A stretch of DNA of 64,000 bases. Source: Pseudarthrobacter phenanthrenivorans Sphe3. GTDB taxonomy: Bacteria > Actinomycetota > Actinomycetes > Actinomycetales > Micrococcaceae. Shown here piece after piece: positions 1-64,000 of this stretch; the stretch's first letter is position 1; each line of letters starts with the position of its first letter. The DNA lies in the NCBI RefSeq assembly GCF_000189535.1, contig NC_015146.1, forward strand, positions 124,001 through 188,000. The letters run 5' to 3'. Both the position numbers and the translations under genes were made by a program. The notes under the pieces were generated by a model, which had not been told where the DNA came from, searched no databases, and saw nothing but the letters and a program-made list of their open reading frames with translations.

Positions 1-63
1 TGACGGTTGGTGCAGGCCACTTCGAACAAAACGACCGTTTGTGCAGACGACTTCTGAAAATCA
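1..63. mobile_element. Outer end of a Tn402/Tn5053-like transposon (partial)
   Basis: Read on the minus strand from base 63 the sequence starts TGATTTTCAGAAGTCG and continues to TCTGCAC, very close to the terminal inverted repeat of the Tn5053/Tn402 family as I remember it (TGTCATTTTCAGAAGACG...). A second related copy of the same binding site (GTGCAG..ACTTC) lies at 10-26, next to the terminal one at 41-57, which fits the repeated TniA-binding sites of such ends. The body of the element would lie to the left of the window. The family name is from memory of the repeat, not from a search. Confidence 0.6.
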
Positions 64-142
64 CTGGTCCGCCGTTTCCAGCCCTTCGAGCGTGCCTTTT
101 TCGCGTGCCGCGAAAGGCAACTCGTGTACGTGTCTCAAAGGA

Positions 143-1030
143 CTAAGACTGTTCATAAACCTGCGTCAGCTCGTACATCCGGCACCATATCGTGCTGGTT
201 TTGTCTAGAGTTTCCTCAAGTACCTGCTGAAGCTCAGGAGCTAGGTATCCGAATGCTTCGTCCATAGCATCAGCGGTCTCAAGGACAGGGACCATGGAGA
301 ATTGCGTCTGATATTCGGGGTCCCAGACCACCCCTGCAGCATCACCGCTAAGGAACTGTTCATGGAAGCGTTCGAGCATGCTCTCAATCTCGTCCTCCCA
401 CCCCTGGGTAAATCCTCCGGACCACCGAACGCTGGAGTCTTCACGAGACACCCAAGGCACGCCGAGCGAAACCTCTTCAAGAAAGGCTGGCGCCCCATCA
501 CTGTCCGCGACGATCATGGCGACATCAGCAAAGTCAAACTCCAGATTGCCAAGAACCCGCCACTCGCGCTCCCAGCGCCAATCGTTTGGATTCCTGCCCT
601 GGAGACTTCCGACACGCTCGACAAAAGGTGTTAGCTTCCAAATCGGCGAATGTTTGTTGTCGCGGGCTTCCGCCATCGCAGTAGCGAGAGCATCCCACTG
701 AGGGGATGGATCGCTGACGTACCAAACAGGTTGTGCATTGAACTTCGCGCGGAGGCGTTCCTTATCGAAGACAATCCCCCAAGGACGTTTAGAGGTCATG
801 CGGGATAGCTCTTGAAGCGGGATCTCCGTTAGACATACGGACCGGTGCCTATTGCGCACCTCGCTAAAATTCCGCCCAGCTCCGTAGGGCACCCGCGCTT
901 CGATTATGCAGGTCTTGAGAATGGAGACTAGGTCTTCTTCAGAACGAGTGAGGTGAACCAGCCAGCGAGATAGATCAGATGCGTTGCCGTGCTGAGTCGT
1001 ACCCTGCCAGCCAGGCTTCACTTGGCTCAT
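143..1030 (-). CDS. Hypothetical protein, possibly DUF2971/abortive-infection-like
   Basis: A 295-residue protein with no signal peptide or membrane segment. The middle is rich in aromatic residues (WGIVFDKERLR, AQPVWYVSD, DWRWEREWRV), a pattern I associate loosely with DUF2971-like or AbiG-type accessory proteins; this is a resemblance, not a firm assignment. The start at 1030 is chosen because GGGACGGA precedes it; an upstream in-frame start at 1177 adds a cysteine- and proline-rich stretch that looks non-coding. It sits alone between a transposon end and the transfer operon, so it is probably an accessory gene. Confidence 0.55.
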   Translation of the reverse strand: MSQVKPGWQGTTQHGNASDLSRWLVHLTRSEEDLVSILKTCIIEARVPYGAGRNFSEVRNRHRSVCLTEIPLQELSRMTSKRPWGIVFDKERLRAKFNAQPVWYVSDPSPQWDALATAMAEARDNKHSPIWKLTPFVERVGSLQGRNPNDWRWEREWRVLGNLEFDFADVAMIVADSDGAPAFLEEVSLGVPWVSREDSSVRWSGGFTQGWEDEIESMLERFHEQFLSGDAAGVVWDPEYQTQFSMVPVLETADAMDEAFGYLAPELQQVLEETLDKTSTIWCRMYELTQVYEQS

Positions 1031-1213
1031 CGTTCCGTCCCGAGAGTGAGGTAGGGCGGGTGGGCAACAAGGTTTCGCATAGCAGAATCTTAGGGTGTAG
1101 TCGGACCCTTCCCGTGCCGGTTCTAGTCCTTTCCCACTAGCGCAAGGGCAGGAATGCAGGTCACCTGAGTCGGGCAATTAGTTCGGCTGTCCGCAGCCGG
1201 GGACAATCCTGAT

Positions 1214-1283
1214 GGGTTATCCACCGCTACTGCTGCTGAGGGAGCTTTCCCGATGGCTCCCGATGCGCAGCCGTGGATAACCC
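1214..1283. repeat. Inverted repeat with two DnaA-box-like arms
   Basis: The perfect 11-bp arms gggttatccac (1214-1224) and gtggataaccc (1273-1283) flank a 48-bp spacer. Each arm contains TTATCCAC, close to a DnaA box, in opposite orientation. The site lies in the otherwise gene-free stretch 1031-1346 between two minus-strand genes. It may be an origin element or an operator; nothing else recognisable is seen in this stretch. Confidence 0.45.
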
Positions 1284-1346
1284 GGATTGACCCCAACTAT
1301 GGACAGCCCGCGGGGTCACTTTGAGCGTTGGCTAACGGAATCCGGT

Positions 1347-1769
1347 TTAGAACAGCCCCGGGGGCGGTTCCTCACAGGGCAGGGGTACGAGCTTGGAGCG
1401 GTGGCCGTCGTCCGGGCTGCAGCCCCTGAATGGCCCATCAGTAGAGAGCAGGACCGACATGTGGTGGTCTGCGTGGTCCCGCCACCACACGCTCATTCCT
1501 GTGGTGCCATCCAGGCGCAGGAACTCCCATGCCCGCCAGAGCGCTTCGAGGCGGCTGATCGCTTCGGCGTGTTTCCACCACTGGGGGCACCAGGTCACCC
1601 CGCCCTGGACGTTGAGCTGTCGGCGGTAGCTGGCGGCCAGCTTGCCGCTGACGAATTCAGCTACATTCGGATAGAACAGTTCAGGGGCGTCCGAGTCCTC
1701 CTCGGCCCGTTCCATGGGGGCGGCGGTGTCCTCCAGTTCATCGTCCCACTCCCCCAGGCTCTCACTCAT
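1347..1769 (-). CDS. DUF4913 family protein
   Basis: A 140-residue protein whose core (about residues 30-110) carries the DUF4913 pattern: ELFYPNVAEFV near the start, then WCPQWWKHAEAISRLEALW and GMSVWWRDHADHHMSVL. DUF4913 proteins are small soluble proteins that recur at the end of actinobacterial conjugation operons; their biochemical role is unknown. The start at 1769 overlaps the stop of the coupling-protein gene by 8 bp (ATGAGTGA), and GGCGCC/CCTCC upstream is a modest ribosome site, so it is the last gene of the transfer operon and translationally coupled to the coupling protein. A longer frame from 1859 is a shadow of the upstream gene. Confidence 0.85.
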   Translation of the reverse strand: MSESLGEWDDELEDTAAPMERAEEDSDAPELFYPNVAEFVSGKLAASYRRQLNVQGGVTWCPQWWKHAEAISRLEALWRAWEFLRLDGTTGMSVWWRDHADHHMSVLLSTDGPFRGCSPDDGHRSKLVPLPCEEPPPGLF

Positions 1770-3531
1770 TGGAGGCGCCAGCGGCGATCCACCGGCTCCC
1801 GGCCGCGGCCGCTGGCTTGTTCGCGGGGTCATGTGCGGCGATGGAGGCCCGCACCGCATCGGCCTGCGGTCCGCTCATCCACGGCACCGTTTCCAGCAAT
1901 GCCGCAGGGGCGCCGGAGGCGAACATGATGGCCCGACCGCGAGGGAACGCGGCCAGGTCCGACACATCCAAAGTGCGTTCCTTGCGGTCGTCGTCGTGGC
2001 TGTAAGAGGTGCCCTGTTTGGAGCGGCTTCTGGTCATGTTGGAGTACCGGTATTCCCCCACAAGCTGTGCGAGCTCGTTCAGGAATTCGGCTTCGGCAAC
2101 ACCGCCGCCGTAGACCTTGATGTTGGAGGCGGACCAGAGCTTGCGCATCCCGTCACGGCCCCACACTTCAACACCCTGTGACCAGGACTGGAGGATGGTC
2201 ATCAGCACGACGCCCCGGGAGCCGTAGTGGCTGTAGAGGTTTGGGAGTTCGCGCCAGCGGCAGACGTTGGCTGCTTCGTCCAGGACACCGACCATGGGTG
2301 TGGCGAGGCGACCGCCGGGTGAGTGGACGGCGAGTTCTTCGGCGGCCTCGACCGTGGCCACGGTCAGTGCCGTGACGAGCGGGCCGGCGGTGCCCTTGCC
2401 TTCCTTGGACAGGCTGTACAGGGTCCCTTTGGAGCGGACGAATGCTGCCGGATCGAACTGCGGCCGCTCGTCCTTCTCACCCTGCGGGGTCACCCAGCGG
2501 GCCACTTGTCGGTTCGTGAGGCAGGAGGCCATCTGCAGCGCCGTGCCGTACACGCCGCCGCGCTGTTTCTCGGGTGCGTTGATGACGCCACCCACGGCGT
2601 TGGAGGTCTGGGTGAAGCCGTGCGCCTTGAGGATGTCCACCGCTTCATCGTCAGCAGGCCGGGTCAGCCAGGTGTGGACCTGCGTGATCGGCCGGCCGTC
2701 GAGGGCTGCGGCGAGCAGGAGACCGGCGAGGAGATCCTGGCCGGCTGGATCGAAGTAGGCGTCCGTTTTGGCGTCCGGGCCGCGGGAGCCTGCGGCGAAG
2801 TGGTCTGCCAGGCGTGCCGCTTTCACTTCATCGGTGACGTAGGACAGGGGGTTCCACCACCAGGAAGGTTCCTCGAGGGCGACGGACTGCGGGTCAAAGA
2901 CCCAGACAGGCCCCTCAGCGGCACGGACGTCGCGTGTTCCGTCAACGATGTCCCGCTTGTTCGAGGTCACCAGCGCAGCTCCCGGGGCGGCGAGGATCGC
3001 AGGGATTGCCCGGGATGTGGTCTTGCCTGTGCGGGGTCCCCAGATGTCGATGTGCATGTCTTCCCAGGAGCCGTAGACCATTTGTCCGCCGAGGACGGTC
3101 TTGCCGACCGGGACGCCGGGTGAGCCTTTCACGCCAAGGCGTTCGGCCGTGGCTGTGGCACCTCGCAGGCTCAGGGCGCGCAGGTCCCGGCCTTTGGCCA
3201 TGTGCTGGGCGGCAGCGTCCACACGGGAACGCTTGGACCGTTTCCGCAGCACCGCACGGACCACCAGAACGGCCACGACGATGATGAGGACGCCGAAGCC
3301 GATCAGTACCCCTGTCGCGGCCGCGGGCCACATGACCTTCTGCGATAGCAGGCTGAAGACCAGTTCAAACGGGTTCGCCGGCAGCTTCTGGCCATCACCG
3401 GACAGGATTGACCCCAGGTGCACGGCGCCGGCCACCGAACCGACACCGAGCACCACGACGGTGATGAACACCCACAGCAGGATAGTTTCGGTATCCATCC
3501 GGGAGCGCTTGCCGCTGCTTGGTGCACCCAT
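1762..3531 (-). CDS. Type IV secretion coupling protein (VirD4/TraG-like)
   Basis: The 589-residue membrane ATPase expected to bring the relaxase-DNA complex to the secretion channel. Two N-terminal transmembrane segments (about 18-40 and 70-95) are followed by a TraG/VirD4 ATPase domain with Walker A GPRTGKTT (165-172) and Walker B GVLDEAANV (D418, E419). The protein also has the family's NP.SYV and YSLSKEG features. The start at 3531 is preferred because its ATG overlaps the TGA of the VirB4-like gene by one base and is preceded by GGGGGAG. Together with the relaxase at 60.6 kb it makes the plasmid look self-transmissible. Confidence 0.9.
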   Translation of the reverse strand: MGAPSSGKRSRMDTETILLWVFITVVVLGVGSVAGAVHLGSILSGDGQKLPANPFELVFSLLSQKVMWPAAATGVLIGFGVLIIVVAVLVVRAVLRKRSKRSRVDAAAQHMAKGRDLRALSLRGATATAERLGVKGSPGVPVGKTVLGGQMVYGSWEDMHIDIWGPRTGKTTSRAIPAILAAPGAALVTSNKRDIVDGTRDVRAAEGPVWVFDPQSVALEEPSWWWNPLSYVTDEVKAARLADHFAAGSRGPDAKTDAYFDPAGQDLLAGLLLAAALDGRPITQVHTWLTRPADDEAVDILKAHGFTQTSNAVGGVINAPEKQRGGVYGTALQMASCLTNRQVARWVTPQGEKDERPQFDPAAFVRSKGTLYSLSKEGKGTAGPLVTALTVATVEAAEELAVHSPGGRLATPMVGVLDEAANVCRWRELPNLYSHYGSRGVVLMTILQSWSQGVEVWGRDGMRKLWSASNIKVYGGGVAEAEFLNELAQLVGEYRYSNMTRSRSKQGTSYSHDDDRKERTLDVSDLAAFPRGRAIMFASGAPAALLETVPWMSGPQADAVRASIAAHDPANKPAAAAGSRWIAAGASNE

Positions 3532-5153
3532 CAGTTCTCCCCCTCGCCGTTCCCGCTGTTTATCGTCCAACGCTTGTTTGTATCGTGCAGTTTCTCCTCA
3601 ACGCTCGTTAGCTTGAGCGCGACCGGGATCCCTGGGCGGCCGCCGACTTTGAAGAGGAACTTGCCCAGGCCCGGACGTCCCCGTTTGCGGGATCCCCCGA
3701 CGTCCGTCCACGACCCAGGGTCAGCCCAAGAGATGAGGCGGGCCTGCTCGGCCCGGGAGAGGGTGACGGCTTTGTTGAGTTTTTCCATTTCGGCTCCGGG
3801 GAGCGCGCCGCAGACGACCATGCCGGAGCGTTCAACGAAGCCGCGCGCTTTCATCCGTTCCGATTCCGTGGGCAGGGCTTCGAGGTCACTCATAGTGTGC
3901 GTGATCATGGCCTGCCCGACACCCTCGGTCCGGTTCAGCCGGGTCAGCGAGTCAACCCGGTCCACCATGCCTTCACCGGAGCGCAGGGCCCGCCACAGTT
4001 CGTCCATGACGACGAAGTAGTTCCGGCGCGGTTCCAGGCCAGCGTCTGCCAGGGTGTGGGCGACCTGGACGGTGGCGAAGCCGGTTGACCAGCAGGCCAG
4101 CAGACAGGCCGCCTGGATGTCCCGCTGTGTGTCGGAGATCCCCGAGAGGTCGAAGACCACGGGTTTGGTCAGGTCCATCGGCTGGTCGGTGGGCTGGGAG
4201 AACATGTCCGAGAAGCGGCCCGAGCCGTCGAGGGAGTACAGCGACTGGCGCAGCTGGTCGGTCGCGTCGAGGTAGCGGCTCATGTCGCCGCGGTCCAGGG
4301 CGATGGCACGCAGCTCGTCGGGGGCGTCTTTGATGACCTCGATCAGATCCCCGATCAGGGGAACGCGGTCCAGGCGCTCGTCCAGGATGTGCAGGGCCCG
4401 GTCAATCAGGGATTCCTCGTGCGCGCTGGGCTTGGCGTTTCGCACGATGGTGATCAGCGCTGTGATCATGTTCAGGCGCCGGTTGTGCGAGTCGGCCATC
4501 AGCTGTTCGGCCAGCTTCTCCGCCTTCACCGCTGCCGCGAGAAGCGGCGCGGCCGCGGCCTGGTCGGCAGCTGGATTGTTCAGGGTCCGATTCGCTTTGG
4601 CCCGGTGTTCCTCGGCAGAGGCGAGCAGCCTGACGGCGGCTCCCGTGGCTTCACCGGGGTCCAGGACGTTCAAGTGGCCGCGTCCAGGACCCAGACTGAT
4701 GACCTGCCCGCCGAGGGCTTCGATCAGGTCAACGTAGTCCGGCTTCAGGTCACCGAGGATCAAAGGGTTGATGCCCCGGCCTGCCAGGCCCAGGACGATG
4801 TGCCGGACCAGGGTGGACTTGCCGTAGTGCGGCAGGCCGAGGACGAACATGGAGGGGTTGTTGATCATGCCGTGCATGAACCAGCTGATCGGATCGGCCC
4901 CGAAGGGGGCTCCGGTGTCGGTGTGAACGCCGATCGGCACTCCCAGGATCGGGGTCCCACTGCCGCCCACGAACGGCCAGAGACCGCAGACCTGGACCGA
5001 GGTTCCGCGCCATTCGTCGGCTGCGGTGACGTAGACGGCTTCGCCTTGTCCGCTGCCGCGCCAGCCCCGCAGGCCGGGGCGGCGGGCGACCGCGGCGGCG
5101 AGCTTCGTGGCTGGGGCCTGTGTGCGCTGGTGCTTGGTCTTGCTGCCGAACAT
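3531..5153 (-). CDS. VirB4-like conjugation ATPase
   Basis: A 540-residue protein with a P-loop GLPHYGKST (about 106-114) and Walker B VVMDELW (M383, D384, E385), matching the VirB4/TraE-type ATPases that power pilus assembly and substrate transfer at the inner face of the membrane. A long alanine-rich helical section lies between the two motifs. Actinobacterial versions are shorter than proteobacterial VirB4 because the N-terminal part is found in the neighbouring SCO6880 protein. The ATG at 5153 overlaps the TGA of that gene by one base. A GTG one codon earlier is possible. Confidence 0.85.
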   Translation of the reverse strand: MFGSKTKHQRTQAPATKLAAAVARRPGLRGWRGSGQGEAVYVTAADEWRGTSVQVCGLWPFVGGSGTPILGVPIGVHTDTGAPFGADPISWFMHGMINNPSMFVLGLPHYGKSTLVRHIVLGLAGRGINPLILGDLKPDYVDLIEALGGQVISLGPGRGHLNVLDPGEATGAAVRLLASAEEHRAKANRTLNNPAADQAAAAPLLAAAVKAEKLAEQLMADSHNRRLNMITALITIVRNAKPSAHEESLIDRALHILDERLDRVPLIGDLIEVIKDAPDELRAIALDRGDMSRYLDATDQLRQSLYSLDGSGRFSDMFSQPTDQPMDLTKPVVFDLSGISDTQRDIQAACLLACWSTGFATVQVAHTLADAGLEPRRNYFVVMDELWRALRSGEGMVDRVDSLTRLNRTEGVGQAMITHTMSDLEALPTESERMKARGFVERSGMVVCGALPGAEMEKLNKAVTLSRAEQARLISWADPGSWTDVGGSRKRGRPGLGKFLFKVGGRPGIPVALKLTSVEEKLHDTNKRWTINSGNGEGEN

Positions 5154-6664
5154 CACATGGCCTCGCGGATCTCTTCGGGAACCTTCAAGTGCTTGGGCAA
5201 AACCAGACCGAGCGGCAGGGACGCGGCAAAGGCAGAATCCTGTGAGCCGTAGGCACGGCGCAACAGCAGACGGGCCGACGGGCCGAGGTTGCCCTCGACG
5301 ACGGCGACGGCGTCCTCAAGGTCCCGGGAGGACAGCACCGTGGCTGTGACCACCATGCCGAAGTTGACGAGGCCGGCCCCCTTGGCTTCCTCCGCTGCGG
5401 TGGCCTGCGCCGCACGGGCATCGACCAGGGCGCGGGCTGTGGGTCGGTTGGTCGAGGAGGCCCGGGTCAGGGCGCTGGTTTGGTCTGACTCGACGATGGC
5501 GGCCGCGCGGCCGGCTTCGATCGGCCGGTACAGCAAGGTGACGCGCTTGCGGTCGATCTCCCCGTGCGGTGCGACCAGGCGGCCCAGCGCTGATGCCAGG
5601 ATGTGTCCGCGGGGTGCGCCCGTCATTGTCCAGGACACTGAGTGCCCGGAATCATGGCGGTAGCCGTCCCAGTTGGATTGGTGGGCGGACGGTCCGACGT
5701 CGCTCCAGTCCAGGTCAACGGGTGTGCCTTGGTAGTGGGCTTCGTCGATGAGCCGGGCGGCTGCAGGGTCGTACGCGACTCGGACGACCTCACACAGTTC
5801 CTGGGCGTTCAACGGGGCGCACGCCCCGGCGCCGGTGGATTCCAGGCGCTCGGTCAGGCTGGGAAGCCGTGACGCGAGATCCCTTGCGATTTCTTCTGGG
5901 GTGCGTCGTTTGCCGCCTGCCCGGGCAGCGGCGCTGAACGTGAGCGCGACCCATGCGCGGATCGTGGCCGATCCCTGCGGGTAGGTGTTCAAGGCCTCCC
6001 GGAGCATGGCCTTGGCGATGGCAGGGGCGTCGTCGTGGATGTTCGATTCAACTTCCCGGCGCAGCCGTGCCCCGGAATCGGGTGCGGTTTCGACCGTGAC
6101 GGATGCAGCCACGACAGCTGGCTCATTGGACAATGAGGCCAGCCAGCCGCCCCAGTTAGCCACCCAGGCATCAATCTGTTCAGGATCGACCAAGGACGCA
6201 CCGTCGGGCTGGGTGCCGAAGACAACGGTGTAGTGCGCGGTGGCGGGAAGGTGGATCAGTGCGAACGGGCGGCCGTAGGAGTCGGTGAACTCGTACAGCT
6301 TGGAGCCGGCAGAGATTCCTGGCAGCTGGAACTCGCCCCAAGGGGTCAGTCCCAACGGACCGGAGCGGTAGATGTTGGCCTTCTTGCGCCGTGCTGAGCG
6401 GAACGCCAGCCGGGCGAATATCCGCTCCCCTACAGACTTGTTGTGCTTGTCGGTCACCGAGACGACGGCAAGGGCCACCCCGAGGACGAGCAGGGCAATG
6501 AGCCCGGCGAACCAGCCGCCGACAAAGAGACAGATCACCGTGATGATGAGGCCAACAAACAAGCCGGCTGTTGCCAGCCCACCAAGGGTGCCGATGCCCG
6601 CCTTACGCGGACGCCGCCAGTTGCCGTAGGTCGGTTCCCTATATGTGTTCTCGATCGCTGCCAT
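5153..6664 (-). CDS. SCO6880 family conjugation protein
   Basis: A 503-residue protein with two close transmembrane helices near the N terminus (about 26-70, LVGLIITVICLF and GLIALLVLGVALAVV type) followed by a soluble region that resembles the N-terminal half of VirB4. This PrgI-plus-VirB4-N arrangement is the SCO6880 family of actinobacterial plasmids and integrative elements. It is expected to sit at the inner membrane next to the VirB4-like ATPase encoded immediately downstream. The ATG at 6664 follows GGAAGG at good distance and begins one base after the stop of the TrbL-like gene; an in-frame GTG at 6673 is a weaker alternative. Confidence 0.85.
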   Translation of the reverse strand: MAAIENTYREPTYGNWRRPRKAGIGTLGGLATAGLFVGLIITVICLFVGGWFAGLIALLVLGVALAVVSVTDKHNKSVGERIFARLAFRSARRKKANIYRSGPLGLTPWGEFQLPGISAGSKLYEFTDSYGRPFALIHLPATAHYTVVFGTQPDGASLVDPEQIDAWVANWGGWLASLSNEPAVVAASVTVETAPDSGARLRREVESNIHDDAPAIAKAMLREALNTYPQGSATIRAWVALTFSAAARAGGKRRTPEEIARDLASRLPSLTERLESTGAGACAPLNAQELCEVVRVAYDPAAARLIDEAHYQGTPVDLDWSDVGPSAHQSNWDGYRHDSGHSVSWTMTGAPRGHILASALGRLVAPHGEIDRKRVTLLYRPIEAGRAAAIVESDQTSALTRASSTNRPTARALVDARAAQATAAEEAKGAGLVNFGMVVTATVLSSRDLEDAVAVVEGNLGPSARLLLRRAYGSQDSAFAASLPLGLVLPKHLKVPEEIREAM

Positions 6665-6665
6665 C

Positions 6666-7970
6666 TCAGGCACCTTCCGTGGATTCTTCGCTCATGTCTT
6701 TGATGGCCCCGGAAGCGGCCTGACCTGCTTCAACGCCCTTCTGTGCGGCCAGTACGGCGACACCGCCCGCGCCCGCGGCCACAGCGCCACCGCTGGCGGC
6801 TGCTCCGCTGCCTGCAGCAGCACTGCCGGTACCGGTAGATGCTGCCGCGCCAGTGGCTCCGGCGCTCCGGGTACCTGTCTTCCCCGCTGTGCCGGACGTT
6901 CCTGCCGTTCCCTGGCTGCCAGTGCCCGAGGGGCCCTGCGATCCAGCGCTCTGGCTCGAGGTGCTACTGGTTGTCGTCGAGCTGGTGGATGATCCGCCGC
7001 CGCGTCCGGCGCTGCCCATGCTGATTGCGCCGGACGCCAGTGCGCCGACCGTCCCTGCGGCCAGACCGCCACCGCCGCCAGCGACAGCACCAACCATCGG
7101 CGTGACGAACCGCATGAGGGCTGGCATGGCGAACAAGGCAATGATCATCAGAGCCAGTCCGGTGACCGTTGCCAGGAGCGCGGAGCCGAAGTCCTTGCCA
7201 TCACCAACGTTTCCGAAGATCTTGCTGCCGCTGAGCTGGAAGGCCGTCGCGTAGACGATGGCGGCCGCGGGCTTATAGAGAATGAAAGCGATCAACCAAG
7301 CTGTGCACTTCTGGAACCAACCCCTGCCGGCCTCGGTGTTGCTGAAAGCTGCAGCCGTAGGGAAGATCCCTGTCAGGATGACGAGAAGGCCGCCACGAAT
7401 GATCATGAGCACTATCTGCATTACGGAGGCCAGAATCGCGATGAGCCCCAGGAGGATGATCATGATCGACCCGATCGGGCTGGTGGCCGAAAGCGCCAAC
7501 AGTGCCGTGATGTTTTCGTTGAACGAGGTCCCGTTCGTGGAATTAGTGATGATCCAGGCTGAGAACTGATCGGCCGCGACTGTCAGCAGTCCCACTGCTG
7601 CCACACCGGCGCCGGAGACGCCGATTAGGGTCGCCAGCGAACGCACCAGATCCCGCAAGGGTGCACCCCTGCGCTCAATCGTCATCTTGGCTGCACCCAC
7701 GAGGACAGACATCACAGCCAGGGAAGCCGTCCAGAAGTAGAGACTGTTCTGCAGGAACAACACCGGGTCACTCGCGGTGGACCCTCCCGGGGCTGCGGTT
7801 AGAGCGGGAGTTCCCACGTTCAGCCAAAATGTCCCGAGTGTTTGGACTGTTTGTCCAACGGCATCGGCAATAGCTTTTGCCATGTTCTTGACGGCATCAT
7901 TGGCGACGTCCTCTAAGGCCGCGCCTGCATGGCAGCCGATGCTGAAGGCGTCCCATCCTTCGCAGGCCAT
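6666..7970 (-). CDS. TrbL/VirB6-like polytopic membrane protein
   Basis: A 434-residue protein with about six to eight hydrophobic helices between residues 75 and 320, including a long run of isoleucine- and leucine-rich segments (IMIILLGLIAILASVMQIVL), followed by a low-complexity tail rich in Gly, Ser, Thr and Ala from about residue 320. This is the layout of VirB6/TrbL channel proteins of type IV secretion systems. The N-terminal cysteine-containing stretch may face outside. The gene overlaps its neighbour by TGATG, so it is translationally coupled. The tail resembles that of other Gram-positive TrbL-like proteins and may reach into the cell wall. Confidence 0.8.
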   Translation of the reverse strand: MACEGWDAFSIGCHAGAALEDVANDAVKNMAKAIADAVGQTVQTLGTFWLNVGTPALTAAPGGSTASDPVLFLQNSLYFWTASLAVMSVLVGAAKMTIERRGAPLRDLVRSLATLIGVSGAGVAAVGLLTVAADQFSAWIITNSTNGTSFNENITALLALSATSPIGSIMIILLGLIAILASVMQIVLMIIRGGLLVILTGIFPTAAAFSNTEAGRGWFQKCTAWLIAFILYKPAAAIVYATAFQLSGSKIFGNVGDGKDFGSALLATVTGLALMIIALFAMPALMRFVTPMVGAVAGGGGGLAAGTVGALASGAISMGSAGRGGGSSTSSTTTSSTSSQSAGSQGPSGTGSQGTAGTSGTAGKTGTRSAGATGAAASTGTGSAAAGSGAAASGGAVAAGAGGVAVLAAQKGVEAGQAASGAIKDMSEESTEGA

Positions 7971-8695
7971 CAGACACCAGACCAGGGAATGTACCCGGAC
8001 AAGTCACTTATCTGTCCTCCGCCCGTGCTGCCGGTTGCGGGAACAACAACCTTCCAGTCGCCGCTGTGCCACTGGAGCGGAACAGGAACGGAAACCAGCG
8101 CACCGTTGCTGCCCTTTGCAGCAATGACGATCACGGCTCGATCGGGGTCATACGAGCGGATTTGGAAGCCGGCGATCTGCGCTGTCACAGCTGATGTCGC
8201 TTGCGGCTCAGGCTGATTCAGCAGTGCATCGCGTTCGGGTCCAGGGACTGCTAGCTCCTCATAAACCAGCCGAGCCTTCCCCGTGGCGGACAGTACGGCG
8301 ACGTTCGACGCGGCGTACAGGGCTCCCATGGGTGAGTGTGCGAAGCAGGAGCGGAGGCCGTTGGCGTCGGTCTTGCCGGGGCCGAACTGCGTGGGTGATG
8401 TTGGTGCGGCGATCTTGCCGACCAACTCCCATTTGGTGTCGGTGGGTGTGGTGGCTGGTTTGGCCTGGTCACCGGATGGCAGGCCGCATACGCTGGCCGC
8501 CGACGTCGCGGTAGATCGGCCGCTGCTGGTGCTCGTGCTGGTGGTGCTCGGTTCAGGGGATGCCGTTCCGCCGCCTCTGGGAACCAGGGCCAGGATTATC
8601 CCGAGCGCGACAATGATCGCCACGACAACGGCCGAGATGATGAACTTAGGTTTGGTCAGCGGATTCTGGTCTTCGTTCACTGTCGGTTCAGTCAT
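7970..8695 (-). CDS. VirB8/TcpC-like single-pass membrane protein
   Basis: A 241-residue bitopic protein: a short cytoplasmic N terminus, one transmembrane helix (about 18-40), a Ser/Thr-rich linker (about 45-70) and an extracytoplasmic domain ending at residue 241. In conjugation operons a protein of this size and topology directly after the TrbL-like gene normally plays the VirB8/TcpC scaffold role; I infer that from position and topology, not from a recognised motif. The two cysteines at the start of the outer domain may form a disulfide. It is coupled to the TrbL-like gene by a TGATG overlap. Confidence 0.65.
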   Translation of the reverse strand: MTEPTVNEDQNPLTKPKFIISAVVVAIIVALGIILALVPRGGGTASPEPSTTSTSTSSGRSTATSAASVCGLPSGDQAKPATTPTDTKWELVGKIAAPTSPTQFGPGKTDANGLRSCFAHSPMGALYAASNVAVLSATGKARLVYEELAVPGPERDALLNQPEPQATSAVTAQIAGFQIRSYDPDRAVIVIAAKGSNGALVSVPVPLQWHSGDWKVVVPATGSTGGGQISDLSGYIPWSGV

Positions 8696-8705
8696 GGCTC
8701 GGTCC

Positions 8706-8993
8706 TTAGACCAGGGCGCCTACGACGCCGCCTGCGGAGGCTGCCAGGATGCAGCCGCCGAGGACCCATGCCAGGCGGCCGGCATGCTCGCCGCCCTCGC
8801 CGCGTCGGTTGTTGATCATCATCGTTCCGGCTGTGATCAGGATGCCCGCCACGGCCAGGCCGAAGACGATCCATGCGACCCATTTGAGGATCGTCAGCAG
8901 GCCTTCGGAACCGGGAGGGGCTTCACCTGTGCCCGGGTTCGGTATCTCGGTGATGGCAAAGCTTGACCATTCCATGGCCTTGGAGAACAACAT
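8706..8993 (-). CDS. Small two-helix membrane protein, possible VirB2-like pilin
   Basis: A 95-residue protein with two hydrophobic helices (about 32-57 and 72-95) separated by a short charged loop (NNRRGEGGEHAGR) and an N-terminal segment that could be a weak leader. This hairpin topology and its place between VirB8-like and DUF6668 genes fit a VirB2/TrbC-type pilin subunit. No processing site is clear, so the role is inferred. It lies 10 bp upstream of the VirB8-like gene in the same operon. Confidence 0.6.
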   Translation of the reverse strand: MLFSKAMEWSSFAITEIPNPGTGEAPPGSEGLLTILKWVAWIVFGLAVAGILITAGTMMINNRRGEGGEHAGRLAWVLGGCILAASAGGVVGALV

Positions 8994-9006
8994 GAGTTTC
9001 TTCTTT

Positions 9007-9624
9007 CTACGTGGCCGGGAGTCCGGCGGTGGCCGTTATTGCGATGTGCACCTGTTCAAGGGTGGTGCGGGCTTCTTTGGGAAGTTCCTCGATGGCGATC
9101 TCGTGGCCGTAGCGCCATCCGTCTACCCACGGGAAATGCCACATGTGGGGCACTCCCCCGCCGACGACGCGGGCGAAGTTGCGGATCTCTTTGGGGAGCC
9201 GTCCGGGAGCGTCAGCCATGACCATGAGGCCTGCGACGTGGATCCCGGGAAGAGATCCCGAGGCCCATTCCGTTGCTGCCAACCGTGCTGCGCGAAGGCC
9301 TGGGATATTGGACCGGGCAACCAGGACGATCACGGATCCGGCTGCCGTCAAAGGCCAGTGATGTTCGGCGGCCTTGGAGCTCTTGTCGAGGCGTGCAAGC
9401 GAGGTTTCGCCGGCGCCGCCATGGACGCCGAGCCACCAAAAGCTCGGTTCCCTCCCCGCAACGTTCCTTCGGGGAAGCCGGTCCGCCTGGTCCGGCTGCG
9501 GCACACTCAGCTGTGGCCTCGTCGCCCCCGTAGGGATGAAAGGCGGCTCTTCCGGGATAGCTGGAACGGGTTCGTCGATAGTTTCTGCGCCGAGCGTCAC
9601 CCAGCGATTCTTTGAGACCGGCAT
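9007..9624 (-). CDS. DUF6668 family protein (degenerate ParA/MinD-like)
   Basis: A 205-residue soluble protein. After a proline-rich N terminus, FWWLGVHGGAGETSLARL (about 80-97) has the shape of a P-loop but lacks the usual lysine and threonine (GGAGETS), so it probably does not hydrolyse ATP. The remainder keeps a ParA-like alternation of strands and helices. This is the pattern of the DUF6668 family found beside actinobacterial transfer genes. The start at 9624 is chosen because GGGGA precedes it at good distance; a frame from 9675 extends into the promoter region. It is the first gene of the minus-strand transfer operon. Confidence 0.75.
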   Translation of the reverse strand: MPVSKNRWVTLGAETIDEPVPAIPEEPPFIPTGATRPQLSVPQPDQADRLPRRNVAGREPSFWWLGVHGGAGETSLARLDKSSKAAEHHWPLTAAGSVIVLVARSNIPGLRAARLAATEWASGSLPGIHVAGLMVMADAPGRLPKEIRNFARVVGGGVPHMWHFPWVDGWRYGHEIAIEELPKEARTTLEQVHIAITATAGLPAT

Positions 9625-9657
9625 TTCACATCCCCTACTAATGTCCGCAAAGATCGT

Positions 9658-9745
9658 ATCGGTACCATCCGACACGAAAGGCCAAAAGTGACCCCCAACA
9701 ACAGCTTTAGTACCTTTCAGTCACTTCCAGTACATCACAGTACCA
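9658..9745. promoter_or_regulatory. Divergent promoter region with phased GTAC motifs
   Basis: This stretch separates the minus-strand transfer operon from the plus-strand HTH operon. It contains GGTACC at 9661-9666 and three AGTAC motifs at 9709, 9729 and 9739, spaced 20 and 10 bp, that is on one face of the helix. The same GTAC core recurs before parA and in the array at 17.2-17.8 kb, so a plasmid-encoded regulator probably binds here. Confidence 0.5.
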
Positions 9746-9767
9746 ATTTGTGGTCTACGATGGCTCT

Positions 9768-10040
9768 ATGCGGTGGGACGGACTGAGCGTGGACCCCAAG
9801 TACCTGGAAGCACTCTTCGCCAAGTACCCGGAGCGTCTTACGCCTCAGGACCTCGAAGAGATCTTCGGGTTGTCCCGAAACACCGTCTACCGCTGGCTCC
9901 AAACCGGAGTGATTCCTGCCTACCAAGTCGAGAAGACATGGTTGATCGCCAGAGATCAAGTCAAGGACTGGGTCTGGGAGAACCGGAACACACTCAGGAA
10001 GGGCCAGACACCGGAAGTGAACGACGAGGACCAGCCCTAG
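9768..10040 (+). CDS. Helix-turn-helix (excisionase/MerR-type) DNA-binding protein
   Basis: A 90-residue protein with a HTH_17-type domain: LTPQDLEEIFGLSRNTVYRW (about 21-40) followed by the wing-like segment GVIPAYQVEKTWLIARDQVKDWV. Such small proteins regulate or assist plasmid and phage genes. It is transcribed divergently from the transfer operon and directly follows the phased AGTAC sites, so it may be their ligand and control both operons; this is inferred from position. The ATG at 9768 was preferred over a GTG at 9750; neither has a strong ribosome site. The next gene begins 33 bp downstream in the same direction. Confidence 0.75.
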   Translation: MRWDGLSVDPKYLEALFAKYPERLTPQDLEEIFGLSRNTVYRWLQTGVIPAYQVEKTWLIARDQVKDWVWENRNTLRKGQTPEVNDEDQP

Positions 10041-10073
10041 GGCGAACCAGCCGAGCAGATGTGAGGGGGACAC

Positions 10074-11156
10074 ATGCAGTCACGAACGACTGCGCCTGCG
10101 TTGGTCGCCGGTGCCGTCTTCGCACCCGTCGGCTTGGTGTTGTCCATGGTCCTGTTCGGCGGGGGCTCCCAGGCCGCGGCCGACGTCTGCTCACCTGCCG
10201 GGTCCAGCGTCAGCGTTGACGCAGACCAGCTGCCGAAGGTCGCTGTCGCCGGCTACGAGGGCGAGCAGCTGAAGAACGCGGCCCTGATCATCAACGCAGG
10301 CAAAGCCCTTGGCCTGTCTGCCCGTGGGCAGACGATCGGTGTCATGACTGCCATGGGCGAATCCGGGCTCCGCGTCCTGGACTACGGCGACGGCCCGGGA
10401 CCTGACTCCCGGGGCCTGTTCCAGCAGCGCGACAACGGCGCCTGGGGAACATACCCGGACCGGATGAACCCGACGACGTCAGCCACGAACTTCTTCACCG
10501 CCCTGCAGATGGTCGGCGGGTGGGAACAGCTTGAACCCACCACGGCCGCCCACCGGGTCCAGCGCAACGCCGACCCGTTCCACTACCAGTCCTACTGGGC
10601 GGCCGCCGTCGAGGTCGTCGCTGCGCTGGGCGACGTGCCGGTCACCGATGCCGGCGGGGAAAGCTCCTGCGGGATCCCCGGCCAATCCGGCAAGGACGAT
10701 GACCTGCCGTGGCGCACGGCCAAGATCTACGAGCCGTCCCCGCTGGGCATGTACAACCGCGAATGCGTCGATTTCGCGCTCTGGCGCGTCAACCAGCAGC
10801 TCGGCAGCACCAGCGCCCCCTACAAGGTCCACAACGGCACCTTCCGGCCGGACGGTGCAGTGCTCGGCTCGGCCCTTTCCTGGAAAGACGGCTGGGACGC
10901 CAAAGGCTGGCCCACCGGTGGAACCCCACGTGTTGGCGCGGTCGTCTGGTACTCCCCCGGCACCGGCGGTGCCGACGGCACCTACGGCCACGTCGCCGTC
11001 GTCAAAGCCGTCAACGGTGACGGCAGCTTCCTCGAAGAGGGCTACAACGGCAACCCCGCCCCCAACGACCACACCTACTACACCCGCACCGTAGAGAACG
11101 TCGCTCCCAGCGCCTTTCTCTATTTGCCCGGCAGCGACTCACCGGAGGAACCATGA
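10074..11156 (+). CDS. Secreted peptidoglycan hydrolase with C-terminal CHAP domain (VirB1-like role)
   Basis: A 360-residue exported protein. An N-terminal signal/anchor helix (about 8-36) is followed by a domain of about 120 residues with GVMTAMGESGLRVLDYGDG and SRGLFQQRDNGAWG, resembling the lytic-transglycosylase-like domain found in actinobacterial conjugation hydrolases. The CHAP domain at the C terminus has C231 (RECVDFALW) and H306 (YGHVAVV) as the likely catalytic pair. It probably opens the cell wall locally for the transfer channel. GAGGGGGAC precedes the ATG, and the stop overlaps the next ATG (ATGA). Confidence 0.85.
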   Translation: MQSRTTAPALVAGAVFAPVGLVLSMVLFGGGSQAAADVCSPAGSSVSVDADQLPKVAVAGYEGEQLKNAALIINAGKALGLSARGQTIGVMTAMGESGLRVLDYGDGPGPDSRGLFQQRDNGAWGTYPDRMNPTTSATNFFTALQMVGGWEQLEPTTAAHRVQRNADPFHYQSYWAAAVEVVAALGDVPVTDAGGESSCGIPGQSGKDDDLPWRTAKIYEPSPLGMYNRECVDFALWRVNQQLGSTSAPYKVHNGTFRPDGAVLGSALSWKDGWDAKGWPTGGTPRVGAVVWYSPGTGGADGTYGHVAVVKAVNGDGSFLEEGYNGNPAPNDHTYYTRTVENVAPSAFLYLPGSDSPEEP

Positions 11157-11668
11157 AACGCGCCCTGACAGCCCTTACGGCTCTGCTCGTCTGCACGGCC
11201 TGCGCGCCGGTCTCCACCTCGACACCCGCCGAACCGTTGCCGACGACGTCCACCACCAGCACGGCAACCCTCAGCGCGGGCGGCAAGCCCCAGGCTCCCG
11301 GCGGCACAGCGCCGGCCACCCTCGGCATCGCTTGGGACGAGGCAAGCAAGACCGCCGCGCTCGAGACCGCGGCCAAGGCCATGACGCTCTACGCCCGTCC
11401 CACGGTCACGGACAAGGAATGGATCCAGGAACTCGGGCAGCTCCTGACCGCCCAGGCCACCGCCGATTACCAGTATGTTGACCCGGCCAACATTCCGGTC
11501 ACCAGGATCACCGGACCGGGCCAACTCAACATCGACGAGAAGAACGGATTCGGCTGCCATGTCGTGTTTCCCACCGACGCCGGCGACTACAACGTGCAAC
11601 TGCTCCGCACCGGGGCCGGCAAGCCCTGGCAGGTCAACCGCATCACTCCCCCGAACGGCACAAAGTAA
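11153..11668 (+). CDS. Conjugation-associated lipoprotein
   Basis: A 171-residue protein with a lipoprotein signal peptide: positive MKR start, hydrophobic stretch and lipobox VCTAC with the acylated cysteine at about residue 17. A Thr/Ser/Pro linker leads to a domain of about 110 residues with no recognised motif. The linker-plus-domain layout could correspond to a second VirB8-like NTF2-fold domain, but that is speculation. It is translationally coupled to the CHAP hydrolase by an ATGA overlap and is followed after 6 bp by the ParA-like gene, so the three probably act together at the cell envelope. Confidence 0.7.
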   Translation: MKRALTALTALLVCTACAPVSTSTPAEPLPTTSTTSTATLSAGGKPQAPGGTAPATLGIAWDEASKTAALETAAKAMTLYARPTVTDKEWIQELGQLLTAQATADYQYVDPANIPVTRITGPGQLNIDEKNGFGCHVVFPTDAGDYNVQLLRTGAGKPWQVNRITPPNGTK

Positions 11669-11674
11669 GGACAG

Positions 11675-13120
11675 ATGATGGAAACCCAAGCGCTCGACTT
11701 CCCCAAGATCAACGCCGTTCTCCGCACCAACGGAACCGGCGAAGTCACCATCAACGGGACCTCCCACGCGATCGAGGCCGCCGACGAAGCCGCCGTCCTC
11801 ACCGACGCCCTGCGCATCATCACCGAAACCGCTGCCCAGCTCGGCCGACCCGTCCGCGTCAGCACCACCGACCCGGACGGGCAGGGCCTCATTATCGTCT
11901 CCCCCGAAGGCGTCGTCAGCGAAGCCGCTCCGGCCAAGCGCACCTCCAAGCGGGAGCAGGACCCTGAGTCTGCTCCGGCCGCCGCTTCGCCCGAACCGGC
12001 CAAAACCACGGTCGCGCCTGCTCCGGCTTCCGAGGCCCGGCAGTCCGAGGAATCTCCCGTGGATCCAGCCGGCTCTGCGCCGGTGACCTTCGGTGCAGCT
12101 GTTACAGCCGCGCCCGCCCAAGGACCAGCACCGGCTTCTACAGCCTCCGCTGAGGAGCCTGCCACCCGGCGCAGCCTCAAAGACACCTCGTCCCTCATCA
12201 GCGCGCCCGTGCTCCAGCCGGCAACCCGGGGCTGGCGCGGCGCTCTCAGCCGCCTCGGCTTCCGCATGGACCCCTCGGCCGAGGAACTGGCCGAACGCGA
12301 AGACATCCGCGTCGTAAGCCAGCACTGGCCAGGGCCCCGCACCGTCGCGGTCGTCAACCGCAAGGGCGGAGCGAACAAGACACCCACCGTCGTCATGCTC
12401 AGCGCGATCCTGGCCCGCTACAGCGGCGCTGCGACCGTCGCCTGGGACAACAACGAATCCCAGGGCACGCTGGGCTGGCGCACCGAAAAGGGCGGTCATA
12501 ACAACAGCGTCCTTGATCTCATCGACTCCTCCCAGGCGCTGCTCTCCCCCAGCGCCCAGGCAGCCGAGATCGCCCAATTTGTCCACCATCAGACCTCGGA
12601 CAAGTTCGACGTCCTGCGCTCGGACGAGAACGAGGAGGGCGACCACGAAGTGACCGCCGAAGAGGTGGACATCGCCCACCAGGTACTCACCCGCTACTAC
12701 CGGCTCATCGTCATGGACTCCGGTAACACCGCCCGCGCCGCCAACTGGCGACGAATGATCCACCACACCAACCAGCTCGTGGTCCCAGTGACAGCCATCG
12801 AAGACCGCGCCGAAGCCGCCCGCCTGACCCTCCAAACCCTCGAATCCCGTGGTGGCCACGATGCCGAGCTGGCACGCAACGCCGTCGTCATCGTGTCCGA
12901 ATCCACCGATGCCAAGCGAAGCATGAGCGGCGACGCGCTCAAGCGCGCCAAAGACGAGGCCCGCAGGATCGCCGACGGCTTCACCCCGCATGTACGGGCC
13001 GTGCTCCGCATCCCCTACGACCCCGCCCTCGTCAACGGACCCATCCGCTACGACGCCCTCCAACCCGCCACCCAACGCGCCTGGCTTGCCGCAGCCGCTG
13101 CAGTGGCCAAAGGTTTCTAG
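11675..13120 (+). CDS. ParA/MinD-like ATPase of the transfer region
   Basis: A 481-residue protein. The first ~200 residues are a Pro/Ala-rich, low-complexity region; the C-terminal half is a ParA/MinD-like ATPase with a deviant P-loop VNRKGGANKTPT (about 226-237) and a later LIVMDSGNTARAA in the place of the switch/Walker B region. Having Asn where the family usually has Gly (KGGANKT instead of KGGVGKT) is unusual but the signature lysines remain. Its place in the operon with the wall hydrolase suggests a role in positioning the transfer apparatus rather than plasmid partition, for which a separate parA exists at 16 kb. Confidence 0.75.
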   Translation: MMETQALDFPKINAVLRTNGTGEVTINGTSHAIEAADEAAVLTDALRIITETAAQLGRPVRVSTTDPDGQGLIIVSPEGVVSEAAPAKRTSKREQDPESAPAAASPEPAKTTVAPAPASEARQSEESPVDPAGSAPVTFGAAVTAAPAQGPAPASTASAEEPATRRSLKDTSSLISAPVLQPATRGWRGALSRLGFRMDPSAEELAEREDIRVVSQHWPGPRTVAVVNRKGGANKTPTVVMLSAILARYSGAATVAWDNNESQGTLGWRTEKGGHNNSVLDLIDSSQALLSPSAQAAEIAQFVHHQTSDKFDVLRSDENEEGDHEVTAEEVDIAHQVLTRYYRLIVMDSGNTARAANWRRMIHHTNQLVVPVTAIEDRAEAARLTLQTLESRGGHDAELARNAVVIVSESTDAKRSMSGDALKRAKDEARRIADGFTPHVRAVLRIPYDPALVNGPIRYDALQPATQRAWLAAAAAVAKGF

Positions 13121-13233
13121 GCGACAGAACGCATATGCTCCCCACGCAAAGAAATGCCAAAGCAACACGCCACGAAGGCGAAGCGCGCCCGTTTCCTGAC
13201 CACATCCTCAAGCGCACGAGGGCCCGCAAAGTG

Positions 13234-13397
13234 TTATCCACTGCTATTCAGCGCATCTCGGCGAGTGAACCAGAACGCGGCATTACGACACTGGTGACCA
13301 GTCGGTTGCAGCGGCCAGTTTCTGTTTCAACACGCCGGGAACTGTTTCTGTTTCAATACCGAGGTGGGGTAGTCCCCGGTGGTAGTTTCAGTTTCAG
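13234..13397. repeat. Candidate replication origin repeats upstream of the RHH-rep genes
   Basis: This gene-free stretch (13121-13506) contains a DnaA-box-like TTATCCACT at 13234-13242 and three GTTTC-type repeats: GTTTCTGTTTCAA at 13318-13330 and 13344-13356, and GTTTCAGTTTCAG at 13385-13397. The repeats could be iterons of the origin or operators of the small RHH gene that follows. A frame running through this stretch (from 13135) is not credible as protein. Confidence 0.5.
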
Positions 13398-13506
13398 AGG
13401 AGCTGGAAGGTCCAGCATTTCACTCCTTCAGGGCCGCCAGGTCTTCCGGCCCGACCACTCTAATGAAGTAGAAGCAGCCCCGGCTGCTGTAGTTCAAAGG
13501 ACAGGG

Positions 13507-13737
13507 ATGATGGCTCCAACTACTCGTACGGGCAGACGCTCCAAAGGCGACCGCAAATTCGTCGGATTCCGCATCGCTACTCCGAAAGCCGATGCAATGG
13601 AAGAGATTGCCAAAGCGGAGGGGTATCAGTACGTAAGTGACTGGCTGTCCGATGTGGTTGAAGAACGCCTGGCCAAAACTAGACTTCACGCAATCGTTCA
13701 GCAGGAGGAGTTGCCACTTGGCCGCTTAGCTTCTTAA
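13507..13737 (+). CDS. Small DNA-binding protein, probable ribbon-helix-helix or HTH type
   Basis: A 76-residue basic protein. RKFVGFRIATPKADAMEEIAKAEGYQYVSDWLSDVVEERLAK has the strand-helix-helix spacing of RHH/CopG-like regulators. The start is set at 13507 by AAAGGA five bases upstream; the longer in-frame reading from 13135 covers the repeat region and is rejected. Standing between the GTTTC repeats and the rep gene, it probably controls copy number or rep expression. It is followed by a strong hairpin at 13743-13767. Confidence 0.65.
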   Translation: MMAPTTRTGRRSKGDRKFVGFRIATPKADAMEEIAKAEGYQYVSDWLSDVVEERLAKTRLHAIVQQEELPLGRLAS

Positions 13738-13742
13738 AAGTT

Positions 13743-13767
13743 GACGGCCCCCACGAGGAGGGCCGTC
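13743..13767. terminator. Hairpin after the RHH gene
   Basis: The stem GACGGCCC (13743-13750) and GGGCCGTC (13760-13767) encloses a 9-nt loop, 6 bp after the stop codon. There is no clear T-run after it. Confidence 0.6.
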
Positions 13768-13858
13768 GAAGCTTCTGATTCACGTACTGGGATGCTTGCC
13801 GGCGAACAGTACGCGAATCGTTTGGAAGTCCTTCACAGGGCTTCATTTGTGTAGCAAA

Positions 13859-13885
13859 ACCGATCTGCCAGGATCGGTCTCTTTT
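13859..13885 (+). terminator. Terminator-like hairpin just upstream of rep
   Basis: The stem ACCGATC (13859-13865)/GATCGGT (13872-13878) is followed by CTCTTTT. It ends only a few bases before the annotated rep start and could act as an attenuator of rep. Confidence 0.55.
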
Positions 13886-13887
13886 CA

Positions 13888-15798
13888 TTGCCTGTCACAG
13901 CAACTCTCCCCGAAAGGATTGTTCTCATCGTACATGGACTCCCATGTGCGTCGCCAGCCATACCTGTTTCTGGCGTGTCGCGCAACCTCTCATCGTCATG
14001 TTCTCCCGCAGAAGCTTGGGCCGCCCTTGCACCTGCTCTCGCAGGTCAGCCACGGGTCCGCCTTTCCAAGGACGCTGGTAAGTCGTATCCGCAAAAACAC
14101 GAACGGAACCTCACCGAGGCACTTCCGTCTGTTCCCGCGGCAGTCCGGATCTTCGGCAAGGACGGCACCTGCGCTGCTATCTTCCTGGACTTCGACTCCT
14201 CGGTAGCCGGGCAGGACTGGGTTCACGCAGATGTTCGTGCCGTTCAGACCTGGTTGCACTCGGTCGAGGCCCGCTGGATCGAGGACTACTCCCCCAACGG
14301 TGGCCGCCACATCTACGTCCCGCTGGCGCAGCGGGTCACATTTTCCGAAGCGCGTGATCTTGTTGAGGCGCTAGGCACCCGGTACCGGACCCTAGACAAG
14401 ACCCCGCACCAGAATCTGCTCCACGGCTGCATGCGAACCCCCGGCTCACCCCACAAACGGGGCGGCCACCAGGAGCTGGCAATGAGCCTGTCCATGGCCT
14501 ACGACATCGTACGCCGCCCCAACAGTGCCGCGGTCTGGGCCGCGATGACCAAAGACCTGGCCGCAGAGATCAAGGCCGTCCGGGCACTCCGCCAGGAGGC
14601 AACCTTTACTCCGGAAACCGCCGCGGCACCAGTTGTGGACCAGCCTGTTGGCCGCATGTCCCGCGCCATGCAGGTGCTTGCCCAGACCGGCATATACGAC
14701 ACAAAGCGCTACGCAACCGATTCAGACGCCCGCCAAGCAGTCATCGTCGGAGCCGCTGCCGCCGGCCTCGATCTGGTGGACGTTGAACGCCGGCTGCTCC
14801 AGGGAACCTGGCCCGGACTGGCCTCCTTCTACGCCCGCTACGCCGCCCGGCACAGGCTCCCGTCCCTGCGACGGGACTGGATGAATGCCCTCGCCTACCT
14901 CAGCAAAAACCCGGCCAGTAGGAACGGAAAGAACAATGTCCGCAGATCCCCCACAAGCCAGCCAAATACACAGGCGGGGCCACTAAAGGGTTTAGATCCA
15001 ACTACTAACCCTGATGCAGAGCATCAGTACATCCGGTCCTGGCGCAGTGCTCTCAGGATCAGGGAGGTCAGCTACCAGCAATCCAGGAGTGGGATGGCCA
15101 GGAGGATGGTCTTGCGGGCTTTGGGGGAGGCAGCCCACAAGACAGGGTCCCGTTTCATTGAATTCGGTGTCCGATCCATTGCTGTGGCCACTGGCCTCGA
15201 CCACACCACTGTTAGCCTGCACTTGCGGGAGCTGCGTGTTGAGAAGGACCCACTTGTGACCTTGGTTGAAGAAGCGCGCGGCACCAAGGGAGATTTGTAC
15301 ATGCTTACTGTCCCCGAGGAGCTCAAGACCGCGGCCGAGGAAGCTAGCTGGCAGAAAGGGAAGATTCACGGCCTCCGGCCAGTCTTCCGGGAATTGGGTC
15401 TGCCGGCAGCATTCGTTTATGAAGCACTGGAACACTCTCCCGCGCTGTCTACGACCGAGATTGTTGGCGTTACTAGACTGTCCCGCTCTGCCGTTCACGA
15501 AGCGCTCGAGATTCTCGCAGCTTGGAACTTGATCAGCCGCGATGCTGGCCGTGCCTGGTCAATCGTAGCGGCCACATCCCTCAAACAGCTGGCTGAGCGG
15601 TTTGGCATACTGGAAGCCGTGGTTGTCCAGGTTCAGCGGTACCGGACGGATCGCATTATTTGGCGTGAGTGGCTGGCTAAGAACGTTACTACCGTTGCTG
15701 AACTCCTCTCACCTGACGATGACTACCCATGGGAAATGTTCGAAGGGCCGCCCGACGACTGGTCACTCTCGGACATAGCGTTCCGTCGCACCGGCTGA
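13888..15798 (+). CDS. Plasmid replication initiator with primase-polymerase (AEP-like) domain
   Basis: A 636-residue protein. The N-terminal part has the archaeo-eukaryotic primase signature: acidic pair in AIFLDFD (D101, D103) and SPNGGRHIYV with H141, followed by a basic segment HGCMRTPGSPHKRGG. The C-terminal half (from about residue 380) contains winged-helix-like segments (RSIAVATGLDHTTVSLHLREL and VGVTRLSRSAVHEALEIL) likely to bind the origin. This primase-plus-wHTH architecture is typical of Rep proteins of actinobacterial theta plasmids. The start is uncertain: the frame opens with TTG at 13888 beside a terminator-like hairpin, and a GAAAGGA at 13912-13918 has no obvious start codon just after it. 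Confidence 0.75.
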   Translation: MPVTATLPERIVLIVHGLPCASPAIPVSGVSRNLSSSCSPAEAWAALAPALAGQPRVRLSKDAGKSYPQKHERNLTEALPSVPAAVRIFGKDGTCAAIFLDFDSSVAGQDWVHADVRAVQTWLHSVEARWIEDYSPNGGRHIYVPLAQRVTFSEARDLVEALGTRYRTLDKTPHQNLLHGCMRTPGSPHKRGGHQELAMSLSMAYDIVRRPNSAAVWAAMTKDLAAEIKAVRALRQEATFTPETAAAPVVDQPVGRMSRAMQVLAQTGIYDTKRYATDSDARQAVIVGAAAAGLDLVDVERRLLQGTWPGLASFYARYAARHRLPSLRRDWMNALAYLSKNPASRNGKNNVRRSPTSQPNTQAGPLKGLDPTTNPDAEHQYIRSWRSALRIREVSYQQSRSGMARRMVLRALGEAAHKTGSRFIEFGVRSIAVATGLDHTTVSLHLRELRVEKDPLVTLVEEARGTKGDLYMLTVPEELKTAAEEASWQKGKIHGLRPVFRELGLPAAFVYEALEHSPALSTTEIVGVTRLSRSAVHEALEILAAWNLISRDAGRAWSIVAATSLKQLAERFGILEAVVVQVQRYRTDRIIWREWLAKNVTTVAELLSPDDDYPWEMFEGPPDDWSLSDIAFRRTG

Positions 15799-15867
15799 AC
15801 TGGCAATAAGGCCAGCAGCGATCCGCGGGCATGCGCCTAGGGGCGAGTTTTGATAGTTGGTATGGAG

Positions 15868-15887
15868 CACCCCCTAACGCTGGGGTG
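15868..15887 (+). terminator. Hairpin downstream of rep
   Basis: CACCCC (15868-15873) pairs with GGGGTG (15882-15887) about 70 bp after the rep stop. A wider pair CCGCGGGC (15823-15830)/GCCCGCGG (15901-15908) encloses it. Confidence 0.45.
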
Positions 15888-15997
15888 ATACGGGGATTGA
15901 GCCCGCGGCGCGCCTCCCAAGGTGCGCATAGTTACTGCGGAATTATTGATGTAGAAGAAGGCCCGGTATGACCATCGGCTTTCGAAGCTCAAACCCA

Positions 15998-16029
15998 GTG
16001 GTACCCGTCTGACCCCAGAGTGGTACCAC
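15998..16029. promoter_or_regulatory. Operator-like GTGGTACC repeats before parA
   Basis: GTGGTACC occurs at 15998-16005 and again at 16020-16027, spaced 22 bp (two helical turns); the second is part of the palindrome GTGGTACCAC (16020-16029). The sites lie just upstream of the parA ribosome site AGGACGG. Par operons are usually autoregulated through such sites, and the same core occurs in the array at 17.2-17.8 kb. Confidence 0.6.
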
Positions 16030-16058
16030 ACCGACACCACACTAGGACGGTATCCCAA

Positions 16059-16694
16059 GTGATAATTTTGGTCGCGCATCAGAAAGGCGGGGTTGGAAAG
16101 TCCACCATCGCCGTGAATATAGCCGTAGAGTTCACGTCCAAAGGCAAGAGCGTCATCATCGTCGAGGCTGACCCGACCGTGAAGACGTCCAGCACCTGGG
16201 CCAAGGACCGCGAAGACAGCGGGTACTCCCCCATCACCACCGTTCGCCAGACCGGCAACCTTCGCGCGACGCTGCTTGATTTGGCCGACAAATATGACGC
16301 TGTAATTGTTGACGCACCCGGTAAGGATTCCTCGGAGATGCGGACAGCGATGACAGCTGCCGATCTCATGCTCGTGCCGATCCCTCCGAGTCAGCCCGAC
16401 CTCGACACAACCGAGAGTCTGGTTGTCACTATCAATCAGGCCCGGGACTTCAATCCTGAGCTGAAGGCACTTGCCGTCCTCAACCGGGTCCCAACCAACG
16501 TGTTCTCTGACTCCGATTCCGAGGCACGCACTTACCTTGCTGATTTCCCCGAGCTGCGCGTAGCCCGCACCAAGCTGCACGAACGGAAGGTCTATCAGAC
16601 CAGCGTCTCGGAAGGGCTAGGTGTGGTCGAGATGAAGGACTCCAAAGCCAAACGTGAGATTCAGCTTCTAACAGAGGAGGTTCTGGCATGGTGA
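16059..16694 (+). CDS. parA: ParA plasmid partition ATPase
   Basis: A 211-residue protein of the small ParA (type Ib) class: it starts straight into the deviant Walker A KGGVGKST (residues 9-16) and has VIIVEAD and AVIVDAPG (Walker A' and B regions). It forms the ATP-driven gradient that separates plasmid copies. The GTG at 16059 with AGGACGG nine bases upstream is chosen; an in-frame ATG at 16020 would lie inside the operator repeats. It overlaps the parB-like gene by 7 bp, so the two are one operon. The lack of an N-terminal HTH means the partner protein probably does the autorepression. Confidence 0.9.
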   Translation: MIILVAHQKGGVGKSTIAVNIAVEFTSKGKSVIIVEADPTVKTSSTWAKDREDSGYSPITTVRQTGNLRATLLDLADKYDAVIVDAPGKDSSEMRTAMTAADLMLVPIPPSQPDLDTTESLVVTINQARDFNPELKALAVLNRVPTNVFSDSDSEARTYLADFPELRVARTKLHERKVYQTSVSEGLGVVEMKDSKAKREIQLLTEEVLAW

Positions 16695-17086
16695 GGCAGC
16701 GGGGGCGCACTGATCCGCAGACCGAGAAGCAGATAGAGGCCTTTGCTGCCCAGGCAGAACAACCTCTTGCTCCTGTAACGGCACTCCCCCAGCCGGCTGA
16801 ACCGTCGGCATATGAGGTTGAGAAATCCAGCACGTCGAAGACGCCGGTGCCGAAGGCGACTGATTCGCCCTCCCCCAGGGCCCGCATCCTTGCTCCAGCT
16901 ATGGAAGCCTGGAAACAGCGGAACCGCGAGCCGAAGACCGGCGGTATCAACTTCCGTGCCAGCACCTCCCAGCTGGAGTTGCTGCGCACTGCAGCCCTCG
17001 TCGAGGAGATGAGCCAGCAAAAGATTTTGGAGCGCCTCGTTTGGCCCATCCTCGAGGAAAAGTACGGTTCGAGCCTTTCCGAATAG
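16688..17086 (+). CDS. ParB-type ribbon-helix-helix centromere-binding protein
   Basis: A 132-residue protein: an N-terminal Pro/Ala/Glu-rich flexible tail and a C-terminal segment (about 85-128, GGINFRASTSQLELLRTAALVEEMSQQ...) with the strand-helix-helix pattern of RHH proteins. In type Ib partition systems such a protein follows a short parA, binds repeated sites and stimulates ParA through its tail. The gene overlaps parA and is followed by a strong terminator and then by the GGTAC-motif array, which I infer to be its centromere. Confidence 0.75.
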   Translation: MVRQRGRTDPQTEKQIEAFAAQAEQPLAPVTALPQPAEPSAYEVEKSSTSKTPVPKATDSPSPRARILAPAMEAWKQRNREPKTGGINFRASTSQLELLRTAALVEEMSQQKILERLVWPILEEKYGSSLSE

Positions 17087-17113
17087 GCCTCTCCCCCACT
17101 CCCCTACGTGTCT

Positions 17114-17155
17114 CTGCGGGCGGTTTCCTCTGGTGAGGTGCCGCCCGCAGTTTTA
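17114..17155 (+). terminator. Terminator of the par operon
   Basis: A perfect 10-bp stem CTGCGGGCGG (17114-17123)/CCGCCCGCAG (17141-17150) is followed directly by TTTTATC: a classical intrinsic terminator. Confidence 0.85.
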
Positions 17156-17200
17156 TCTAGGTTCTGCCACTGGCGCTCTAGTGCCAGGCCGCCCCTTTTG

Positions 17201-17834
17201 GGTACTAGTACGGTACTCGGCGTGGTGCAGGTGATCTTCCGAAAGGTTGTTGTGGCACGTATTAGGGGCCGCATGTAGCGCTTCAGCGGCTCAGGTTGGT
17301 GCGGTACTGGTCTGGTACTGGTGTGGTGCCGGTGCGGTTGTGGTGTGGCGTCGGCTCAGGCTGGTGCGGTACCGGTGCAGTACCGGCGTGGTACTGGTCT
17401 GGTGCTGTCCTAGCTGTGGTGTGGTGCCGGTGCGGTTGTGGTGTGGTGTCGGCTCAGGCTGGTGTGGTGCTGGCGCTGGTGCGGTACCGGTATGGTACTG
17501 GTGTGGTGCCGTGCTCAGTTCGGGTGGTGCTGGGGCGGTTGTGGTGTGGTGTCGGCTCAGGCTGGTGCGGTACCCGTATGGTACTGGTGTGGTGCCATGC
17601 TTAGTTCGGGTGGTGCTGGGGCGATTGTGGTGGTGTCGGCTCAGGCTGGTGCGGTACCGGTGTGTTGTGTGTCCTAAGGTGGGGCGGTGCCAGCTCGGTT
17701 CTGGTGCGGTGCTTTCGGCTGTGGGTTCCGAGGGGAAGCGATAACCGCCGGTACGAGGTTCATTTGCCTTTACTTGTCGCGGCTTAGTACCGGTGTGGTA
17801 CTGGTGTGGTGCTGTCGCGTGCTGTGCGGTGTAC
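17201..17834. repeat. GGTAC-motif array, candidate parS centromere
   Basis: Imperfect tandem repeats of about 65-103 bp. The anchor GGCTCAGG recurs at 17288, 17353, 17451, 17554 and 17638. GTAC motifs come mostly in pairs exactly 11 bp apart: 17201/17212, 17303/17314, 17368/17379/17390, 17483/17494, 17569/17580 and 17786/17797, with singles at 17653 and 17750. The long frames on both strands here are repeat artefacts. Regular phasing directly downstream of parAB fits a centromere bound by the RHH protein. Confidence 0.65.
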
Positions 17835-17839
17835 CGCGA

Positions 17840-18229
17840 GGTCGCACGCCATTGAAGTTGGTGTGGTTCAGGTTCGATGTTGGCTAGGTCAATGTGGACC
17901 CGCTGCGGGGATATACGTAGAGGTGAATTGGGGGAGAGGCAAACTGTGTGATTCTTCATTTGCTCCGCTCGATTCAGCACAGGTCAATAACGACCGTTTC
18001 TGACATACGCTCGGCAGGTCTCCGAAAAGAGTTGTGGACTTGTCCGTTAGGTGGCGGCGTTCTGTTTTCGCTCTGTGTCGCTAGTTCCCGATGACGAGGA
18101 CGCTTGCTGCTGCGTCCACGACGTCATCGGTGATGGTTTCGAGTTGGTTGATCCTGAGTACGCGGGGTTCGCGATGTCCGCAGGGTGCCCTAAACGGACG
18201 CGGATGAAGGCTGAGGTCGGATCAGCAGG
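17840..18229. other. Gene-free stretch between centromere array and ECF locus
   Basis: No credible gene, hairpin or repeat was found in this interval apart from the tail of the GT-rich repeat region near its left edge. Confidence 0.5.
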
Positions 18230-18991
18230 TCACCGGCCGCTGATGAATTCTCCGACTTTTGTTTCGCCCTCTTTGTCATACACCGGGATGGGCTTCCCCC
18301 GGTGCGAGTCGATCCAGGCCATAGCCTCTTCAGGACTGCTGAATGTTTTCCCCTCTACATTGCCGCTGGCTTCCTTGAGATCGTTTTTGTAGACGTAGCC
18401 GGACTGTCCTGTGGTGGCTGCGACGGCGATGAGGTCTGGTTCGCCGCGTTCATTGATCACGCCATAGGTTTCGCCTTTTGCGTTACGTGCCCACTCGATG
18501 ATTTCCTCGTGGACGTACTTCGCGGTGAGTTTCCATCGTGTGTCCGGTTCCGTGACGATGGTGAAGCGTTCCATTCCAGCGGCATATTTCACGGTATATA
18601 TGGCGTCGCTAGCTTCGCCGCCGATGTCTTTCTGGGTGCAATTGCTGGAGGCGCCGTCCGGGTACGTGAAATTGCCCGTGCTCAGGCATATGAGTTCCAC
18701 GCGTACTCCGGTTGCTCCTTCCGGCGCTGTTCCGAGGTCGATGGTCGCTTGGCCAGTGTATGTTCCCTCAACGGTTGATCCCAGCGGGGTTACTTTTTCG
18801 CCCCCTGGTAGGACGAGGATCCCTGCTGCAGCGGCACCAACGCCGCCAAGGACGGCCACGCCGGCTACTATCCCGGCGCCCCACAGCCGAGCACCACTTC
18901 GGGATTTGCCGGGGGCGGCCTGTTGCACGCGAGTGACCAGCTCTGCCTCTAAAGCATCACTGAACCGTTCATCGAAGTGCAGTCCATTCAT
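18230..18991 (-). CDS. Single-pass membrane protein, candidate anti-sigma/regulated partner of the ECF factor
   Basis: A 253-residue protein with a short cytoplasmic N terminus (about 1-35), one transmembrane helix (about 37-62) and an extracytoplasmic domain with two cysteines (ELICLSTG and SSNCTQKD) that could form a disulfide. Its ATG overlaps the stop of the ECF sigma gene by 4 bp, so the two are coupled. That arrangement is typical of anti-sigma factors, though no zinc-binding HxxxCxxC motif is present. It may instead be a target or sensor of the pathway. Confidence 0.65.
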   Translation of the reverse strand: MNGLHFDERFSDALEAELVTRVQQAAPGKSRSGARLWGAGIVAGVAVLGGVGAAAAGILVLPGGEKVTPLGSTVEGTYTGQATIDLGTAPEGATGVRVELICLSTGNFTYPDGASSNCTQKDIGGEASDAIYTVKYAAGMERFTIVTEPDTRWKLTAKYVHEEIIEWARNAKGETYGVINERGEPDLIAVAATTGQSGYVYKNDLKEASGNVEGKTFSSPEEAMAWIDSHRGKPIPVYDKEGETKVGEFISGR

Positions 18992-19575
18992 GACTGATTT
19001 CCTTCCATCGCGGGAACGTAAGAGTGCTCGACGGAGAGTTTCATCCGTTGACGGGCCCTGTGCATGCGCGTTTTTGCTGCCGAGGGCGTGATAGCCAACA
19101 ACTTGGCAGCCGAGGCGAGGGTGTAACCCTCGAACACCACGAGGCTGACGAGTTGCCGGTCCGTGAGGTTGAGTGATCGCAGGGCCTCAGACAGTTCCTT
19201 ATTCAAGGCATCCTGGGGACTTCCGGCGAAGAATTCCTCCATCACATCCGGCGCGTCCTCCGACCGCGGAAGCGATTGAACGAGTTTTTGGTGTCGCCGG
19301 AGGGCTCGGCTGTTGTTCCGGGCCACGTTGACGGTGGTGACCAACAACCAAGGAAGTATCGACCCGTCGACCAGTCGGACTTTGTTTCTTAAACGCCATA
19401 GCTCAAGGAATGCCGTAGCCGTAACGTCCTCGGCAGTGTGGTGGCCTACGGAAATGCGGTACGCGTGACGAAAGACTCGGTCTCGGTGCCGACGGTACAG
19501 CGCGGAGAACGCGGCGCTATCGCCGGCAAGACTACGCGCCCATAGCTCTTCGTCCGCAGAATTAACTGTCCCCAT
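18988..19575 (-). CDS. ECF-type RNA polymerase sigma factor
   Basis: A 195-residue sigma-70 family protein of the extracytoplasmic-function type. Region 2 (about 20-85) reads ALYRRHRDRVFRHAYRI and TAEDVTATAFLELWR; region 4 (about 130-185) contains LNLTDRQLVSLVVFEGYTLASAA, LLAITPSAAKTRMHRAR. Regions 1 and 3 are absent, as expected. It redirects RNA polymerase to a small regulon in response to an envelope signal. It is co-transcribed with the membrane protein downstream. On a plasmid it is probably cargo rather than part of the transfer machinery. Confidence 0.88.
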   Translation of the reverse strand: MGTVNSADEELWARSLAGDSAAFSALYRRHRDRVFRHAYRISVGHHTAEDVTATAFLELWRLRNKVRLVDGSILPWLLVTTVNVARNNSRALRRHQKLVQSLPRSEDAPDVMEEFFAGSPQDALNKELSEALRSLNLTDRQLVSLVVFEGYTLASAAKLLAITPSAAKTRMHRARQRMKLSVEHSYVPAMEGNQS

Positions 19576-19809
19576 GCACTGTATTGTCCGGGAACACCCA
19601 AAAAGGTTTCACCAAACCGAAAAACATCCCGAAAGTCTTTGTCCGCAAGTCGTCCCGTTAGCCGGTCCTCTCCGGCGGGCCGGAGGGGAAACCGCTGGCT
19701 CAGGAGACCCGTGTCATTCCGACTCTGGATGCTTCCCGTATGGCTCCCCCGGGAAACTGCCCGATGAGGTGCGGCAAACGGACGCCGGCCGCAGCTCTTA
19801 GCTGCCTAG

Positions 19810-19839
19810 TGTCTTGAAAATCAAAAGCTTTTCAAGACA
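19810..19839. repeat. Inverted repeat left of the transposon genes
   Basis: Perfect 11-bp arms TGTCTTGAAAA (19810-19820) and TTTTCAAGACA (19829-19839) with an 8-bp spacer. It begins with TGTC like many transposon ends, but no matching end was found on the right side. The rest of 19576-19967 shows only three GTCTC repeats (19894, 19907, 19922) before the resolvase, possibly resolution or operator sites. Confidence 0.4.
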
Positions 19840-19967
19840 TTGGTATGGACCTGAGGAGGGTTAGCAGCTGGCTGAGAAGCCGGGCTCGCCTATGTCTCGG
19901 AAACGCGTCTCACTATAAATCGTCTCAGCGGTGGCCCGTGACGGACTTTCTGAGCCAGAATGGCCTA

Positions 19968-20564
19968 ATGAGGCAGTTGGGTTATACGCGGGTGAGTACG
20001 TCGAGCCAGGATGCCCAGCTGCAGCTCGACGCACTCGTCTCCGCCGGCGTGCAGAAGCGCGACGTTTTCGCCGACGTGACCTCCGGAAGTAGGACGGCGA
20101 TCGAGCGGCCCGGGATGAAGAGGCTCCTCGAGTACGCAGAGGAGGGCGACACCGTCGTGGTGTGGCGGGTCGATCGGCTGGGCCGGTCATTGATCGACGT
20201 GCTAAACACCGTGAACCTGCTGAGAGAACGCGGCGTCCAGGTCCGATCCATCTCAGACGGTATTGACCCAGCGACCTCGACGGGCCGGCTGATGCTTAAC
20301 ATGCTCGCCACGTTGGCCGAGTATGAGCGCGAGCTGATCGTCGAGCGAGTCAATGCCGGCATCGCCGCTGCCAGGCAGAACGGAACACGCTTTGGCCGGC
20401 CGCTGACGGATCCGCTTGTCATTGCGGACAAGCTGGCGATCGCGCAGGATGCCCGGGAGAAGGGACGCACCGCCGAGGACGCGGCCCGCCTCGTGGGCTG
20501 GAGCCGTGCGACTCTTTACCGCCACCAGCAAGCCTTCGCCGCGCGCGAGGGCATCACGATGTAG
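19968..20564 (+). CDS. Serine recombinase (resolvase/invertase family)
   Basis: A 198-residue small serine recombinase. The catalytic domain starts MRQLGYTRVSTSSQDAQLQLDAL with S10 as likely nucleophile and continues with VVWRVDRLGRSLIDVLNTV and ATLAEYERELIVERV. The C terminus ends in a HTH (TAEDAARLVGWSRATLYRH). It would resolve cointegrates formed by the neighbouring transposase. The ATG at 19968 opens directly into the conserved domain. The stop is immediately followed by the GTG of the transposase gene, so the two are coupled. Confidence 0.88.
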   Translation: MRQLGYTRVSTSSQDAQLQLDALVSAGVQKRDVFADVTSGSRTAIERPGMKRLLEYAEEGDTVVVWRVDRLGRSLIDVLNTVNLLRERGVQVRSISDGIDPATSTGRLMLNMLATLAEYERELIVERVNAGIAAARQNGTRFGRPLTDPLVIADKLAIAQDAREKGRTAEDAARLVGWSRATLYRHQQAFAAREGITM

Positions 20565-21953
20565 GTGTTCCTGACCGGCGAAGAGCGCTGGAGAGTCCTT
20601 CGACTTCACGTCGAGGACCAGATTCCCCTTGCCGCCCTCGCCCGTGAAACCGGGATCAGCACCCGTACTCTTCAACGTTGGCTTCGGCTCTACCGGGCTG
20701 GTGGTGCGGGTGCTCTCGACCTGGGACCGCGCGCCGATGCCGGCACGCGGCGCTTAGACCCAGGAATGGTTAGGTTTATCGAGGGACTTGCACTGACGAA
20801 GCCCCGCCCGAGCATGGCAACGCTGCACAGACTCGCCGTGGCCGAAGCGGGCAGAAGAGGTGCGCTGGCGCCGAGCTACTCCGTTGTCCGCGGGATAGTC
20901 CAAGCACTCGACCCTGCCCTGGTGACCCTGGCTCTTGAAGGTCCCGCATCCTATCGGGACCGGCATGAACTTGTCCTTCGCCGCCGCGCCGACCGGCCCA
21001 ACCAGATATGGCAAGCGGACCACACCCAACTCGACATCCTCATTAGCGGCGCCACCGGTAAACCCGACCGGCCATGGCTGACGACAGTGATCGACGATTA
21101 CTCCCGGGCGCTCTGTGGCTACACCATCTTCACCGGTGCACCATCAGCACTGAACACGGCCCTGGCACTCCGGCAGGCCATCTGGCGCAAGAGCGACCCC
21201 AGCTGGGCAATGTGCGGGCTGCCCGACATCCTGCACGTGGACCACGGCTCCGACTTCACCAGCCACCACCTCGAACGCACCGCCATCGAGCTGCACGTCC
21301 GCATCATCCACTCGACCATCGGCCGTCCCCAGGGCAGAGGAAAGATCGAACGGTTCTTCGGAACCATAAACACCGAGGTTCTTCCTACCCTCCCCGGGCA
21401 TCTGGGAGCGGGCAACAGGAAACCACAACCCACACTCGATCTCCCGGGACTGGATCGCGCCATCGGAAGCTTCGTCGCCGCCTACAACGACCGGCCCCAC
21501 AGCGAACTTGGTGTCTCACCACGCGATGCTTGGGTCGCGGACGGTTGGCTTCCCCGGATGCCCGAATCCCTGGAGGACCTCGACGGACTCCTCCTGACAG
21601 TTCCAAAGAACCGAACCGTGCAACGCGACGGCATCCACTTTCAAGGCCAGCGCTACCTCTCGCCCACTCTGGCGCCCTTCGTGGGGCAAACCGTCACCAT
21701 CCGATACGACCCGCGGGACGTATCCGAGATCCGCGTCTATGACCACGACACCTTCGTCTGCGTCGCCATTGACGAAGATCACCCCAACCTTCGTTTGAGC
21801 CTGCGTGACATCGAGGCCGCACGCAGAGCGCGCCGGAGAGAACTGCGCCGCACCATCAACGACCGCATTCCATCAGTCACCAGCCGTGACGAACCGCGCA
21901 TCACTGAACCAGTACGGCGAAGGCGCCGACTGCGCACCTACGAAGAGGACTAA
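20565..21953 (+). CDS. TniA/Mu-type DDE transposase
   Basis: A 462-residue protein. An N-terminal HTH (IPLAALARETGISTRTLQRW) is followed by an integrase-type catalytic core with WQADHTQLD (about 151), LHVDHGSDF (about 226) and KIERFFG (about 262) as the D, D, E triad, then a Mu-transposase C-terminal domain and a basic tail. Together with the following AAA+ ATPase this is the TniA-TniB pair of Tn5053/Tn552-type transposons. It begins with GTG directly after the resolvase stop and its TAA overlaps the next ATG. A TniQ-like third subunit is not seen. Confidence 0.88.
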   Translation: MFLTGEERWRVLRLHVEDQIPLAALARETGISTRTLQRWLRLYRAGGAGALDLGPRADAGTRRLDPGMVRFIEGLALTKPRPSMATLHRLAVAEAGRRGALAPSYSVVRGIVQALDPALVTLALEGPASYRDRHELVLRRRADRPNQIWQADHTQLDILISGATGKPDRPWLTTVIDDYSRALCGYTIFTGAPSALNTALALRQAIWRKSDPSWAMCGLPDILHVDHGSDFTSHHLERTAIELHVRIIHSTIGRPQGRGKIERFFGTINTEVLPTLPGHLGAGNRKPQPTLDLPGLDRAIGSFVAAYNDRPHSELGVSPRDAWVADGWLPRMPESLEDLDGLLLTVPKNRTVQRDGIHFQGQRYLSPTLAPFVGQTVTIRYDPRDVSEIRVYDHDTFVCVAIDEDHPNLRLSLRDIEAARRARRRELRRTINDRIPSVTSRDEPRITEPVRRRRRLRTYEED

Positions 21954-22762
21954 TGATGAACCCCACATTCATCGTCACCAAGGAACACCGACGCTTCAAC
22001 GAGTTCGCCAACGCAGTCCGAAAAGAACGAACAATAGGAATCTGCCACGGGGACGCCGGGGTGGGTAAAACACTCTCCGCGCGCCGCTACGCAAACTGGG
22101 ATGACCTTGAGCCGTACATCACCGAGTGGGGACCACGCGGCGATCAGGACGAAAAGCACTACAGCCTGGCCAACCGCTCCCGCACCGTCTTCTACACCCC
22201 GGACGTACTCTGCCGTCCCAAAACACTCATGGAAGACATACACCGATACCAGGTGAGAATCGGCTCGTGCATCGACGAACACCTACACAAACTCGATGCC
22301 GCACCACGCTCAATGAACAGAGTCACCACGCTCGTGGAGCTGCTCATCATCGACGAAGCCGAACGCCTCAACGCGACAGCCCTTGAACTCCTCTGTGACA
22401 ACCACGACCGAACCCACCTGCCGATGATCCTCATCGGCATGCCCGGCATAGACCAACGATTCCGGCACTACCCCCAGCTATACAGCCGCCTCGGCTTCTC
22501 CCACCGATACCGCGCCCTCGGCAGAGACGAGCTCCTCTTCGTTCTGGACCGACACTGGAAACGCCTCGGCCGCACCCTCGACCCGGACGACTTCACCGAC
22601 GCCCAGGCAATCGCCGCAGTAGAACGCATCACCCGCGGCAACTTCCGGCTCCTCGAACGGCTATTCCCACAGATCACACGCGTCCTAAAAATCAACCAAC
22701 TCGAAACCATCACCGACGACGTCGTAGAAGCAGCAGCAAGCATCCTCGTCATCGGCAACTAG
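21953..22762 (+). CDS. TniB-like AAA+ ATPase (transposition helper)
   Basis: A 269-residue P-loop protein with Walker A GDAGVGKT (about 36-43) and Walker B LLIIDEAERL, of the TniB/MuB/ExeA group that selects target DNA and activates the transposase. The start overlaps the transposase stop (TAATG); a second ATG follows immediately. About 60 bp after the stop an IS256-family element is inserted. The sequence is complete and intact. Confidence 0.85.
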   Translation: MMNPTFIVTKEHRRFNEFANAVRKERTIGICHGDAGVGKTLSARRYANWDDLEPYITEWGPRGDQDEKHYSLANRSRTVFYTPDVLCRPKTLMEDIHRYQVRIGSCIDEHLHKLDAAPRSMNRVTTLVELLIIDEAERLNATALELLCDNHDRTHLPMILIGMPGIDQRFRHYPQLYSRLGFSHRYRALGRDELLFVLDRHWKRLGRTLDPDDFTDAQAIAAVERITRGNFRLLERLFPQITRVLKINQLETITDDVVEAAASILVIGN

Positions 22763-22819
22763 CGACAAAGAGCGAACACAAAAAGCCGCCACCTAACGCC
22801 AACATCCACAAAAGAAGTC

Positions 22820-24201
22820 GGGACTGTCTGAATAACGGTGTGTGGAGTCCGGCCTGATCCGAAAGGAGACGGCCGTGTCAGAGTCCACGTCCGAGATGGC
22901 AGGGGTGATGATCGATCCTGTGACGGGAGAGATCATCGATCAGAAGGAGCTTGCGGAGCGGTTGCTCGCGCAGGCCAAGGAACAGGGCGTGAGCCTGGTA
23001 GGCCCGGGCGGGCTGCTGAACCAACTCACGAGAAATGTGCTGGAGACCGCTCTGGAAGCCGAGCTGACAGAGCACCTCGGCCACGAGCACGGCCAGACAC
23101 CGATCGCAGCCAACATGCGCAACGGCACCAGGTCAAAGACCGTGTTGACCGAGATCGGTCCGGTCGAGATTGAGGTGCCCCGGGATCGGGACGGGTCGTT
23201 CGAACCGGTGATCGTGCCCAAGCGGAAACGGCGTCTGGACGGGATCGACCAGATCGTGCTCTCCCTCTCTGCCCGGGGGCTGACGACCGGGGAAATCGCC
23301 GCCCACTTCGAGGAGGTCTACGGGGCCAGAGTCTCTAAAGACACCATCAGCCGCATCACGGAGAAAGTCGCCGGAGAACTGGCCGAATGGTCGGCCCGGC
23401 CTTTGGATCCGATCTATCCGGTGCTGTTCGTTGATGCGGTCGTGGTCAAGGTCCGTGACGGGCAGGTGCGCAACACCCCGTTCTACGTCGTTATGGGCGT
23501 CACCACCAATGGGGAGCGGGAGATCCTGGGCATCTGGGCCGGCGACGGTGGCGAGGGTGCCCGGTTCTGGCTGCAGGTCTTCTCGGAGCTGAAGAACCGG
23601 GGCGTGGAAGATGTGCTGATCGCCGTCTGCGACGGGCTCAAAGGCCTGCCGGAGGCGATCACGACCACGTGGGAGCGGACGGTGGTGCAGCAGTGCATCG
23701 TGCACCTGATCCGCAACAGCTTCCGCTACGCCGGACGCCAGCACCGCGACGGCATCGTCAAGGCGCTCAAGCCGGTCTACACGGCCCCGTCCGAGCAGGC
23801 GGCGAAGGACCGGTTCGCCGAATTCACTGCCGAGTGGGGCCAGCGGTATCCGGCCATCGTACGGCTCTGGGAATCCTCCTGGGCCGAATTCGTGCCCTTC
23901 CTGGAGTACGACGTGGAGATCCGACGGGTCATCTGCACGACGAACGCGATCGAGTCGATCAACGCACGCTACCGAAGGGCGGTGAGGGCCCGCGGGCACT
24001 TTCCGAACGAGACCGCTGCCCTGAAATGCCTATACCTGGTCACCAGATCTCTTGATCCAACCGGCGGTGGCCGTGCACGCTGGGTGATGAGGTGGAAGCC
24101 TGCGCTAAACGCGTTCGCTATTACCTTCGCTGGCCGGTTCGAAAGAACCACTCAACAATGAAAACCGGCCGGACTCCACACACCGTTTATCGGACAGTCC
24201 C
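22820..24201 (+). mobile_element. IS256-family insertion sequence, copy 1 (1382 bp)
   Basis: The ends are GGGACTGTCTGAAT at 22820 and its partner ending ACAGTCCC at 24201, flanked by an exact 8-bp target duplication AAGAAGTC (22812-22819 and 24202-24209). It carries one transposase gene. The copy at 50916-52297 has the same length and encodes an identical transposase, in the opposite orientation. Confidence 0.9.
22875..24161 (+). CDS. IS256-family transposase
   Basis: A 428-residue DDE transposase of the IS256/MULE type: YPVLFVDAVVVKVRD and VLIAVCDGLKGLPEAI hold the aspartates, and CTTNAIESINARYRRAVRARGHFPNE holds the glutamate region with the family's typical NAIES..R motif. The GTG at 22875 with AAGGAG six bases upstream is chosen; an in-frame GTG at 22842 lies almost at the inverted repeat and lacks a ribosome site. 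The protein is identical to the second copy near 51 kb, indicating recent movement. Confidence 0.9.
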   Translation: MSESTSEMAGVMIDPVTGEIIDQKELAERLLAQAKEQGVSLVGPGGLLNQLTRNVLETALEAELTEHLGHEHGQTPIAANMRNGTRSKTVLTEIGPVEIEVPRDRDGSFEPVIVPKRKRRLDGIDQIVLSLSARGLTTGEIAAHFEEVYGARVSKDTISRITEKVAGELAEWSARPLDPIYPVLFVDAVVVKVRDGQVRNTPFYVVMGVTTNGEREILGIWAGDGGEGARFWLQVFSELKNRGVEDVLIAVCDGLKGLPEAITTTWERTVVQQCIVHLIRNSFRYAGRQHRDGIVKALKPVYTAPSEQAAKDRFAEFTAEWGQRYPAIVRLWESSWAEFVPFLEYDVEIRRVICTTNAIESINARYRRAVRARGHFPNETAALKCLYLVTRSLDPTGGGRARWVMRWKPALNAFAITFAGRFERTTQQ

Positions 24202-24287
24202 AAGAAGTCGAAAAATTCCTCTTACTGTGGTCAAAACTGGTTGCCGAAAAGAAAGCCGGTCAAAAGGGTTGTTGGAGGGTTTTTGAC

Positions 24288-24878
24288 GTGTCTAGGAACA
24301 TGGTCGGCTATGCGAGGGTCAGTACTCGTGGTCAATCGCTCGATTCGCAGGTGGACGCGCTGGTAGCGGCCGGAGCGGTCCGGGTCTTTCAGGAGTATGC
24401 GTCCGGTGCTACCCAGGCAAGGGCGCGCTGGAAGGACTGCCTGGATTATCTGCAGCCGGGCAACGTGCTGTTGGTAGCGGACCTGACCAGGCTAGGCCGT
24501 AGTACCTCCGACCTCGCGGACATCGTCACAGTGTTGGGTAAGCGGGGGATAGGCTTCCGTTCCCTGGCTGAACCTTGGTTGGATACGACCAGTGCCCACG
24601 GCAAGCTCATCTTTGACATGTTCGCTTCTCTCGCGGAATATGAGCGCTCACGGCTGTCGGAAAGAACGAAGGCTGGGCTGGCCGCAGCTAAAGCGCGAGG
24701 CCGGCTCGGTGGCCGCCCGCGGGCGATGACACCGGGGAAATTAGAAACGGCCCGGCAGCTGCGCAATGAAGGAAAGACTTTGAAGGAAACGGCTGAGCGG
24801 CTTAGCGTCAGCGTTTCATCACTGACTCGGGCCCTCAGCAGGAACGACGTCCCAGAAGTCGCATCCGCAGCTGCATAA
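24288..24878 (+). CDS. Second serine recombinase (resolvase/invertase family)
   Basis: A 196-residue small serine recombinase with MVGYARVSTRGQSLDSQVDAL (S12 nucleophile), LLVADLTRLGRSTSDLADI and ASLAEYERSRLSERT, and a C-terminal HTH (TLKETAERLSVSVSSLTRAL). The GTG at 24288 follows GGAGGG; the internal ATG at 24300 is an alternative. It is clearly different from the recombinase at 20 kb, so the transposon either encodes two resolvases or two elements have been joined here. Confidence 0.85.
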   Translation: MSRNMVGYARVSTRGQSLDSQVDALVAAGAVRVFQEYASGATQARARWKDCLDYLQPGNVLLVADLTRLGRSTSDLADIVTVLGKRGIGFRSLAEPWLDTTSAHGKLIFDMFASLAEYERSRLSERTKAGLAAAKARGRLGGRPRAMTPGKLETARQLRNEGKTLKETAERLSVSVSSLTRALSRNDVPEVASAAA

Positions 24879-25252
24879 CGCGTTCCTAATTTTGGGACAG
24901 CTTATGGCGCACCAAGGTTAGGCAACTGCTGACATCGTGCGGCGACAAGATGGCCGGCGGGCCGGGAACTTCGGAACCTACAACGGAGGCCCCTAGGTAC
25001 CAAGTGACAAATAGCGCCGTGAAAAAGCCGCCATTTACCGCCGATAGCCACGGAGCGAACCTGCCTCGCCGAGTTGTGTCCCAATTCCAAGGAAGTGCAC
25101 GTCGCAAAGCCAGCACCCTTTCCCGACTAGGGTTTGCCGGTTTGGACTACTGATTGGGGCAGTGGCGGTGCTTGGAGTGTTGGTCGCTCTGGCTGGCAAT
25201 TGATCTCAGGAGACCCCCTTACTAAAAGGCGATCCGACCTGGGGCCTACGAA
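24879..25252. other. Gene-free boundary between transposon and defence island
   Basis: No credible coding frame. It contains CCAATTCCAAGGAA at 25081-25094, the same 14-mer found in the palindrome on the other side of the next gene (26434-26447), and probably the unidentified right end of the transposon. Confidence 0.5.
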
Positions 25253-26329
25253 CTAACCTCCTTGCCCGGAGACGCAGAGGATTGCGTTCAGCGCCAGTTC
25301 GGGGACAGCCCTGATTGCTTCATTGAGTATGTATTCGATTGGGACTGCGCTTGGATCTTCTGCGACTGATGTCAGTTTCAACCAGACGCTGGGCTCATAT
25401 CTGGCTAGGCGGGAGAGGGTAAATAGTACGGCCCACCACAGCATGAAGGGGTGGGCGGGTAGGTTCGAGTCGTCCAGACTCGGATACACAGAGAGGACGC
25501 CGTGGTATTCGGTGGCGCGGCCTTCTAATGCTGACTTCTCTGATTCCGAGCTAGATTTCGGGAAAGCGACTGGGGCATGCAGCCATGTCTCAGAGTCGTA
25601 GTAGCCGCGTTGATAAGGGATACGGCCGGTTGGATCTGGAAGGCGCCATCCAGCCAGAGAGGGATAGGGCTCAAGGTGCTTCCGGAGTAAGTGGTGCTCT
25701 TCTGTGATCTCCGCTTCGGGGATGACATCGCGTCCGATGGAGGGATCCTTAACGCTAACTTGGAGGTCGATAGGCAGCGGGTAGAGCTGTCCCCTTGCGA
25801 GGTCCGAAACCCGAATAATGTGCGGTGACTCCTGGTCGAGTATCAGCCGTTGGAGCCGGGAGTTTCCGGGCAACGGGAATCGTTCGGCATCGGGTAGCAG
25901 GCCCCAGAGGTCACCTAAGGCGACCTCTTGGCTCATGGGCGATGCTTTCAGCGCCTTTGCTACTACCGGGAATGCACCCTTGCCTTCGCCGCGGACGGGT
26001 ACTCGGGCGAGGCCTTGGGTGGCTGCTCCGTTGAGCTGATCGCTAATGCCGTGCCCGCTAAGTCGATACTCATTGTTGTCGAGTTCCGTTGAGGTGGCAG
26101 CGATGGCCCGACCAAGCTGTGACAACCCGTAAAAAAGCAATATGGGCTGGGTTGCGGTGCCGACTGTCGAACCGGCGGAGAACAGCTGTTCCGCCTGCTC
26201 CAGGGCGGCGTTGAAGGTTTTCTGACGATCGCCTCGGGCAGCTCGACCGACCCGCTGGGAACGGAGCGCTCGTAATTGCTGCCAGATCTGTTTGATAGGA
26301 ACAGCCTGAAGATCCGCGTGTGTCGTCAT
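25253..26329 (-). CDS. YaaC-like protein
   Basis: A 358-residue soluble protein. The segment FNAALEQAEQLFSAGSTVGTA followed by PILLFYGLSQLGRAIAA and LSGHGIS resembles the YaaC family, whose function is unknown. The C-terminal part (HPFMLWWAVLFTLSRLARYEPSVW) also fits. YaaC-like proteins turn up in variable gene islands, which suits its position between a transposon and restriction-like genes. It is transcribed divergently from the DUF6615-like gene, with a 24-bp palindrome between the two. It could be an effector of a two-gene system with its neighbour, but this is inference. Confidence 0.6.
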   Translation of the reverse strand: MTTHADLQAVPIKQIWQQLRALRSQRVGRAARGDRQKTFNAALEQAEQLFSAGSTVGTATQPILLFYGLSQLGRAIAATSTELDNNEYRLSGHGISDQLNGAATQGLARVPVRGEGKGAFPVVAKALKASPMSQEVALGDLWGLLPDAERFPLPGNSRLQRLILDQESPHIIRVSDLARGQLYPLPIDLQVSVKDPSIGRDVIPEAEITEEHHLLRKHLEPYPSLAGWRLPDPTGRIPYQRGYYDSETWLHAPVAFPKSSSESEKSALEGRATEYHGVLSVYPSLDDSNLPAHPFMLWWAVLFTLSRLARYEPSVWLKLTSVAEDPSAVPIEYILNEAIRAVPELALNAILCVSGQGG

Positions 26330-26430
26330 TCAGAAAGACTATGTGCCGGACGAAAGCAAGCGTTGGCAAAGGCCAGGCAAGGCTAACGGAGTCGAGTATT
26401 CCTGCTGGCCAGGGTCCTCTCCAGCGACGT

Positions 26431-26454
26431 GTTCCAATTCCAAGGAACTGGAAC
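26431..26454. promoter_or_regulatory. Palindromic operator-like site between divergent genes
   Basis: GTTCCAATTCC (26431-26441) and GGAACTGGAAC (26444-26454) form a 24-bp palindrome with one mismatch. It lies in the divergent promoter interval, and its centre CCAATTCCAAGGAA also occurs at 25081-25094 beyond the other end of the YaaC-like gene. Confidence 0.5.
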
Positions 26455-26501
26455 GGACTACTCGCCCGGAGGGCCCTCCGTGGAACTGTCATCATTACTT
26501 G

Positions 26502-27485
26502 GTGACTAACTCCGTCCCCACTCTCCAGCAAGTCCTTGAGCGAGCACGAAATGCCGCGTATCAATACATGGCTATGGGGGAGACTTCCGGTTTGGACTGG
26601 GATGAAGAAACCACTACCAACATCATGCTCGTCGAAGTGCCCCCGCTGGTTCATGTCGTCCCTTTCACTAGGAATCAAGAGGGGGGTGATAAGCGACTGA
26701 AAGACGGCGGAGCGGGTGTGGGGGCTGACTGGTTATGGTGGTGGGTTGGCCACGACGGCACATCCTTCGGCATGCTTGTGCAAGCCAAGCGACTCAAGAA
26801 GGACAAGGAGCGATGGACCATCGACTTCGGATACAAGTCGGGAAAGCAGTGGGAAGATCTACACGCAACGGCGGATGTCCTCAACGTAGCGCCGAGCTAT
26901 GCGCTTTATCTTGGCTCCCCCGACTATCGGAAGCCTGTTGAGTGCGGTAGGAAGGACCATCCTTCTGACTTTGGGCAGTGTGACCGTTGCATCCGTAAGT
27001 CGGTTTCGTTTTACCCGTCGGTGTTGGCGGCCGACGGCGTAGGAGCAGAGCCCGGAGTTGCCTACAGGGAGTCCATTCCACTGGAGAGCATCGCGGATCC
27101 ACAAGCGGACACTGAGACCCCTCGTACGCAGGAATGGACTTACGGACTTACACCGGAATTGAAGGAATTCCTGACCACCGAAGCAGCCGGTGTTCCCCAA
27201 GCGGTGGCAAAACAGCTCGTGTCCAAGGCGCGGGAAAGGCGATCTTGGCAATTCGATCTTATGGAAAAGAACCTGACTGATCAGATCAGCGAGGATTATG
27301 TGTTCGAGTCGCTACCAGCAGACCAGGGACACCTTTCCGCTCCGTACTTTATTCAAATACTGCGGGGGTTGCGTCGAACTCCGCCGGGATATGTCCTCAA
27401 CGTTCTCAATGGGGACGCACCTACTGGACTCGACACAACCGCGTTGGCCGGATTAGTAGTCGTCCGTGCTGAGTCCTTCAACTGA
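26502..27485 (+). CDS. DUF6615-like protein
   Basis: A 327-residue protein. The segment GAGVGADWLWWWVGHDG.SFGMLVQAKRLKKDKERW matches what I know of DUF6615, in which an ADWE/ADWLWW stretch and a VQAKR strand suggest a nuclease-like fold (acidic residue then xxK). A Cys-rich patch CGRKDHPSDFGQCDRC resembles a metal knuckle. The GTG at 26502 is chosen because the upstream frame covers the palindrome; no strong ribosome site is visible. It is followed after 12 bp by the glycosylase-like gene. A DNA-acting defence role is plausible from the context only. Confidence 0.6.
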   Translation: MTNSVPTLQQVLERARNAAYQYMAMGETSGLDWDEETTTNIMLVEVPPLVHVVPFTRNQEGGDKRLKDGGAGVGADWLWWWVGHDGTSFGMLVQAKRLKKDKERWTIDFGYKSGKQWEDLHATADVLNVAPSYALYLGSPDYRKPVECGRKDHPSDFGQCDRCIRKSVSFYPSVLAADGVGAEPGVAYRESIPLESIADPQADTETPRTQEWTYGLTPELKEFLTTEAAGVPQAVAKQLVSKARERRSWQFDLMEKNLTDQISEDYVFESLPADQGHLSAPYFIQILRGLRRTPPGYVLNVLNGDAPTGLDTTALAGLVVVRAESFN

Positions 27486-27497
27486 GTCGTCTCACAA

Positions 27498-28058
27498 ATG
27501 GTAGATCGGTTGATTGGCCATCAGGAGAGCTTGCCGGACGGGCAGGGGGGACTGACGCTTGCCGATTTATGGCCTACTGAGCACGTTATTGCTGCCGTTG
27601 TCGGTCTAAACCCCGCGCCGAAGAGTGTCGAGGCGGGCCACTATTATCAAGGTCCGGCAGGGCGGCGTCAGCTGTTGCGGTTGGCTGAAGTCGGCCTGTT
27701 CGATCCGGCGGACGCGCCGTTCCTGGATGACGCTGCAGTGCAGTGTGGAATAGCCTTTACGGACATTGTGAAGGTTCCGTCCCTGGGGGAGAAGCAGGTG
27801 AAAGCCGAGCGAATTCGTGAGGGGTTGCCTTTGCTTGAGGCCTCCTTGGCGGCTCGCAAGGTTCCCTTGGTTATTGGGGTGTTCCGGCATCCGGTTCAGG
27901 CGCTGCTCGGCTTGAGGAAATCAAAGCCGGGCTTGCAGGAGAAGACGACGAGTTGGGGTGCACGTGTGTTTCGGATGCCTGGGCCGTACGCAAAGGCTGA
28001 TGAAGCAAAAAGGGTCTTGAGTGAATTGGACAAGGTGTTGCGTGAGGTCACGATCTAG
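27498..28058 (+). CDS. Uracil-DNA glycosylase superfamily protein (Mug/TDG-like)
   Basis: A 186-residue protein with the N-terminal active-site motif GLNPAPKSVEAGHYYQGPAGRR (GLNPAPKS at 36-43), close to the GINPG..S..GHHF pattern of mismatch-type uracil-DNA glycosylases, and a C-terminal VIGVFRHPVQALLG near 124-137 in the place of the DNA-intercalating motif. It would flip and excise a damaged or modified base. Being embedded among restriction-like genes, it may attack modified phage DNA, as recently described for other defence glycosylases, rather than serve housekeeping repair. The neighbour on its left begins 13 bp upstream. Confidence 0.65.
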   Translation: MVDRLIGHQESLPDGQGGLTLADLWPTEHVIAAVVGLNPAPKSVEAGHYYQGPAGRRQLLRLAEVGLFDPADAPFLDDAAVQCGIAFTDIVKVPSLGEKQVKAERIREGLPLLEASLAARKVPLVIGVFRHPVQALLGLRKSKPGLQEKTTSWGARVFRMPGPYAKADEAKRVLSELDKVLREVTI

Positions 28059-28165
28059 CCGACCGCTCCTTCGCTTTCCGCTTATGGCCGCCCGTCCAGG
28101 GCCATTTCACATCCCCTTGCTGGTGCCGTCCTCGCCCCACCGGGACACGTCCTAGTATCTGAATC

Positions 28166-29038
28166 ATGACCTTTACGTACACCTCCACGGAGTTGGCAGA
28201 AATCGCCGAGAGCATTCCGGCCCGCGCCCACGAGGCCGGCATTTTGTTCGTGCCTGGCGCAAAGGTTGAGGGTGAAAGCCACATAGCCCTCAGTGGCAGC
28301 GACCTCAATGTCGACGAAGCCGTCCGGGTGGCAGCCAAGGTCGGGGCGGTATTCATCAGCTCTAGTGCTTCCACCTTCGAAGTGCAGAACTACCTAGACG
28401 AGCTTGTCGATGACCAGGAAAATTTGTCCGCTCGGGCCAAGAATCTGATTGAAGCTGCTCGGCAGTACAACGGACAGCACCAAAGTGTGACGGTAATCTG
28501 GGCCGCCCAGGGGCTGCTTTATGAGTGGCACGCTGGCACTGATTGGCTGGTTCCCTTCCTCAATGAGCTACACGAAGCGGTTGAAGAGTCAGAGGAAGAA
28601 TCCAATGAAGCCCAGCGGGAACGCCTGACCGAGTACTACACGAATATCCAAACGGCGGCGACAGTTCTGGCTGAATCCCGCAAATACCGCGGCGAACAAG
28701 TGGGCAAGCGTCGGCACCTGATGGCAACTATCATCGCTGAAGCCGGAATGGACGAGATCGACGACATCACCTTGTCCCATCGGGTCATGCCCGAAGCTAA
28801 CAGGATCATAAGTGCCAAGGTTTACGAGTTCGAGCAAGACTTCCGAGCTCGCAAAGCGGAGATAGCCGAGGAACTTAGGAACTTCCCTGCCTGGCAAGCG
28901 GTTTACTCCAAAGCGGAGCGTACGGCTGTGGCCATGAAATTCCTGATCAAGAAAGCCGACGGCCATCGGCTGAGCACGGACTTGGCCGTCGAGATCAGCG
29001 ACGCTGCAGCGAACCCTGTCTACGTATCGCGCTACTGA
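28166..29038 (+). CDS. Hypothetical helical protein of the defence island
   Basis: A 290-residue protein without recognised domains. It is acidic and rich in Glu/Ala helices, with likely coiled-coil parts (EAVEESEEESNEAQRERL, KVYEFEQDFRARKAEIAEELRN). There is no signal peptide. It stands about 110 bp after the glycosylase-like gene in the same direction, so it may belong to the same transcription unit. I do not recognise the family. Confidence 0.65.
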   Translation: MTFTYTSTELAEIAESIPARAHEAGILFVPGAKVEGESHIALSGSDLNVDEAVRVAAKVGAVFISSSASTFEVQNYLDELVDDQENLSARAKNLIEAARQYNGQHQSVTVIWAAQGLLYEWHAGTDWLVPFLNELHEAVEESEEESNEAQRERLTEYYTNIQTAATVLAESRKYRGEQVGKRRHLMATIIAEAGMDEIDDITLSHRVMPEANRIISAKVYEFEQDFRARKAEIAEELRNFPAWQAVYSKAERTAVAMKFLIKKADGHRLSTDLAVEISDAAANPVYVSRY

Positions 29039-29106
29039 TTGCCCGCGCGGCCGCACAGTCTGCGGCCCACATTCCCGTGGTCTGAGAAGAGGGGCAAACC
29101 AAAATC

Positions 29107-29265
29107 TCAGAGGTCGTGACCTGAAAGGAACACTGCCAGTTCCTCGTCCGTGGGTGGTCTGACTTCGACCGGCACTATGGCTGCTGTGGGGAAGAGGTAG
29201 TCGTTTATGGACGTCTGACCATCAAGTTCATGGACTGACTCGGTCCCGTAGTTGTTCCACGTCAT
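29107..29265 (-). CDS. Small acidic hypothetical protein (52 aa)
   Basis: A short minus-strand gene missed by length cut-offs. The ATG at 29265 is preceded by AGGA at seven bases, and the frame encodes an acidic peptide beginning MTWNNYGTESVHELDGQ with a central INDYLFPTA and a C terminus ending FLSGHDL. Codon use looks coding. It is divergent from the DUF1643 gene; the interval 29266-29415 presumably holds both promoters. It may be a small regulator or antitoxin; no family recognised. Confidence 0.5.
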   Translation of the reverse strand: MTWNNYGTESVHELDGQTSINDYLFPTAAIVPVEVRPPTDEELAVFLSGHDL

Positions 29266-29415
29266 GCTCGATCCTAAACGGCCGACTCAGTGAAACCTGA
29301 CGGTTCCTTCCGAACGCCCCCCATTCGCTACTCTTGGGTGTTCGGAATTAGATCGTGACGACCATTTTCTGCTACCCAGCAGCACACCGTCGCGGGTGCA
29401 CAGAGAGACGAATGA

Positions 29416-29895
29416 ATGGGCCGCAGCACGGCACCCACAGGGTTCACGGCAATCTTGTTCAATCCTCCGTTGTCGACCGGCGCCAGAACCATCGCCCGGG
29501 TCACTCTCGCCGCTAAGCTGCTGGGGCACGAAGAGGCAACGATTGCGAATCTCTTTCCACTTGCAACCAAGAGCGTTCTTGAGGTCAACGCGATTGGGAA
29601 GGACTACGACCTGTGGCTTTCCGCCCGGGCTGAAATCGGTGAGCGCCTGGCGGTTAGCGGGGACATTCTGCTGGCTTATGGCTGCCAGGAGCCCGTTGGG
29701 GAAGTACGTGCTCATTTCAGGGCACAGATCGCATGGCTGCGTCAGGAGATCTGTATTTCCGACAGCAAGGTATGGTCAGTCAGCGACGAGCCCCGCCATC
29801 CGTCCAGATGGCAACGTCACACCGCCCGGGAATATCCCGGACTGCCGTTTAACGCGGCCCTGGAGTTGTCACTTCGGCAGCTTCCATCGGCGTGA
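29416..29895 (+). CDS. DUF1643-like protein
   Basis: A 159-residue protein whose N-terminal part (TAILFNPPLSTGARTIARVTLAAKLLGHEEATIANLFPLAT) follows the DUF1643 pattern of a strand ending in NPS/NPP followed by an R.......A...G....ANLF block. DUF1643 proteins are frequent beside restriction-modification genes but have no established activity. It lies 40 bp upstream of the XRE regulator in the same direction. The track of a long frame in another phase through this gene is a shadow. Confidence 0.65.
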   Translation: MGRSTAPTGFTAILFNPPLSTGARTIARVTLAAKLLGHEEATIANLFPLATKSVLEVNAIGKDYDLWLSARAEIGERLAVSGDILLAYGCQEPVGEVRAHFRAQIAWLRQEICISDSKVWSVSDEPRHPSRWQRHTAREYPGLPFNAALELSLRQLPSA

Positions 29896-29935
29896 TGAGT
29901 CGAAGGTCTCAAAGGGCGGGTGGCGTGTCGATTCG

Positions 29936-30235
29936 ATGCCCTTCGCATCAGCTCATAGCATAGGAGCTGTGCCACTCCTTCAAGACCAAGCCCCGGAATC
30001 GCCCCAAGAATGCGGTTCCACTCCCTCTGAAATCGCCACTATGGTGCGCCTGAATCGCGAGAGTCAAGGGCTTACCCAGCATCAGCTTGCGACCCGGATG
30101 GGGTCCACCCAGTCAGTGGTTGCCCGCTGGGAAAGAGGGGACCATGAAATTACCATGGCCAATCTGGCACGGATTGCCGATGCTCTAGGCGTTGTGTTCA
30201 CTGTCCGCTTCGGCACGAAGGATTCCCAGAAATGA
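29936..30235 (+). CDS. XRE-family transcriptional regulator (controller-type)
   Basis: A 99-residue protein with a C-terminal Cro/C1 HTH (MVRLNRESQGLTQHQLATRM..TQSVVARWERG, about 36-90). The stop overlaps the ATG of the first methyltransferase (ATGA), so it is the first gene of the modification operon and probably acts as a controller that times methyltransferase and nuclease expression. The ATG at 29936 is the best in-frame start after the DUF1643 gene; an internal ATG at 30041 would still include the complete HTH. Confidence 0.75.
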   Translation: MPFASAHSIGAVPLLQDQAPESPQECGSTPSEIATMVRLNRESQGLTQHQLATRMGSTQSVVARWERGDHEITMANLARIADALGVVFTVRFGTKDSQK

Positions 30236-32010
30236 GCCGAACGGTAACGGAGCCGTACAGGCAGGAAATCACTGGGGCGAAGGGTTCCATCTTCTACCGG
30301 GCACATAGCTACCACACCAAGGTCCCCCCTGAGGGGATCGCGCCTGTTATCGAGCACTACACGAACCCCGGCGACACAGTTTTGGACCCCTTCTGCGGGT
30401 CGGGGATGACCGGTGTTGCGGCCCTGCTGACTGGCCGCAAAGGGCTCCTTTCGGATTTGGCTCCCGCAGCTGTCCATATTGCTTCCGGGTACACAACGCC
30501 GAGTGATCCTGTAGCGCTGGCTGAGGCAGCACGCGATTTATTGGCTAGCCTCGCTGATCTGGAGCAGGAGCTCTACGGAACAAAGTGTTCACGTTGCGAG
30601 GGCGATGCTCGCATTGAATACACGGTCTGGTCTGACACTGTTGTCTGCCCAGGCTGCAGTCATGAGGTACTTTTCTGGGATGCCGCGCGGCAACCGGACG
30701 GGACCATTTCAAAGAACCTCGTTTGTCCCTTGTGTTCTTCCGGTTTCCGCAAGGGAGACGCGGAAATACTGCCGGGCGCTCCAGTCCTAGTCTCGGTGGC
30801 CTGTTTAGGGTGCAAGAGTCGGGAACAGCGGCCACTCACAGCGATAGAACGGGCCATTGCTCACTCCCCTCATCGAGGGGAGATCACCGACTGGTATCCC
30901 ACGGCACCGTTGGAGAGTTGGCGCGAGATGTGGCGCGGGCAGCACGGCAAGATGGGTATCGCCACAGCTGCTGACTTTTTTACTGATCGCAATCTGCGGG
31001 CCCTGGCTGCGGTGTGGAGGCTGGCCAGTGCTTCATCGGAGCGGACCGGTTTGCGGTTCGCCACGACCGCGATCGTGAACCGGGCATCCCGCAGGTATCA
31101 GTGGAATCCCAAGCGACCCACGAACGTGCTCTCGGGCACGCTGTACATCGCATCCATGACATACGAATTCAACGTCTTTTCGCTGCTTCGCAGAAAGCTC
31201 AGCGCCGTCGTCCAGCTGGCAAAAAAGGTGAGCGAGGCTCCAGGGCAATGCAGCGTCACCCAATCCTCTGCCACTGAGCTCAGGCATCTCCAAGACCAGA
31301 GCGTGGACTATGTTTTCACCGATCCTCCCTTTGGCGCCAACATCTATTACTCCGATGCCTCCTTCCTGTGGGAGTCCTGGCTGGACGACTTCACTGACAC
31401 GACGAATGAGGCAATCGTGTCGACTTCCTTGACCGCTGAGCACGGCGGAAAGAGTCTCAACGATTACGAGAAGCTGATGTCAGCCAGTTTCGGAGAAATC
31501 GCTAGGGTGCTTAAGCCTGGCGCTTGGGCGAGCGTCATGTTCCACAGCAGTGATGATGCCGTCTGGAGCAGTCTTGAACGCGCCATTGAGAGCGCCGACC
31601 TGACCCTTGAATCTGCTGTCGCCTTCGACAAGTCCCAGCCCAGTTTCAAGGGGGTGAAGCAAATGACGAATCAGGAACGGGTATCAAGCTTCGACCTTGT
31701 GTTGCACCTTCACTCCACAGTGGGTGGGGTTGCCAGACGACGGCAGTCGACCACCAAGGCAGTGGACGAGACAGAAGTGATAGATGCAATCAAAACCCAT
31801 CTTCAGACCGCTTCTCAACGACAGCGAACCACACCCTACCTCCATTCTTTCGTCATGAGGTTCCTGCTGGAGCGCGGTGCCTCCTTCGCCGGCTATTCCT
31901 ACGGACAAGTTGAGGTTCTCCTAACCAAGACCTTCCTGTTCGAAAAGGGCGCTTGGAGTCCCTTGCCGGCCGCCGACGCTTCACCCGATATCAAGCCTGA
32001 AGGAATCTAA
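30232..32010 (+). CDS. DNA methyltransferase with zinc-ribbon insert (first of a pair)
   Basis: A 592-residue amino-methyltransferase. Motif I is DPFCGSGMTG (52-61) and the catalytic motif IV is TDPPFG (362-367), the type that methylates adenine N6 or cytosine N4. Between them lies an unusually long insert of about 300 residues with cysteine pairs C118/C121, C138/C141, C164/C167 and C190/C193, that is two likely zinc ribbons, probably the target-recognition part. The start overlaps the XRE stop, and the stop overlaps the start of the second methyltransferase (TAATG). The two are about the same size and clearly related. Confidence 0.85.
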   Translation: MSRTVTEPYRQEITGAKGSIFYRAHSYHTKVPPEGIAPVIEHYTNPGDTVLDPFCGSGMTGVAALLTGRKGLLSDLAPAAVHIASGYTTPSDPVALAEAARDLLASLADLEQELYGTKCSRCEGDARIEYTVWSDTVVCPGCSHEVLFWDAARQPDGTISKNLVCPLCSSGFRKGDAEILPGAPVLVSVACLGCKSREQRPLTAIERAIAHSPHRGEITDWYPTAPLESWREMWRGQHGKMGIATAADFFTDRNLRALAAVWRLASASSERTGLRFATTAIVNRASRRYQWNPKRPTNVLSGTLYIASMTYEFNVFSLLRRKLSAVVQLAKKVSEAPGQCSVTQSSATELRHLQDQSVDYVFTDPPFGANIYYSDASFLWESWLDDFTDTTNEAIVSTSLTAEHGGKSLNDYEKLMSASFGEIARVLKPGAWASVMFHSSDDAVWSSLERAIESADLTLESAVAFDKSQPSFKGVKQMTNQERVSSFDLVLHLHSTVGGVARRRQSTTKAVDETEVIDAIKTHLQTASQRQRTTPYLHSFVMRFLLERGASFAGYSYGQVEVLLTKTFLFEKGAWSPLPAADASPDIKPEGI

Positions 32011-33845
32011 TGACCCTCACTGCCAACATCACTGAGCTGGACATGGATCCACGGCTTAAGGAAATACTCCGCGAAACAGGGGGCCCTGCCCGGCGACCCA
32101 TCCCAACGGATACCTCCTCTTCGAAGGGCAGCAGCGCCTACCAAGTGCACACCTACCCGACGAAAGTACCGCCGGGGGCCATTGAACCTTTCATTCTGGC
32201 CAGCAGTGAGCCCGACAGTGTCGTGCTCGATCCCTTCTGTGGATCCGGCATGACCGGACTAGCCGCACTCAACACAGGACGGCGAGCTCTGCTGTCGGAC
32301 CTTGCTCCGGGTGCAGTTCACCTGGCCCACAATCACAGCCACCCGGTACCCCCGACAGTCATCGCCGCAGCCATGACCTCACTAACCACGGCCATGACAC
32401 CCACAGAAGTGGCGCTCTACGCATCGAACTGCCCCACCTGCGGCCGCTTGGAGCGTCTGCGGCACCAGGTATGGACGGACGTGCATACCTGCACACAATG
32501 CTCAGAACCCATCCGCGTCTGGGACCAAAAAACTGAAAGCGGCAGCAGCTCCCGCACCCTCACCTGCGGAAAATGCGGCAATGAACAGACCCGGTCAGGT
32601 CTTAGTGGTGTGCCCACACAACCTGCAGAAAAAGCCGTTGCCTGCGGTTCTTGCCGCAAGCTCCAAAGAGGGCCGGCGGATGAGCATGACCTCACCTTGC
32701 TTGCCACCATTGCCCAGCGGCCTGTGACCCATTGGGTTCCCAAAGTTCCGCTGGGCCCGGACCGGGAGATGTACCGACGCTCAGCCCTTCATCTGCGCAA
32801 TGTCACTCAGGTGGCTGATTTCTGGAATCACCGGAGCCAACTCGCGCTCAGCGAGTTGTGGCACTACATCACCACCAAAGCGGACCAGAAAGTCCAGTCC
32901 GCCCTGAAGTTCGCCTTCACCAACACGGCGTGGCATGCAACGCGTATGCGGCGCTACAACGCCTTTGGCGGCCAACGTCCACTCACCGGCACCCTGTACA
33001 TCCCACAGCTGATCGCAGAGGGCAACGTCTTCGAAATCTTCCGCCACCAAGTTGCGCAGGTAAGTCGCTTTTATTCGACCCATCCCGCTTTGCAGGACTT
33101 GGAAGGCGGAGTCGACCGCTCTTTCGCTCGCCAATCGTCGGCGACAGATCTGTCGTGGCTCCCAAGTTCAAGCATCGACTATGTCTTTACCGACCCGCCC
33201 TTTGGAGCGAACCTGTTCTATGGCGATTGCAATGTCGTCTGGGAATCCTGGCTTGGTGACGTCACAGATCTCACCGAGGAGATTGTCGTTAACAAGTCGC
33301 TTCCCTCGACTGCGGGCGGGAAGTCCCTCGATGACTACGAGAAGCTGCTTTCCGGCGCATTCTCAGAAGTTCGCCGCGTGCTTGCGCCAGGGGCTCGGGC
33401 AAGCGTTGTTTTCCATAACGCCGATGACAAAGTGTGGTCGGCCCTGCTCGCAGCCACCGACCATGCCGGACTCGTTCAAACCGACGTGAGCGTCCTGGAC
33501 AAGATGCAACGCTCGATGAAGGGCTATAAGGGCCGCAGCGGAGCAGAGCTTGTACCGTTCTTTGACCTTGTCATCACTTTTACGGCCGGCGCTAAAGGAG
33601 ACGTGCAGAATCTCAACGGAGCCGGCGAAATCGCACTGGAGGCCATCCGCCGCCACCTAGCCACTCTGCCCCAGGGCGACAAGAACGAAGTGACCCATCA
33701 GCGCAGCCTCGAATACCTTTACTCACTGTCAATCGGGGCCGTCATTGCCAATGGTGCAAAGCCCACGGGGTTGTCTTTTAAGGCTCTCGAAGAACTGCTG
33801 AATTCAAACTTGGCGAACAAAGACAGGCACTATTACCTGAGCTAA
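32010..33845 (+). CDS. DNA methyltransferase with zinc-ribbon insert (second of a pair)
   Basis: A 611-residue paralogue of the upstream enzyme with motif I DPFCGSGMTG (74-83), a cysteine-rich insert (CPTCGRLERL, CTQCSEP, CGKCGNEQ, CGSCRKL) and TDPPFG near residue 395. Two methyltransferases are expected where the recognition sequence is asymmetric, one for each strand, as in the LlaJI type of McrBC-like restriction systems; that parallel is from general knowledge. After its stop there is a 12-bp terminator-like hairpin before the nuclease genes. Confidence 0.85.
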   Translation: MTLTANITELDMDPRLKEILRETGGPARRPIPTDTSSSKGSSAYQVHTYPTKVPPGAIEPFILASSEPDSVVLDPFCGSGMTGLAALNTGRRALLSDLAPGAVHLAHNHSHPVPPTVIAAAMTSLTTAMTPTEVALYASNCPTCGRLERLRHQVWTDVHTCTQCSEPIRVWDQKTESGSSSRTLTCGKCGNEQTRSGLSGVPTQPAEKAVACGSCRKLQRGPADEHDLTLLATIAQRPVTHWVPKVPLGPDREMYRRSALHLRNVTQVADFWNHRSQLALSELWHYITTKADQKVQSALKFAFTNTAWHATRMRRYNAFGGQRPLTGTLYIPQLIAEGNVFEIFRHQVAQVSRFYSTHPALQDLEGGVDRSFARQSSATDLSWLPSSSIDYVFTDPPFGANLFYGDCNVVWESWLGDVTDLTEEIVVNKSLPSTAGGKSLDDYEKLLSGAFSEVRRVLAPGARASVVFHNADDKVWSALLAATDHAGLVQTDVSVLDKMQRSMKGYKGRSGAELVPFFDLVITFTAGAKGDVQNLNGAGEIALEAIRRHLATLPQGDKNEVTHQRSLEYLYSLSIGAVIANGAKPTGLSFKALEELLNSNLANKDRHYYLS

Positions 33846-33853
33846 AGGCTCTC

Positions 33854-33886
33854 GCCCAGTCGACGCAGTTTCTCCGTCGACTGGGC
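33854..33886 (+). terminator. Hairpin between methyltransferase and restriction genes
   Basis: A perfect 12-bp stem GCCCAGTCGACG (33854-33865)/CGTCGACTGGGC (33875-33886) with a 9-nt loop, 8 bp after the second methyltransferase stop. It probably ends or attenuates the modification transcript. Confidence 0.7.
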
Positions 33887-33906
33887 ATATCTGTACTGTA
33901 TGCAAC

Positions 33907-34701
33907 GTGAGCGCGCTTGATGTAGTTCTGGAGAAATTCAGCGAGACAGGGTGGGGTGTTGCCGCGCGCGAAAGCGTCAGCGGTGGCCGCAGCGTCAACC
34001 CTTCACGTGTCGATCTTGTCCGAGGTAAGCAGCGCTTTCTGCTGCTCGCCTATGCCTGGAAGATCACCCACGAAGGCAAAGGCCGGACGGGCATGAATTA
34101 CCGGATCCAGACAACCCGCTCTCACGAAGGCGATCTGCTCCATGAGGAAGGCCGGCAAACCGTTGGGTTTGGTGTAGACGCCGACCGCGAAGTCATTGCG
34201 GCCTTTGACGGCTGGACGAAGCGCGCCACCGGCAGCTCATCGAGTGTCCACATCGACAGGGCGACCCTAGACAAAGCTGCAGCTGACGGATTCGCCGTTG
34301 AAGAACCTCACTGGGACAGCCGGGCAGCGGCACGATATTCCGACGCTCACCTGTTGCTGCCGTGGATCTCCGACCAACAAGCGGCTCGTACTGCCGCCGT
34401 TCAACCCCTCGAGTACGTAATTTCGGACGACGAGGCAACTGTTGTGGCCGACCTGTGGAATTCCGCACCCGCCGCGTGGCTTCGACAGAACGACCGTCTT
34501 GTCCTGGCCAACCGGGAGGGCAATGACCTGCTGGATACGGCGATCTGGCGGATTACCGATCTCAAGGTGAAGACGGTTACCAAGGAAGGGCGCAACCCCC
34601 GTCGAAACGTGACCTTCACCTGTCGGCGCTATGGCCGCGTCACCACCGTCCATAAGGCCACTTTTCTAGCTGGCCTGACTAAGAGGGAGCCCACGCCATG
34701 A
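33907..34701 (+). CDS. Restriction-module protein of unrecognised family (probable specificity/sensor subunit)
   Basis: A 264-residue soluble protein. Around residues 60-125 it reads NYRIQTTRSHEGDLLHEEGRQTVGFGVD..REVIAAFDGW and SSSSVHIDRATLDKAAADG, a pattern I have seen in proteins next to McrBC-type genes but cannot name. The C-terminal part has no clear motif. Its GTG start follows the terminator-like hairpin and its stop overlaps the McrB-like ATG (ATGA), so it is encoded with the ATPase and nuclease. A DNA-recognition role is inferred from its position. Confidence 0.5.
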   Translation: MSALDVVLEKFSETGWGVAARESVSGGRSVNPSRVDLVRGKQRFLLLAYAWKITHEGKGRTGMNYRIQTTRSHEGDLLHEEGRQTVGFGVDADREVIAAFDGWTKRATGSSSSVHIDRATLDKAAADGFAVEEPHWDSRAAARYSDAHLLLPWISDQQAARTAAVQPLEYVISDDEATVVADLWNSAPAAWLRQNDRLVLANREGNDLLDTAIWRITDLKVKTVTKEGRNPRRNVTFTCRRYGRVTTVHKATFLAGLTKREPTP

Positions 34702-35870
34702 GTCTCGCCGACAACGCGAATCTCTTCTACTTCGATGAAGACCATCGCGCCGCCGAAGAAGTTTCGAAATTGCACCTGGAGTCTGCTGACGTTCCAGTGT
34801 TGACCGCCCGTGCCAAGAAGCTCGCGGCGGAAAAGAAGCTGTTGCTGCCGGATGCGGATGCCCTCCTGGAGCGCTGCATCGTAGCCCTGCTTGGAGGACA
34901 CATAGTGCTTCAAGGTCCGCCAGGCACCGGCAAGACGACCTTGGCCTACGTGCTGGCAGAGACGTTCAACGCATCAGCCCACTTGGAGACTGCTACCGCC
35001 GACTGGAGCACTTACGACGTTATCGGTGGGCTGCATCCGACGTCGAAAGGCGGGATTGAGACACTGGTGCCTTGGCTCGGGCATGTGCCACGGGCTGCCC
35101 TGGAATGCGCAAGCGTAATCAGTCGGCACGCGGATGAGGAGGAGGGCAAAACCGAGCCCCACCAAGCTCATTGGCTCATCATCGATGAATTTAGCCGCGC
35201 TGAAATAGATAAGGCCATCGGCCCCCTTTACACGGTCCTCGGAGGTGGGGGTGAGGATGTGCCCCTGCCGCTGTGGTTCGGGGATTCTGAACAGCGAAAC
35301 GCTGTTTGGTTGCCCAAGCGGTTCCGGATTATCGCAACGATGAATACTGTGGACACCAATTACGTGTACACGTTCTCGCAGGGGCTGAGCCGGCGGTTCC
35401 AATTCATTTACGTCGGAGTTCCACAAAAGGAACAGGTGCCGGATGAACTGCGGCAGGCGCGCGTCAGCGCGGCCAGCTGGTATGCCGAGACTTATGGGGA
35501 CCAACGGTTCAACCAAGATGATTTCGTAGCCGACCCGCGATTGGTCCAGGCTTCCGCTGTTTTAGCCGACCTGCTGTTAACGCTTCGCTACGGAGACGAG
35601 GCAACCAACCGTCCCGGCTGGCCTCTTGGTACGGCACAGGTTGTGGACGTTTATCGCCAACTCGCGCTGAGGTTGCCCGCGACCGGCAACACACCCGAGG
35701 CTATGCTGCCCGCTCTTGATCTTGCCCTGGCAGATCGAATCATCCCGCAGGCCGGAAATCTTACGAAGGTACAGCTCGACGCTGCTGAAGCCTGGCTGCA
35801 GACGCAAAAACTACCGCGGACACGTGACGCCCTGCAGCACCTCCGCATGGCCTCCAGCACGGGCTACTGA
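34698..35870 (+). CDS. McrB-like AAA+ NTPase
   Basis: A 390-residue AAA+ protein with Walker A QGPPGTGKTTL (about 73-82), Walker B HWLIIDEFSRAEIDKAIG (about 155-172) and the McrB-type signature FRIIATMNTVDTN (about 208-220; McrB proteins carry MNT.D.S). It should be the motor subunit that translocates DNA for the McrC-like nuclease encoded six bases downstream. There is no N-terminal DNA-recognition domain in this protein, which suggests that the preceding gene supplies it. Confidence 0.85.
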   Translation: MSLADNANLFYFDEDHRAAEEVSKLHLESADVPVLTARAKKLAAEKKLLLPDADALLERCIVALLGGHIVLQGPPGTGKTTLAYVLAETFNASAHLETATADWSTYDVIGGLHPTSKGGIETLVPWLGHVPRAALECASVISRHADEEEGKTEPHQAHWLIIDEFSRAEIDKAIGPLYTVLGGGGEDVPLPLWFGDSEQRNAVWLPKRFRIIATMNTVDTNYVYTFSQGLSRRFQFIYVGVPQKEQVPDELRQARVSAASWYAETYGDQRFNQDDFVADPRLVQASAVLADLLLTLRYGDEATNRPGWPLGTAQVVDVYRQLALRLPATGNTPEAMLPALDLALADRIIPQAGNLTKVQLDAAEAWLQTQKLPRTRDALQHLRMASSTGY

Positions 35871-35875
35871 GCAAA

Positions 35876-37882
35876 GTGGCGCAGGCAACCGACGAAGAAC
35901 TGGTTGATGATGCCGTAGAAGCGGAAGGAGGCCGCTTTACAGCTGCTGGACGACGCGCGGCTATCAATGCATCGTTACCCTTGCTGGCCACGTACTTCGC
36001 GGATGCCCCCACCTGGGAGTTGGAAGTCAGCCAGCAACTCGCCACCACGCCTGATGAAAAGGCCGTTGACGATCTGGCGAAGGCCGTCAGACTGCGGGCT
36101 TCACTGGCAGCGGCGGAAAGGCTGCTCCGCATCCTAGGCGACATAGCCGCCCGCCCCACCTTCCGCTACTCGCAGGTGAGCGCTGAATCGGTCGGACAAA
36201 TCCGTGGCCGCTTGGATCTGTCTCGCTACAGTCGGGAGCATGGGAGGATAGCGGTTCCCAGACGTTATCCAATTCGTTTAGTGGAACGGGAGAATGCCAC
36301 CCCGGAAAACATCCTGGCATCCTACGCCGCGCATTGGATCAGAAGAGATCTGACGACCATGCCCCGAGACTTCCTTCCCGCCAGATCACCGGAACTGCGG
36401 GATCTTCAACGTCTCCAGGACGGACTGGGCCGAAGCCTCGGCCTTCCACTGCTTGCAGGAACCAGCACACTCGCTCTGGATGTATGGCGGCGCTCGGCCC
36501 TTCCAGACCTAATCGAAAGAGTCAATGCCCGGTTAGAGGCCGGGCACATCGCTTCCCCGGAACCCTACAAGGAACTGGCTGACTGGGTGGCAGCAACGCG
36601 TTACGGCACCGCAGTTGCCGATGTAGGAGACCGAGAATGGAGCTTCTACGATTCGCGCTTTGACACCAAACTTTTCGAGATCTGGTGCTTACTGAAGTTA
36701 GCAAACGCCATCACCGCGCTCATTGGGCCTCCCGCGACAGCCGCTAAGAGTCTTGCCCAGCGTAACCGCGGGCCCATGTACACATGGAACATTGGAGCCG
36801 GCAGTCTGCAACTACACTTTCAAGCTTCACTCACGGCGCTGGCCGAAGGTGGTGTGGTGTGGTCATTCGAGCCCGGCCCGGGACAGCTACTGGGCTTTCC
36901 AGATCTGGCAGTTACCGCTGATACGGTCGCCGGACGTGGCTTAGCGATCTTCGACCCAAAACTGCGGCGCAGACCTGGGAAAGTACCAACGGAGGAGCTG
37001 TACAAACTGCTGGGCTATTTCGGTAACTTAAAGCACTCCAAGCCTCCGATGGGAGCAATTTTCTACTACAGCCCGGGAGAGCTGACCGATCACACTCTCA
37101 TCAGCGATCAAGGCGGCGAGCTCCATGCGCTCGGGCTAGATCCCGAAGTTGACTCTATGACACCCTTCGAGGCAGCGGCACGGTTGGCGGTTAAAGCAGC
37201 TGGATTGGGGGAGCGATCTCTGTCTCTTCTTGGAGCTCCGAGACCGGAAGATTCCTCCGATGCAGGCGAATTTACAGCCGCAATTCACCAGGAGGTAGCA
37301 GTTGATGCGATGCGGCGAGAAGCCGACAGATTACCGCCCTCAACGCTCGGACCCACCCTGAAAGCAACCGAAACGTCGCTACGTGCCATCTGGCCGCAGC
37401 TTGATGAGCAAGCTCAGACCATGATCGTCACAGCCGAGTATTTCGGACTCAACGCCCCCAGAAATGCAGACCATTCAGGTCCGTTGCTTGGGCTGGCAGC
37501 AGCATTCGAAAGGGTATTGAACGAACGAATTTTCCACCCCGCTGCGGAGAAGTATGGTGCGCTCATAAACCTCACTCAGACTTTAGGAGGTCGTCTCCAC
37601 ACTCTCGATGCAGCCCTACGGGGGCGTAGCGAACCCGAGGCGAAGGCCATCGCAGCTTTCCTAAAAAGCCAGCAGAATATCGATAGCCCCAACCTGCAGG
37701 CGATTCTCCGCGATTCGAAAAATATGAACCGTTTGTACCGCATACCCGCTGCTCATTCAGACATCGTGGCATTTAAAACCTGGGCGGATGGCCGCGACAT
37801 CATCTTGGACCCACGTGAAGGGCTATTGGTCAGGTTGATGAAGTCGTTTGCAGCTGACGTCACAACGGCGACTGCCGACTGA
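35876..37882 (+). CDS. McrC-like nuclease with DUF2357-type domain
   Basis: A 668-residue protein. The N-terminal part resembles DUF2357 of McrC-like proteins (QIRGRLDLSRYSRE, ENILASYAAHWI). The nuclease core is of PD-(D/E)xK type: GFPDLAVTAD (about 340-349) then GLAIFDPKLRRRPGKVPTEELYKLLGYF (about 353-380), where FDPK supplies the last acid and lysine. The ~250-residue C-terminal helical extension is not recognised. The GTG at 35876 follows the McrB-like stop by 5 bp. It is the effector of the restriction module. Confidence 0.8.
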   Translation: MAQATDEELVDDAVEAEGGRFTAAGRRAAINASLPLLATYFADAPTWELEVSQQLATTPDEKAVDDLAKAVRLRASLAAAERLLRILGDIAARPTFRYSQVSAESVGQIRGRLDLSRYSREHGRIAVPRRYPIRLVERENATPENILASYAAHWIRRDLTTMPRDFLPARSPELRDLQRLQDGLGRSLGLPLLAGTSTLALDVWRRSALPDLIERVNARLEAGHIASPEPYKELADWVAATRYGTAVADVGDREWSFYDSRFDTKLFEIWCLLKLANAITALIGPPATAAKSLAQRNRGPMYTWNIGAGSLQLHFQASLTALAEGGVVWSFEPGPGQLLGFPDLAVTADTVAGRGLAIFDPKLRRRPGKVPTEELYKLLGYFGNLKHSKPPMGAIFYYSPGELTDHTLISDQGGELHALGLDPEVDSMTPFEAAARLAVKAAGLGERSLSLLGAPRPEDSSDAGEFTAAIHQEVAVDAMRREADRLPPSTLGPTLKATETSLRAIWPQLDEQAQTMIVTAEYFGLNAPRNADHSGPLLGLAAAFERVLNERIFHPAAEKYGALINLTQTLGGRLHTLDAALRGRSEPEAKAIAAFLKSQQNIDSPNLQAILRDSKNMNRLYRIPAAHSDIVAFKTWADGRDIILDPREGLLVRLMKSFAADVTTATAD

Positions 37883-37910
37883 GAACCAACTGAACATGGA
37901 GAGTGGCTGC

Positions 37911-38222
37911 TTAGAGCTTATCTATCCACGTTTCTTCTTCCCGGTTGTCCCAGGCAGAACCTCCGACCTTTTTCGGCTGGACGGTTTTGCGCTGCCGGAG
38001 GAGATTTAGTAGCCGATGTGCGTCAGTCGCGTAAAGGTCCCGTAGGGAGCTCACCGGGCGAACCATGAATGACTCTATTAGAGCCTTCCGCTCATGCTGC
38101 TCGTGGATGCCGGCTTCTGCAAATGCTGCGCGTAGCTGGCCTACCTGTTCATCAGTGATAGGCAGGTGCTGTAGCGGTACCGTGTTCTGCGGCGCATCAA
38201 TTTCAAACAGTGAATCAGCCAT
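37911..38222 (-). CDS. Small hypothetical protein at the edge of the restriction module
   Basis: A 103-residue protein, MADSLFEIDAPQNTVPLQHLPITDEQV..., with a C-terminal segment VRPVSSLRDLYATDAHRLLNLLRQRK typical of a small helical domain. It is convergent with the nuclease gene (28 bp apart). No family is recognised. Codon use and position suggest a real gene; it may be an accessory or modulatory subunit. Confidence 0.5.
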   Translation of the reverse strand: MADSLFEIDAPQNTVPLQHLPITDEQVGQLRAAFAEAGIHEQHERKALIESFMVRPVSSLRDLYATDAHRLLNLLRQRKTVQPKKVGGSAWDNREEETWIDKL

Positions 38223-38285
38223 CCGCCCAGCCTATCCCTCGAAGGACACGTCCATTGGTTCGTGCACCAGGCCATCCCGGCCAGG

Positions 38286-38476
38286 TTAGTGCAGCCGGAA
38301 TTCGTCACCGCGATGCACCGCCTCAGCCCAAGCCTGCACGGTCACATCCGGTACAACGAACTTGATTGCTTCCGCCTTACGCCTTATGGCAGCTGTGATT
38401 TGAGGGACTGGCTGACCCTCAAGTGCAGCGATCTTTGCGGTCATCCTGGACAGGTCCAGCACTGATTGTGTCAACG
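38286..38476 (-). pseudogene. 3' part of a small gene split by the IS21-family element
   Basis: The frame reads LTQSVLDLSRMTAKIAALEGQ... to a stop at 38286. It opens only with a TTG next to the element's end. Joining it directly to the 5' fragment on the other side (43333-43369) gives one uninterrupted frame of about 75 residues starting with a good ribosome site and MKRNSTVLEYDS. I infer a small gene broken by the insertion; no product is recognised. Confidence 0.5.
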
Positions 38477-38655
38477 TGATCGGAGCCCACTAGGACGGCC
38501 CGAACGGTACCCACCCGTCGGACGTCCGGGGATGATGTTGTGAGGGTGTCTAGGGGTTCTTGGCGTGGTTTCTGGGTCTGTGAAAACACTGCCGCGGGTT
38601 GGGACGATACCCGGGGTCCCGGTTGTTGGAAGCTGGCGTCTGGCGGAGTAGTGCG

Positions 38656-39048
38656 TCAGAGGTAGCTGCAGATTTGTTCGGGATCGCAGCTTGCGTCGGT
38701 CCCGGACGCGGCAGTGGCGTGAAGGCCGGCGACGATGGATCGCAGCGCCATTAGTTCAGAAATCTGGTGGTCCAGTTCGGCCAGCTGGTTGGAGAGAAGG
38801 TCTTGGACGTGGGCGCAGGGGGCTTCTCCGGCGTCACGGAGGCTAAGAATTTCGCGTATTTGGGTCAGGGCGAGGCCTGCGGCCCGTCCGCGGCGGATGA
38901 ATTCGAGCCTGGCCACGGAGTCGTCATGGTAGTCCCGGTAGCCGTTAGAGGATCTTTTCGCTGCCGGGAGAAGCCCGCTGTCCTCGTAGAAACGCAGCGT
39001 CTTGGTTGTCATCCCTGCCGCTGCCGCGGCCTCACCGATACGCATCAT
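38656..39048 (-). CDS. merR: MerR-type mercury-responsive regulator
   Basis: A 130-residue MerR-family protein: HTH MMRIGEAAAAAGMTTKTLRFYEDSGLL at the N terminus, coiled linker, and three cysteines C78, C121 and C127 (GEAPCAHV, ASCDPEQICSYL) in the places of the Hg(II)-binding cysteines of MerR. It would distort the divergent promoter at 39087-39118 in the presence of mercury. The start at 39048 opens straight into the HTH; the longer frame from 39153 runs through the operator. It is divergent from merA. Confidence 0.85.
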   Translation of the reverse strand: MMRIGEAAAAAGMTTKTLRFYEDSGLLPAAKRSSNGYRDYHDDSVARLEFIRRGRAAGLALTQIREILSLRDAGEAPCAHVQDLLSNQLAELDHQISELMALRSIVAGLHATAASGTDASCDPEQICSYL

Positions 39049-39086
39049 GAACTCATTTCTTAGCAGGCGGCCAGGACGGCGATTCC

Positions 39087-39118
39087 TTGACATTCCAGTG
39101 TAGGGGAAGGTTGAGAAT
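39087..39118 (+). promoter_or_regulatory. MerR-type promoter/operator for merA
   Basis: TTGACA (39087-39092) and GAGAAT (39113-39118) are separated by 20 bp, the over-long spacer typical of MerR-controlled promoters. The spacer contains the imperfect inverted repeat TTCC...GGAA (CATTCCAGTGTAGGGGAAGG). Confidence 0.75.
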
Positions 39119-39217
39119 GGGATGCAGAGCTGGTCTTCGGTTGAAGGCTGCACATGGCGGTCGGTTGAGCAACAGGTGTGCTGGCGGCTGCTTCCCTTCC
39201 ATCTTCAGGAGTCCCTC

Positions 39218-40660
39218 GTGTCGGCAGCATCTTTCGATTATGACCTGGCCATTATCGGTTCCGGCGGGGCTGCTTTCGCTGCGGCCATCCGGGCAACCAG
39301 CCGTGGCAAGCGGGTGTTGATGGTGGAGCGCAGCACTGTGGGAGGCACGTGCGTGAACACGGGCTGCATCCCGTCCAAGGCCCTGCTGGCCGCCGCGGAA
39401 GCCCGCCATGTCGCCCTCGATGCTTCCGGACGGTTCCCCGGTATCAGCACCTCCGCAGAGCCGGTGGATATGCCCGAACTGGTCGCCGGGAAGCGCTCAC
39501 TGGTCGAATCCATGCGGTCAGAGAAGTATGTGGATCTCGCCGCGGGCTATGGATGGAACCTGCAGCGGGGGACGGCGGTGTTCGCCGGAACCGCAGCCGC
39601 ACCGGTTTTGAACATCACCGCCCCGGGCGGAACCACCGAGACAGTCAGCGCGGAACACTACCTGGTCGCGACCGGCTCCACCCCCTGGATCCCTGAAGTG
39701 CCGGGAATGGACGAGGTGGATTATCTGACGTCCACGAGTGCGATGGAGCTGCAGGACGTTCCCGCTTCGATGCTGGTGGTGGGCGGCGGGTATGTGGCGC
39801 TGGAGCAGGCGCAGCTTTTCGCCCGGCTCGGCACGGAGGTGACCATCCTGGTCCGGTCCAAGCTCGCCTCGGCCGAAGAGCCTGAAGCCGGGCATGCCCT
39901 CGCCGGTGTCTTCGCCGATGAGGGCATCCGGGTCGTCCGTCGAGCGACAGCGTCCTCGGTCCGGACCGATGAGGTGTCGGGGGACGTGGTCGTGGATGCT
40001 TCCGTCTCAGGAGGAAACGAGGAATTCAGGGCCGCGCGCCTGCTCATGGCAACAGGCCGGCGCCCGGTCACGGAGGATTTGAACCTTTGCATGGTCGGCG
40101 TTGAAACCGGGGACCGCGGGGAAGTCCTGGTCGACGGGAGCCTTCGCAGTACTAATCCGAGGATCTGGGCCGCGGGTGATGTGACGGGTCACCCGGAGTT
40201 CGTTTACGTCGCCGCCGCGCACGGGGCCCTGATGGTGGAGAACGCCTTTGAGGGTGCCGGGCGTGAGGTCGATTACCGGCACCTGCCCCGGGTCACGTTT
40301 ACCAGCCCTGCCCTGGCCGCTGTCGGGATGACGGACAAGGAAGCGAACCAGGCAGGGATCCGGTGCATGTGCCGGGTTCTGCCGCTCAAATTTATCCCTC
40401 GCGCGCTGGTGAACCGTGATACCCGCGGCTTCATCAAGATCGTTGCCGACGCGGACACGGGTCGGATTGTAGGGATCACTGTCGTGGGTAAGGACGCCGG
40501 GGACATCGCCGCCGCAGGGATTTACATTCTGGAGGCCGGGATGACCGTTGATCAGGTCGCGAATCTCTGGAGCCCCTATCTGACCATGGCCGAAGGCATC
40601 AAGATAGCAGCCCAGTCCTTCACTACTGACGTCTCCAAACTGTCCTGTTGCGCGGCATGA
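39218..40660 (+). CDS. merA: Mercuric reductase
   Basis: A 480-residue FAD-dependent disulfide oxidoreductase that reduces Hg(II) to volatile Hg(0) with NADPH. It has the FAD site GSGGAAFAAAI near residue 15, the redox-active pair GGTCVNTGCIPSK (C45, C50), an NADPH-binding GGGYVALE stretch, GDVTGHPEFVYVAA, and the C-terminal vicinal cysteines SCCAA. The N-terminal heavy-metal-binding domain found in many MerA proteins is missing, as in other Gram-positive short forms. The GTG at 39218 with AGGAG six bases upstream is chosen. No merT, merP or merB is present. Confidence 0.9.
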   Translation: MSAASFDYDLAIIGSGGAAFAAAIRATSRGKRVLMVERSTVGGTCVNTGCIPSKALLAAAEARHVALDASGRFPGISTSAEPVDMPELVAGKRSLVESMRSEKYVDLAAGYGWNLQRGTAVFAGTAAAPVLNITAPGGTTETVSAEHYLVATGSTPWIPEVPGMDEVDYLTSTSAMELQDVPASMLVVGGGYVALEQAQLFARLGTEVTILVRSKLASAEEPEAGHALAGVFADEGIRVVRRATASSVRTDEVSGDVVVDASVSGGNEEFRAARLLMATGRRPVTEDLNLCMVGVETGDRGEVLVDGSLRSTNPRIWAAGDVTGHPEFVYVAAAHGALMVENAFEGAGREVDYRHLPRVTFTSPALAAVGMTDKEANQAGIRCMCRVLPLKFIPRALVNRDTRGFIKIVADADTGRIVGITVVGKDAGDIAAAGIYILEAGMTVDQVANLWSPYLTMAEGIKIAAQSFTTDVSKLSCCAA

Positions 40661-40712
40661 AGTGGTCAACGACAACCTATGTGTTCGTGGGGCGGGCGGC
40701 CGCGGCTACCTT

Positions 40713-41528
40713 TTAGTGCGCGTTCCTTGTCAGGCTGTGGGCGAGGCGGTAGGAATCGGTGCCGGTTTCGATGATGGTGCCGTTGAACGTCAGCCGGTCA
40801 ACGATCGCGGCGCAGAGGCGCGGGTCGGTGAATGTCTTGGTCCAGCCGGAGAACGACTCGTTGGAAGCGATGGCGATGGAGTTCTTCTCTTCGCGTTCGG
40901 TGAGGACCTGGAAGAGGAGTTCGGCGCCGCGCCGGTCCAGTTCCATATAGCCGAGCTCGTCAATGCAGAGCAGGTCCACTCGGCCGTATCTGGCGATGGT
41001 CTTGGCGAGGACTTTGTCGTCGGCGGCTTCGACGAGTTCGTTCACGAGCCGGGTGGCCAAAGTGTATTTGACCCGGTATCCCTTCTCCGCCGCGGCGGTG
41101 CCCAGCCCGATAAGCAGGTGGGATTTGCCGGTTCCGGAGTCCCCGATCAGGCATAGCGGTGCACCTTTTCGAATCCATTCGCCGGTAGCGAGGGTATGGA
41201 TGGTAGCGGGGTTGATGTTCGTGTTCGCGTCGAAATCGAAATCACCGAGCCATTTATCCCGGGGAAAGTTCGCGGCTTTGACGCGTCGGATTGAGGAGCG
41301 ACGGTCCCGGTCATCGCATTCGGCCAGCAGCAGCTCGGCCAGGAAGCCTTGGTAAGAGAGTTGTTCCTTCCCCGCGACGGTCAGAGCTTCGTCCAGAACC
41401 GCCCGGATGGTGGGCAGGCGCAATCGGCGGCATGCTTGGTCCACGGCCGCGACCGCGGCCTGCTCAGTCAGACCGCGGCGCCGTCGCAGGGTTGGGGTGA
41501 TGGTGGTGGCCGGTGCGGTGGGGCTCAT
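40713..41528 (-). CDS. istB: IstB-like ATPase of the IS21 element
   Basis: A 271-residue AAA+ protein with Walker A GDSGTGKSH and Walker B LLCIDELGYMELD, the IstB helper that assembles on target DNA and stimulates IstA. It overlaps istA by 4 bp (ATGA). Between its stop and the convergent merA stop there are only about 50 bp, and the element's inverted repeat is not there but beyond merR, so the mer genes are inside the element. Confidence 0.92.
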   Translation of the reverse strand: MSPTAPATTITPTLRRRRGLTEQAAVAAVDQACRRLRLPTIRAVLDEALTVAGKEQLSYQGFLAELLLAECDDRDRRSSIRRVKAANFPRDKWLGDFDFDANTNINPATIHTLATGEWIRKGAPLCLIGDSGTGKSHLLIGLGTAAAEKGYRVKYTLATRLVNELVEAADDKVLAKTIARYGRVDLLCIDELGYMELDRRGAELLFQVLTEREEKNSIAIASNESFSGWTKTFTDPRLCAAIVDRLTFNGTIIETGTDSYRLAHSLTRNAH

Positions 41529-43201
41529 GAGATGTTTTCCTTCGACGCGGTTCCTGCGGAGTGTTCGGTGCGTTTGGCCAGCAGCTCGTCATAGGCGCTG
41601 ATCGCCGGGAGCGGCCGCTTGTCTGGAGGGAGCCCGGCGATGACCGCCGCCGGGTCCATCAGCCGGCGCTGGGTCAGGCTGACAACTCGTTGCACTTTCG
41701 CTTCAGCATGAGCACCGCGATGACGGTCAGGACGGGACCCACCAGCAGGGATGCTGGAGGCATGTCGGCGGCCTTCAACCGCCACGACGTCGGCACTGAC
41801 GGCACCTACTCCAAGGGCTGCGGTGATCCCTGCCTCGATGTCTTCGGCTTCCATCGATCGGTGCAGCAGCAGGACGTCAATCAGTTCACGGGTCCCCGCG
41901 GCATCACCGTTGACCCTGCGCGAGGCAGACCAGAAGGCGTCATGGGCGCTGGTGAAAGCACCCGACTCCCGCGCCCTGGCCAAAGCAGTGGAACCAGGCA
42001 AAGCGCCGGGCTTGGTCTTGAGGACCTCCAGATAATGGTCCAACTGGACCGACTGCCCGCCCTTGGCAATAATCCGCTGGTGCCGGGCCGCCACCGCGCG
42101 GCCGTCGAACACCACAACTTCGGATGCCCGCAATGAAACCCGGACCCGCCGACCGATGAACCGTGCTGGCACCGAGTACTTCACCATCCGCACGGTGATC
42201 ATTGAGGACCGGTCCACTCTCGGGTTCAACACCAGACCGGGATCGAACTCGTCGGCCGGCAACGGTGCCAGGAACGGGCGCTCGGCGGCGAAGTCTTGGC
42301 CGATAGTGCGGATCCTGCCATCAATCCGCCGCTGATCGTCTTGAACCTCCCGGCTCCGGATCCAGTCGTTGAGCTCATCAAGGGACCTCGCCACGGGCAT
42401 CGGGGTCAGCCGGTTGCGGCGGAACCAGCCCACCTCGCCCTCGACCCCGCCTTTCTCGTGAGCGCCGGCAAGACCTGGCTGGCAATAAAAGGCATCAAAT
42501 CCATAGAACGAGCGAAACAACACCCACCGGTCATTCTCCAGGCGGTTCCGCCCCTGACCGAACACCACGGCCCTGACGGCACTGGTGAGGTTGTCATAGC
42601 GGATATGTTTGACCGGCACGCCGCCGATCTCGTTGAACGCCTCGACGTGGCCTTCCAGAAACGCTTCCTGGGCCTGGGTGGGGTAAATCCGGTGGATGGC
42701 TTTGCCGGAGTGAGAAAGCCGGAAGATGAACATGTGGCATTTCGTCTTTACCCCGTCCAGCACGATCCAGACTTCACCGAAGTCCACTTCCGCTTCCGCG
42801 CCCGGGGCGTGCTCCTGAGGAACAAATACCTCAACCCGGCGGTCGGCCTCCACATCGATCTGCGCCCGGCGGACCCGAACGTAGTCACGCACCGTCGAAT
42901 ACGACAACTCGTCCGCTCCATGCTCCTCGATGAGCCGGGCAAGAATCCTCCGGGCAGTGTGACGCTGCTTCCTCGGCGCCGTCGTGTCCTCGACGAGCAT
43001 GGCGTCGATCGTCGGTTTATAAGGATCAAGCCGCGGCGAGGACCGTACAGGAGTTTTACGCTCTGGCGGGACCGGGGAACTTAACGCCTTACGCACGGTT
43101 TTCCGCGCCACCTGGTGCCTGCGGGCAAGCTCCCGGATTGACGCGCCCTCCACCCGGGCATCCCTCCGAATCTGCGCGAACAACTCCACTCTTGACCCCA
43201 T
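41525..43201 (-). CDS. istA: IstA transposase of the IS21 element
   Basis: A 558-residue DDE transposase: an N-terminal HTH (SIRELARRHQVARKTVRKAL), the catalytic acids in EAEVDFGEVW, IRYDNLTSAV and AHEKGGVEGEVGW, and a basic C-terminal part. Complete and in frame, so the element is probably active. The start at 43201 lies 131 bp from the right inverted repeat. Confidence 0.92.
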   Translation of the reverse strand: MGSRVELFAQIRRDARVEGASIRELARRHQVARKTVRKALSSPVPPERKTPVRSSPRLDPYKPTIDAMLVEDTTAPRKQRHTARRILARLIEEHGADELSYSTVRDYVRVRRAQIDVEADRRVEVFVPQEHAPGAEAEVDFGEVWIVLDGVKTKCHMFIFRLSHSGKAIHRIYPTQAQEAFLEGHVEAFNEIGGVPVKHIRYDNLTSAVRAVVFGQGRNRLENDRWVLFRSFYGFDAFYCQPGLAGAHEKGGVEGEVGWFRRNRLTPMPVARSLDELNDWIRSREVQDDQRRIDGRIRTIGQDFAAERPFLAPLPADEFDPGLVLNPRVDRSSMITVRMVKYSVPARFIGRRVRVSLRASEVVVFDGRAVAARHQRIIAKGGQSVQLDHYLEVLKTKPGALPGSTALARARESGAFTSAHDAFWSASRRVNGDAAGTRELIDVLLLHRSMEAEDIEAGITAALGVGAVSADVVAVEGRRHASSIPAGGSRPDRHRGAHAEAKVQRVVSLTQRRLMDPAAVIAGLPPDKRPLPAISAYDELLAKRTEHSAGTASKENIS

Positions 43202-43332
43202 CCCGGCCCTCCCGTCGTCGATCCAACACTGGATGGATCAACGTTCACAGGTGGGTACCATTCAAGCCGTCATTAGGTTCGGCATGTCCGGCTGGTGGGT
43301 ACCGTTCGGGCCGTCCTAGTGGGCTCCGATCA

Positions 43333-43369
43333 GACTGTCATACTCAAGCACGGTGCTATTTCGTTTCAT
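43333..43369 (-). pseudogene. 5' fragment of the gene split by the IS21-family element
   Basis: GGAG followed by an ATG (43369) opens MKRNSTVLEYDS, which is interrupted at the IS end; inside the element the frame stops six codons later. Simple joining to 38476 restores the frame into the 3' fragment. Confidence 0.45.
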
Positions 43370-43510
43370 GCCAATCTCCTTCGCTTGTTTTGATGTCAAC
43401 CCGAACCTAGGTCTGGATTTCAAAGGAGTGGGGGACCGGGGCTGTGTCGCTTCGCTAGGGCACGTCCTGATTCATCGCGCCGACGCTACAGCCCGCAAAC
43501 CACGACCGGT

Positions 43511-43843
43511 TTAGGCGGCCGCCGTACTGGCGTCCGTGATGCCAGCCAACAGCCAATGATCAGAGAGCGGATCGCGGCGCAGCTCAAATGTGCGCAGTGC
43601 CGAGGTCGAGGTCAGGCGGACCTGGACCTGCCAGTGCTCAATGCTCACCAGGTCACCGCAGCCAACCGGTGCCCGTTTAGCGGTATTCCACCAGTCAGCG
43701 CGCGTGAACCAGCGCACTGGTTCCGCGGCTACGGCCCAGATCCGGTCGTCGTATCTGACGGCCAGGGGAATGCCCTTCGCCGTAAATCGGACCTGCACCG
43801 GCACGTCCAGGGGCTTGTCAGTTGCTGTTGTTGTTCTTGCCAC
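43511..43843 (-). CDS. Hypothetical protein, DUF6504-like
   Basis: A 110-residue protein rich in tryptophan: LAVRYDDRIWAVAAEPVRWFTRADWWN and EHWQVQV...FELRRDPLSDHWLLAGI. The strand pattern and W-rich spacing resemble the small DUF6504 family that sits beside error-prone polymerase genes in actinobacteria; the match is by eye only. It overlaps the upstream gene by 26 bp and lies in a minus-strand group with it and the broken ligase gene. Confidence 0.6.
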   Translation of the reverse strand: MARTTTATDKPLDVPVQVRFTAKGIPLAVRYDDRIWAVAAEPVRWFTRADWWNTAKRAPVGCGDLVSIEHWQVQVRLTSTSALRTFELRRDPLSDHWLLAGITDASTAAA

Positions 43844-44156
43844 GGGTCCGCTCTCCCAAGTTCCTGTTCATCATTTCCTCCCGGCGGGTGACCGCCGAAC
43901 TCCACACCCAGGTCCGGTACGTGACCGGCCCGTCCTTCCACGTCACTTCGGCTGCCTTCGCTGTCCACGCGAAGACTTCGCCGTCCACCAGTTCGGCGCA
44001 GTTCGGGAACCGGATCCACGCCTTCACCGGGATGCCCGGATATCCGTTCTTGACCGGGAAGTGCTCGAAATCGAGCTCTTCCACGGTCAGTCCGATTGGG
44101 CCGGCCCGCCGCGCGTACTGCGCCTGCAGCGCAGCCGCAAACTCTTCGGAGGACAT
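43818..44156 (-). CDS. Hypothetical protein upstream of the DUF6504-like gene
   Basis: A 112-residue soluble protein, MSSEEFAAALQAQYARRAGPIG..., with W-rich segments (KAWIRFPNCAEL, EVTWKDGPVTYRTWVWSSAVTRR) and a basic/Asn tail. No family recognised. The last 26 bp overlap the DUF6504-like gene, so both are probably made together. It lies about 160 bp downstream of the ligase pseudogene end. Confidence 0.6.
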   Translation of the reverse strand: MSSEEFAAALQAQYARRAGPIGLTVEELDFEHFPVKNGYPGIPVKAWIRFPNCAELVDGEVFAWTAKAAEVTWKDGPVTYRTWVWSSAVTRREEMMNRNLGERTRGKNNNSN

Positions 44157-44314
44157 ACCACAACCTTAGAACATATATTCGAATAGACACGCCAAAGGAT
44201 GGCGGCCAGGGTATGGCCGCCGCTTCTGATGATGGGGGAGGGGTACGACAAAGCCCGGGTTTATACCCACTGGAGGTTGCGCCCACACTGGTGCAACCCG
44301 CCGCAGCTACGTCG

Positions 44315-45334
44315 TCAGCGGCGCCTGTTGTTCAATTCAGGGGGAACCATGACGTCTGCAGGGTCCAACTCCGGTCTTGAGCGTCGGTAACCGACAGGAT
44401 GCCGGAAGGACGTGCCGGACCAGGCGACGTCGGCCGAAATTTCGACTACGAACGGTTCAACCAAGGTCAGCCGCACGGGGCCTTTGCCCTTACTGAATCT
44501 GTTCGGGGAGGACTCGCTGATCTCTTCCGGCCAGGGATGCCCATGCCCGGCTGGATGGAGGTATCAGCCCAGTTCGCGGCCGACCTTAGTGGACAGGGCG
44601 GTCGAGCGACCGACAATCTTCAGTTCGCCGCCTATGGGCAGGCCGGCGATGATGGCCTGCGGCTGGGAGACTGGCCCGATCACCGCGGCACACACCACGT
44701 CCCAAACATCTTTGTGCTTGAGCTTCGACCAGATCCTGGCGGCTTCGTAGGGCTGGGCGCCACCCTTGAACACGAGACCTTCGATTCCTGTCGCGGGAAG
44801 ATCCCGCAGCCAGGTCTTGGCCAGGTCCACGTCAGTGGTGATAGGGGAGAGGTGCAACGGGGCCGTCCAGTCCCGGGCGAGCTCCTCGAGCAGCTGCCGT
44901 CGCCCGCTAAACGGAACAGCCCGGGTGTCCTGCCCGGCGACGGCCAGGACATCGAAGGCCACGAACGAAGCGGGCAGCTCAATGGCCATCGCCGGAAGTG
45001 CGGCCCTGGAGGTGACCATGCGCCGCTGCAACGCATCGAAATCCAGCCGGCCCCGGTTCCAAATGACGGCTTCACCATCCAGGACCACACCGGGAGGCAA
45101 CTGCTCTGCGAGAGCAGCCGCTGCGTCCGGCAGAATTCGGGTAAGCTCCTTGCCCTGTCTGGACCAGAGCGTCACCGTGCCGCCGTCATTAAAGGCAGTA
45201 GTGCGGAAACCGTCCCATTTGGGTTCTACGTTTATGCCCCCGGGCAGTGCGTTGGGGCCGGGGAAGGTCTTGACGAGTTTCGCCAGGGCAACCGCGGCTG
45301 GTGGTTGCAGTGCCCGCGGAAGGGACTCGGCCAT
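44315..45334 (-). pseudogene. ATP-dependent DNA ligase (LigC-like), broken by an in-frame stop
   Basis: The first 256 codons encode the nucleotidyltransferase domain of an ATP-dependent ligase: NVEPKWDGFR (K39 adenylation), VVLDGEAVIW, FVAFDVLAV and GIEGLVFKG, and begin the OB domain (WSKLKHKDVWDVV). A TGA at 44564-44566 ends this reading, but the same frame continues for 83 more codons with clear ligase C-terminal sequence (HPWPEEISES, GPVRLTLVEPFVVEI) to a stop at 44315. One substitution, such as CGA to TGA, would explain it. Total length about 339 codons fits LigC. A truncated OB domain probably leaves it inactive. Confidence 0.85.
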
Positions 45335-45380
45335 GCGCCAAGCCTAAAGGAGAAACCAGCACAAATGTCTGTGCCGGCTT

Positions 45381-45686
45381 TTACTTGGCCGTAGGACCTT
45401 CCGTAGCGGCGTCCTCCGCGTTGACGCGGCGGAGTAATGCCGCCAGGCTCCGCACAGCTGCCGGATCTTCCTGCCAGGGCTTCCTGCCTCGTGAGCAGGC
45501 ATGAAAACCGGTGACAGCCGACTCTTTCGCTGCCTCGGCGAGTTCGTCCCAAGCCGCTTTCAGATCTGCCATCTGCTCAGGAGTCACCGGCTCCTGTTCC
45601 TTCGGCTCAATGGCCGCTGCGAAGGCGGGACGACTAGCAGCCGTCACGGGCGTGCGCCGATGGGCGAACCAGCTCCGAAGACCCAT
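45381..45686 (-). CDS. Small hypothetical protein
   Basis: A 101-residue protein, MGLRSWFAHRRTPVTAASRP..., with a helical acidic middle (EQEPVTPEQMADLKAAWDELAEAAKE) and a basic segment with one Cys (GFHACSRGRKPWQ). No family is recognised. It lies upstream of the ligase pseudogene in the same direction and ends the minus-strand group before the first leader repeat. Confidence 0.5.
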   Translation of the reverse strand: MGLRSWFAHRRTPVTAASRPAFAAAIEPKEQEPVTPEQMADLKAAWDELAEAAKESAVTGFHACSRGRKPWQEDPAAVRSLAALLRRVNAEDAATEGPTAK

Positions 45687-45731
45687 CGGGTTTCCCTTCT
45701 TATCAACACTTCAGTGACCGTCCAAGGCAAA

Positions 45732-45767
45732 GCAGAGGGCCGCAACCGGTAGGGCGGGGCCCTCTGC
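45732..45767. terminator. Hairpin before leader copy 1
   Basis: Ten-bp stem GCAGAGGGCC (45732-45741)/GGCCCTCTGC (45758-45767) with a 16-nt loop, upstream of the small minus-strand gene. It separates that group from the leader. Confidence 0.55.
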
Positions 45768-45828
45768 CCTGGGTGTAAACATCCTGCTGCTTACGCCTTC
45801 GAGCATGCCACACCGGTTTGTGATGGTG

Positions 45829-46236
45829 CAGGCTCGCGGGGCTCGCCCTGGTTTCCGCTGCGCTTCAACCAGATAGAGGGCGTCCGCTGGCGCGGCCGGC
45901 TGTTGGGTCCAGGGGGCGCCGTCGCAGAGCTCCGGACCCCCTGGCCCTTCTTGTCTACGACGTTTTCTGGTTGCTGTCCTTCGGATTGTACGCGTCCGCT
46001 CCGCCCTATCTAGCCCCTCCTTCGTCGGGGCCTGCGGTGCAGGAATTTCCCTTCGGCGCTCGTTCCTCGCTGATTTCCTCCGGGAATTTCCCGCCCCTTG
46101 CCCTGCGGGTAGACAGGGCTCCGTCGGCCGCCAAGCAAGCAAGCTTGCCAGCAACCAAAAAACACCGGGGGGAGAGGGGAGCTGGCCGGTCACCTAAGCC
46201 GCCCGACCCACCCACGTCTCTGCAAGGACAAAAACC
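45829..46236 (+). repeat. Structured leader repeat, copy 1 (408 bp)
   Basis: First of three near-identical direct repeats, each ending exactly at the ATG of a gene. Relative to copies 2 and 3 it differs by one missing G near 45840 and C instead of G at 45991. Internal self-complementary arms are described under copy 2. It precedes the 143-aa gene at 46237. Confidence 0.9.
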
Positions 46237-46668
46237 ATGAACGCAGTAATCAAAAAGACCGTGACCCTCGCGGATACCGGGGAAACTATCGACGGCGTGA
46301 CCGTGCTGGGTGACTACCACATGAACGGCGGCTACGACTGGATGGAACTGATCGAAGAGCACGGCTGGGCCGTGCTCTCCAGCTGGGGCTGTGATGGCTG
46401 GGACCTGGGCCAGTGGCCCTACGTCATGGTCGCCGTCACCCGCACCGCTGACAGCGTCGGCAACCTGTTCGGCATCGCCACCTATTGCGAGGGCGACGTG
46501 ACCTGCACCTACTACCGGAGGAAAGCCCGGCTGTGGGACGCGATTACCGAGCAGGCGTTCTACCACTGGAAGAACGGGCAGGCCCAAGGCCCGGCGGACC
46601 TGCCCGAGGCCGCCGCAGAACTGCCCAGCCGGTACCGGATGCCCTACGCCGTGCGGGACGCCGCCTAA
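46237..46668 (+). CDS. Hypothetical acidic protein, leader-driven gene 1
   Basis: A 143-residue acidic protein starting MNAVIKKTVTLADTGETIDGV. The centre is rich in Gly, Asp and Trp (GGYDWMELIEEHGWAVLSSWGCDGWDLGQWPYVMV), with a cysteine at YCEGDVTCTYY. No signal peptide or membrane segment. It is the first of three genes behind the 409-bp leader. The family is not recognised; its acidity and place in the likely leading region make it a candidate anti-defence protein, which is inference only. A 16-bp hairpin follows. Confidence 0.75.
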   Translation: MNAVIKKTVTLADTGETIDGVTVLGDYHMNGGYDWMELIEEHGWAVLSSWGCDGWDLGQWPYVMVAVTRTADSVGNLFGIATYCEGDVTCTYYRRKARLWDAITEQAFYHWKNGQAQGPADLPEAAAELPSRYRMPYAVRDAA

Positions 46669-46682
46669 CCAGCACTGACAAC

Positions 46683-46718
46683 GGCTGTACTGCCCGGCCC
46701 GAGCCGGGCAGTACAGCC
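46683..46718. terminator. Perfect 16-bp hairpin
   Basis: GGCTGTACTGCCCGGC (46683-46698) pairs with GCCGGGCAGTACAGCC (46703-46718) around a CCGA tetraloop. It lies between two genes read in the same direction and has no T-run, so it may be a processing or stabilising element rather than a terminator. Confidence 0.65.
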
Positions 46719-46744
46719 GACACCATCTTCGAAGGAGACAGCAC

Positions 46745-47095
46745 ATGAGCAACGACGCCACCGCCCCCAAGGGCATCACCGCCTTGGTCTACCGCGACGC
46801 CCTGGGTACGGACTTCTCCAACCGGGGCATCTCCGCCCGCGTCATGGAAGTCGCCGTGATCGGGGAGGGCATCGACCCGGTTTTCGAGGCCACCGAGGAA
46901 CGGCCCGCCGTCCGGCTCGTCAAAACCGAGCACTTCCACCGCGAAACCGTGATCCACGCCGAGCCGGTAGCCCCGGAAGGTGAACCCGCACCGTGGTACA
47001 TGTTCGGCGGCACGTTCATCTTCAGCAGTGACTCCCGGTTCCGCCGCGCAGCCGGACACTACGGAGCCGTCCCGCTGCACGACCGCCGCGAATAG
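46745..47095 (+). CDS. Hypothetical protein following leader-driven gene 1
   Basis: A 116-residue soluble protein, MSNDATAPKGITALVYRDALG.... The middle is acidic (VAVIGEGIDPVFEATEERPA) and the end aromatic/basic (WYMFGGTFIFSSDSRFRRAAGHYG). GAAGGAG precedes the ATG. No family recognised. It shares the transcription direction of the leader-1 gene and lies 76 bp beyond it, across the hairpin, so it is probably part of the same unit. Confidence 0.7.
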   Translation: MSNDATAPKGITALVYRDALGTDFSNRGISARVMEVAVIGEGIDPVFEATEERPAVRLVKTEHFHRETVIHAEPVAPEGEPAPWYMFGGTFIFSSDSRFRRAAGHYGAVPLHDRRE

Positions 47096-47133
47096 GCCCG
47101 AGGGTGGCCGGTCTTTCGGGGCCGGTCACCGCG

Positions 47134-47187
47134 GGCGGTCCGCCGTCGTGGCCGGCTTTCGTTGGTGGTCGCCGGCGGCGGACCGCC
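47134..47187. repeat. Paired palindromes GGCGGWCCGCC, copy 1
   Basis: GGCGGTCCGCCG (47134-47145) and CGGCGGACCGCC (47176-47187) are inverted copies 42 bp apart. The same pair, spaced 43 bp, recurs at 55324-55378 after the ParB-like gene. Confidence 0.65.
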
Positions 47188-47281
47188 AATCCCGCAGCAA
47201 CCAGGTGCCGACTGGCAGCCGCCGGCGGCAGCCACGAGGCGGTGGTGTCGTTGGGTTGTCACTGGGCAGGGGAGTGGAAGG

Positions 47282-47690
47282 GCAGGCTCGCGGGGCTCGC
47301 CCTGGTTTCCGCTGCGCTTCAACCAGATAGAGGGCGTCCGCTGGCGCGGCCGGCTGTTGGGTCCAGGGGGCGCCGTCGCAGAGCTCCGGACCCCCTGGCC
47401 CTTCTTGTCTACGACGTTTTCTGGTTGCTGTCCTTCGGATTGTAGGCGTCCGCTCCGCCCTATCTAGCCCCTCCTTCGTCGGGGCCTGCGGTGCAGGAAT
47501 TTCCCTTCGGCGCTCGTTCCTCGCTGATTTCCTCCGGGAATTTCCCGCCCCTTGCCCTGCGGGTAGACAGGGCTCCGTCGGCCGCCAAGCAAGCAAGCTT
47601 GCCAGCAACCAAAAAACACCGGGGGGAGAGGGGAGCTGGCCGGTCACCTAAGCCGCCCGACCCACCCACGTCTCTGCAAGGACAAAAACC
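47282..47690 (+). repeat. Structured leader repeat, copy 2 (409 bp)
   Basis: Identical to copy 3 as far as I can read. Self-complementary arms include AGATAGAGGGCG (47325-47336) with CGCCCTATCT (47456-47465); CCAGGGGG with CCCCCTGG inside that loop; TGGTTGCTG (47422-47430) with CAGCAACCA (47603-47611); two GGAATTTCC palindromes; and the palindrome GCAAGCTTGC. It ends with AAGGACAAAAACC at the ATG of the DUF4192 gene. Confidence 0.92.
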
Positions 47691-48704
47691 ATGAACGACT
47701 TCATCAAATTCACCGGTCCGGCCGACATCCTGGCCTTCATCCCGCACACGCTGGGCGAGACCCCGACAGAGTCCTTCGTCGCGATGACGGTGCAAGGCAA
47801 CAAGCTCGGCGCGACCCTGCGCGTGGATGCCCCGTTCGGGCAGGACCCGGTTGCTTACGCCCAGACCATCGTCAGCTACCTGACCGCCGACGAGGCCGCA
47901 ACCGGCAGCCTGCTGGTCATCTACACCGATGAAACCACCACGGACGGCACCCACCCCTATGCCCGGCACGTGGAGGCTCTGCGCAGGGAACTGGAAACCG
48001 CAGAAATGCCGCTGCAGGACGCATGGCTGGTGACCTCCGAGCTGTGGCGGAACTACCACTGCACAGACGGCAGCTGCTGCCCTGCCCAGTCGCTGGACAC
48101 CATCACCACGAGCAACGGCAACGCCGCGCTGATCTACAGAGGGAGCGCCGTCACTGGATTTAGCGCCCCGGCACCCTTCACCGGAGACGAGATGGCGCGC
48201 GAGGCTATCGCCGCGCACAAGCTCGACGGCTGGCCCGAAGACCTCGAAGCAAGCCGGGCAGCATGGGCTAAGGTGCTGGACGACCCCAAGAGCCTGACCA
48301 CCCACACCGCACACCAGCTGGCAGGAGCGCTGCAGCACCCCACCATCCGGGACTACATGATGAGTGACATCGTCCCCCACGCCCCCGAGCAGTTCACCTC
48401 CATCATGCTCGGTGTGTTCCTGAGCCGCCCAGACTGGGCCCGCGTGGACACCGCCCAGGAAGTCGCCTTCGAGCTGATGAAAGCCACCCCGGAAGGCCAG
48501 CGCGCCCCGATGCTGTGCCTGATCGGCTGGCTGGAATGGCTCAAAGGACGGTCCAGCTTCGCCGCCCGGTACTTCAAGCTCGCACTGGAGGACGTGGCCG
48601 GATACCGGCTGGCGGAGCTGCTGGGCGAACTGGTCAACCGTGGCCTCATCGCGGACTGCACGAGGGACCCGAAAAAGGCCTATGACCGCCGCCTGAAGCG
48701 CTAG
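47691..48704 (+). CDS. DUF4192 family protein, leader-driven gene 2
   Basis: A 337-residue protein beginning with the DUF4192 signature IKFTGPADILAFIPHTLGETPTESFVAMTVQGNKLGATLRVDAP. The second half contains the family's GWLEWLKGRSSFAARYFKLALEDVAGYRLAELL. DUF4192 proteins are common on actinobacterial plasmids and chromosomes and have no known activity. The ATG is fixed by the leader repeat, whose AAGGA lies at normal spacing. A terminator hairpin follows directly. Confidence 0.88.
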   Translation: MNDFIKFTGPADILAFIPHTLGETPTESFVAMTVQGNKLGATLRVDAPFGQDPVAYAQTIVSYLTADEAATGSLLVIYTDETTTDGTHPYARHVEALRRELETAEMPLQDAWLVTSELWRNYHCTDGSCCPAQSLDTITTSNGNAALIYRGSAVTGFSAPAPFTGDEMAREAIAAHKLDGWPEDLEASRAAWAKVLDDPKSLTTHTAHQLAGALQHPTIRDYMMSDIVPHAPEQFTSIMLGVFLSRPDWARVDTAQEVAFELMKATPEGQRAPMLCLIGWLEWLKGRSSFAARYFKLALEDVAGYRLAELLGELVNRGLIADCTRDPKKAYDRRLKR

Positions 48705-48714
48705 CCCCGACACC

Positions 48715-48747
48715 GGGCCGGGCCCCACTGCAAAGAGGGGTCCGGCC
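48715..48747 (+). terminator. Terminator of the DUF4192 gene
   Basis: GGGCCGGGCCCC pairs with GGGGTCCGGCCC across the loop ACTGCAAAGA, 10 bp after the stop codon. Confidence 0.7.
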
Positions 48748-48812
48748 CTCATCGTTGATCGTCCCCAGGTGCGCGGCGGCCTCCCCCGCGTGCGCACTGA
48801 GGAGAATTGCAA

Positions 48813-49212
48813 CTGTGGCAGGGCAGTAGTTCCTGGCTTACCCGCATGTTGACGTTCGGCACAGGACCGGATCTGTATTGGAGGAGATTTGTCGGTTCGA
48901 TTGCTCTGCCCGTCTCGAACCAAAGGTTTGGCTATGGCGAGCCTGATGTTTGGAGACAGGCCAACTGCCGAGAATGAGACTGTGGCAGGGGAGCAGTTCC
49001 TGACTTGCCCGCTGCGTGACGTTCGGTACTTGGTGCATGAATCTGTCTATGCGGAGATCTGTCGGTACAGCTGTCCTGCCACTCACCTAGGGCGACCGGG
49101 CCGGACGGAGTCGTGACTTGATAGGAACGTGCAGCTTAGCTTTTCAGTGCTTTGTCCGCCCGGCCCGGTCAATCGTGCTCGCCATTCTCAACCTCGACAG
49201 GAATGAGGCGGC
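48813..49212 (+). ncRNA. IS110-element left non-coding end with imperfect duplication; probable bridge-RNA region
   Basis: About 400 bp without a gene upstream of an IS110-family transposase. Two imperfect direct copies of about 100 bp start at 48813 and 48980 (CTGTGGCAGG, GCAGTTCCTG/AGTAGTTCCTG, GACGTTCGG, TGTCGGT). In IS110-type elements this upstream stretch encodes the bridge RNA that pairs with donor and target DNA. The exact RNA limits cannot be set by eye. Confidence 0.5.
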
Positions 49213-50277
49213 ATGACTCTGACAACGACACACCCCGCCAAGGCTGTAACCATCGGAGTGGACACCCACCAGCTGGTCCACCATGCAGCTGCAGTAGATC
49301 AGGACGGGCGAATGCTCGGCGACCGAGAATTCCCCTCGGACCGCGGGGGCTACCAACAACTGCTGGACTGGGCAGCAAGCTTCGGCATCATCAACGCATT
49401 CGGCATCGAATGCACCGGATCCTACGGCGCGGGCCTGACCCGGCACCTTCTCGCGGCAGGGATCGATGTCGTAGAGGTAAACAAGAGCCACTCTCAAGTC
49501 CGTCACCGCGTCGGTAAGAGCGACGCTGTCGACGCTGAAGCTGCTGCCCGCAAAGTTCTCTCTGGTGAATGCACAGATCCAGCGAAGGACACCACCGGAG
49601 CGGTCGAAGCAATCCGCAATCTTCACCTGGTCAGAGACTCTGCGATCAAGGCCCGCAGCGCGGCATGTGTTCAGCTGCGGGATGTTCTGCTCACCGCACC
49701 GGATCATCTCAGGACCAGGCTGACCGCCAGAACCCTCGAGGGCAAAGCCACTCAAGCCCGCGCCCTGCGGCCGGATCTGAGCCGGATCCACGAGCCCGAG
49801 CAGGCAGTGAAATACGCACTGCGGGAGCTCGGCCGCCGCGTTTACGAGCTCACGGCCGAAATCAACGAGGTAGACAAGCATCTGACTCGGCTGGTCTCCG
49901 CCGTGGCACCCAACACCCTGGCGCTGCCCCAAGTCGGCCCCGTCAGTGTCGCCCAACTACTCATAACCGCCGGTGAGAACTTCGAGCGCTTCCGCAACGA
50001 AGCCGCGTTCGCCCGGCTCTGCGGCGTCGCTCCCATCCCCGTCTCCTCCGGGAAATCACACCGCATGCGGCTCCACCGGGGAGGCAACCGCCAAGCCAAC
50101 AGGGTCATCTACCTCATAGCCATCTGCCGACTTCGCTATGACCCAAGGAGCCAGGCATACCGTGACCGCAAACGTGCTCAAGGGCACTCATCAGCCGACG
50201 CCATCCGCTGCCTCAAACGCTTCATCGCCCGCGAGCTCTACTACAGCCTCAAAAGGGACCTGACCCAGACAAGATAA
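49213..50277 (+). CDS. IS110-family transposase (DEDD recombinase)
   Basis: A 354-residue protein. The N-terminal RuvC-like DEDD domain has IGVDTHQLVHHAAAVD, GIECTGSYG and VGKSDAVDAEAAAR; the C-terminal transposase_20 domain contains LPQVGPVSVAQLLITAGE and the serine region in SGKSHRMRLHRGGNRQANRVIY. IS110 elements use a bridge RNA from their non-coding end to choose the target and make no inverted repeats, so the element's limits are not visible. AGGAATGAGG precedes the ATG. Confidence 0.9.
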   Translation: MTLTTTHPAKAVTIGVDTHQLVHHAAAVDQDGRMLGDREFPSDRGGYQQLLDWAASFGIINAFGIECTGSYGAGLTRHLLAAGIDVVEVNKSHSQVRHRVGKSDAVDAEAAARKVLSGECTDPAKDTTGAVEAIRNLHLVRDSAIKARSAACVQLRDVLLTAPDHLRTRLTARTLEGKATQARALRPDLSRIHEPEQAVKYALRELGRRVYELTAEINEVDKHLTRLVSAVAPNTLALPQVGPVSVAQLLITAGENFERFRNEAAFARLCGVAPIPVSSGKSHRMRLHRGGNRQANRVIYLIAICRLRYDPRSQAYRDRKRAQGHSSADAIRCLKRFIARELYYSLKRDLTQTR

Positions 50278-50312
50278 GGGCAACCTGGAAGTCTGGCTGA
50301 CAACGAGGAAGA

Positions 50313-50804
50313 CTACTCGGCGCGTCTCTTGCTGCGGCTTGCAACTAGACCAGCTAGAAGGGCACCAATAAGAGAGAGGACTAGGGGCGATTTGGCCCCT
50401 TCTATCAAGATGTACACCAGCAGCGGGTAGTGTTCCTCGCCGGCACGGGGTCCTCCTGATGCAAGCGGGGTGGCCCACAAAGCAGCGACAGTCAGAAGTG
50501 CAAGAGCGACAAGGCGGGCGGGTGTGCCGTGTACGAGCAGGCGGTATGTGAGGACTGCTGCAAGCCCGACAAGAACGAGACAGAGCCGCCACACGTACGG
50601 CAACCAGTCGCCGGGAACTCCAACAGCGCGCCCATCGAGACCCAAGACAGCATGAATCTCGGACAGCTGCAGCTGCATCGTGAGGTAACCCGTCAAGCAG
50701 ATCACCACCAAGGAACCGACTCCAGCGATTACAACTGAAAGCGCCGAGCTTCGCTTCGAAGTTGAAACCGTACTCCCCGTAGCCGGGCTATCCGTCTTCT
50801 CCAT
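50313..50804 (-). CDS. Hypothetical membrane protein
   Basis: A 163-residue protein with four likely transmembrane helices (about 25-47, 70-90, 97-112, 130-152) and a basic C-terminal end RSKRRAE. The ATG at 50804 with GGGGGA just upstream is preferred over one six codons earlier. No family is recognised. It stands between the IS110 gene and the second IS256-family copy. Confidence 0.65.
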   Translation of the reverse strand: MEKTDSPATGSTVSTSKRSSALSVVIAGVGSLVVICLTGYLTMQLQLSEIHAVLGLDGRAVGVPGDWLPYVWRLCLVLVGLAAVLTYRLLVHGTPARLVALALLTVAALWATPLASGGPRAGEEHYPLLVYILIEGAKSPLVLSLIGALLAGLVASRSKRRAE

Positions 50805-50915
50805 TGAAATCCCCCATTTCATTCTTCCTATGACTCTAAACCTCGCGGAAAACTTTTCGGACAGCGGACAGTCTCAAACTGGCTGACAGTCCAAGGCGCT
50901 AAGAAGCGACTGAGG

Positions 50916-52297
50916 GGGACTGTCCGATAAACGGTGTGTGGAGTCCGGCCGGTTTTCATTGTTGAGTGGTTCTTTCGAACCGGCCAGCGAAGGTAATAGC
51001 GAACGCGTTTAGCGCAGGCTTCCACCTCATCACCCAGCGTGCACGGCCACCGCCGGTTGGATCAAGAGATCTGGTGACCAGGTATAGGCATTTCAGGGCA
51101 GCGGTCTCGTTCGGAAAGTGCCCGCGGGCCCTCACCGCCCTTCGGTAGCGTGCGTTGATCGACTCGATCGCGTTCGTCGTGCAGATGACCCGTCGGATCT
51201 CCACGTCGTACTCCAGGAAGGGCACGAATTCGGCCCAGGAGGATTCCCAGAGCCGTACGATGGCCGGATACCGCTGGCCCCACTCGGCAGTGAATTCGGC
51301 GAACCGGTCCTTCGCCGCCTGCTCGGACGGGGCCGTGTAGACCGGCTTGAGCGCCTTGACGATGCCGTCGCGGTGCTGGCGTCCGGCGTAGCGGAAGCTG
51401 TTGCGGATCAGGTGCACGATGCACTGCTGCACCACCGTCCGCTCCCACGTGGTCGTGATCGCCTCCGGCAGGCCTTTGAGCCCGTCGCAGACGGCGATCA
51501 GCACATCTTCCACGCCCCGGTTCTTCAGCTCCGAGAAGACCTGCAGCCAGAACCGGGCACCCTCGCCACCGTCGCCGGCCCAGATGCCCAGGATCTCCCG
51601 CTCCCCATTGGTGGTGACGCCCATAACGACGTAGAACGGGGTGTTGCGCACCTGCCCGTCACGGACCTTGACCACGACCGCATCAACGAACAGCACCGGA
51701 TAGATCGGATCCAAAGGCCGGGCCGACCATTCGGCCAGTTCTCCGGCGACTTTCTCCGTGATGCGGCTGATGGTGTCTTTAGAGACTCTGGCCCCGTAGA
51801 CCTCCTCGAAGTGGGCGGCGATTTCCCCGGTCGTCAGCCCCCGGGCAGAGAGGGAGAGCACGATCTGGTCGATCCCGTCCAGACGCCGTTTCCGCTTGGG
51901 CACGATCACCGGTTCGAACGACCCGTCCCGATCCCGGGGCACCTCAATCTCGACCGGACCGATCTCGGTCAACACGGTCTTTGACCTGGTGCCGTTGCGC
52001 ATGTTGGCTGCGATCGGTGTCTGGCCGTGCTCGTGGCCGAGGTGCTCTGTCAGCTCGGCTTCCAGAGCGGTCTCCAGCACATTTCTCGTGAGTTGGTTCA
52101 GCAGCCCGCCCGGGCCTACCAGGCTCACGCCCTGTTCCTTGGCCTGCGCGAGCAACCGCTCCGCAAGCTCCTTCTGATCGATGATCTCTCCCGTCACAGG
52201 ATCGATCATCACCCCTGCCATCTCGGACGTGGACTCTGACACGGCCGTCTCCTTTCGGATCAGGCCGGACTCCACACACCGTTATTCAGACAGTCCC
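50916..52297 (-). mobile_element. IS256-family insertion sequence, copy 2 (1382 bp)
   Basis: Same length and same encoded transposase as the copy at 22820-24201, in opposite orientation. It is flanked by an exact 8-bp target duplication GACTGAGG (50908-50915 and 52298-52305). It is inserted in the last codons of a lipoprotein gene. Confidence 0.9.
50956..52242 (-). CDS. IS256-family transposase (second copy)
   Basis: A 428-residue protein identical in the translated sequence to that at 22875-24161, with the same GTG start and AAGGAG. Two inverted identical copies 27 kb apart can recombine and invert the segment between them, which includes the defence island and the mercury-resistance element. 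Confidence 0.9.
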   Translation of the reverse strand: MSESTSEMAGVMIDPVTGEIIDQKELAERLLAQAKEQGVSLVGPGGLLNQLTRNVLETALEAELTEHLGHEHGQTPIAANMRNGTRSKTVLTEIGPVEIEVPRDRDGSFEPVIVPKRKRRLDGIDQIVLSLSARGLTTGEIAAHFEEVYGARVSKDTISRITEKVAGELAEWSARPLDPIYPVLFVDAVVVKVRDGQVRNTPFYVVMGVTTNGEREILGIWAGDGGEGARFWLQVFSELKNRGVEDVLIAVCDGLKGLPEAITTTWERTVVQQCIVHLIRNSFRYAGRQHRDGIVKALKPVYTAPSEQAAKDRFAEFTAEWGQRYPAIVRLWESSWAEFVPFLEYDVEIRRVICTTNAIESINARYRRAVRARGHFPNETAALKCLYLVTRSLDPTGGGRARWVMRWKPALNAFAITFAGRFERTTQQ

Positions 52298-52747
52298 GAC
52301 TGAGGCCGTTTCCACCGATAGGAGCCGGGCGTAGTTCAGACACATGCTCAGGCTTTCATTGCCGGGAACACGAGCACCGGACAGAGAAACCGACTCACCC
52401 TCGGATACGGACGAGCTGTCAGGAAGGACCAATGACTCACCATCGAACTTCGTACCTTCAGGAAAGACCAACGTGTAATCATCACCGTCGTCCGCGCGGA
52501 CGATAAAGCAGCCCGCTCCATCATTATCGAGACGTCCCGTAAGCTGGGCGTCTTCTCTCGGAGCGGTTGACGGGCCAGAATGCACTACGGCCTTTTTGCC
52601 ACCCTCACTAAGAAGCAGCTCTGTTGGTAACTCCTGCACCACAGAAGGCGAGCTGCTGGCCGTCGGAGAGTCTTGGGCTACCGCGGAGCAGGAAGCCAGG
52701 GAGAACGCAATGATGGTCAAAGCACCGAAGGAAAGTGTGTGTTTCAT
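52286..52747 (-). CDS. Lipoprotein, C-terminus rewritten by IS256-family insertion
   Basis: A 153-residue protein with a lipoprotein signal (MKHTLSFGALTIIAFSLASC, acylated Cys at about 20), a Ser/Thr/Pro linker and an acidic domain with two cysteines (GAGCFIVRADDGDDY and LSMCLNYARL). The start at 52747 follows GGGGA. The IS enters just before the stop: the present end is ...ETASVGTV, while restoring the target site would give ...ETASVAS and then TAG, so only the last residues are changed and the protein is probably functional. No family is recognised. Confidence 0.7.
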   Translation of the reverse strand: MKHTLSFGALTIIAFSLASCSAVAQDSPTASSSPSVVQELPTELLLSEGGKKAVVHSGPSTAPREDAQLTGRLDNDGAGCFIVRADDGDDYTLVFPEGTKFDGESLVLPDSSSVSEGESVSLSGARVPGNESLSMCLNYARLLSVETASVGTV

Positions 52748-52975
52748 TTCTGTCCCCAATCAGAATGAGCTGTGTTGCCCCAGCCTAAAGCTGAAGCGGA
52801 AACGAGGCACCGATTCAGACTTGACTGCAACTAAATCGGTACAGGGGTTGTCTATAGGAACATCTCCGCCGGCCGCGTAAACGCTGCGCGGGCGGCGCCA
52901 CTTCCAGCCCGCGCGCAGGAACTGCCGATACTGTGAAAGGGAGCCTCATCCCCGCACAGCCAAGGAGTCCCGAGC

Positions 52976-53128
52976 ATGGCAGATCAATTCCGCATGACCG
53001 AGGACGATACCGTTTCCCCGGACGCGAGCTCCCTGGAAGACATCCTGGAACTGGCCCTGCTGACAGCAGGCTCCGCCACCGGCCCCGTGGACCGGCCCAG
53101 GAAGAACCACCGAGACTACGAGCTGTAA
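52976..53128 (+). CDS. Small acidic protein (50 aa)
   Basis: A short plus-strand gene below common length cut-offs. AAGGAG lies nine bases before the ATG; the product starts MADQFRMTEDDTVSPDASSL, has a helical DILELALLTAG middle and a basic end. It is followed by a strong hairpin at 53183-53215. It is probably a real small plasmid protein; no family recognised. Confidence 0.6.
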   Translation: MADQFRMTEDDTVSPDASSLEDILELALLTAGSATGPVDRPRKNHRDYEL

Positions 53129-53182
53129 CCCCAAGCAGCACCGACGCTGCCCCCAACAGTTTCCTTTTGCCGAGGAGAAGCG

Positions 53183-53215
53183 CGAAGGGCCGCACATAAA
53201 TGTGTCGGCCCTTCG
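53183..53215. terminator. Bidirectional terminator hairpin
   Basis: CGAAGGGCCG (53183-53192) pairs with CGGCCCTTCG (53206-53215), between the convergent 50-aa and membrane-protein genes. Confidence 0.75.
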
Positions 53216-53452
53216 TCATGTCCGCCGCGCAAGCATCCACAGGATCACGGCGGCGAGGCCGTTGAGGAAAACGATAAAGAGGTCACCGGCAGCAGGCCGG
53301 CCGACAGCAAGATCCACGACCACCAGCACCGCCGATCCGAGCGCGGCAACGGTGAACACCACAGCCAGGACCCGCCAGGTCCTCGGTGACATCCATGCGC
53401 TTGCGCGCCTGGCTTCACCGTTGTGGCCAGGGCGTGGCGCCGGATCGCTCAT
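53216..53452 (-). CDS. Small two-helix membrane protein
   Basis: A 78-residue protein with two hydrophobic helices (about 27-48 and 57-75) and a short polar N-terminal tail. Its stop abuts the terminator at 53183-53215. No family recognised. It lies just upstream of leader copy 3 but in the opposite direction. Confidence 0.6.
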   Translation of the reverse strand: MSDPAPRPGHNGEARRASAWMSPRTWRVLAVVFTVAALGSAVLVVVDLAVGRPAAGDLFIVFLNGLAAVILWMLARRT

Positions 53453-53477
53453 TCCCTAACCCTACTCAGGGGCAACG

Positions 53478-53886
53478 GCAGGCTCGCGGGGCTCGCCCTG
53501 GTTTCCGCTGCGCTTCAACCAGATAGAGGGCGTCCGCTGGCGCGGCCGGCTGTTGGGTCCAGGGGGCGCCGTCGCAGAGCTCCGGACCCCCTGGCCCTTC
53601 TTGTCTACGACGTTTTCTGGTTGCTGTCCTTCGGATTGTAGGCGTCCGCTCCGCCCTATCTAGCCCCTCCTTCGTCGGGGCCTGCGGTGCAGGAATTTCC
53701 CTTCGGCGCTCGTTCCTCGCTGATTTCCTCCGGGAATTTCCCGCCCCTTGCCCTGCGGGTAGACAGGGCTCCGTCGGCCGCCAAGCAAGCAAGCTTGCCA
53801 GCAACCAAAAAACACCGGGGGGAGAGGGGAGCTGGCCGGTCACCTAAGCCGCCCGACCCACCCACGTCTCTGCAAGGACAAAAACC
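53478..53886 (+). repeat. Structured leader repeat, copy 3 (409 bp)
   Basis: The same sequence as copy 2, ending at the ATG of the ParB-like gene. The repeat begins abruptly at GCAGGCTCG in all three places, with unrelated sequence upstream, so the unit itself was duplicated. Confidence 0.92.
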
Positions 53887-55233
53887 ATGAACGCAACACC
53901 CACGCTCGAAATGCTCGACCCGGCAACCCTCACCGTTGACATCAACGTCCGCAAGGACGCCGCCCTGACCTCGGATTTCATCGCCAGCATCAAGGAACAC
54001 GGCGTCATGGAACCCGTGATCGCCCACCGCAGGGACGACGGCACCGTGCACGTCCTGATGGGCCAGCGCCGCACCCGCGCCGCCGTCGAAGCGGCACGGC
54101 CCCTGATCCCCGTCATGATCATCGAAAGCCCCGAGGAAGCCGAACGCATCGTCACGCAGGTAGTGGAGAACATCCAGCGCGCCGAACTCACTGAAGCCGA
54201 CGAGGCCGACGCCTACCACCAGCTGTCCCTGATCGGCGTCTCGGCCGCCGCGATCGCCAAGAAGACCGGACGGACCAAGACCACCGTCGAGTCCGCCCTC
54301 AAAGCCAAGGCCACCGAGACCGGAGCCGCGGCCCTGGGCAAGGGCTACACGGTCGAGGAAGCCCTGATTCTGGCCGAGTTTGAGTCAGACGAGGAAGCCA
54401 CAGCCGAACTCGAGTCCGTCATCATGGACGAACCCGACATGCTCCTGCACGTCACCCAGCAGCTGCGCGACAAGCGCGACCGCGCCGCAGCGTTGGCCGC
54501 ACTCACCGCCGAACTGGAAGCGGCAGGAACGATTGTTGTTCCCGAATGCGGGTACGGGGAGGACAGCGAAACCCTCCGGGTCACGTCCCTGAAAAGGGCA
54601 GATGGTGAACCGGCCACCGACGAAGATGGAAACGCCGTCTACATCGAGTCGGACTATCGCGGCGAACACTCCGCCGTCGCCGTGGTCACCGGCTGGAAAG
54701 AACTGGGCTTCACGCTCCGCTACTACAGCGGCTACGGCACGTCATCGGCCCCGAAAGGCCCGATGACCGAGGAACAGAAGGCCGAACGGAAGACCCTGAT
54801 CGAAAACAACAAGCTGATGCAGTCAGCTACGACCGTCCGGCGTGAATGGGTCAAGAACCTGCTGGCGAAGAAGCAGGCCCCCAAGGGTTGGCAGTACTTC
54901 ACCCTCCACGCGATCACCCACCACTCCGAAACCGCCAGCGGATACGAAGGGAAGGTGGCCGCAGAGATGGTCGGGGCGAAGTTCGAAGAGTCCAGCCAGT
55001 GGGCGTGGAACCCGCTCAGGGACCACGTCGCCAAGACGACCACACGGCCGGAGTTTGGACTGATTGCGCTGATCTGCGCCGGGTATGAAAAGACCATCCA
55101 AAAAGACTCGTGGCGCTCACCGAGCCAAACCCACCGGGACTACCTGAACCAGCTGGTGGCATGGGGATACACCGCAAGCGAGGTTGAGCAGATCATCATC
55201 GACAGCGGCGAAAAGGCTAAGACAGCCGGATAG
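53887..55233 (+). CDS. ParB/RepB/Spo0J-like protein, leader-driven gene 3
   Basis: A 448-residue protein. The N-terminal ParB domain contains SIKEHGVMEPVIAHRRDDGTVHVLMGQRRTRAA (GQRRTRAA is the nucleotide-binding box) and VVENIQRAELTEADEADAY, followed by a HTH (VSAAAIAKKTGRTKTTVES). The C-terminal 250 residues are not typical of ParB partition proteins and have no ParA partner nearby. ParB-like proteins of this kind are frequent in the leading regions of conjugative plasmids. The ATG is set by the leader repeat. A large hairpin follows. Confidence 0.85.
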   Translation: MNATPTLEMLDPATLTVDINVRKDAALTSDFIASIKEHGVMEPVIAHRRDDGTVHVLMGQRRTRAAVEAARPLIPVMIIESPEEAERIVTQVVENIQRAELTEADEADAYHQLSLIGVSAAAIAKKTGRTKTTVESALKAKATETGAAALGKGYTVEEALILAEFESDEEATAELESVIMDEPDMLLHVTQQLRDKRDRAAALAALTAELEAAGTIVVPECGYGEDSETLRVTSLKRADGEPATDEDGNAVYIESDYRGEHSAVAVVTGWKELGFTLRYYSGYGTSSAPKGPMTEEQKAERKTLIENNKLMQSATTVRREWVKNLLAKKQAPKGWQYFTLHAITHHSETASGYEGKVAAEMVGAKFEESSQWAWNPLRDHVAKTTTRPEFGLIALICAGYEKTIQKDSWRSPSQTHRDYLNQLVAWGYTASEVEQIIIDSGEKAKTAG

Positions 55234-55245
55234 ACCACGGCTTCT

Positions 55246-55280
55246 GTGCCGGGCGGCGGATCCCGAACCCCGCCCGGCAC
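55246..55280 (+). terminator. Hairpin after the ParB-like gene
   Basis: GTGCCGGGCGG (55246-55256) pairs with CCGCCCGGCAC (55270-55280); 13-nt loop, no T-run. Confidence 0.65.
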
Positions 55281-55323
55281 GGGCCGAATCATCGCAGGAA
55301 GGCCCGGAACCTTCCAGAATTCG

Positions 55324-55378
55324 GGCGGTCCGCCGCCCAGGGCGAACCACAGCAACCACTCACCAGCGGCGGACCGCC
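55324..55378. repeat. Paired palindromes GGCGGWCCGCC, copy 2
   Basis: GGCGGTCCGCCG (55324-55335) and CGGCGGACCGCC (55367-55378), the same arrangement as at 47134-47187. Confidence 0.65.
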
Positions 55379-55490
55379 GTCCTGCGCCAGGAACCAGGAA
55401 CATAGAACAGGTGCCGCGCTCCAGCAATGAGGCTGGAAAGGAACGCGGCCATCACGTCAGCTAGACTGACCCATAGATTTCTTGCAGAGA

Positions 55491-55535
55491 AACCCGAAAG
55501 GAGCCGGCACTTCAATGTCGGCTCCTTTCCGGGTT
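55491..55535. terminator. Bidirectional terminator
   Basis: AACCCGAAAGGAGCCG (55491-55506) pairs with CGGCTCCTTTCCGGGTT (55519-55535), one bulge. It lies between the convergent ParB-like and DUF2188 genes. Confidence 0.8.
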
Positions 55536-55564
55536 AACGGGGGGAACCGGAGCCCCGTGGTGAT

Positions 55565-55792
55565 TCAGCCCGGGACGTTCCGGGGATCGTTGCCGTAGCT
55601 GTTCTTGGAGCCGATCTGGCCGTTCTGGTTCTTGATGACGTGTTCGACCTTGTCGGCCTGGGCCGCTTCCCGGCCCGCAGCTTCTGCTTCGTCCTTGGTG
55701 CTGTAGCCGGCGCCGAACGCCCGGTCAGTACCTTCACGCTTGTTCTTCCACGAACCGTCTTCGTAGTACGTCTCGATATCGCCCTGAGCCAC
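55565..55792 (-). CDS. DUF2188-like protein
   Basis: A 75-residue protein: DIETYYEDGSWKNKREG, then a helix STKDEAEAAGREAAQADKVEHVI, then NQNGQIGSKNSYGNDP, the pattern of DUF2188. Its role is unknown. The GTG at 55792 is preceded by AGAGGGAG; a longer frame reaching 55948 covers the hairpin at 55853-55880 and is not used. Confidence 0.75.
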   Translation of the reverse strand: MAQGDIETYYEDGSWKNKREGTDRAFGAGYSTKDEAEAAGREAAQADKVEHVIKNQNGQIGSKNSYGNDPRNVPG

Positions 55793-56297
55793 TGCACACT
55801 CCCTCTGCCGTTCCGGATACTGACACCCGCTGCATAGCGCGGGTAGCGAAAAGCCCCGCAACACGATGAAGTGGCGGGGCCTCCCTGGCAACCACTCCGC
55901 GTGATGGGGGACAGGCGGAGAAGCTGACACCAACATAATAGAAAGCATGCTTACTGTTCAAGTTGCCGCGCCCAAGACCGCCCGCCGAATCACGGCCGGG
56001 TTTCCCATGGTCCAAGCCCCAACGCCGCCGACGCACCTATTTCCGGGGCTGGTGTTCTTTCAGTAGGGACGACACCAATTCACTGGGGAGTGGACTCTCC
56101 AGGGCATCTAACCAACGGTCCCGGGATCGGATTTTCGGGCACATGGGGGCTGCCGCCGTGGCGAACCGGCGCGGATGACCACAGCCGCCGGCGGCGAAAC
56201 TCACCGACCGTTCCCGCAGTGGTGACCAGGTGAAGCGCGCCTAGCCGGGGGTGCGAAATCGTAAGTAGAAAAGCCCGCAAATACGCGGCGAAAAGCC
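55793..56297. other. Gene-free stretch with one hairpin
   Basis: It contains a hairpin GCCCCGC (55853-55859)/GCGGGGC (55874-55880). No credible gene or repeat is seen in the rest. Confidence 0.5.
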
Positions 56298-56326
56298 TTT
56301 TCATTCAGTTGAATGATTGCTAAAAT
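56298..56326 (+). promoter_or_regulatory. Candidate promoter with palindromic operator
   Basis: TTTTCA (56298-56303), a 17-bp spacer and TAAAAT (56321-56326) resemble a sigma-70-type promoter. The spacer holds TCATTCA/TGAATGA arms (56301-56307 and 56310-56316), a likely operator. It lies 60 bp before the glutaredoxin-like gene. Confidence 0.5.
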
Positions 56327-56385
56327 TGAAGTAGCAAGTCAGCCAGACGAACGAAACTTATTTGATACGAAACCAGGTGCTGAAA

Positions 56386-56652
56386 ATGACTGCTTCACCC
56401 ACCGCTTACACGGTCTACACCAAGCCCGAGTGCCCGAACTGTGAGAAGACGAAGGACTACTTCGGCTCCAAGGGCATCACCTACACGGCCGTTGACATCA
56501 CCGAAGTGCCGGCAGCGCTGGAGTACATCACCGCCGAACTTGGCTACTCCCAGGCGCCCGTCGTGGTGAACAACGCTGACGACGAGGACCACTGGTCCGG
56601 CCTGCGCCGCGACAGGCTCGTCCAGGCAGCCATGAGCCACAAGGCAGCGTGA
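56386..56652 (+). CDS. Glutaredoxin/NrdH-like redox protein
   Basis: An 88-residue thioredoxin-fold protein starting MTASPTAYTVYTKPECPNCEKTKDYF with a CPNC active site and SQAPVVV for the cis-proline loop. NrdH-like proteins deliver electrons to ribonucleotide reductase. On a conjugative plasmid such a protein could support DNA synthesis in the recipient. The ATG at 56386 is preferred to a TTG at 56362. The stop lies 6 bp before the SSB frame. Confidence 0.8.
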   Translation: MTASPTAYTVYTKPECPNCEKTKDYFGSKGITYTAVDITEVPAALEYITAELGYSQAPVVVNNADDEDHWSGLRRDRLVQAAMSHKAA

Positions 56653-56658
56653 GGGGCC

Positions 56659-57555
56659 GTGGCCACCCTGCGCCCGGTCGTCGGGTACAAACTCAGCCCA
56701 CGGATCCCGTTGGAGGTGGACCTGTTCCGCCAGGTTAACCCCAGCGGCAGGATTCCCACCGACATTGTGGACCCCTACTCTGTGGAGCCCGCCATTGTGG
56801 AACCCCTCAGTGAGGACCTGTACGACGACTATGCCAACCCAGGCAACGGTGGGGATGACCGGTACCTTGAAGCGATCAGCCGCCGCCCGCTGGGGGAGGG
56901 GAGTCTCTGGGATGCCCACACTGCGGACCAGTACCAACCCAACGACCTCACCCACGACGAACCGGGTGGGACCGAACCTCAAAACGAACCCGCACCAGAC
57001 ACCGAAAACATCACCAGCGCACGAGGAAAAGGAACCATTATGGCCGGCGAAACCACCATCACAGTCATCGGAAACCTGACATCGGACCCAGAGCTGCGCT
57101 TCACTCCGAGTGGGTCGGCGGTAGCAAATTTCACCATCGCCTCCACGCCCAGGACGTTCGACCGTCAGTCCAACGAGTGGAAGGACGGGGAGACGCTTTT
57201 CCTCCGGGCCAGTGTGTGGCGGGAAGCGGCTGAGAACGTGGCCGAGTCCCTGACTAAGGGCATGCGCGTGATCGTGACCGGCCGGCTGAAGTCCCGTTCC
57301 TACGAAACCAAGGAAGGCGAAAAGCGCACCGTAATCGAACTCGAAGTCGACGAGATCGGACCCTCACTCCGGTACGCCAATGCCAAGGTCAACCGCACCC
57401 AGCGCAGCACCCAGGGCGGGCGGGGGAACGACTACCAGGGCAGCGCCAACAGCCGGCCACAGTCCGGCCCGCAGGACGATCCCTGGGCCGTGCCGGCCAA
57501 CAGTAACGCGGCCGGCGGATGGGGCAACGGACCCGACTCCGAACCTCCCTTCTAA
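56659..57555 (+). CDS. ssb: Single-stranded DNA-binding protein with N-terminal extension
   Basis: A 298-residue frame. From the internal ATG at 57040 (preceded by AAAAGGA) it encodes a normal 171-residue [25 protein letters not shown]-fold start, [40 protein letters not shown], a Gly/Gln-rich linker and the acidic tip ending DSEPPF. In front of it, without a stop, lie 127 codons from GTG 56659 of an acidic, Pro-rich segment of good coding character. Either a fused SSB is made, or the upstream part is an overlapping product with SSB starting internally. SSB protects incoming single-stranded plasmid DNA. Confidence 0.85.
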
Positions 57556-57640
57556 GCAGTACAACTGTCGGCGTCAGCAGATACGCTGGCCCCGACAGGC
57601 AGCGCCCTCTAATCCAAACCACGAGTAAAAGGAACAGCCA

Positions 57641-58090
57641 ATGTCGCATGCAGATGACCTCCGCGCCTGGGCGCGAGGCATGTACCCCACCGAGGCAGCA
57701 ACGGAGCTGCTGCTAAAGGCGTTTGGGGGGAAGTTCGCTGCACCCGGTAATCCGTGGGTGCATACGAGTACCGAACCGGAGGGGCCCAATCAGGTGAGGG
57801 CATGGATCGACTTCGCCGCGATCCCCGAAGAGGTCGGACCGCTCTCGGGAGGCGAGCGACGATTCCTCATGCTGGCTGCCTCCCTCGCTGAGGACGTTCC
57901 CGTCGTTTTGGGGGACCTCGTGTCGGGGCTGGACCGGGAGAACCTGGATCTGGTCCTGGCCGCTATCGCGCATGCCGGCGGCAGCCACCAGCACTCGGAT
58001 ATCCGCTTCAATGAGGACGGCACGATGTCCCGGGGGAAGGGTTACCTGGACAGCCTGCACCCGTGGCCGCGGGCACTGCGCTCCGTCTAA
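57641..58090 (+). CDS. Hypothetical protein
   Basis: A 149-residue soluble protein, MSHADDLRAWARGMYPTEAATELLLKAFGGKFA..., with PLSGGERRFLMLAASLAEDVPVVLGDLVSGLDREN in the centre, loosely reminiscent of an ABC-type signature but without a Walker A. AAAGGA precedes the ATG. It lies downstream of ssb in the same direction; the family is widespread in related plasmids as far as I remember but unnamed. Confidence 0.7.
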   Translation: MSHADDLRAWARGMYPTEAATELLLKAFGGKFAAPGNPWVHTSTEPEGPNQVRAWIDFAAIPEEVGPLSGGERRFLMLAASLAEDVPVVLGDLVSGLDRENLDLVLAAIAHAGGSHQHSDIRFNEDGTMSRGKGYLDSLHPWPRALRSV

Positions 58091-58105
58091 GCAAGGTCTC
58101 TTTTG

Positions 58106-58372
58106 ATGGCGAAGCCGAAGCGGTTTCCGGCGTTCACGCCGTACTACACGGAGGACCAGGCGGGGCAGGTCCGGGCCGCGTTCAAGGCCGCCGGCATGCA
58201 GGAGGGCGACGCGAGTGTTTCGGACCTCATTGTTCGGGCGACAATGCGTGAAGTGAAGCGTCTGCAGCGCAAGTACAACGGCGGCAAGCCGTGGCCGCCG
58301 GTGCAGGCCGGCGAGCTGCGGCGAGGGCAGAGAACGATGGATGAAATGCAGCACCGAAACGAGGAAATGTAA
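58106..58372 (+). CDS. Small DNA-binding-like protein (RHH type)
   Basis: An 88-residue basic protein, MAKPKRFPAFTPYYTEDQAGQVRAAFKAAGMQEGDASVSDLIVRATMREVKRLQRKYNGG. The strand followed by two helices around DASVSDLIVRATMREV resembles ribbon-helix-helix proteins. It ends two bases before the next gene, with which it is co-transcribed. It may regulate the leading-region genes. Confidence 0.65.
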   Translation: MAKPKRFPAFTPYYTEDQAGQVRAAFKAAGMQEGDASVSDLIVRATMREVKRLQRKYNGGKPWPPVQAGELRRGQRTMDEMQHRNEEM

Positions 58373-58374
58373 GC

Positions 58375-58662
58375 GTGGCTAAGAGGACTGAGGAAGTAAG
58401 CAGGAGTGGTGCGCCCGGGGCTAACCCGTTCCCGCGGATGTTGACGCTGGACCAGGTTGAGGAGGTCCTGAACCTTGGTAAACCGTTGGTCTACGCACTG
58501 GTTCGGAGTGGAGAGTTGAGGGCAGCTCAGTTTGGCGGCCGCGGCGTTTGGCGCGTCCGGGAAGACGATCTGAGCGCGTACATCGAGGCCGCGTACGAGA
58601 AGACAGCGGAGCGCATTGCATCGGGCCAGGTTCCCGAGGGGGAGTCCCCCGCAGACGACTAA
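58375..58662 (+). CDS. Excisionase-like HTH protein
   Basis: A 95-residue protein with a HTH_17 domain: MLTLDQVEEVLNLGKPLVYALVRSGELRAAQFGGRGVWRVREDDLSAYI (about 22-70). It starts with GTG two bases after the previous stop. Such proteins act as regulators or recombination directionality factors. A terminator hairpin follows at 58681-58718. Confidence 0.8.
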   Translation: MAKRTEEVSRSGAPGANPFPRMLTLDQVEEVLNLGKPLVYALVRSGELRAAQFGGRGVWRVREDDLSAYIEAAYEKTAERIASGQVPEGESPADD

Positions 58663-58680
58663 CCCGCAGCGATTGAGGCG

Positions 58681-58718
58681 CGGAAGGTCGGCACCCAAGG
58701 ACGGGTGTCGGCCTTCCG
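58681..58718 (+). terminator. Terminator after the HTH gene
   Basis: CGGAAGGTCGGCACCC (58681-58696) pairs with GGGTGTCGGCCTTCCG (58703-58718), 14 of 16 positions, 18 bp after the stop. Confidence 0.75.
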
Positions 58719-59080
58719 TGCTTGTCGGGTCAGGTTCACCGTCTTGTGAACTCTTTTGCTGCGGCAGGTGCCATTGCTTGGATCACCCGGGCCTGAAGAA
58801 AGTGGCGGTGATTAGCGCCGCCCTGCAGCTTGTGGTTGTCACTGCCCTGTACCGGCCCAGGAAGCCCCTTCCATAAAAGTCAGCCCCTGGCATGGTTCCA
58901 TACGTACCTATGTATGCCGCGCTGCGTAGTCCTTTGTCGTCCCTGCTGAAGAAGACCCAGCCGCCCCTTCAGGTGCGACGGAAGCGTCGCTCTTGGACCA
59001 TGGGAAATTGTCCCGGTTTTAATAGACCGTTTTGCGACGTGGCTGTGCACGGCCCGCCGCTCTACTTCTACGAAGCTCCC

Positions 59081-59130
59081 CGCTACACAACAGAAGGACC
59101 GGAGTGTTCCGGTCCTTCTGTTGTGTAGCG
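59081..59130. terminator. Perfect 23-bp hairpin with GTGT loop
   Basis: Bases 59081-59103 and 59108-59130 are exact reverse complements around a GTGT tetraloop (the arm starts CGCTACACAACAGAAGG). It lies between convergent genes, so a bidirectional terminator is the simplest reading. The rest of 58719-59185 contains no credible gene. Confidence 0.7.
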
Positions 59131-59185
59131 GCCTATTAGCTGCCTGCCACGGTCACTTGGTTTCACCACTTTGTGGGTTTTAGGG

Positions 59186-59494
59186 TCACTCTTGGCTGAA
59201 GGATGTGCCAGATTCCTGGGCGGCATCCTGTTCGGATCCGGCGGAGCGCTTTGCTGTCCGCCGGCGCTTTACCGCAGACGGTTCAAGGCCAAGTTTCTTC
59301 AGTTCCTCCGCGCTCCATCCGTCCCGGGTGGCTTGTACGTAGGCGCGCTTGTCATCGCGTTCGGCGGCAACAAGCTGGTCCCGCAACTCTGTGATTCGCT
59401 GGCGGCTCTTTACCAGGGCAGTGACGGATTCAATGCGGGAGTCCAGCAGCGCGCGGGCTTGGTTTCGTGTCTGTTCAATGTCGAGGGTAGCCAT
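59186..59494 (-). CDS. Small coiled-coil protein
   Basis: A 102-residue highly helical protein, MATLDIEQTRNQARALLDSRIESVTALVKSRQRITELRDQL..., with a likely coiled coil in the first 70 residues and a basic tail (VKRRRTAKRSAGSEQD). Similar proteins accompany mobilisation genes on actinobacterial plasmids. It lies 9 bp after the HTH gene in the same direction and near the probable oriT. Confidence 0.65.
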   Translation of the reverse strand: MATLDIEQTRNQARALLDSRIESVTALVKSRQRITELRDQLVAAERDDKRAYVQATRDGWSAEELKKLGLEPSAVKRRRTAKRSAGSEQDAAQESGTSFSQE

Positions 59495-59503
59495 GGATCC
59501 AGC

Positions 59504-59764
59504 CTAACTATCATCCCGACGCCGGCTCCGCCGGACGCGCCCATCCCGGCATGACATGTCCGAGGTAGCCGGAGGAGCTTGCGCGAGGAGGTGGGTGTTG
59601 CTGGGGTCGTTGAACCAGTCCCTCAGATAGTCGTCGGAGTAGCTGACGGTTCGTGCGGTGAACTGGAAGTATTCGGGGCCGATGCCGCGCCGCCGCCACT
59701 GCCGAAGCTGCGTCGGGGAGACTCCGTATTGCCTGGCCACTTTGGTAGGTGAGATGAGAGCCAA
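59504..59764 (-). CDS. HTH DNA-binding protein (AlpA/MerR-like)
   Basis: An 86-residue protein with ISPTKVARQYGVSPTQLRQWRRRGIGPEYFQFTARTVSYSDDYLRDWF, the pattern of AlpA/excisionase HTH_17 proteins, and a basic Arg-rich end. It starts with TTG at 59764, with AAAGG at six bases. It is divergent from the mobilisation operon and borders the probable oriT, so it may control transfer. Confidence 0.75.
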   Translation of the reverse strand: MALISPTKVARQYGVSPTQLRQWRRRGIGPEYFQFTARTVSYSDDYLRDWFNDPSNTHLLAQAPPATSDMSCRDGRVRRSRRRDDS

Positions 59765-60186
59765 AACTGTACCTTTCGCTTGCCCTATGCCGCGTTCCTT
59801 TCGGCACGCTTGCCGAGACTTGGCCGGTGAAGGAATTGGCCAGTCGGAGTCAGTCGGACCGTGGAATACCGGAGCGGAGCGAGGATATGCCGCGAAAGCC
59901 GGCTGTGGAGACTTGCCAAGGAAGGACCGGGCAGTAGCCTCAACCAGCCGAAACGGAACGACGCAGTCGTTTTGAACAGGTCAGACGCGCAGCGTCCTGC
60001 AGGGCAGTGCCCAGGAACCACCCAAAGCGCCAAATACGTGCGCTGGTGATTTCCCGGAGCAAGCTAGGCGGTTATGTGCCATAACCCGCGTGTTGATCCA
60101 CGGCCTGCGGCCCTGGATGCGGCACACTCGTCAGTGTGGCCCGGAGGTTCCGGGGCGCTGCGCTGGGCATGGGGGAGGGGACCAGG
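59765..60186. other. Candidate oriT and divergent promoter region
   Basis: The gene-free interval between the HTH gene and the mobC-relaxase operon holds several structures usual for an origin of transfer: direct repeats CAGTCGGA at 59841 and 59851, an inverted repeat AACGAC/GTCGTT (59957-59962, 59966-59971), AGCGC/GCGCT (60026-60030, 60040-60044) and a hairpin GGTTAT/ATAACC (60070-60075, 60081-60086). The nic site itself is not recognised. Confidence 0.55.
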
Positions 60187-60579
60187 ATGACTCCAGAGTG
60201 GAAGTCGACGCGACGGGTCTCGCGCCGTCGACGCGCCAACATTGACGGTGACACCCAGTACGTGCGGGTGTCGATGTCGGAGTTCGAGCGCGCGCAGTTA
60301 AAGGTCCTGGAAGAACGGACCGGGCGCAGCCCGTCGGAGATCCTTGTCAGCGCTGCCCTGTACGCGGAGAACTCCGAGTCGCTGGCTGAGCGGCGGGCGA
60401 TGGCCGTGGAATTCATTGCGGCGCGCCGCTACCTGGCTGCCCTGTCGAACAACGTCAACCAGCTCGCCCGGCACGCGAACGCCACGGACGAATTCCCCGA
60501 GGCAGCCCGTACCGTGTTGACCCGGGTACGGGCGGTCGCTGACCGGATCAATACGATGCTGGATTCGATGGTGCGCTGA
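60187..60579 (+). CDS. MobC-like relaxosome accessory protein
   Basis: A 130-residue protein: a basic N terminus (RRVSRRRRANIDG), a strand TQYVRVSMSEFERAQLKVLEERTGRSPSEIL typical of the RHH of MobC-like proteins, and a helical end with LAALSNNVNQLARHANATDE, the conserved N.NQ.A motif of the bacterial mobilisation family. It bends DNA at oriT for the relaxase. The ATG at 60187 follows GGGGAGGGGACC. It overlaps the relaxase gene by one base (TGATG). Confidence 0.88.
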   Translation: MTPEWKSTRRVSRRRRANIDGDTQYVRVSMSEFERAQLKVLEERTGRSPSEILVSAALYAENSESLAERRAMAVEFIAARRYLAALSNNVNQLARHANATDEFPEAARTVLTRVRAVADRINTMLDSMVR

Positions 60580-62135
60580 TGATTCCCAACATCACTAAGG
60601 GCACCCGCATGCACGGGCTCATCGCATACCTTGCCGGTCCCGGCCGGGCGAACGAGCACACCGACCCGCACCTTGTCGCGGGCTCACCGTCGATCATGGC
60701 CTGGCACAACGACGATGAGCTGAACGCCGATGCCGCCCAGGCCATTGCCAAGGAATTGGACCGGGCCAGAAGCATCCTGGGCGTGGAGATTCCCGGTGGC
60801 CATGTCTGGCACTGCTCTCTGTCGCTGCGCGCTGAGGAAGGCGACCTTACCGACGCACAGTGGGCTGACATTGTGCAGGACTTCATGGACGAGATGGGGT
60901 TCACCGAAGCCAGCGGACGTGCCCCGGCGCAGTGGGTGGCGATCCGTCACGGTCACAGCAAGGCCGGGAACGACCACATTCACATCGCTGCCTCCATGGT
61001 CCGGGAGGACGGCACGAAGTGGAGCAGCTGGCGGGACTTCCCCCGGGCACAACAAGCCGCACGGGAGCTTGAGAAAAAGTATGGACTGGAAGAACTGTCA
61101 CCCACGCATTCCACCCGTGGTCTGCGGCCCGGTGAACGTGAAGCGTCCGAACGTCGGGGAGCGCCGGAACCGGAACGCCGGTCCCTGGAACGCAAGGTCC
61201 GTGCCTGCGCGACTTCGGCCCAGGATGAGGCGGAATTCATTCGCCGCCTCCGCCGAATCGGTGCCCTGGTTCGGCCGCGGTTCGCGTCTGCCCGTGACGA
61301 TGTCGTGGTCGGTTACAGCGTGGCCGAACGGCCTCCGAAAGGTGGACGGCCTGTCTGGTTCGGCGGTGGCCACCTCGCCAAAGACCTCGCCCTGCCCAAG
61401 CTTCGTGCCGAATGGCCTGACAGCCCGCAAGGCGCCGGCGATGCGGTCGCTGAGTGGCAGGCAGCCGTACGTGGACGCCGTCCGGTCACGACTGGCCGCG
61501 AAGCCCACGAACCCGACCCACAAATGTGGGCCCAGTACAGCGACGAAGTCGCCCGACTCCGTGAGACGCTGCGCTCGGTCCCGCTGGATGATCACGCGAG
61601 CTGGGCGCACGTTGCCCGCGAGACATCAGGTGCCTTCGCAGCCTGGTCCACCGCGACCGAGGCAACGCCAGGCCCTCTCGCGGCAGCAGCAGACGAGCTG
61701 TCCAAGACGGCACAGCTGCGCCGCTACCCGGTCCGGCCTATCCGCAGCGTCGGACCATCGGCCCGCGGAGCTTCTCTCATGCTGATGGCAGCGTCGATGG
61801 GCGGCACCGGAACTGCCGCGCAGGCGATCATGCTGCGCCAGCTGCTCAACGTCGCCAAGGCCGTCCACGACATGCACAAGGCATCCAACGACGTGCGCCG
61901 CGCACGCCAGATCAGCCACATGGTCAAGCACCAACTCAGCCAGGTCGCTGCGGCGTTGCCCAGCGTCCCCGCGACACAGCCATCGGTAGAGGATGAAGCG
62001 GCAGCGGCAGTTCAAGTAAGTGCCGCCGGCCAGGTTTCGGGACGCTCTTCCGGGTCCGTGCTGCCGCCCAAGTACATTCCCGCGCGCACCGACACCACTC
62101 GAAGTACTACGACCCGCCCGGACATCGAGAGATAA
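60579..62135 (+). CDS. MOBP-type relaxase
   Basis: A 518-residue relaxase/mobilisation nuclease (VirD2-like). Motif I carries the likely catalytic tyrosine in RMHGLIAYLAGPGR (about residue 17); motif III is H124-G-H126-SKAGND-H133-I-H135, the HUH metal site; WVAIRH and the helical C-terminal half complete the picture. It cuts one strand at oriT, stays bound to the 5' end and pilots it through the channel. The C terminus is rich in Ala/Ser/Thr. It is translationally coupled to mobC. Confidence 0.9.
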   Translation: MIPNITKGTRMHGLIAYLAGPGRANEHTDPHLVAGSPSIMAWHNDDELNADAAQAIAKELDRARSILGVEIPGGHVWHCSLSLRAEEGDLTDAQWADIVQDFMDEMGFTEASGRAPAQWVAIRHGHSKAGNDHIHIAASMVREDGTKWSSWRDFPRAQQAARELEKKYGLEELSPTHSTRGLRPGEREASERRGAPEPERRSLERKVRACATSAQDEAEFIRRLRRIGALVRPRFASARDDVVVGYSVAERPPKGGRPVWFGGGHLAKDLALPKLRAEWPDSPQGAGDAVAEWQAAVRGRRPVTTGREAHEPDPQMWAQYSDEVARLRETLRSVPLDDHASWAHVARETSGAFAAWSTATEATPGPLAAAADELSKTAQLRRYPVRPIRSVGPSARGASLMLMAASMGGTGTAAQAIMLRQLLNVAKAVHDMHKASNDVRRARQISHMVKHQLSQVAAALPSVPATQPSVEDEAAAAVQVSAAGQVSGRSSGSVLPPKYIPARTDTTRSTTTRPDIER

Positions 62136-62152
62136 CACCAACAAGGGGAACC

Positions 62153-62941
62153 ATGAGCGAATCTGACGGCATCGAAGAAGCAATCGAGGGAATGTCCCGC
62201 GTTGGGCTAACCGTCGCCGGCCGGCTCGGTGAGCAGCTGGCCAGGGCACGCGAGCAAGAGCTGCGCCGCGCCCAGGCAGCAGAGGAACAGCAAGCCCGCG
62301 AATTGCAGGCCCGGTTCGACGCGGAGCGGTCAGCTGCCCGTGCCCAGCTCGCCCCGGTCATGGACAACCGGTGGTGGGACACAGCCACCGGGCGCGACAT
62401 CGAAAGGATGCACGAGGCGGCAACCTCCTGGAAGGACCACGACCCGGCAGCCCGCGACGCGGCAGAGGTAATTCGCGACCAGGTGCAGCGCCGTTACGGG
62501 TTGGACGTGGACAACCTCGGCGCCGATGAAGAGTCCGTAGCCGAGGCCTTGGCAAAAGCCGAACGGGACCGCGAACAGGCAGGCCAGGAACGCCGCGCCA
62601 GCCAAGACGAGAATGCCCAGGCTGCCCAGCTGCTGGCCGAGGCCGACCGGGAAGACCGGGACCGTGAACAAGACGTCACCGAAGAGAACGAACGCCCTGA
62701 AGCGCTGCAGGAGGATGCCGGCACCAGGTACGACTCAGCCGAACGCCGACAGGAACTAGCCGCCAGCCTGGACGGCGTAGCCGACCGCGAAGCCGTGCAG
62801 GCACGGCTCAGCGCAGACCAAGACCAAGGAACGCCGCCCAGCGCCGCCGTGGCCAAGGCGCCAGGACGCAGTCCGAAGGCCCGCAAGACACGCGGAGCCA
62901 ACGGCCAGACGAAGCTCCTGCAGAAAGGTATGAGCCGGTAG
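62153..62941 (+). CDS. Coiled-coil protein following the relaxase
   Basis: A 262-residue highly charged helical protein, with long Glu/Ala/Arg-rich stretches (QLARAREQELRRAQAAEEQQARELQARFD) likely to form a coiled coil, and a basic C terminus (GRSPKARKTRGANGQTKLLQK). The ATG follows AAGGGGAACC 17 bp after the relaxase stop. Probably an accessory of the relaxosome; no family recognised. Confidence 0.7.
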   Translation: MSESDGIEEAIEGMSRVGLTVAGRLGEQLARAREQELRRAQAAEEQQARELQARFDAERSAARAQLAPVMDNRWWDTATGRDIERMHEAATSWKDHDPAARDAAEVIRDQVQRRYGLDVDNLGADEESVAEALAKAERDREQAGQERRASQDENAQAAQLLAEADREDRDREQDVTEENERPEALQEDAGTRYDSAERRQELAASLDGVADREAVQARLSADQDQGTPPSAAVAKAPGRSPKARKTRGANGQTKLLQKGMSR

Positions 62942-63029
62942 GTTCCGTAGCGTCGTGCTCTTGGGAAACCGCTCTTTGGAAACCGCCTGACTCTGGCCTG
63001 GCATCTTGTCCCAAGGTGGGACAGGACGG

Positions 63030-63794
63030 TTACCGGCATTCAAGTCCGTAGAGGGCGAGCACATAGGTGAGATCGGTATCGTTTCGGTGGATTTCCGCCT
63101 CGGCTTCGACCCGGACAGGGTCGAGGCCTAGCCGGTCATCCTGCCGGCGTAGCCAGTAGGCCCAGCAATGACCTCCACCGTACTTTGAGTGTGCCCGGAC
63201 GCCGGCGGCGTAGTTCCCGTCATCCAGTACTTGCTCACGAAGCCATTCGGCGATTGCGGTGGTCGCGCCGCGGTCCTCGCCGGCAAGTGTGCCCAGGGTG
63301 ATGGTGCCGATGCCGAAGGCATCGTCGAGTGTCGGACCGAGGTGGCGGTTCAGGGCGGCGATTGATTCGGCGGCGGTCAGATCGACCCAGCGGTTGGGTT
63401 CGTTGATCCGCAGCGTGTACATCAGGCGCCCGTCCCGCCAGTTTGCCGGCAACCAGCCGGGCACCATGTTGCCGTTTCTGGTCCAGTCGTCGTGGATCAT
63501 CTTCTGGGCAACCTCGACGGGGAGGTCGAACTGCCGGGCCGCGAAGGCAACGGCGTCGCGGAAGTCCTTGCCGACCCGGGCCATGGCCAGGGTTTCGGCA
63601 TAGGCTGTGCGGCGATCTCCCGCAAGGTAGACCGTCGAGCCCGGGGTGTCGAAGCGTGACCAGGAGGAGCGATCGGGTGCTCCCGCACTGCGCGGCAGCG
63701 GGTTCAGGGGGCCATAGGACGATTTAGCGATCCGGTATCCGGTGATCGGACCTTCAATGTAGGCAAGGCCGGTACCGGAGCAGATTCCCGTCAA
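63030..63794 (-). CDS. RES-domain toxin-like protein
   Basis: A 254-residue protein with the RES pattern: YRIAKSSYGPLNPLPRSAG... (Arg), TVYLAGDRRTAYAETLA (Glu) and a later serine region. RES proteins of RES-Xre toxin-antitoxin pairs degrade NAD+. It begins with a TTG that overlaps the stop of the upstream gene (TTGA), whose visible end looks like the matching antitoxin. It is larger than typical RES toxins, so a different role is possible. Confidence 0.7.
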   Translation of the reverse strand: MTGICSGTGLAYIEGPITGYRIAKSSYGPLNPLPRSAGAPDRSSWSRFDTPGSTVYLAGDRRTAYAETLAMARVGKDFRDAVAFAARQFDLPVEVAQKMIHDDWTRNGNMVPGWLPANWRDGRLMYTLRINEPNRWVDLTAAESIAALNRHLGPTLDDAFGIGTITLGTLAGEDRGATTAIAEWLREQVLDDGNYAAGVRAHSKYGGGHCWAYWLRRQDDRLGLDPVRVEAEAEIHRNDTDLTYVLALYGLECR

Positions 63795-64000
63795 CCGGAG
63801 AACCTGTCTTCGGTCATGGCCGTTGCGGCCGCCATGACCTCTTTGGCGCGCATGTCCTTGATCGCTTCGATGGGGGAGACTTCATCCAGCCACGGGTTGG
63901 CACCCACAAACCACAGCCGGGCCACGTGTTCGCCCTCAACACTCGACACAGCCGTCCAGGCGCGGTGGGCGAGCTGCAGCCGGGCCTGTGCTTCCGGCCG
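63791..64000 (-). CDS. Antitoxin-like protein, C-terminal part (cut by window edge)
   Basis: The last 69 residues are visible: RLQLAHRAWTAVSSVEGEHV, then VARLWFVGANPWLDEVSP and IEAIKDMRAKEVMAAATAM. The NPWL...SPIEAI segment is typical of the Xre/MbcA/ParS toxin-binding domain. The start lies beyond the window. It overlaps the RES gene, forming a type II toxin-antitoxin pair. Confidence 0.75.
   Translation of the reverse strand, partial: RPEAQARLQLAHRAWTAVSSVEGEHVARLWFVGANPWLDEVSPIEAIKDMRAKEVMAAATAMTEDRFSG

Follow-up and report, generated by a model that had tools for sequence, protein, structure and literature searches.

Repeated leaders of a Pseudarthrobacter plasmid as candidate single-stranded-DNA promoters

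What do three near-identical leaders do in front of three different genes of the same plasmid? This question is raised by the window analysed here, a stretch of 64,000 nucleotides of Pseudarthrobacter phenanthrenivorans Sphe3 (NC_015146.1) to which all coordinates refer. Sequence comparison delimited three 409-nt leader units, all on the plus strand: copy 1 at 45828..46236, copy 2 at 47282..47690 and copy 3 at 53478..53886. There is no difference between copies 2 and 3, and a single base (position 164) sets copy 1 apart from them. The original prediction had recognised these near-identical repeats, while placing the first start at 45829 and counting two differences. It was right that each copy abuts the ATG of a different gene, respectively those of a 143-aa protein (46237..46668), a DUF4192 protein (PF13830, 47691..48704) and a ParB-like protein with a ParB_N domain (PF02195, 53887..55233), all on the plus strand. 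The upstream flanks are indeed unrelated, with 24-28/100 bases matching between copies, and so are the downstream flanks (35-39/100). The three copies are not the product of chance.

We propose that each copy is a single-stranded-DNA promoter of the plasmid leading region, a reading to which we assign a probability of about 75%. The best reading of the leaders is that they work like the Frpo elements of the F plasmid, without being related to them in sequence. This interpretation had been put forward by the original prediction, and the in silico results support it.

A leader family of Micrococcaceae plasmids

The leader family is large on Micrococcaceae plasmids, with 61 PLSDB records, and is present in 125/198 genomes of the same genus. 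A blastn search of the unit against the 72,556 plasmid records of PLSDB, F included, returned matches only in Arthrobacter, Paenarthrobacter, Pseudarthrobacter and Citricoccus; no enterobacterial plasmid, the source of Frpo/ssi, matched. Evidently the same repeats were reported in 2016 (Mihasan and Brandsch) 5′ of DUF4192, DprA and ParB genes in 12 plasmids, and the available passages of the citing papers take them as a sign that partitioning and conjugation are shared (PMC10494377, PMC6305408). The original prediction that nothing of this kind had been described in actinobacteria is therefore not borne out as worded, the repeats themselves being in print, though in the literature we found, which covers the 2016 report through the papers citing it, they are not read as single-stranded-DNA promoters.

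Orientation was assessed in 62 stretches picked for containing matches (208 hits in total), and strands were mixed in 0/62. Where a stretch also held a relaxase homologue (n=20), 65/65 leader copies were on the relaxase strand, 63 of them directly upstream of the relaxase and two upstream only across the end of contig C3. Among leaders with a called gene behind them, 173/179 precede one of five gene families, namely ParB-like (57), DUF4192 (47), 143-aa (37), DprA (28) and a weakly DUF3846-like family (4); since the copies are related by descent, such copy counts are not independent. Wherever it was visible, the copies thus stood on one side of oriT and before early-type plasmid genes, as had been expected.

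The likely oriT and the predicted transferred strand

A MobC accessory protein (PF05713, 60136..60579) and a MobA/VirD2-like relaxase (PF03432, 60579..62135) are encoded on the plus strand. The likely oriT, a core with an inverted repeat, lies at 60055..60086 on the minus strand, inside the interval of 59.8-60.2 kb that had been predicted. Its assignment rests on core conservation: an AGCAAG core stands beside the inverted repeat, the two adjoin in 19/25 segments, and the repeat is on the relaxase side. A rule linking the layout of repeat and core to the nicked strand, together with a MOBP core, is given in the available text of PMC4652767. With the inverted repeat on the relaxase side of the AGCAAG core, the nick is predicted on the minus strand, between 60059 and 60060, and the transferred strand would leave leftward. 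With such a nick, the leaders would occupy the leading region beside oriT, and the transferred strand would be the template of the leader genes. Genes transcribed away from the nic site had been named as evidence against the original prediction; in silico, and with the nick as predicted, they are not arranged in this way.

Putative promoter elements and predicted fold of the leader

The unit contains one sigma-70-like site, on the minus strand (shuffle mean 0.0). In copy 1, its -10 (TACAAT) is at 45985..45990 and its -35 (TAGATA) at 46007..46012, both on the minus strand with a spacer of 16; in copies 2 and 3, the -10 is at 47439-47444 and 53635-53640, and the -35 at 47461-47466 and 53657-53662. 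The sole conserved sigma-70-like promoter found is thus on the predicted transferred strand, and in the duplex it is directed away from the gene. Its -10 pattern, TAnnnT, is kept in 163/163 distinct near-complete copies, while the plus strand of the aligned unit has no position with TAnnnT in over 90% of copies and no conserved promoter. Distant copies with letters there keep both A2 and T6 of the -10 in 39/39 cases and have TTGAC as -35 in 16/39, with the full TAnnnT kept in only 21/40 distant rows. The TAGATA of the window is itself only a 4/6 match. The region of plasmid F was examined and folded for comparison; applied to it as a control, this promoter scan detected no site in Frpo1 or Frpo2.

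The main hairpin spans 45962..46163 on the minus strand in copy 1, where its base helix joins 45962-45976 with 46149-46163, and 47416-47617 and 53612-53813 on the same strand in copies 2 and 3. The gene-side (template) arm, TAGACAGGGC on the plus strand (46110..46119; 47564-47573 and 53760-53769 in copies 2 and 3), faces the -35 arm. Because the distal arm pairs with this gene-side arm in the folded transferred strand, the same -35 and -10 face the gene there, and this is how the strand folds in silico. The loop at the -10 contains small helices in the predicted fold, with three pairs on the -10 side (including the last T of the -10) and two pairs facing, which makes this region a junction and not an open bubble. 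Conservation is high in the apical loop (about GGCGCTC.T.C.TCGCT), which is common also to elements of another family. An accessory hairpin, P2, lies at 45905..45947 (47359-47401 and 53555-53597 in copies 2 and 3).

The self-complementary arms of the original prediction are real, though a single complete unit folds no better than its shuffles (z -0.5 with the coding strand folded as RNA and -1.1 with the opposite strand folded as DNA). Meanwhile, the conserved core folds well on both strands: with DNA parameters, the mean z is -5.0 on the minus and -4.4 on the plus strand for near rows (34 of 135), and -4.0 and -3.5 for the 39 distant rows. The minus strand is the more stable in 135/135 near and 39/39 distant cores with these parameters, but shuffles favour it too, by 3.9 to 4.3 kcal/mol, with 123/680 and 174/780 of them reaching the observed mean. 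Folding energy by itself thus says little on strand choice.

The hairpin arms also covary across leader copies, as the original prediction called for. The fold of either strand is chosen such that it contains the G.T pairs of that strand; the fair set is therefore the one shared by both, comprising 53 main-hairpin pairs predicted from both strands. On these pairs, Watson-Crick pairs changed 71 times to A.C on the plus strand, which is G.T on the minus strand, versus 36 times to G.T (p 0.0009); the pairs of the plus-strand RNA fold gave 72 and 38 (p 0.0015). The transcribed leader has the opposite lean, with 34 changes to A.C versus 53 to G.T (p 0.053). Counted per stretch (n=62), the shared pairs lean to A.C in 43, to G.T in 9 and tie in 10, whereas pairs drawn solely from the fold of the plus strand show the reverse (15, 30 and 17, respectively). 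On the shared pairs, the changes in the main hairpin lean to the minus strand, the predicted transferred one.

Proposed mode of action and target genes

In the mechanism that we propose, the relaxase would cut near 60059/60060 in the minus strand, which would then enter the recipient 5′ end first, with the leaders among the early DNA. Each single-stranded leader would form a hairpin, imperfect and about 200 nt long. Its gene-side arm would be the template, its distal arm would carry the non-template promoter elements (-35 and -10; TAGATA-16-TACAAT in this plasmid), and the -10 would lie in an unpaired or weakly paired junction. As this junction is about the size of a transcription bubble, the housekeeping RNA polymerase could start near unit position 320, which corresponds to predicted start sites at 46147 (plus strand) in copy 1 and at 47601 and 53797 in copies 2 and 3, placed by -10 spacing and implying an untranslated leader of 90 nt. 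Transcription would run toward oriT through the genes for the 143-aa, DUF4192 and ParB-like proteins, and the arriving plasmid would switch on its first genes before second-strand synthesis. Synthesis of the second strand would remove the hairpin, and the promoter would no longer be directed at the gene. Folding of the leader into a functional promoter is thus probably confined to the entry of the plasmid as a single strand, and the leader may also prime second-strand synthesis, as reported for Frpo. The repeats, their orientation, the conserved elements, the covariation and the lean of pair changes to one strand were established in silico; we infer the nicked strand, the start site, the use of the polymerase and the transient timing.

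The available text on Frpo1 and Frpo2 of F and on the single-stranded-DNA promoters of ColIb-P9 describes a stem-loop of the transferred strand that rebuilds the -35 and -10 (PMC9849209, PMC11541004). Like the leaders, these elements are repeated in the leading region with genes read toward oriT, and the genes behind them include ssb, psiB and one that is ParB-like. The present system differs in host phylum, in targets that include DUF4192 and DprA, and in its MobA/VirD2-like relaxase; that of the related FB24 plasmid belongs to MOBP, and that of F to MOBF. As far as the accessible parts of two surveys go, the described single-stranded-DNA promoters are the Frpo/ssi elements known from F-like plasmids and those of ColIb type, together with others resembling them, found mainly by similarity to Frpo/ssi, with one survey adding a structure-and-consensus search of four chosen islands (PMC11541004, PMC12826799). 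If a whole family of actinobacteria uses elements without sequence relationship to these, repeated origin of the strategy becomes likely. Many homologous copies make promoter elements in folded single-stranded DNA readable from conservation, and a promoter on the wrong strand combined with pair changes showing which strand folds offers a route to recognise such elements.

Three other explanations must be weighed. An ordinary structured 5′ leader RNA, that is, an attenuator or riboswitch-like element behind a double-strand promoter whose hairpin acts as plus-strand RNA, is unlikely. It would suit the end of the unit, where the start codon is preceded by a conserved untranslated segment and by AAGGA, a stretch resembling a ribosome site, and the last part of the unit leans to G.T as RNA would (34 vs 53), with a core that folds well on the plus strand also. 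Against it stand the missing conserved plus-strand promoter, the unrelated upstream flanks and the opposite lean of the shared main-hairpin pairs; moreover, no Rfam family matched anywhere in the window at gathering thresholds. Somewhat less probable still is a mere single-strand initiation site, at which the hairpin starts second-strand synthesis via RNA polymerase or primase and the adjacent genes are secondary. Such a site has the same strand requirement as a single-stranded-DNA promoter and could explain the highly conserved apical loop shared with another family, a loop that a promoter alone does not need; Masai and Arai (1997) reportedly found Frpo to be both promoter and priming site. 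Yet a priming site need not stand directly before start codons, nor in 173/179 cases before the same five families. The single-strand origins (sso) of Gram-positive rolling-circle plasmids are likewise folded single-stranded DNA recognised by the host RNA polymerase, but they prime replication and are not known to act as promoters before genes.

We give the lowest odds to a repeat that regulates establishment genes as double-stranded DNA, or to a site bound by the ParB-like protein, even though a ParB gene is among the leader targets and long repeats such as EGeRS1 precede several establishment operons of the Gram-positive pLS20 plasmids (PMC8708921). In the available text of that paper, it is the non-template strand that is transferred, and single-stranded-DNA promoters are dismissed by its authors. 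EGeRS1-type repeats were rejected as a candidate on this ground, the transferred strand being the template here if the nick is placed correctly. A protein site, in turn, requires neither paired arms nor a conserved -35 and -10 within a hairpin.

If the leaders are single-stranded-DNA promoters, DUF4192, DprA and the 143-aa protein would be likely first-minute genes of plasmid establishment. More doubtfully, we envisage a strand-state switch of independent origin in actinobacterial plasmids, with a single -35/-10 that faces the gene when the transferred strand is folded and the opposite way in the duplex, a built-in -10 junction, a regulon (DprA, ParB-like, 143-aa, DUF4192) that guards the arriving strand, and related elements, in a further family of the order, that precede genes lying near SSB. 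In such a switch, second-strand synthesis would both turn the promoter off and reverse its direction. The window also encodes, as anticipated, a single-strand DNA-binding protein (SSB; Pfam domain PF00436, 56659..57555), on the strand of the leaders and between them and oriT, with no leader copy of its own. The 143-aa protein had no match in Pfam, PADLOC or PHROGs, and its predicted fold is confident, with no clear structural match. The second gene of the first unit encodes a 116-aa protein of PHROG 6045, function unknown (46745..47095, plus strand). At the other end of the window, a TraG/D-type coupling protein is encoded on the minus strand (1762..3570), with a PF12696 match at 1942-2298.

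Leader copies and their distribution

By in-silico tests of fold and layout, and within the limits of such tests, the original prediction of the leaders as single-stranded-DNA (ssDNA) promoters stands: the 409-bp unit would work like Frpo, the ssDNA promoter of plasmid F, with predicted expression from single-stranded DNA. Sequence comparison places three copies on the plus strand, starting at 45828, 47282 and 53478. They had been described as near-identical copies ending at an ATG between unrelated flanks, which holds, except that the first starts at 45828 rather than 45829 and that a single base in one copy, not two positions, is the sole difference. Every copy extends right up to an ATG, with a ribosome-site-like AAGGA.

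The genome (4.54 Mb) comprises three contigs. The window is part of C2 (190,450 bp), in which positions 1-124000 yielded no additional copy; the element is also found on contig C3 (94,456 bp), with four copies (83%). C2 probably represents a plasmid that is either conjugative or mobilisable, as the window encodes MobC and a relaxase and, at 1942-2298, matches a TraG/D coupling protein. In blastn searches, the unit matched 180 places in 61 plasmid records, 42 of them typed as conjugative. Leader matches occurred in 125 of 198 sampled same-genus genomes and, across the family sample (E <= 0.001), in 75/295 genomes and 14/32 genera, some as short pieces only; a profile search confirmed the leader in 20 stretches (regions fetched around matches) from 19 genomes and nine further genera. 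Leader positions 51-79 (window 47332-47360; about 29 nt) recur by themselves in other genera of the family at 93-100% identity (e.g. G269:C15:178180 and G386:C3:3324079, in two other genomes). Copies within one stretch look as if homogenised, since their similarity (median 0.891, 158 pairs) exceeds that between stretches (0.794).

Orientation relative to transfer

The layout was examined in 62 stretches (60 same-genus regions chosen around matches, the window and C3) with 208 hits. Strand is uniform within each stretch (62/62). Where a relaxase homologue is present (20/62 stretches), all 65 copies are on the relaxase strand; 63 are upstream of the relaxase homologue, and the other two are so only if C3 is circular. 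Among 185 copies that extend to the 3' end, 179 are followed by a called gene, which in 173 cases belongs to one of five families: ParB-like (57), DUF4192 (47), 143-aa (37), DprA (28) and a sub-threshold DUF3846 match (4). The remaining six are singletons. In the stretches that show it, the copies lie on one side, barring the two on C3, and ahead of recurring plasmid genes, as had been anticipated.

The leader genes were also proposed to be read toward the nick with the transferred strand as template, and the order of core and inverted repeat agrees. A scan that demanded CAAG, leaving flanking letters and spacing free, found upstream of mobC an AGCAAG core followed by an inverted repeat on the relaxase side in 19/25 segments, with flanking letters AGCAAGCT in 18 and AGCAAGTT in one. 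Three of the six exceptional segments have the repeat with one mismatch in the alignment, and the repeat varies on both arms between relaxase types. According to the accessible text of PMC4652767, the core has the hairpin on its 5' side, and transfer leads out the DNA located downstream of it; for a MOBP plasmid the core is given as CTTATGCTCTT. Here the minus strand reads repeat, then TAGCTTGCTCCG, which has TGCTC in common with the MOBP core. From this order and that rule we infer that the nick falls on the minus strand near 60059/60060 and that transfer runs leftward, in which case the rightward-read leader genes would have the transferred strand as template. Plasmid L061 is similar rightward from CGGAGCAAGCTA and dissimilar leftward, as expected if exchange had occurred at the nick.

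Predicted fold and putative promoter on the minus strand

The covarying structure suggested as a check on the minus strand was recovered in 26 of the more distant copies, whose fold again pairs both arms and in which 28/53 pairs show at least two Watson-Crick types. The distant set comprised 40 hits in 20 stretches, many with 63-75% identity over the core. In minus-strand reading, the strand from which the structure itself was predicted, the distant fold has G.T 87 versus A.C 28.

A plus-strand A.C mismatch corresponds to G.T in the minus strand; therefore, the kind of imperfect pair reveals the strand under selection. Parsimony changes from Watson-Crick pairs, in plus-strand reading, favoured A.C over G.T in the main hairpin, whether pairs were predicted from both strands (71 versus 36, p 0.0009), from the plus-strand RNA fold (72 versus 38, p 0.0015) or from the minus-strand fold (90 versus 36); reversions in the shared pair set stood at 24 to 1. 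The transcribed leader displayed the reverse trend (A.C 34, G.T 53, p 0.053). Counted per stretch, shared pairs leaned to A.C in 43, to G.T in 9 and tied in 10, while pairs drawn from just one strand's fold lean by construction (plus fold: A.C 15, G.T 30, ties 17; minus fold: A.C 61, G.T 0, tie 1). Substitution types are balanced in paired columns (G>A 86, C>T 81, A>G 63, T>C 56) and unbalanced in unpaired ones, where they track composition. With DNA parameters, the minus strand is energetically favoured in 135/135 near and 39/39 distant cores; shuffled sequences partly favour it too, so the strand argument is based on pair changes, not energies.

The promoter alignment (135 distinct rows) begins about 50 nt into the unit. 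With both strands scanned, TAnnnT occurs in >90% of rows at a single place, on the minus strand, as TACAAT (71), TAGAAT (54), TACGAT (4), TATGAT (4) or TAAAAT (2), and is kept in 163/163 aligned copies. The -35, e.g. TAGACG (76) or TAGAGG (25), is always 16 columns away. An independent promoter scan of an entire window copy returned exactly this one minus-strand site (shuffle mean 0.0). Among distant copies, -10 position 2 is A and position 6 is T in all 39 with letters there, the full TAnnnT occurs in 21/40 rows, and the -35 is TTGAC in 16/39.

In duplex DNA, the -35/-10 is directed away from the gene; once the minus strand folds, the promoter would face it, because its arm pairs with the gene-side arm. 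The spacing predicts a start of transcription at about unit position 320 and hence an untranslated leader of 90 nt. The predicted fold sets the -10 in a loop of 15 versus 17 columns (103-117/259-275), followed by a 12-pair helix. In this model the loop is a junction, not an open bubble, because a 3-pair and a 2-pair helix are drawn inside it. Conservation is higher on its -10 side than on the opposite side, which is what recognition of the non-template -10 by sigma would predict.

Known systems and neighbouring features

Plasmid F, taken as a control, has a like layout: a single strand carries ssb, a ParB-like gene and psiB, all reading toward traM, and repeats precede ssb and a second gene. 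Its minus strand forms a long imperfect hairpin at both repeats (minus -63.7/-62.6; plus -62.3/-56.7); a simple promoter scan of plasmid F did not detect its promoters. The leader does not belong to the Frpo sequence family: blastn of the unit against plasmid records that include F matched no enterobacterial plasmid. Accessible texts for comparison cover Frpo1/2 in vivo (PMC9849209) and pLS20 (PMC8708921) and include PMC5789077. In the accessible main texts, a leading-region survey (PMC11541004) lacks the words Actinobacteria and Actinomycetota, and a study of Frpo by similarity (PMC12826799) lacks Actinomycetota and Arthrobacter. The proposal that nothing of this kind was described in actinobacteria finds no support in that form. 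The repeats themselves were described by Mihasan and Brandsch (2016), as the accessible text of citing papers indicates (PMC10494377, PMC6305408). Searches of titles and abstract openings, with subscription journals thinly covered and one query swamped by unrelated papers, found no paper interpreting them as ssDNA promoters and none reporting ssDNA promoters from actinobacteria.

Two stretches from another family of the order carry a repeat pair, 88% alike (L150 102-445 and 1842-2185; L149 ~9913-10025). These repeats lie on the relaxase's strand ahead of a gene weakly similar to SSB, stop some tens of nt short of start codons and have an apical loop motif in common with the leaders; examination for a -10 revealed none that was obvious.

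Other plasmids, among them C3 from this cell, have a leader paired with a DprA gene; a search of the window yielded no such pair. The interval separating the DUF4192 gene from the third leader (48705-53477) holds two transposases, one IS110-type and one Mutator-type. Two Mutator-family transposases (22842-24161 and 50956-52275) have identical Pfam scores and are probably one insertion sequence copied in opposite orientation. Similar inverted repeats, GGCGGTCCGCCG...CGGCGGACCGCC, seen by eye at 47128-47185 and 55320-55380, stand one behind the first leader unit, the other behind the ParB gene, and are perhaps terminators. Finally, one strand at 30232-37882 encodes two DNA methylase-domain proteins, an AAA_5 ATPase and, with no Pfam match, a protein of 668 aa; these may form a restriction or defence island.
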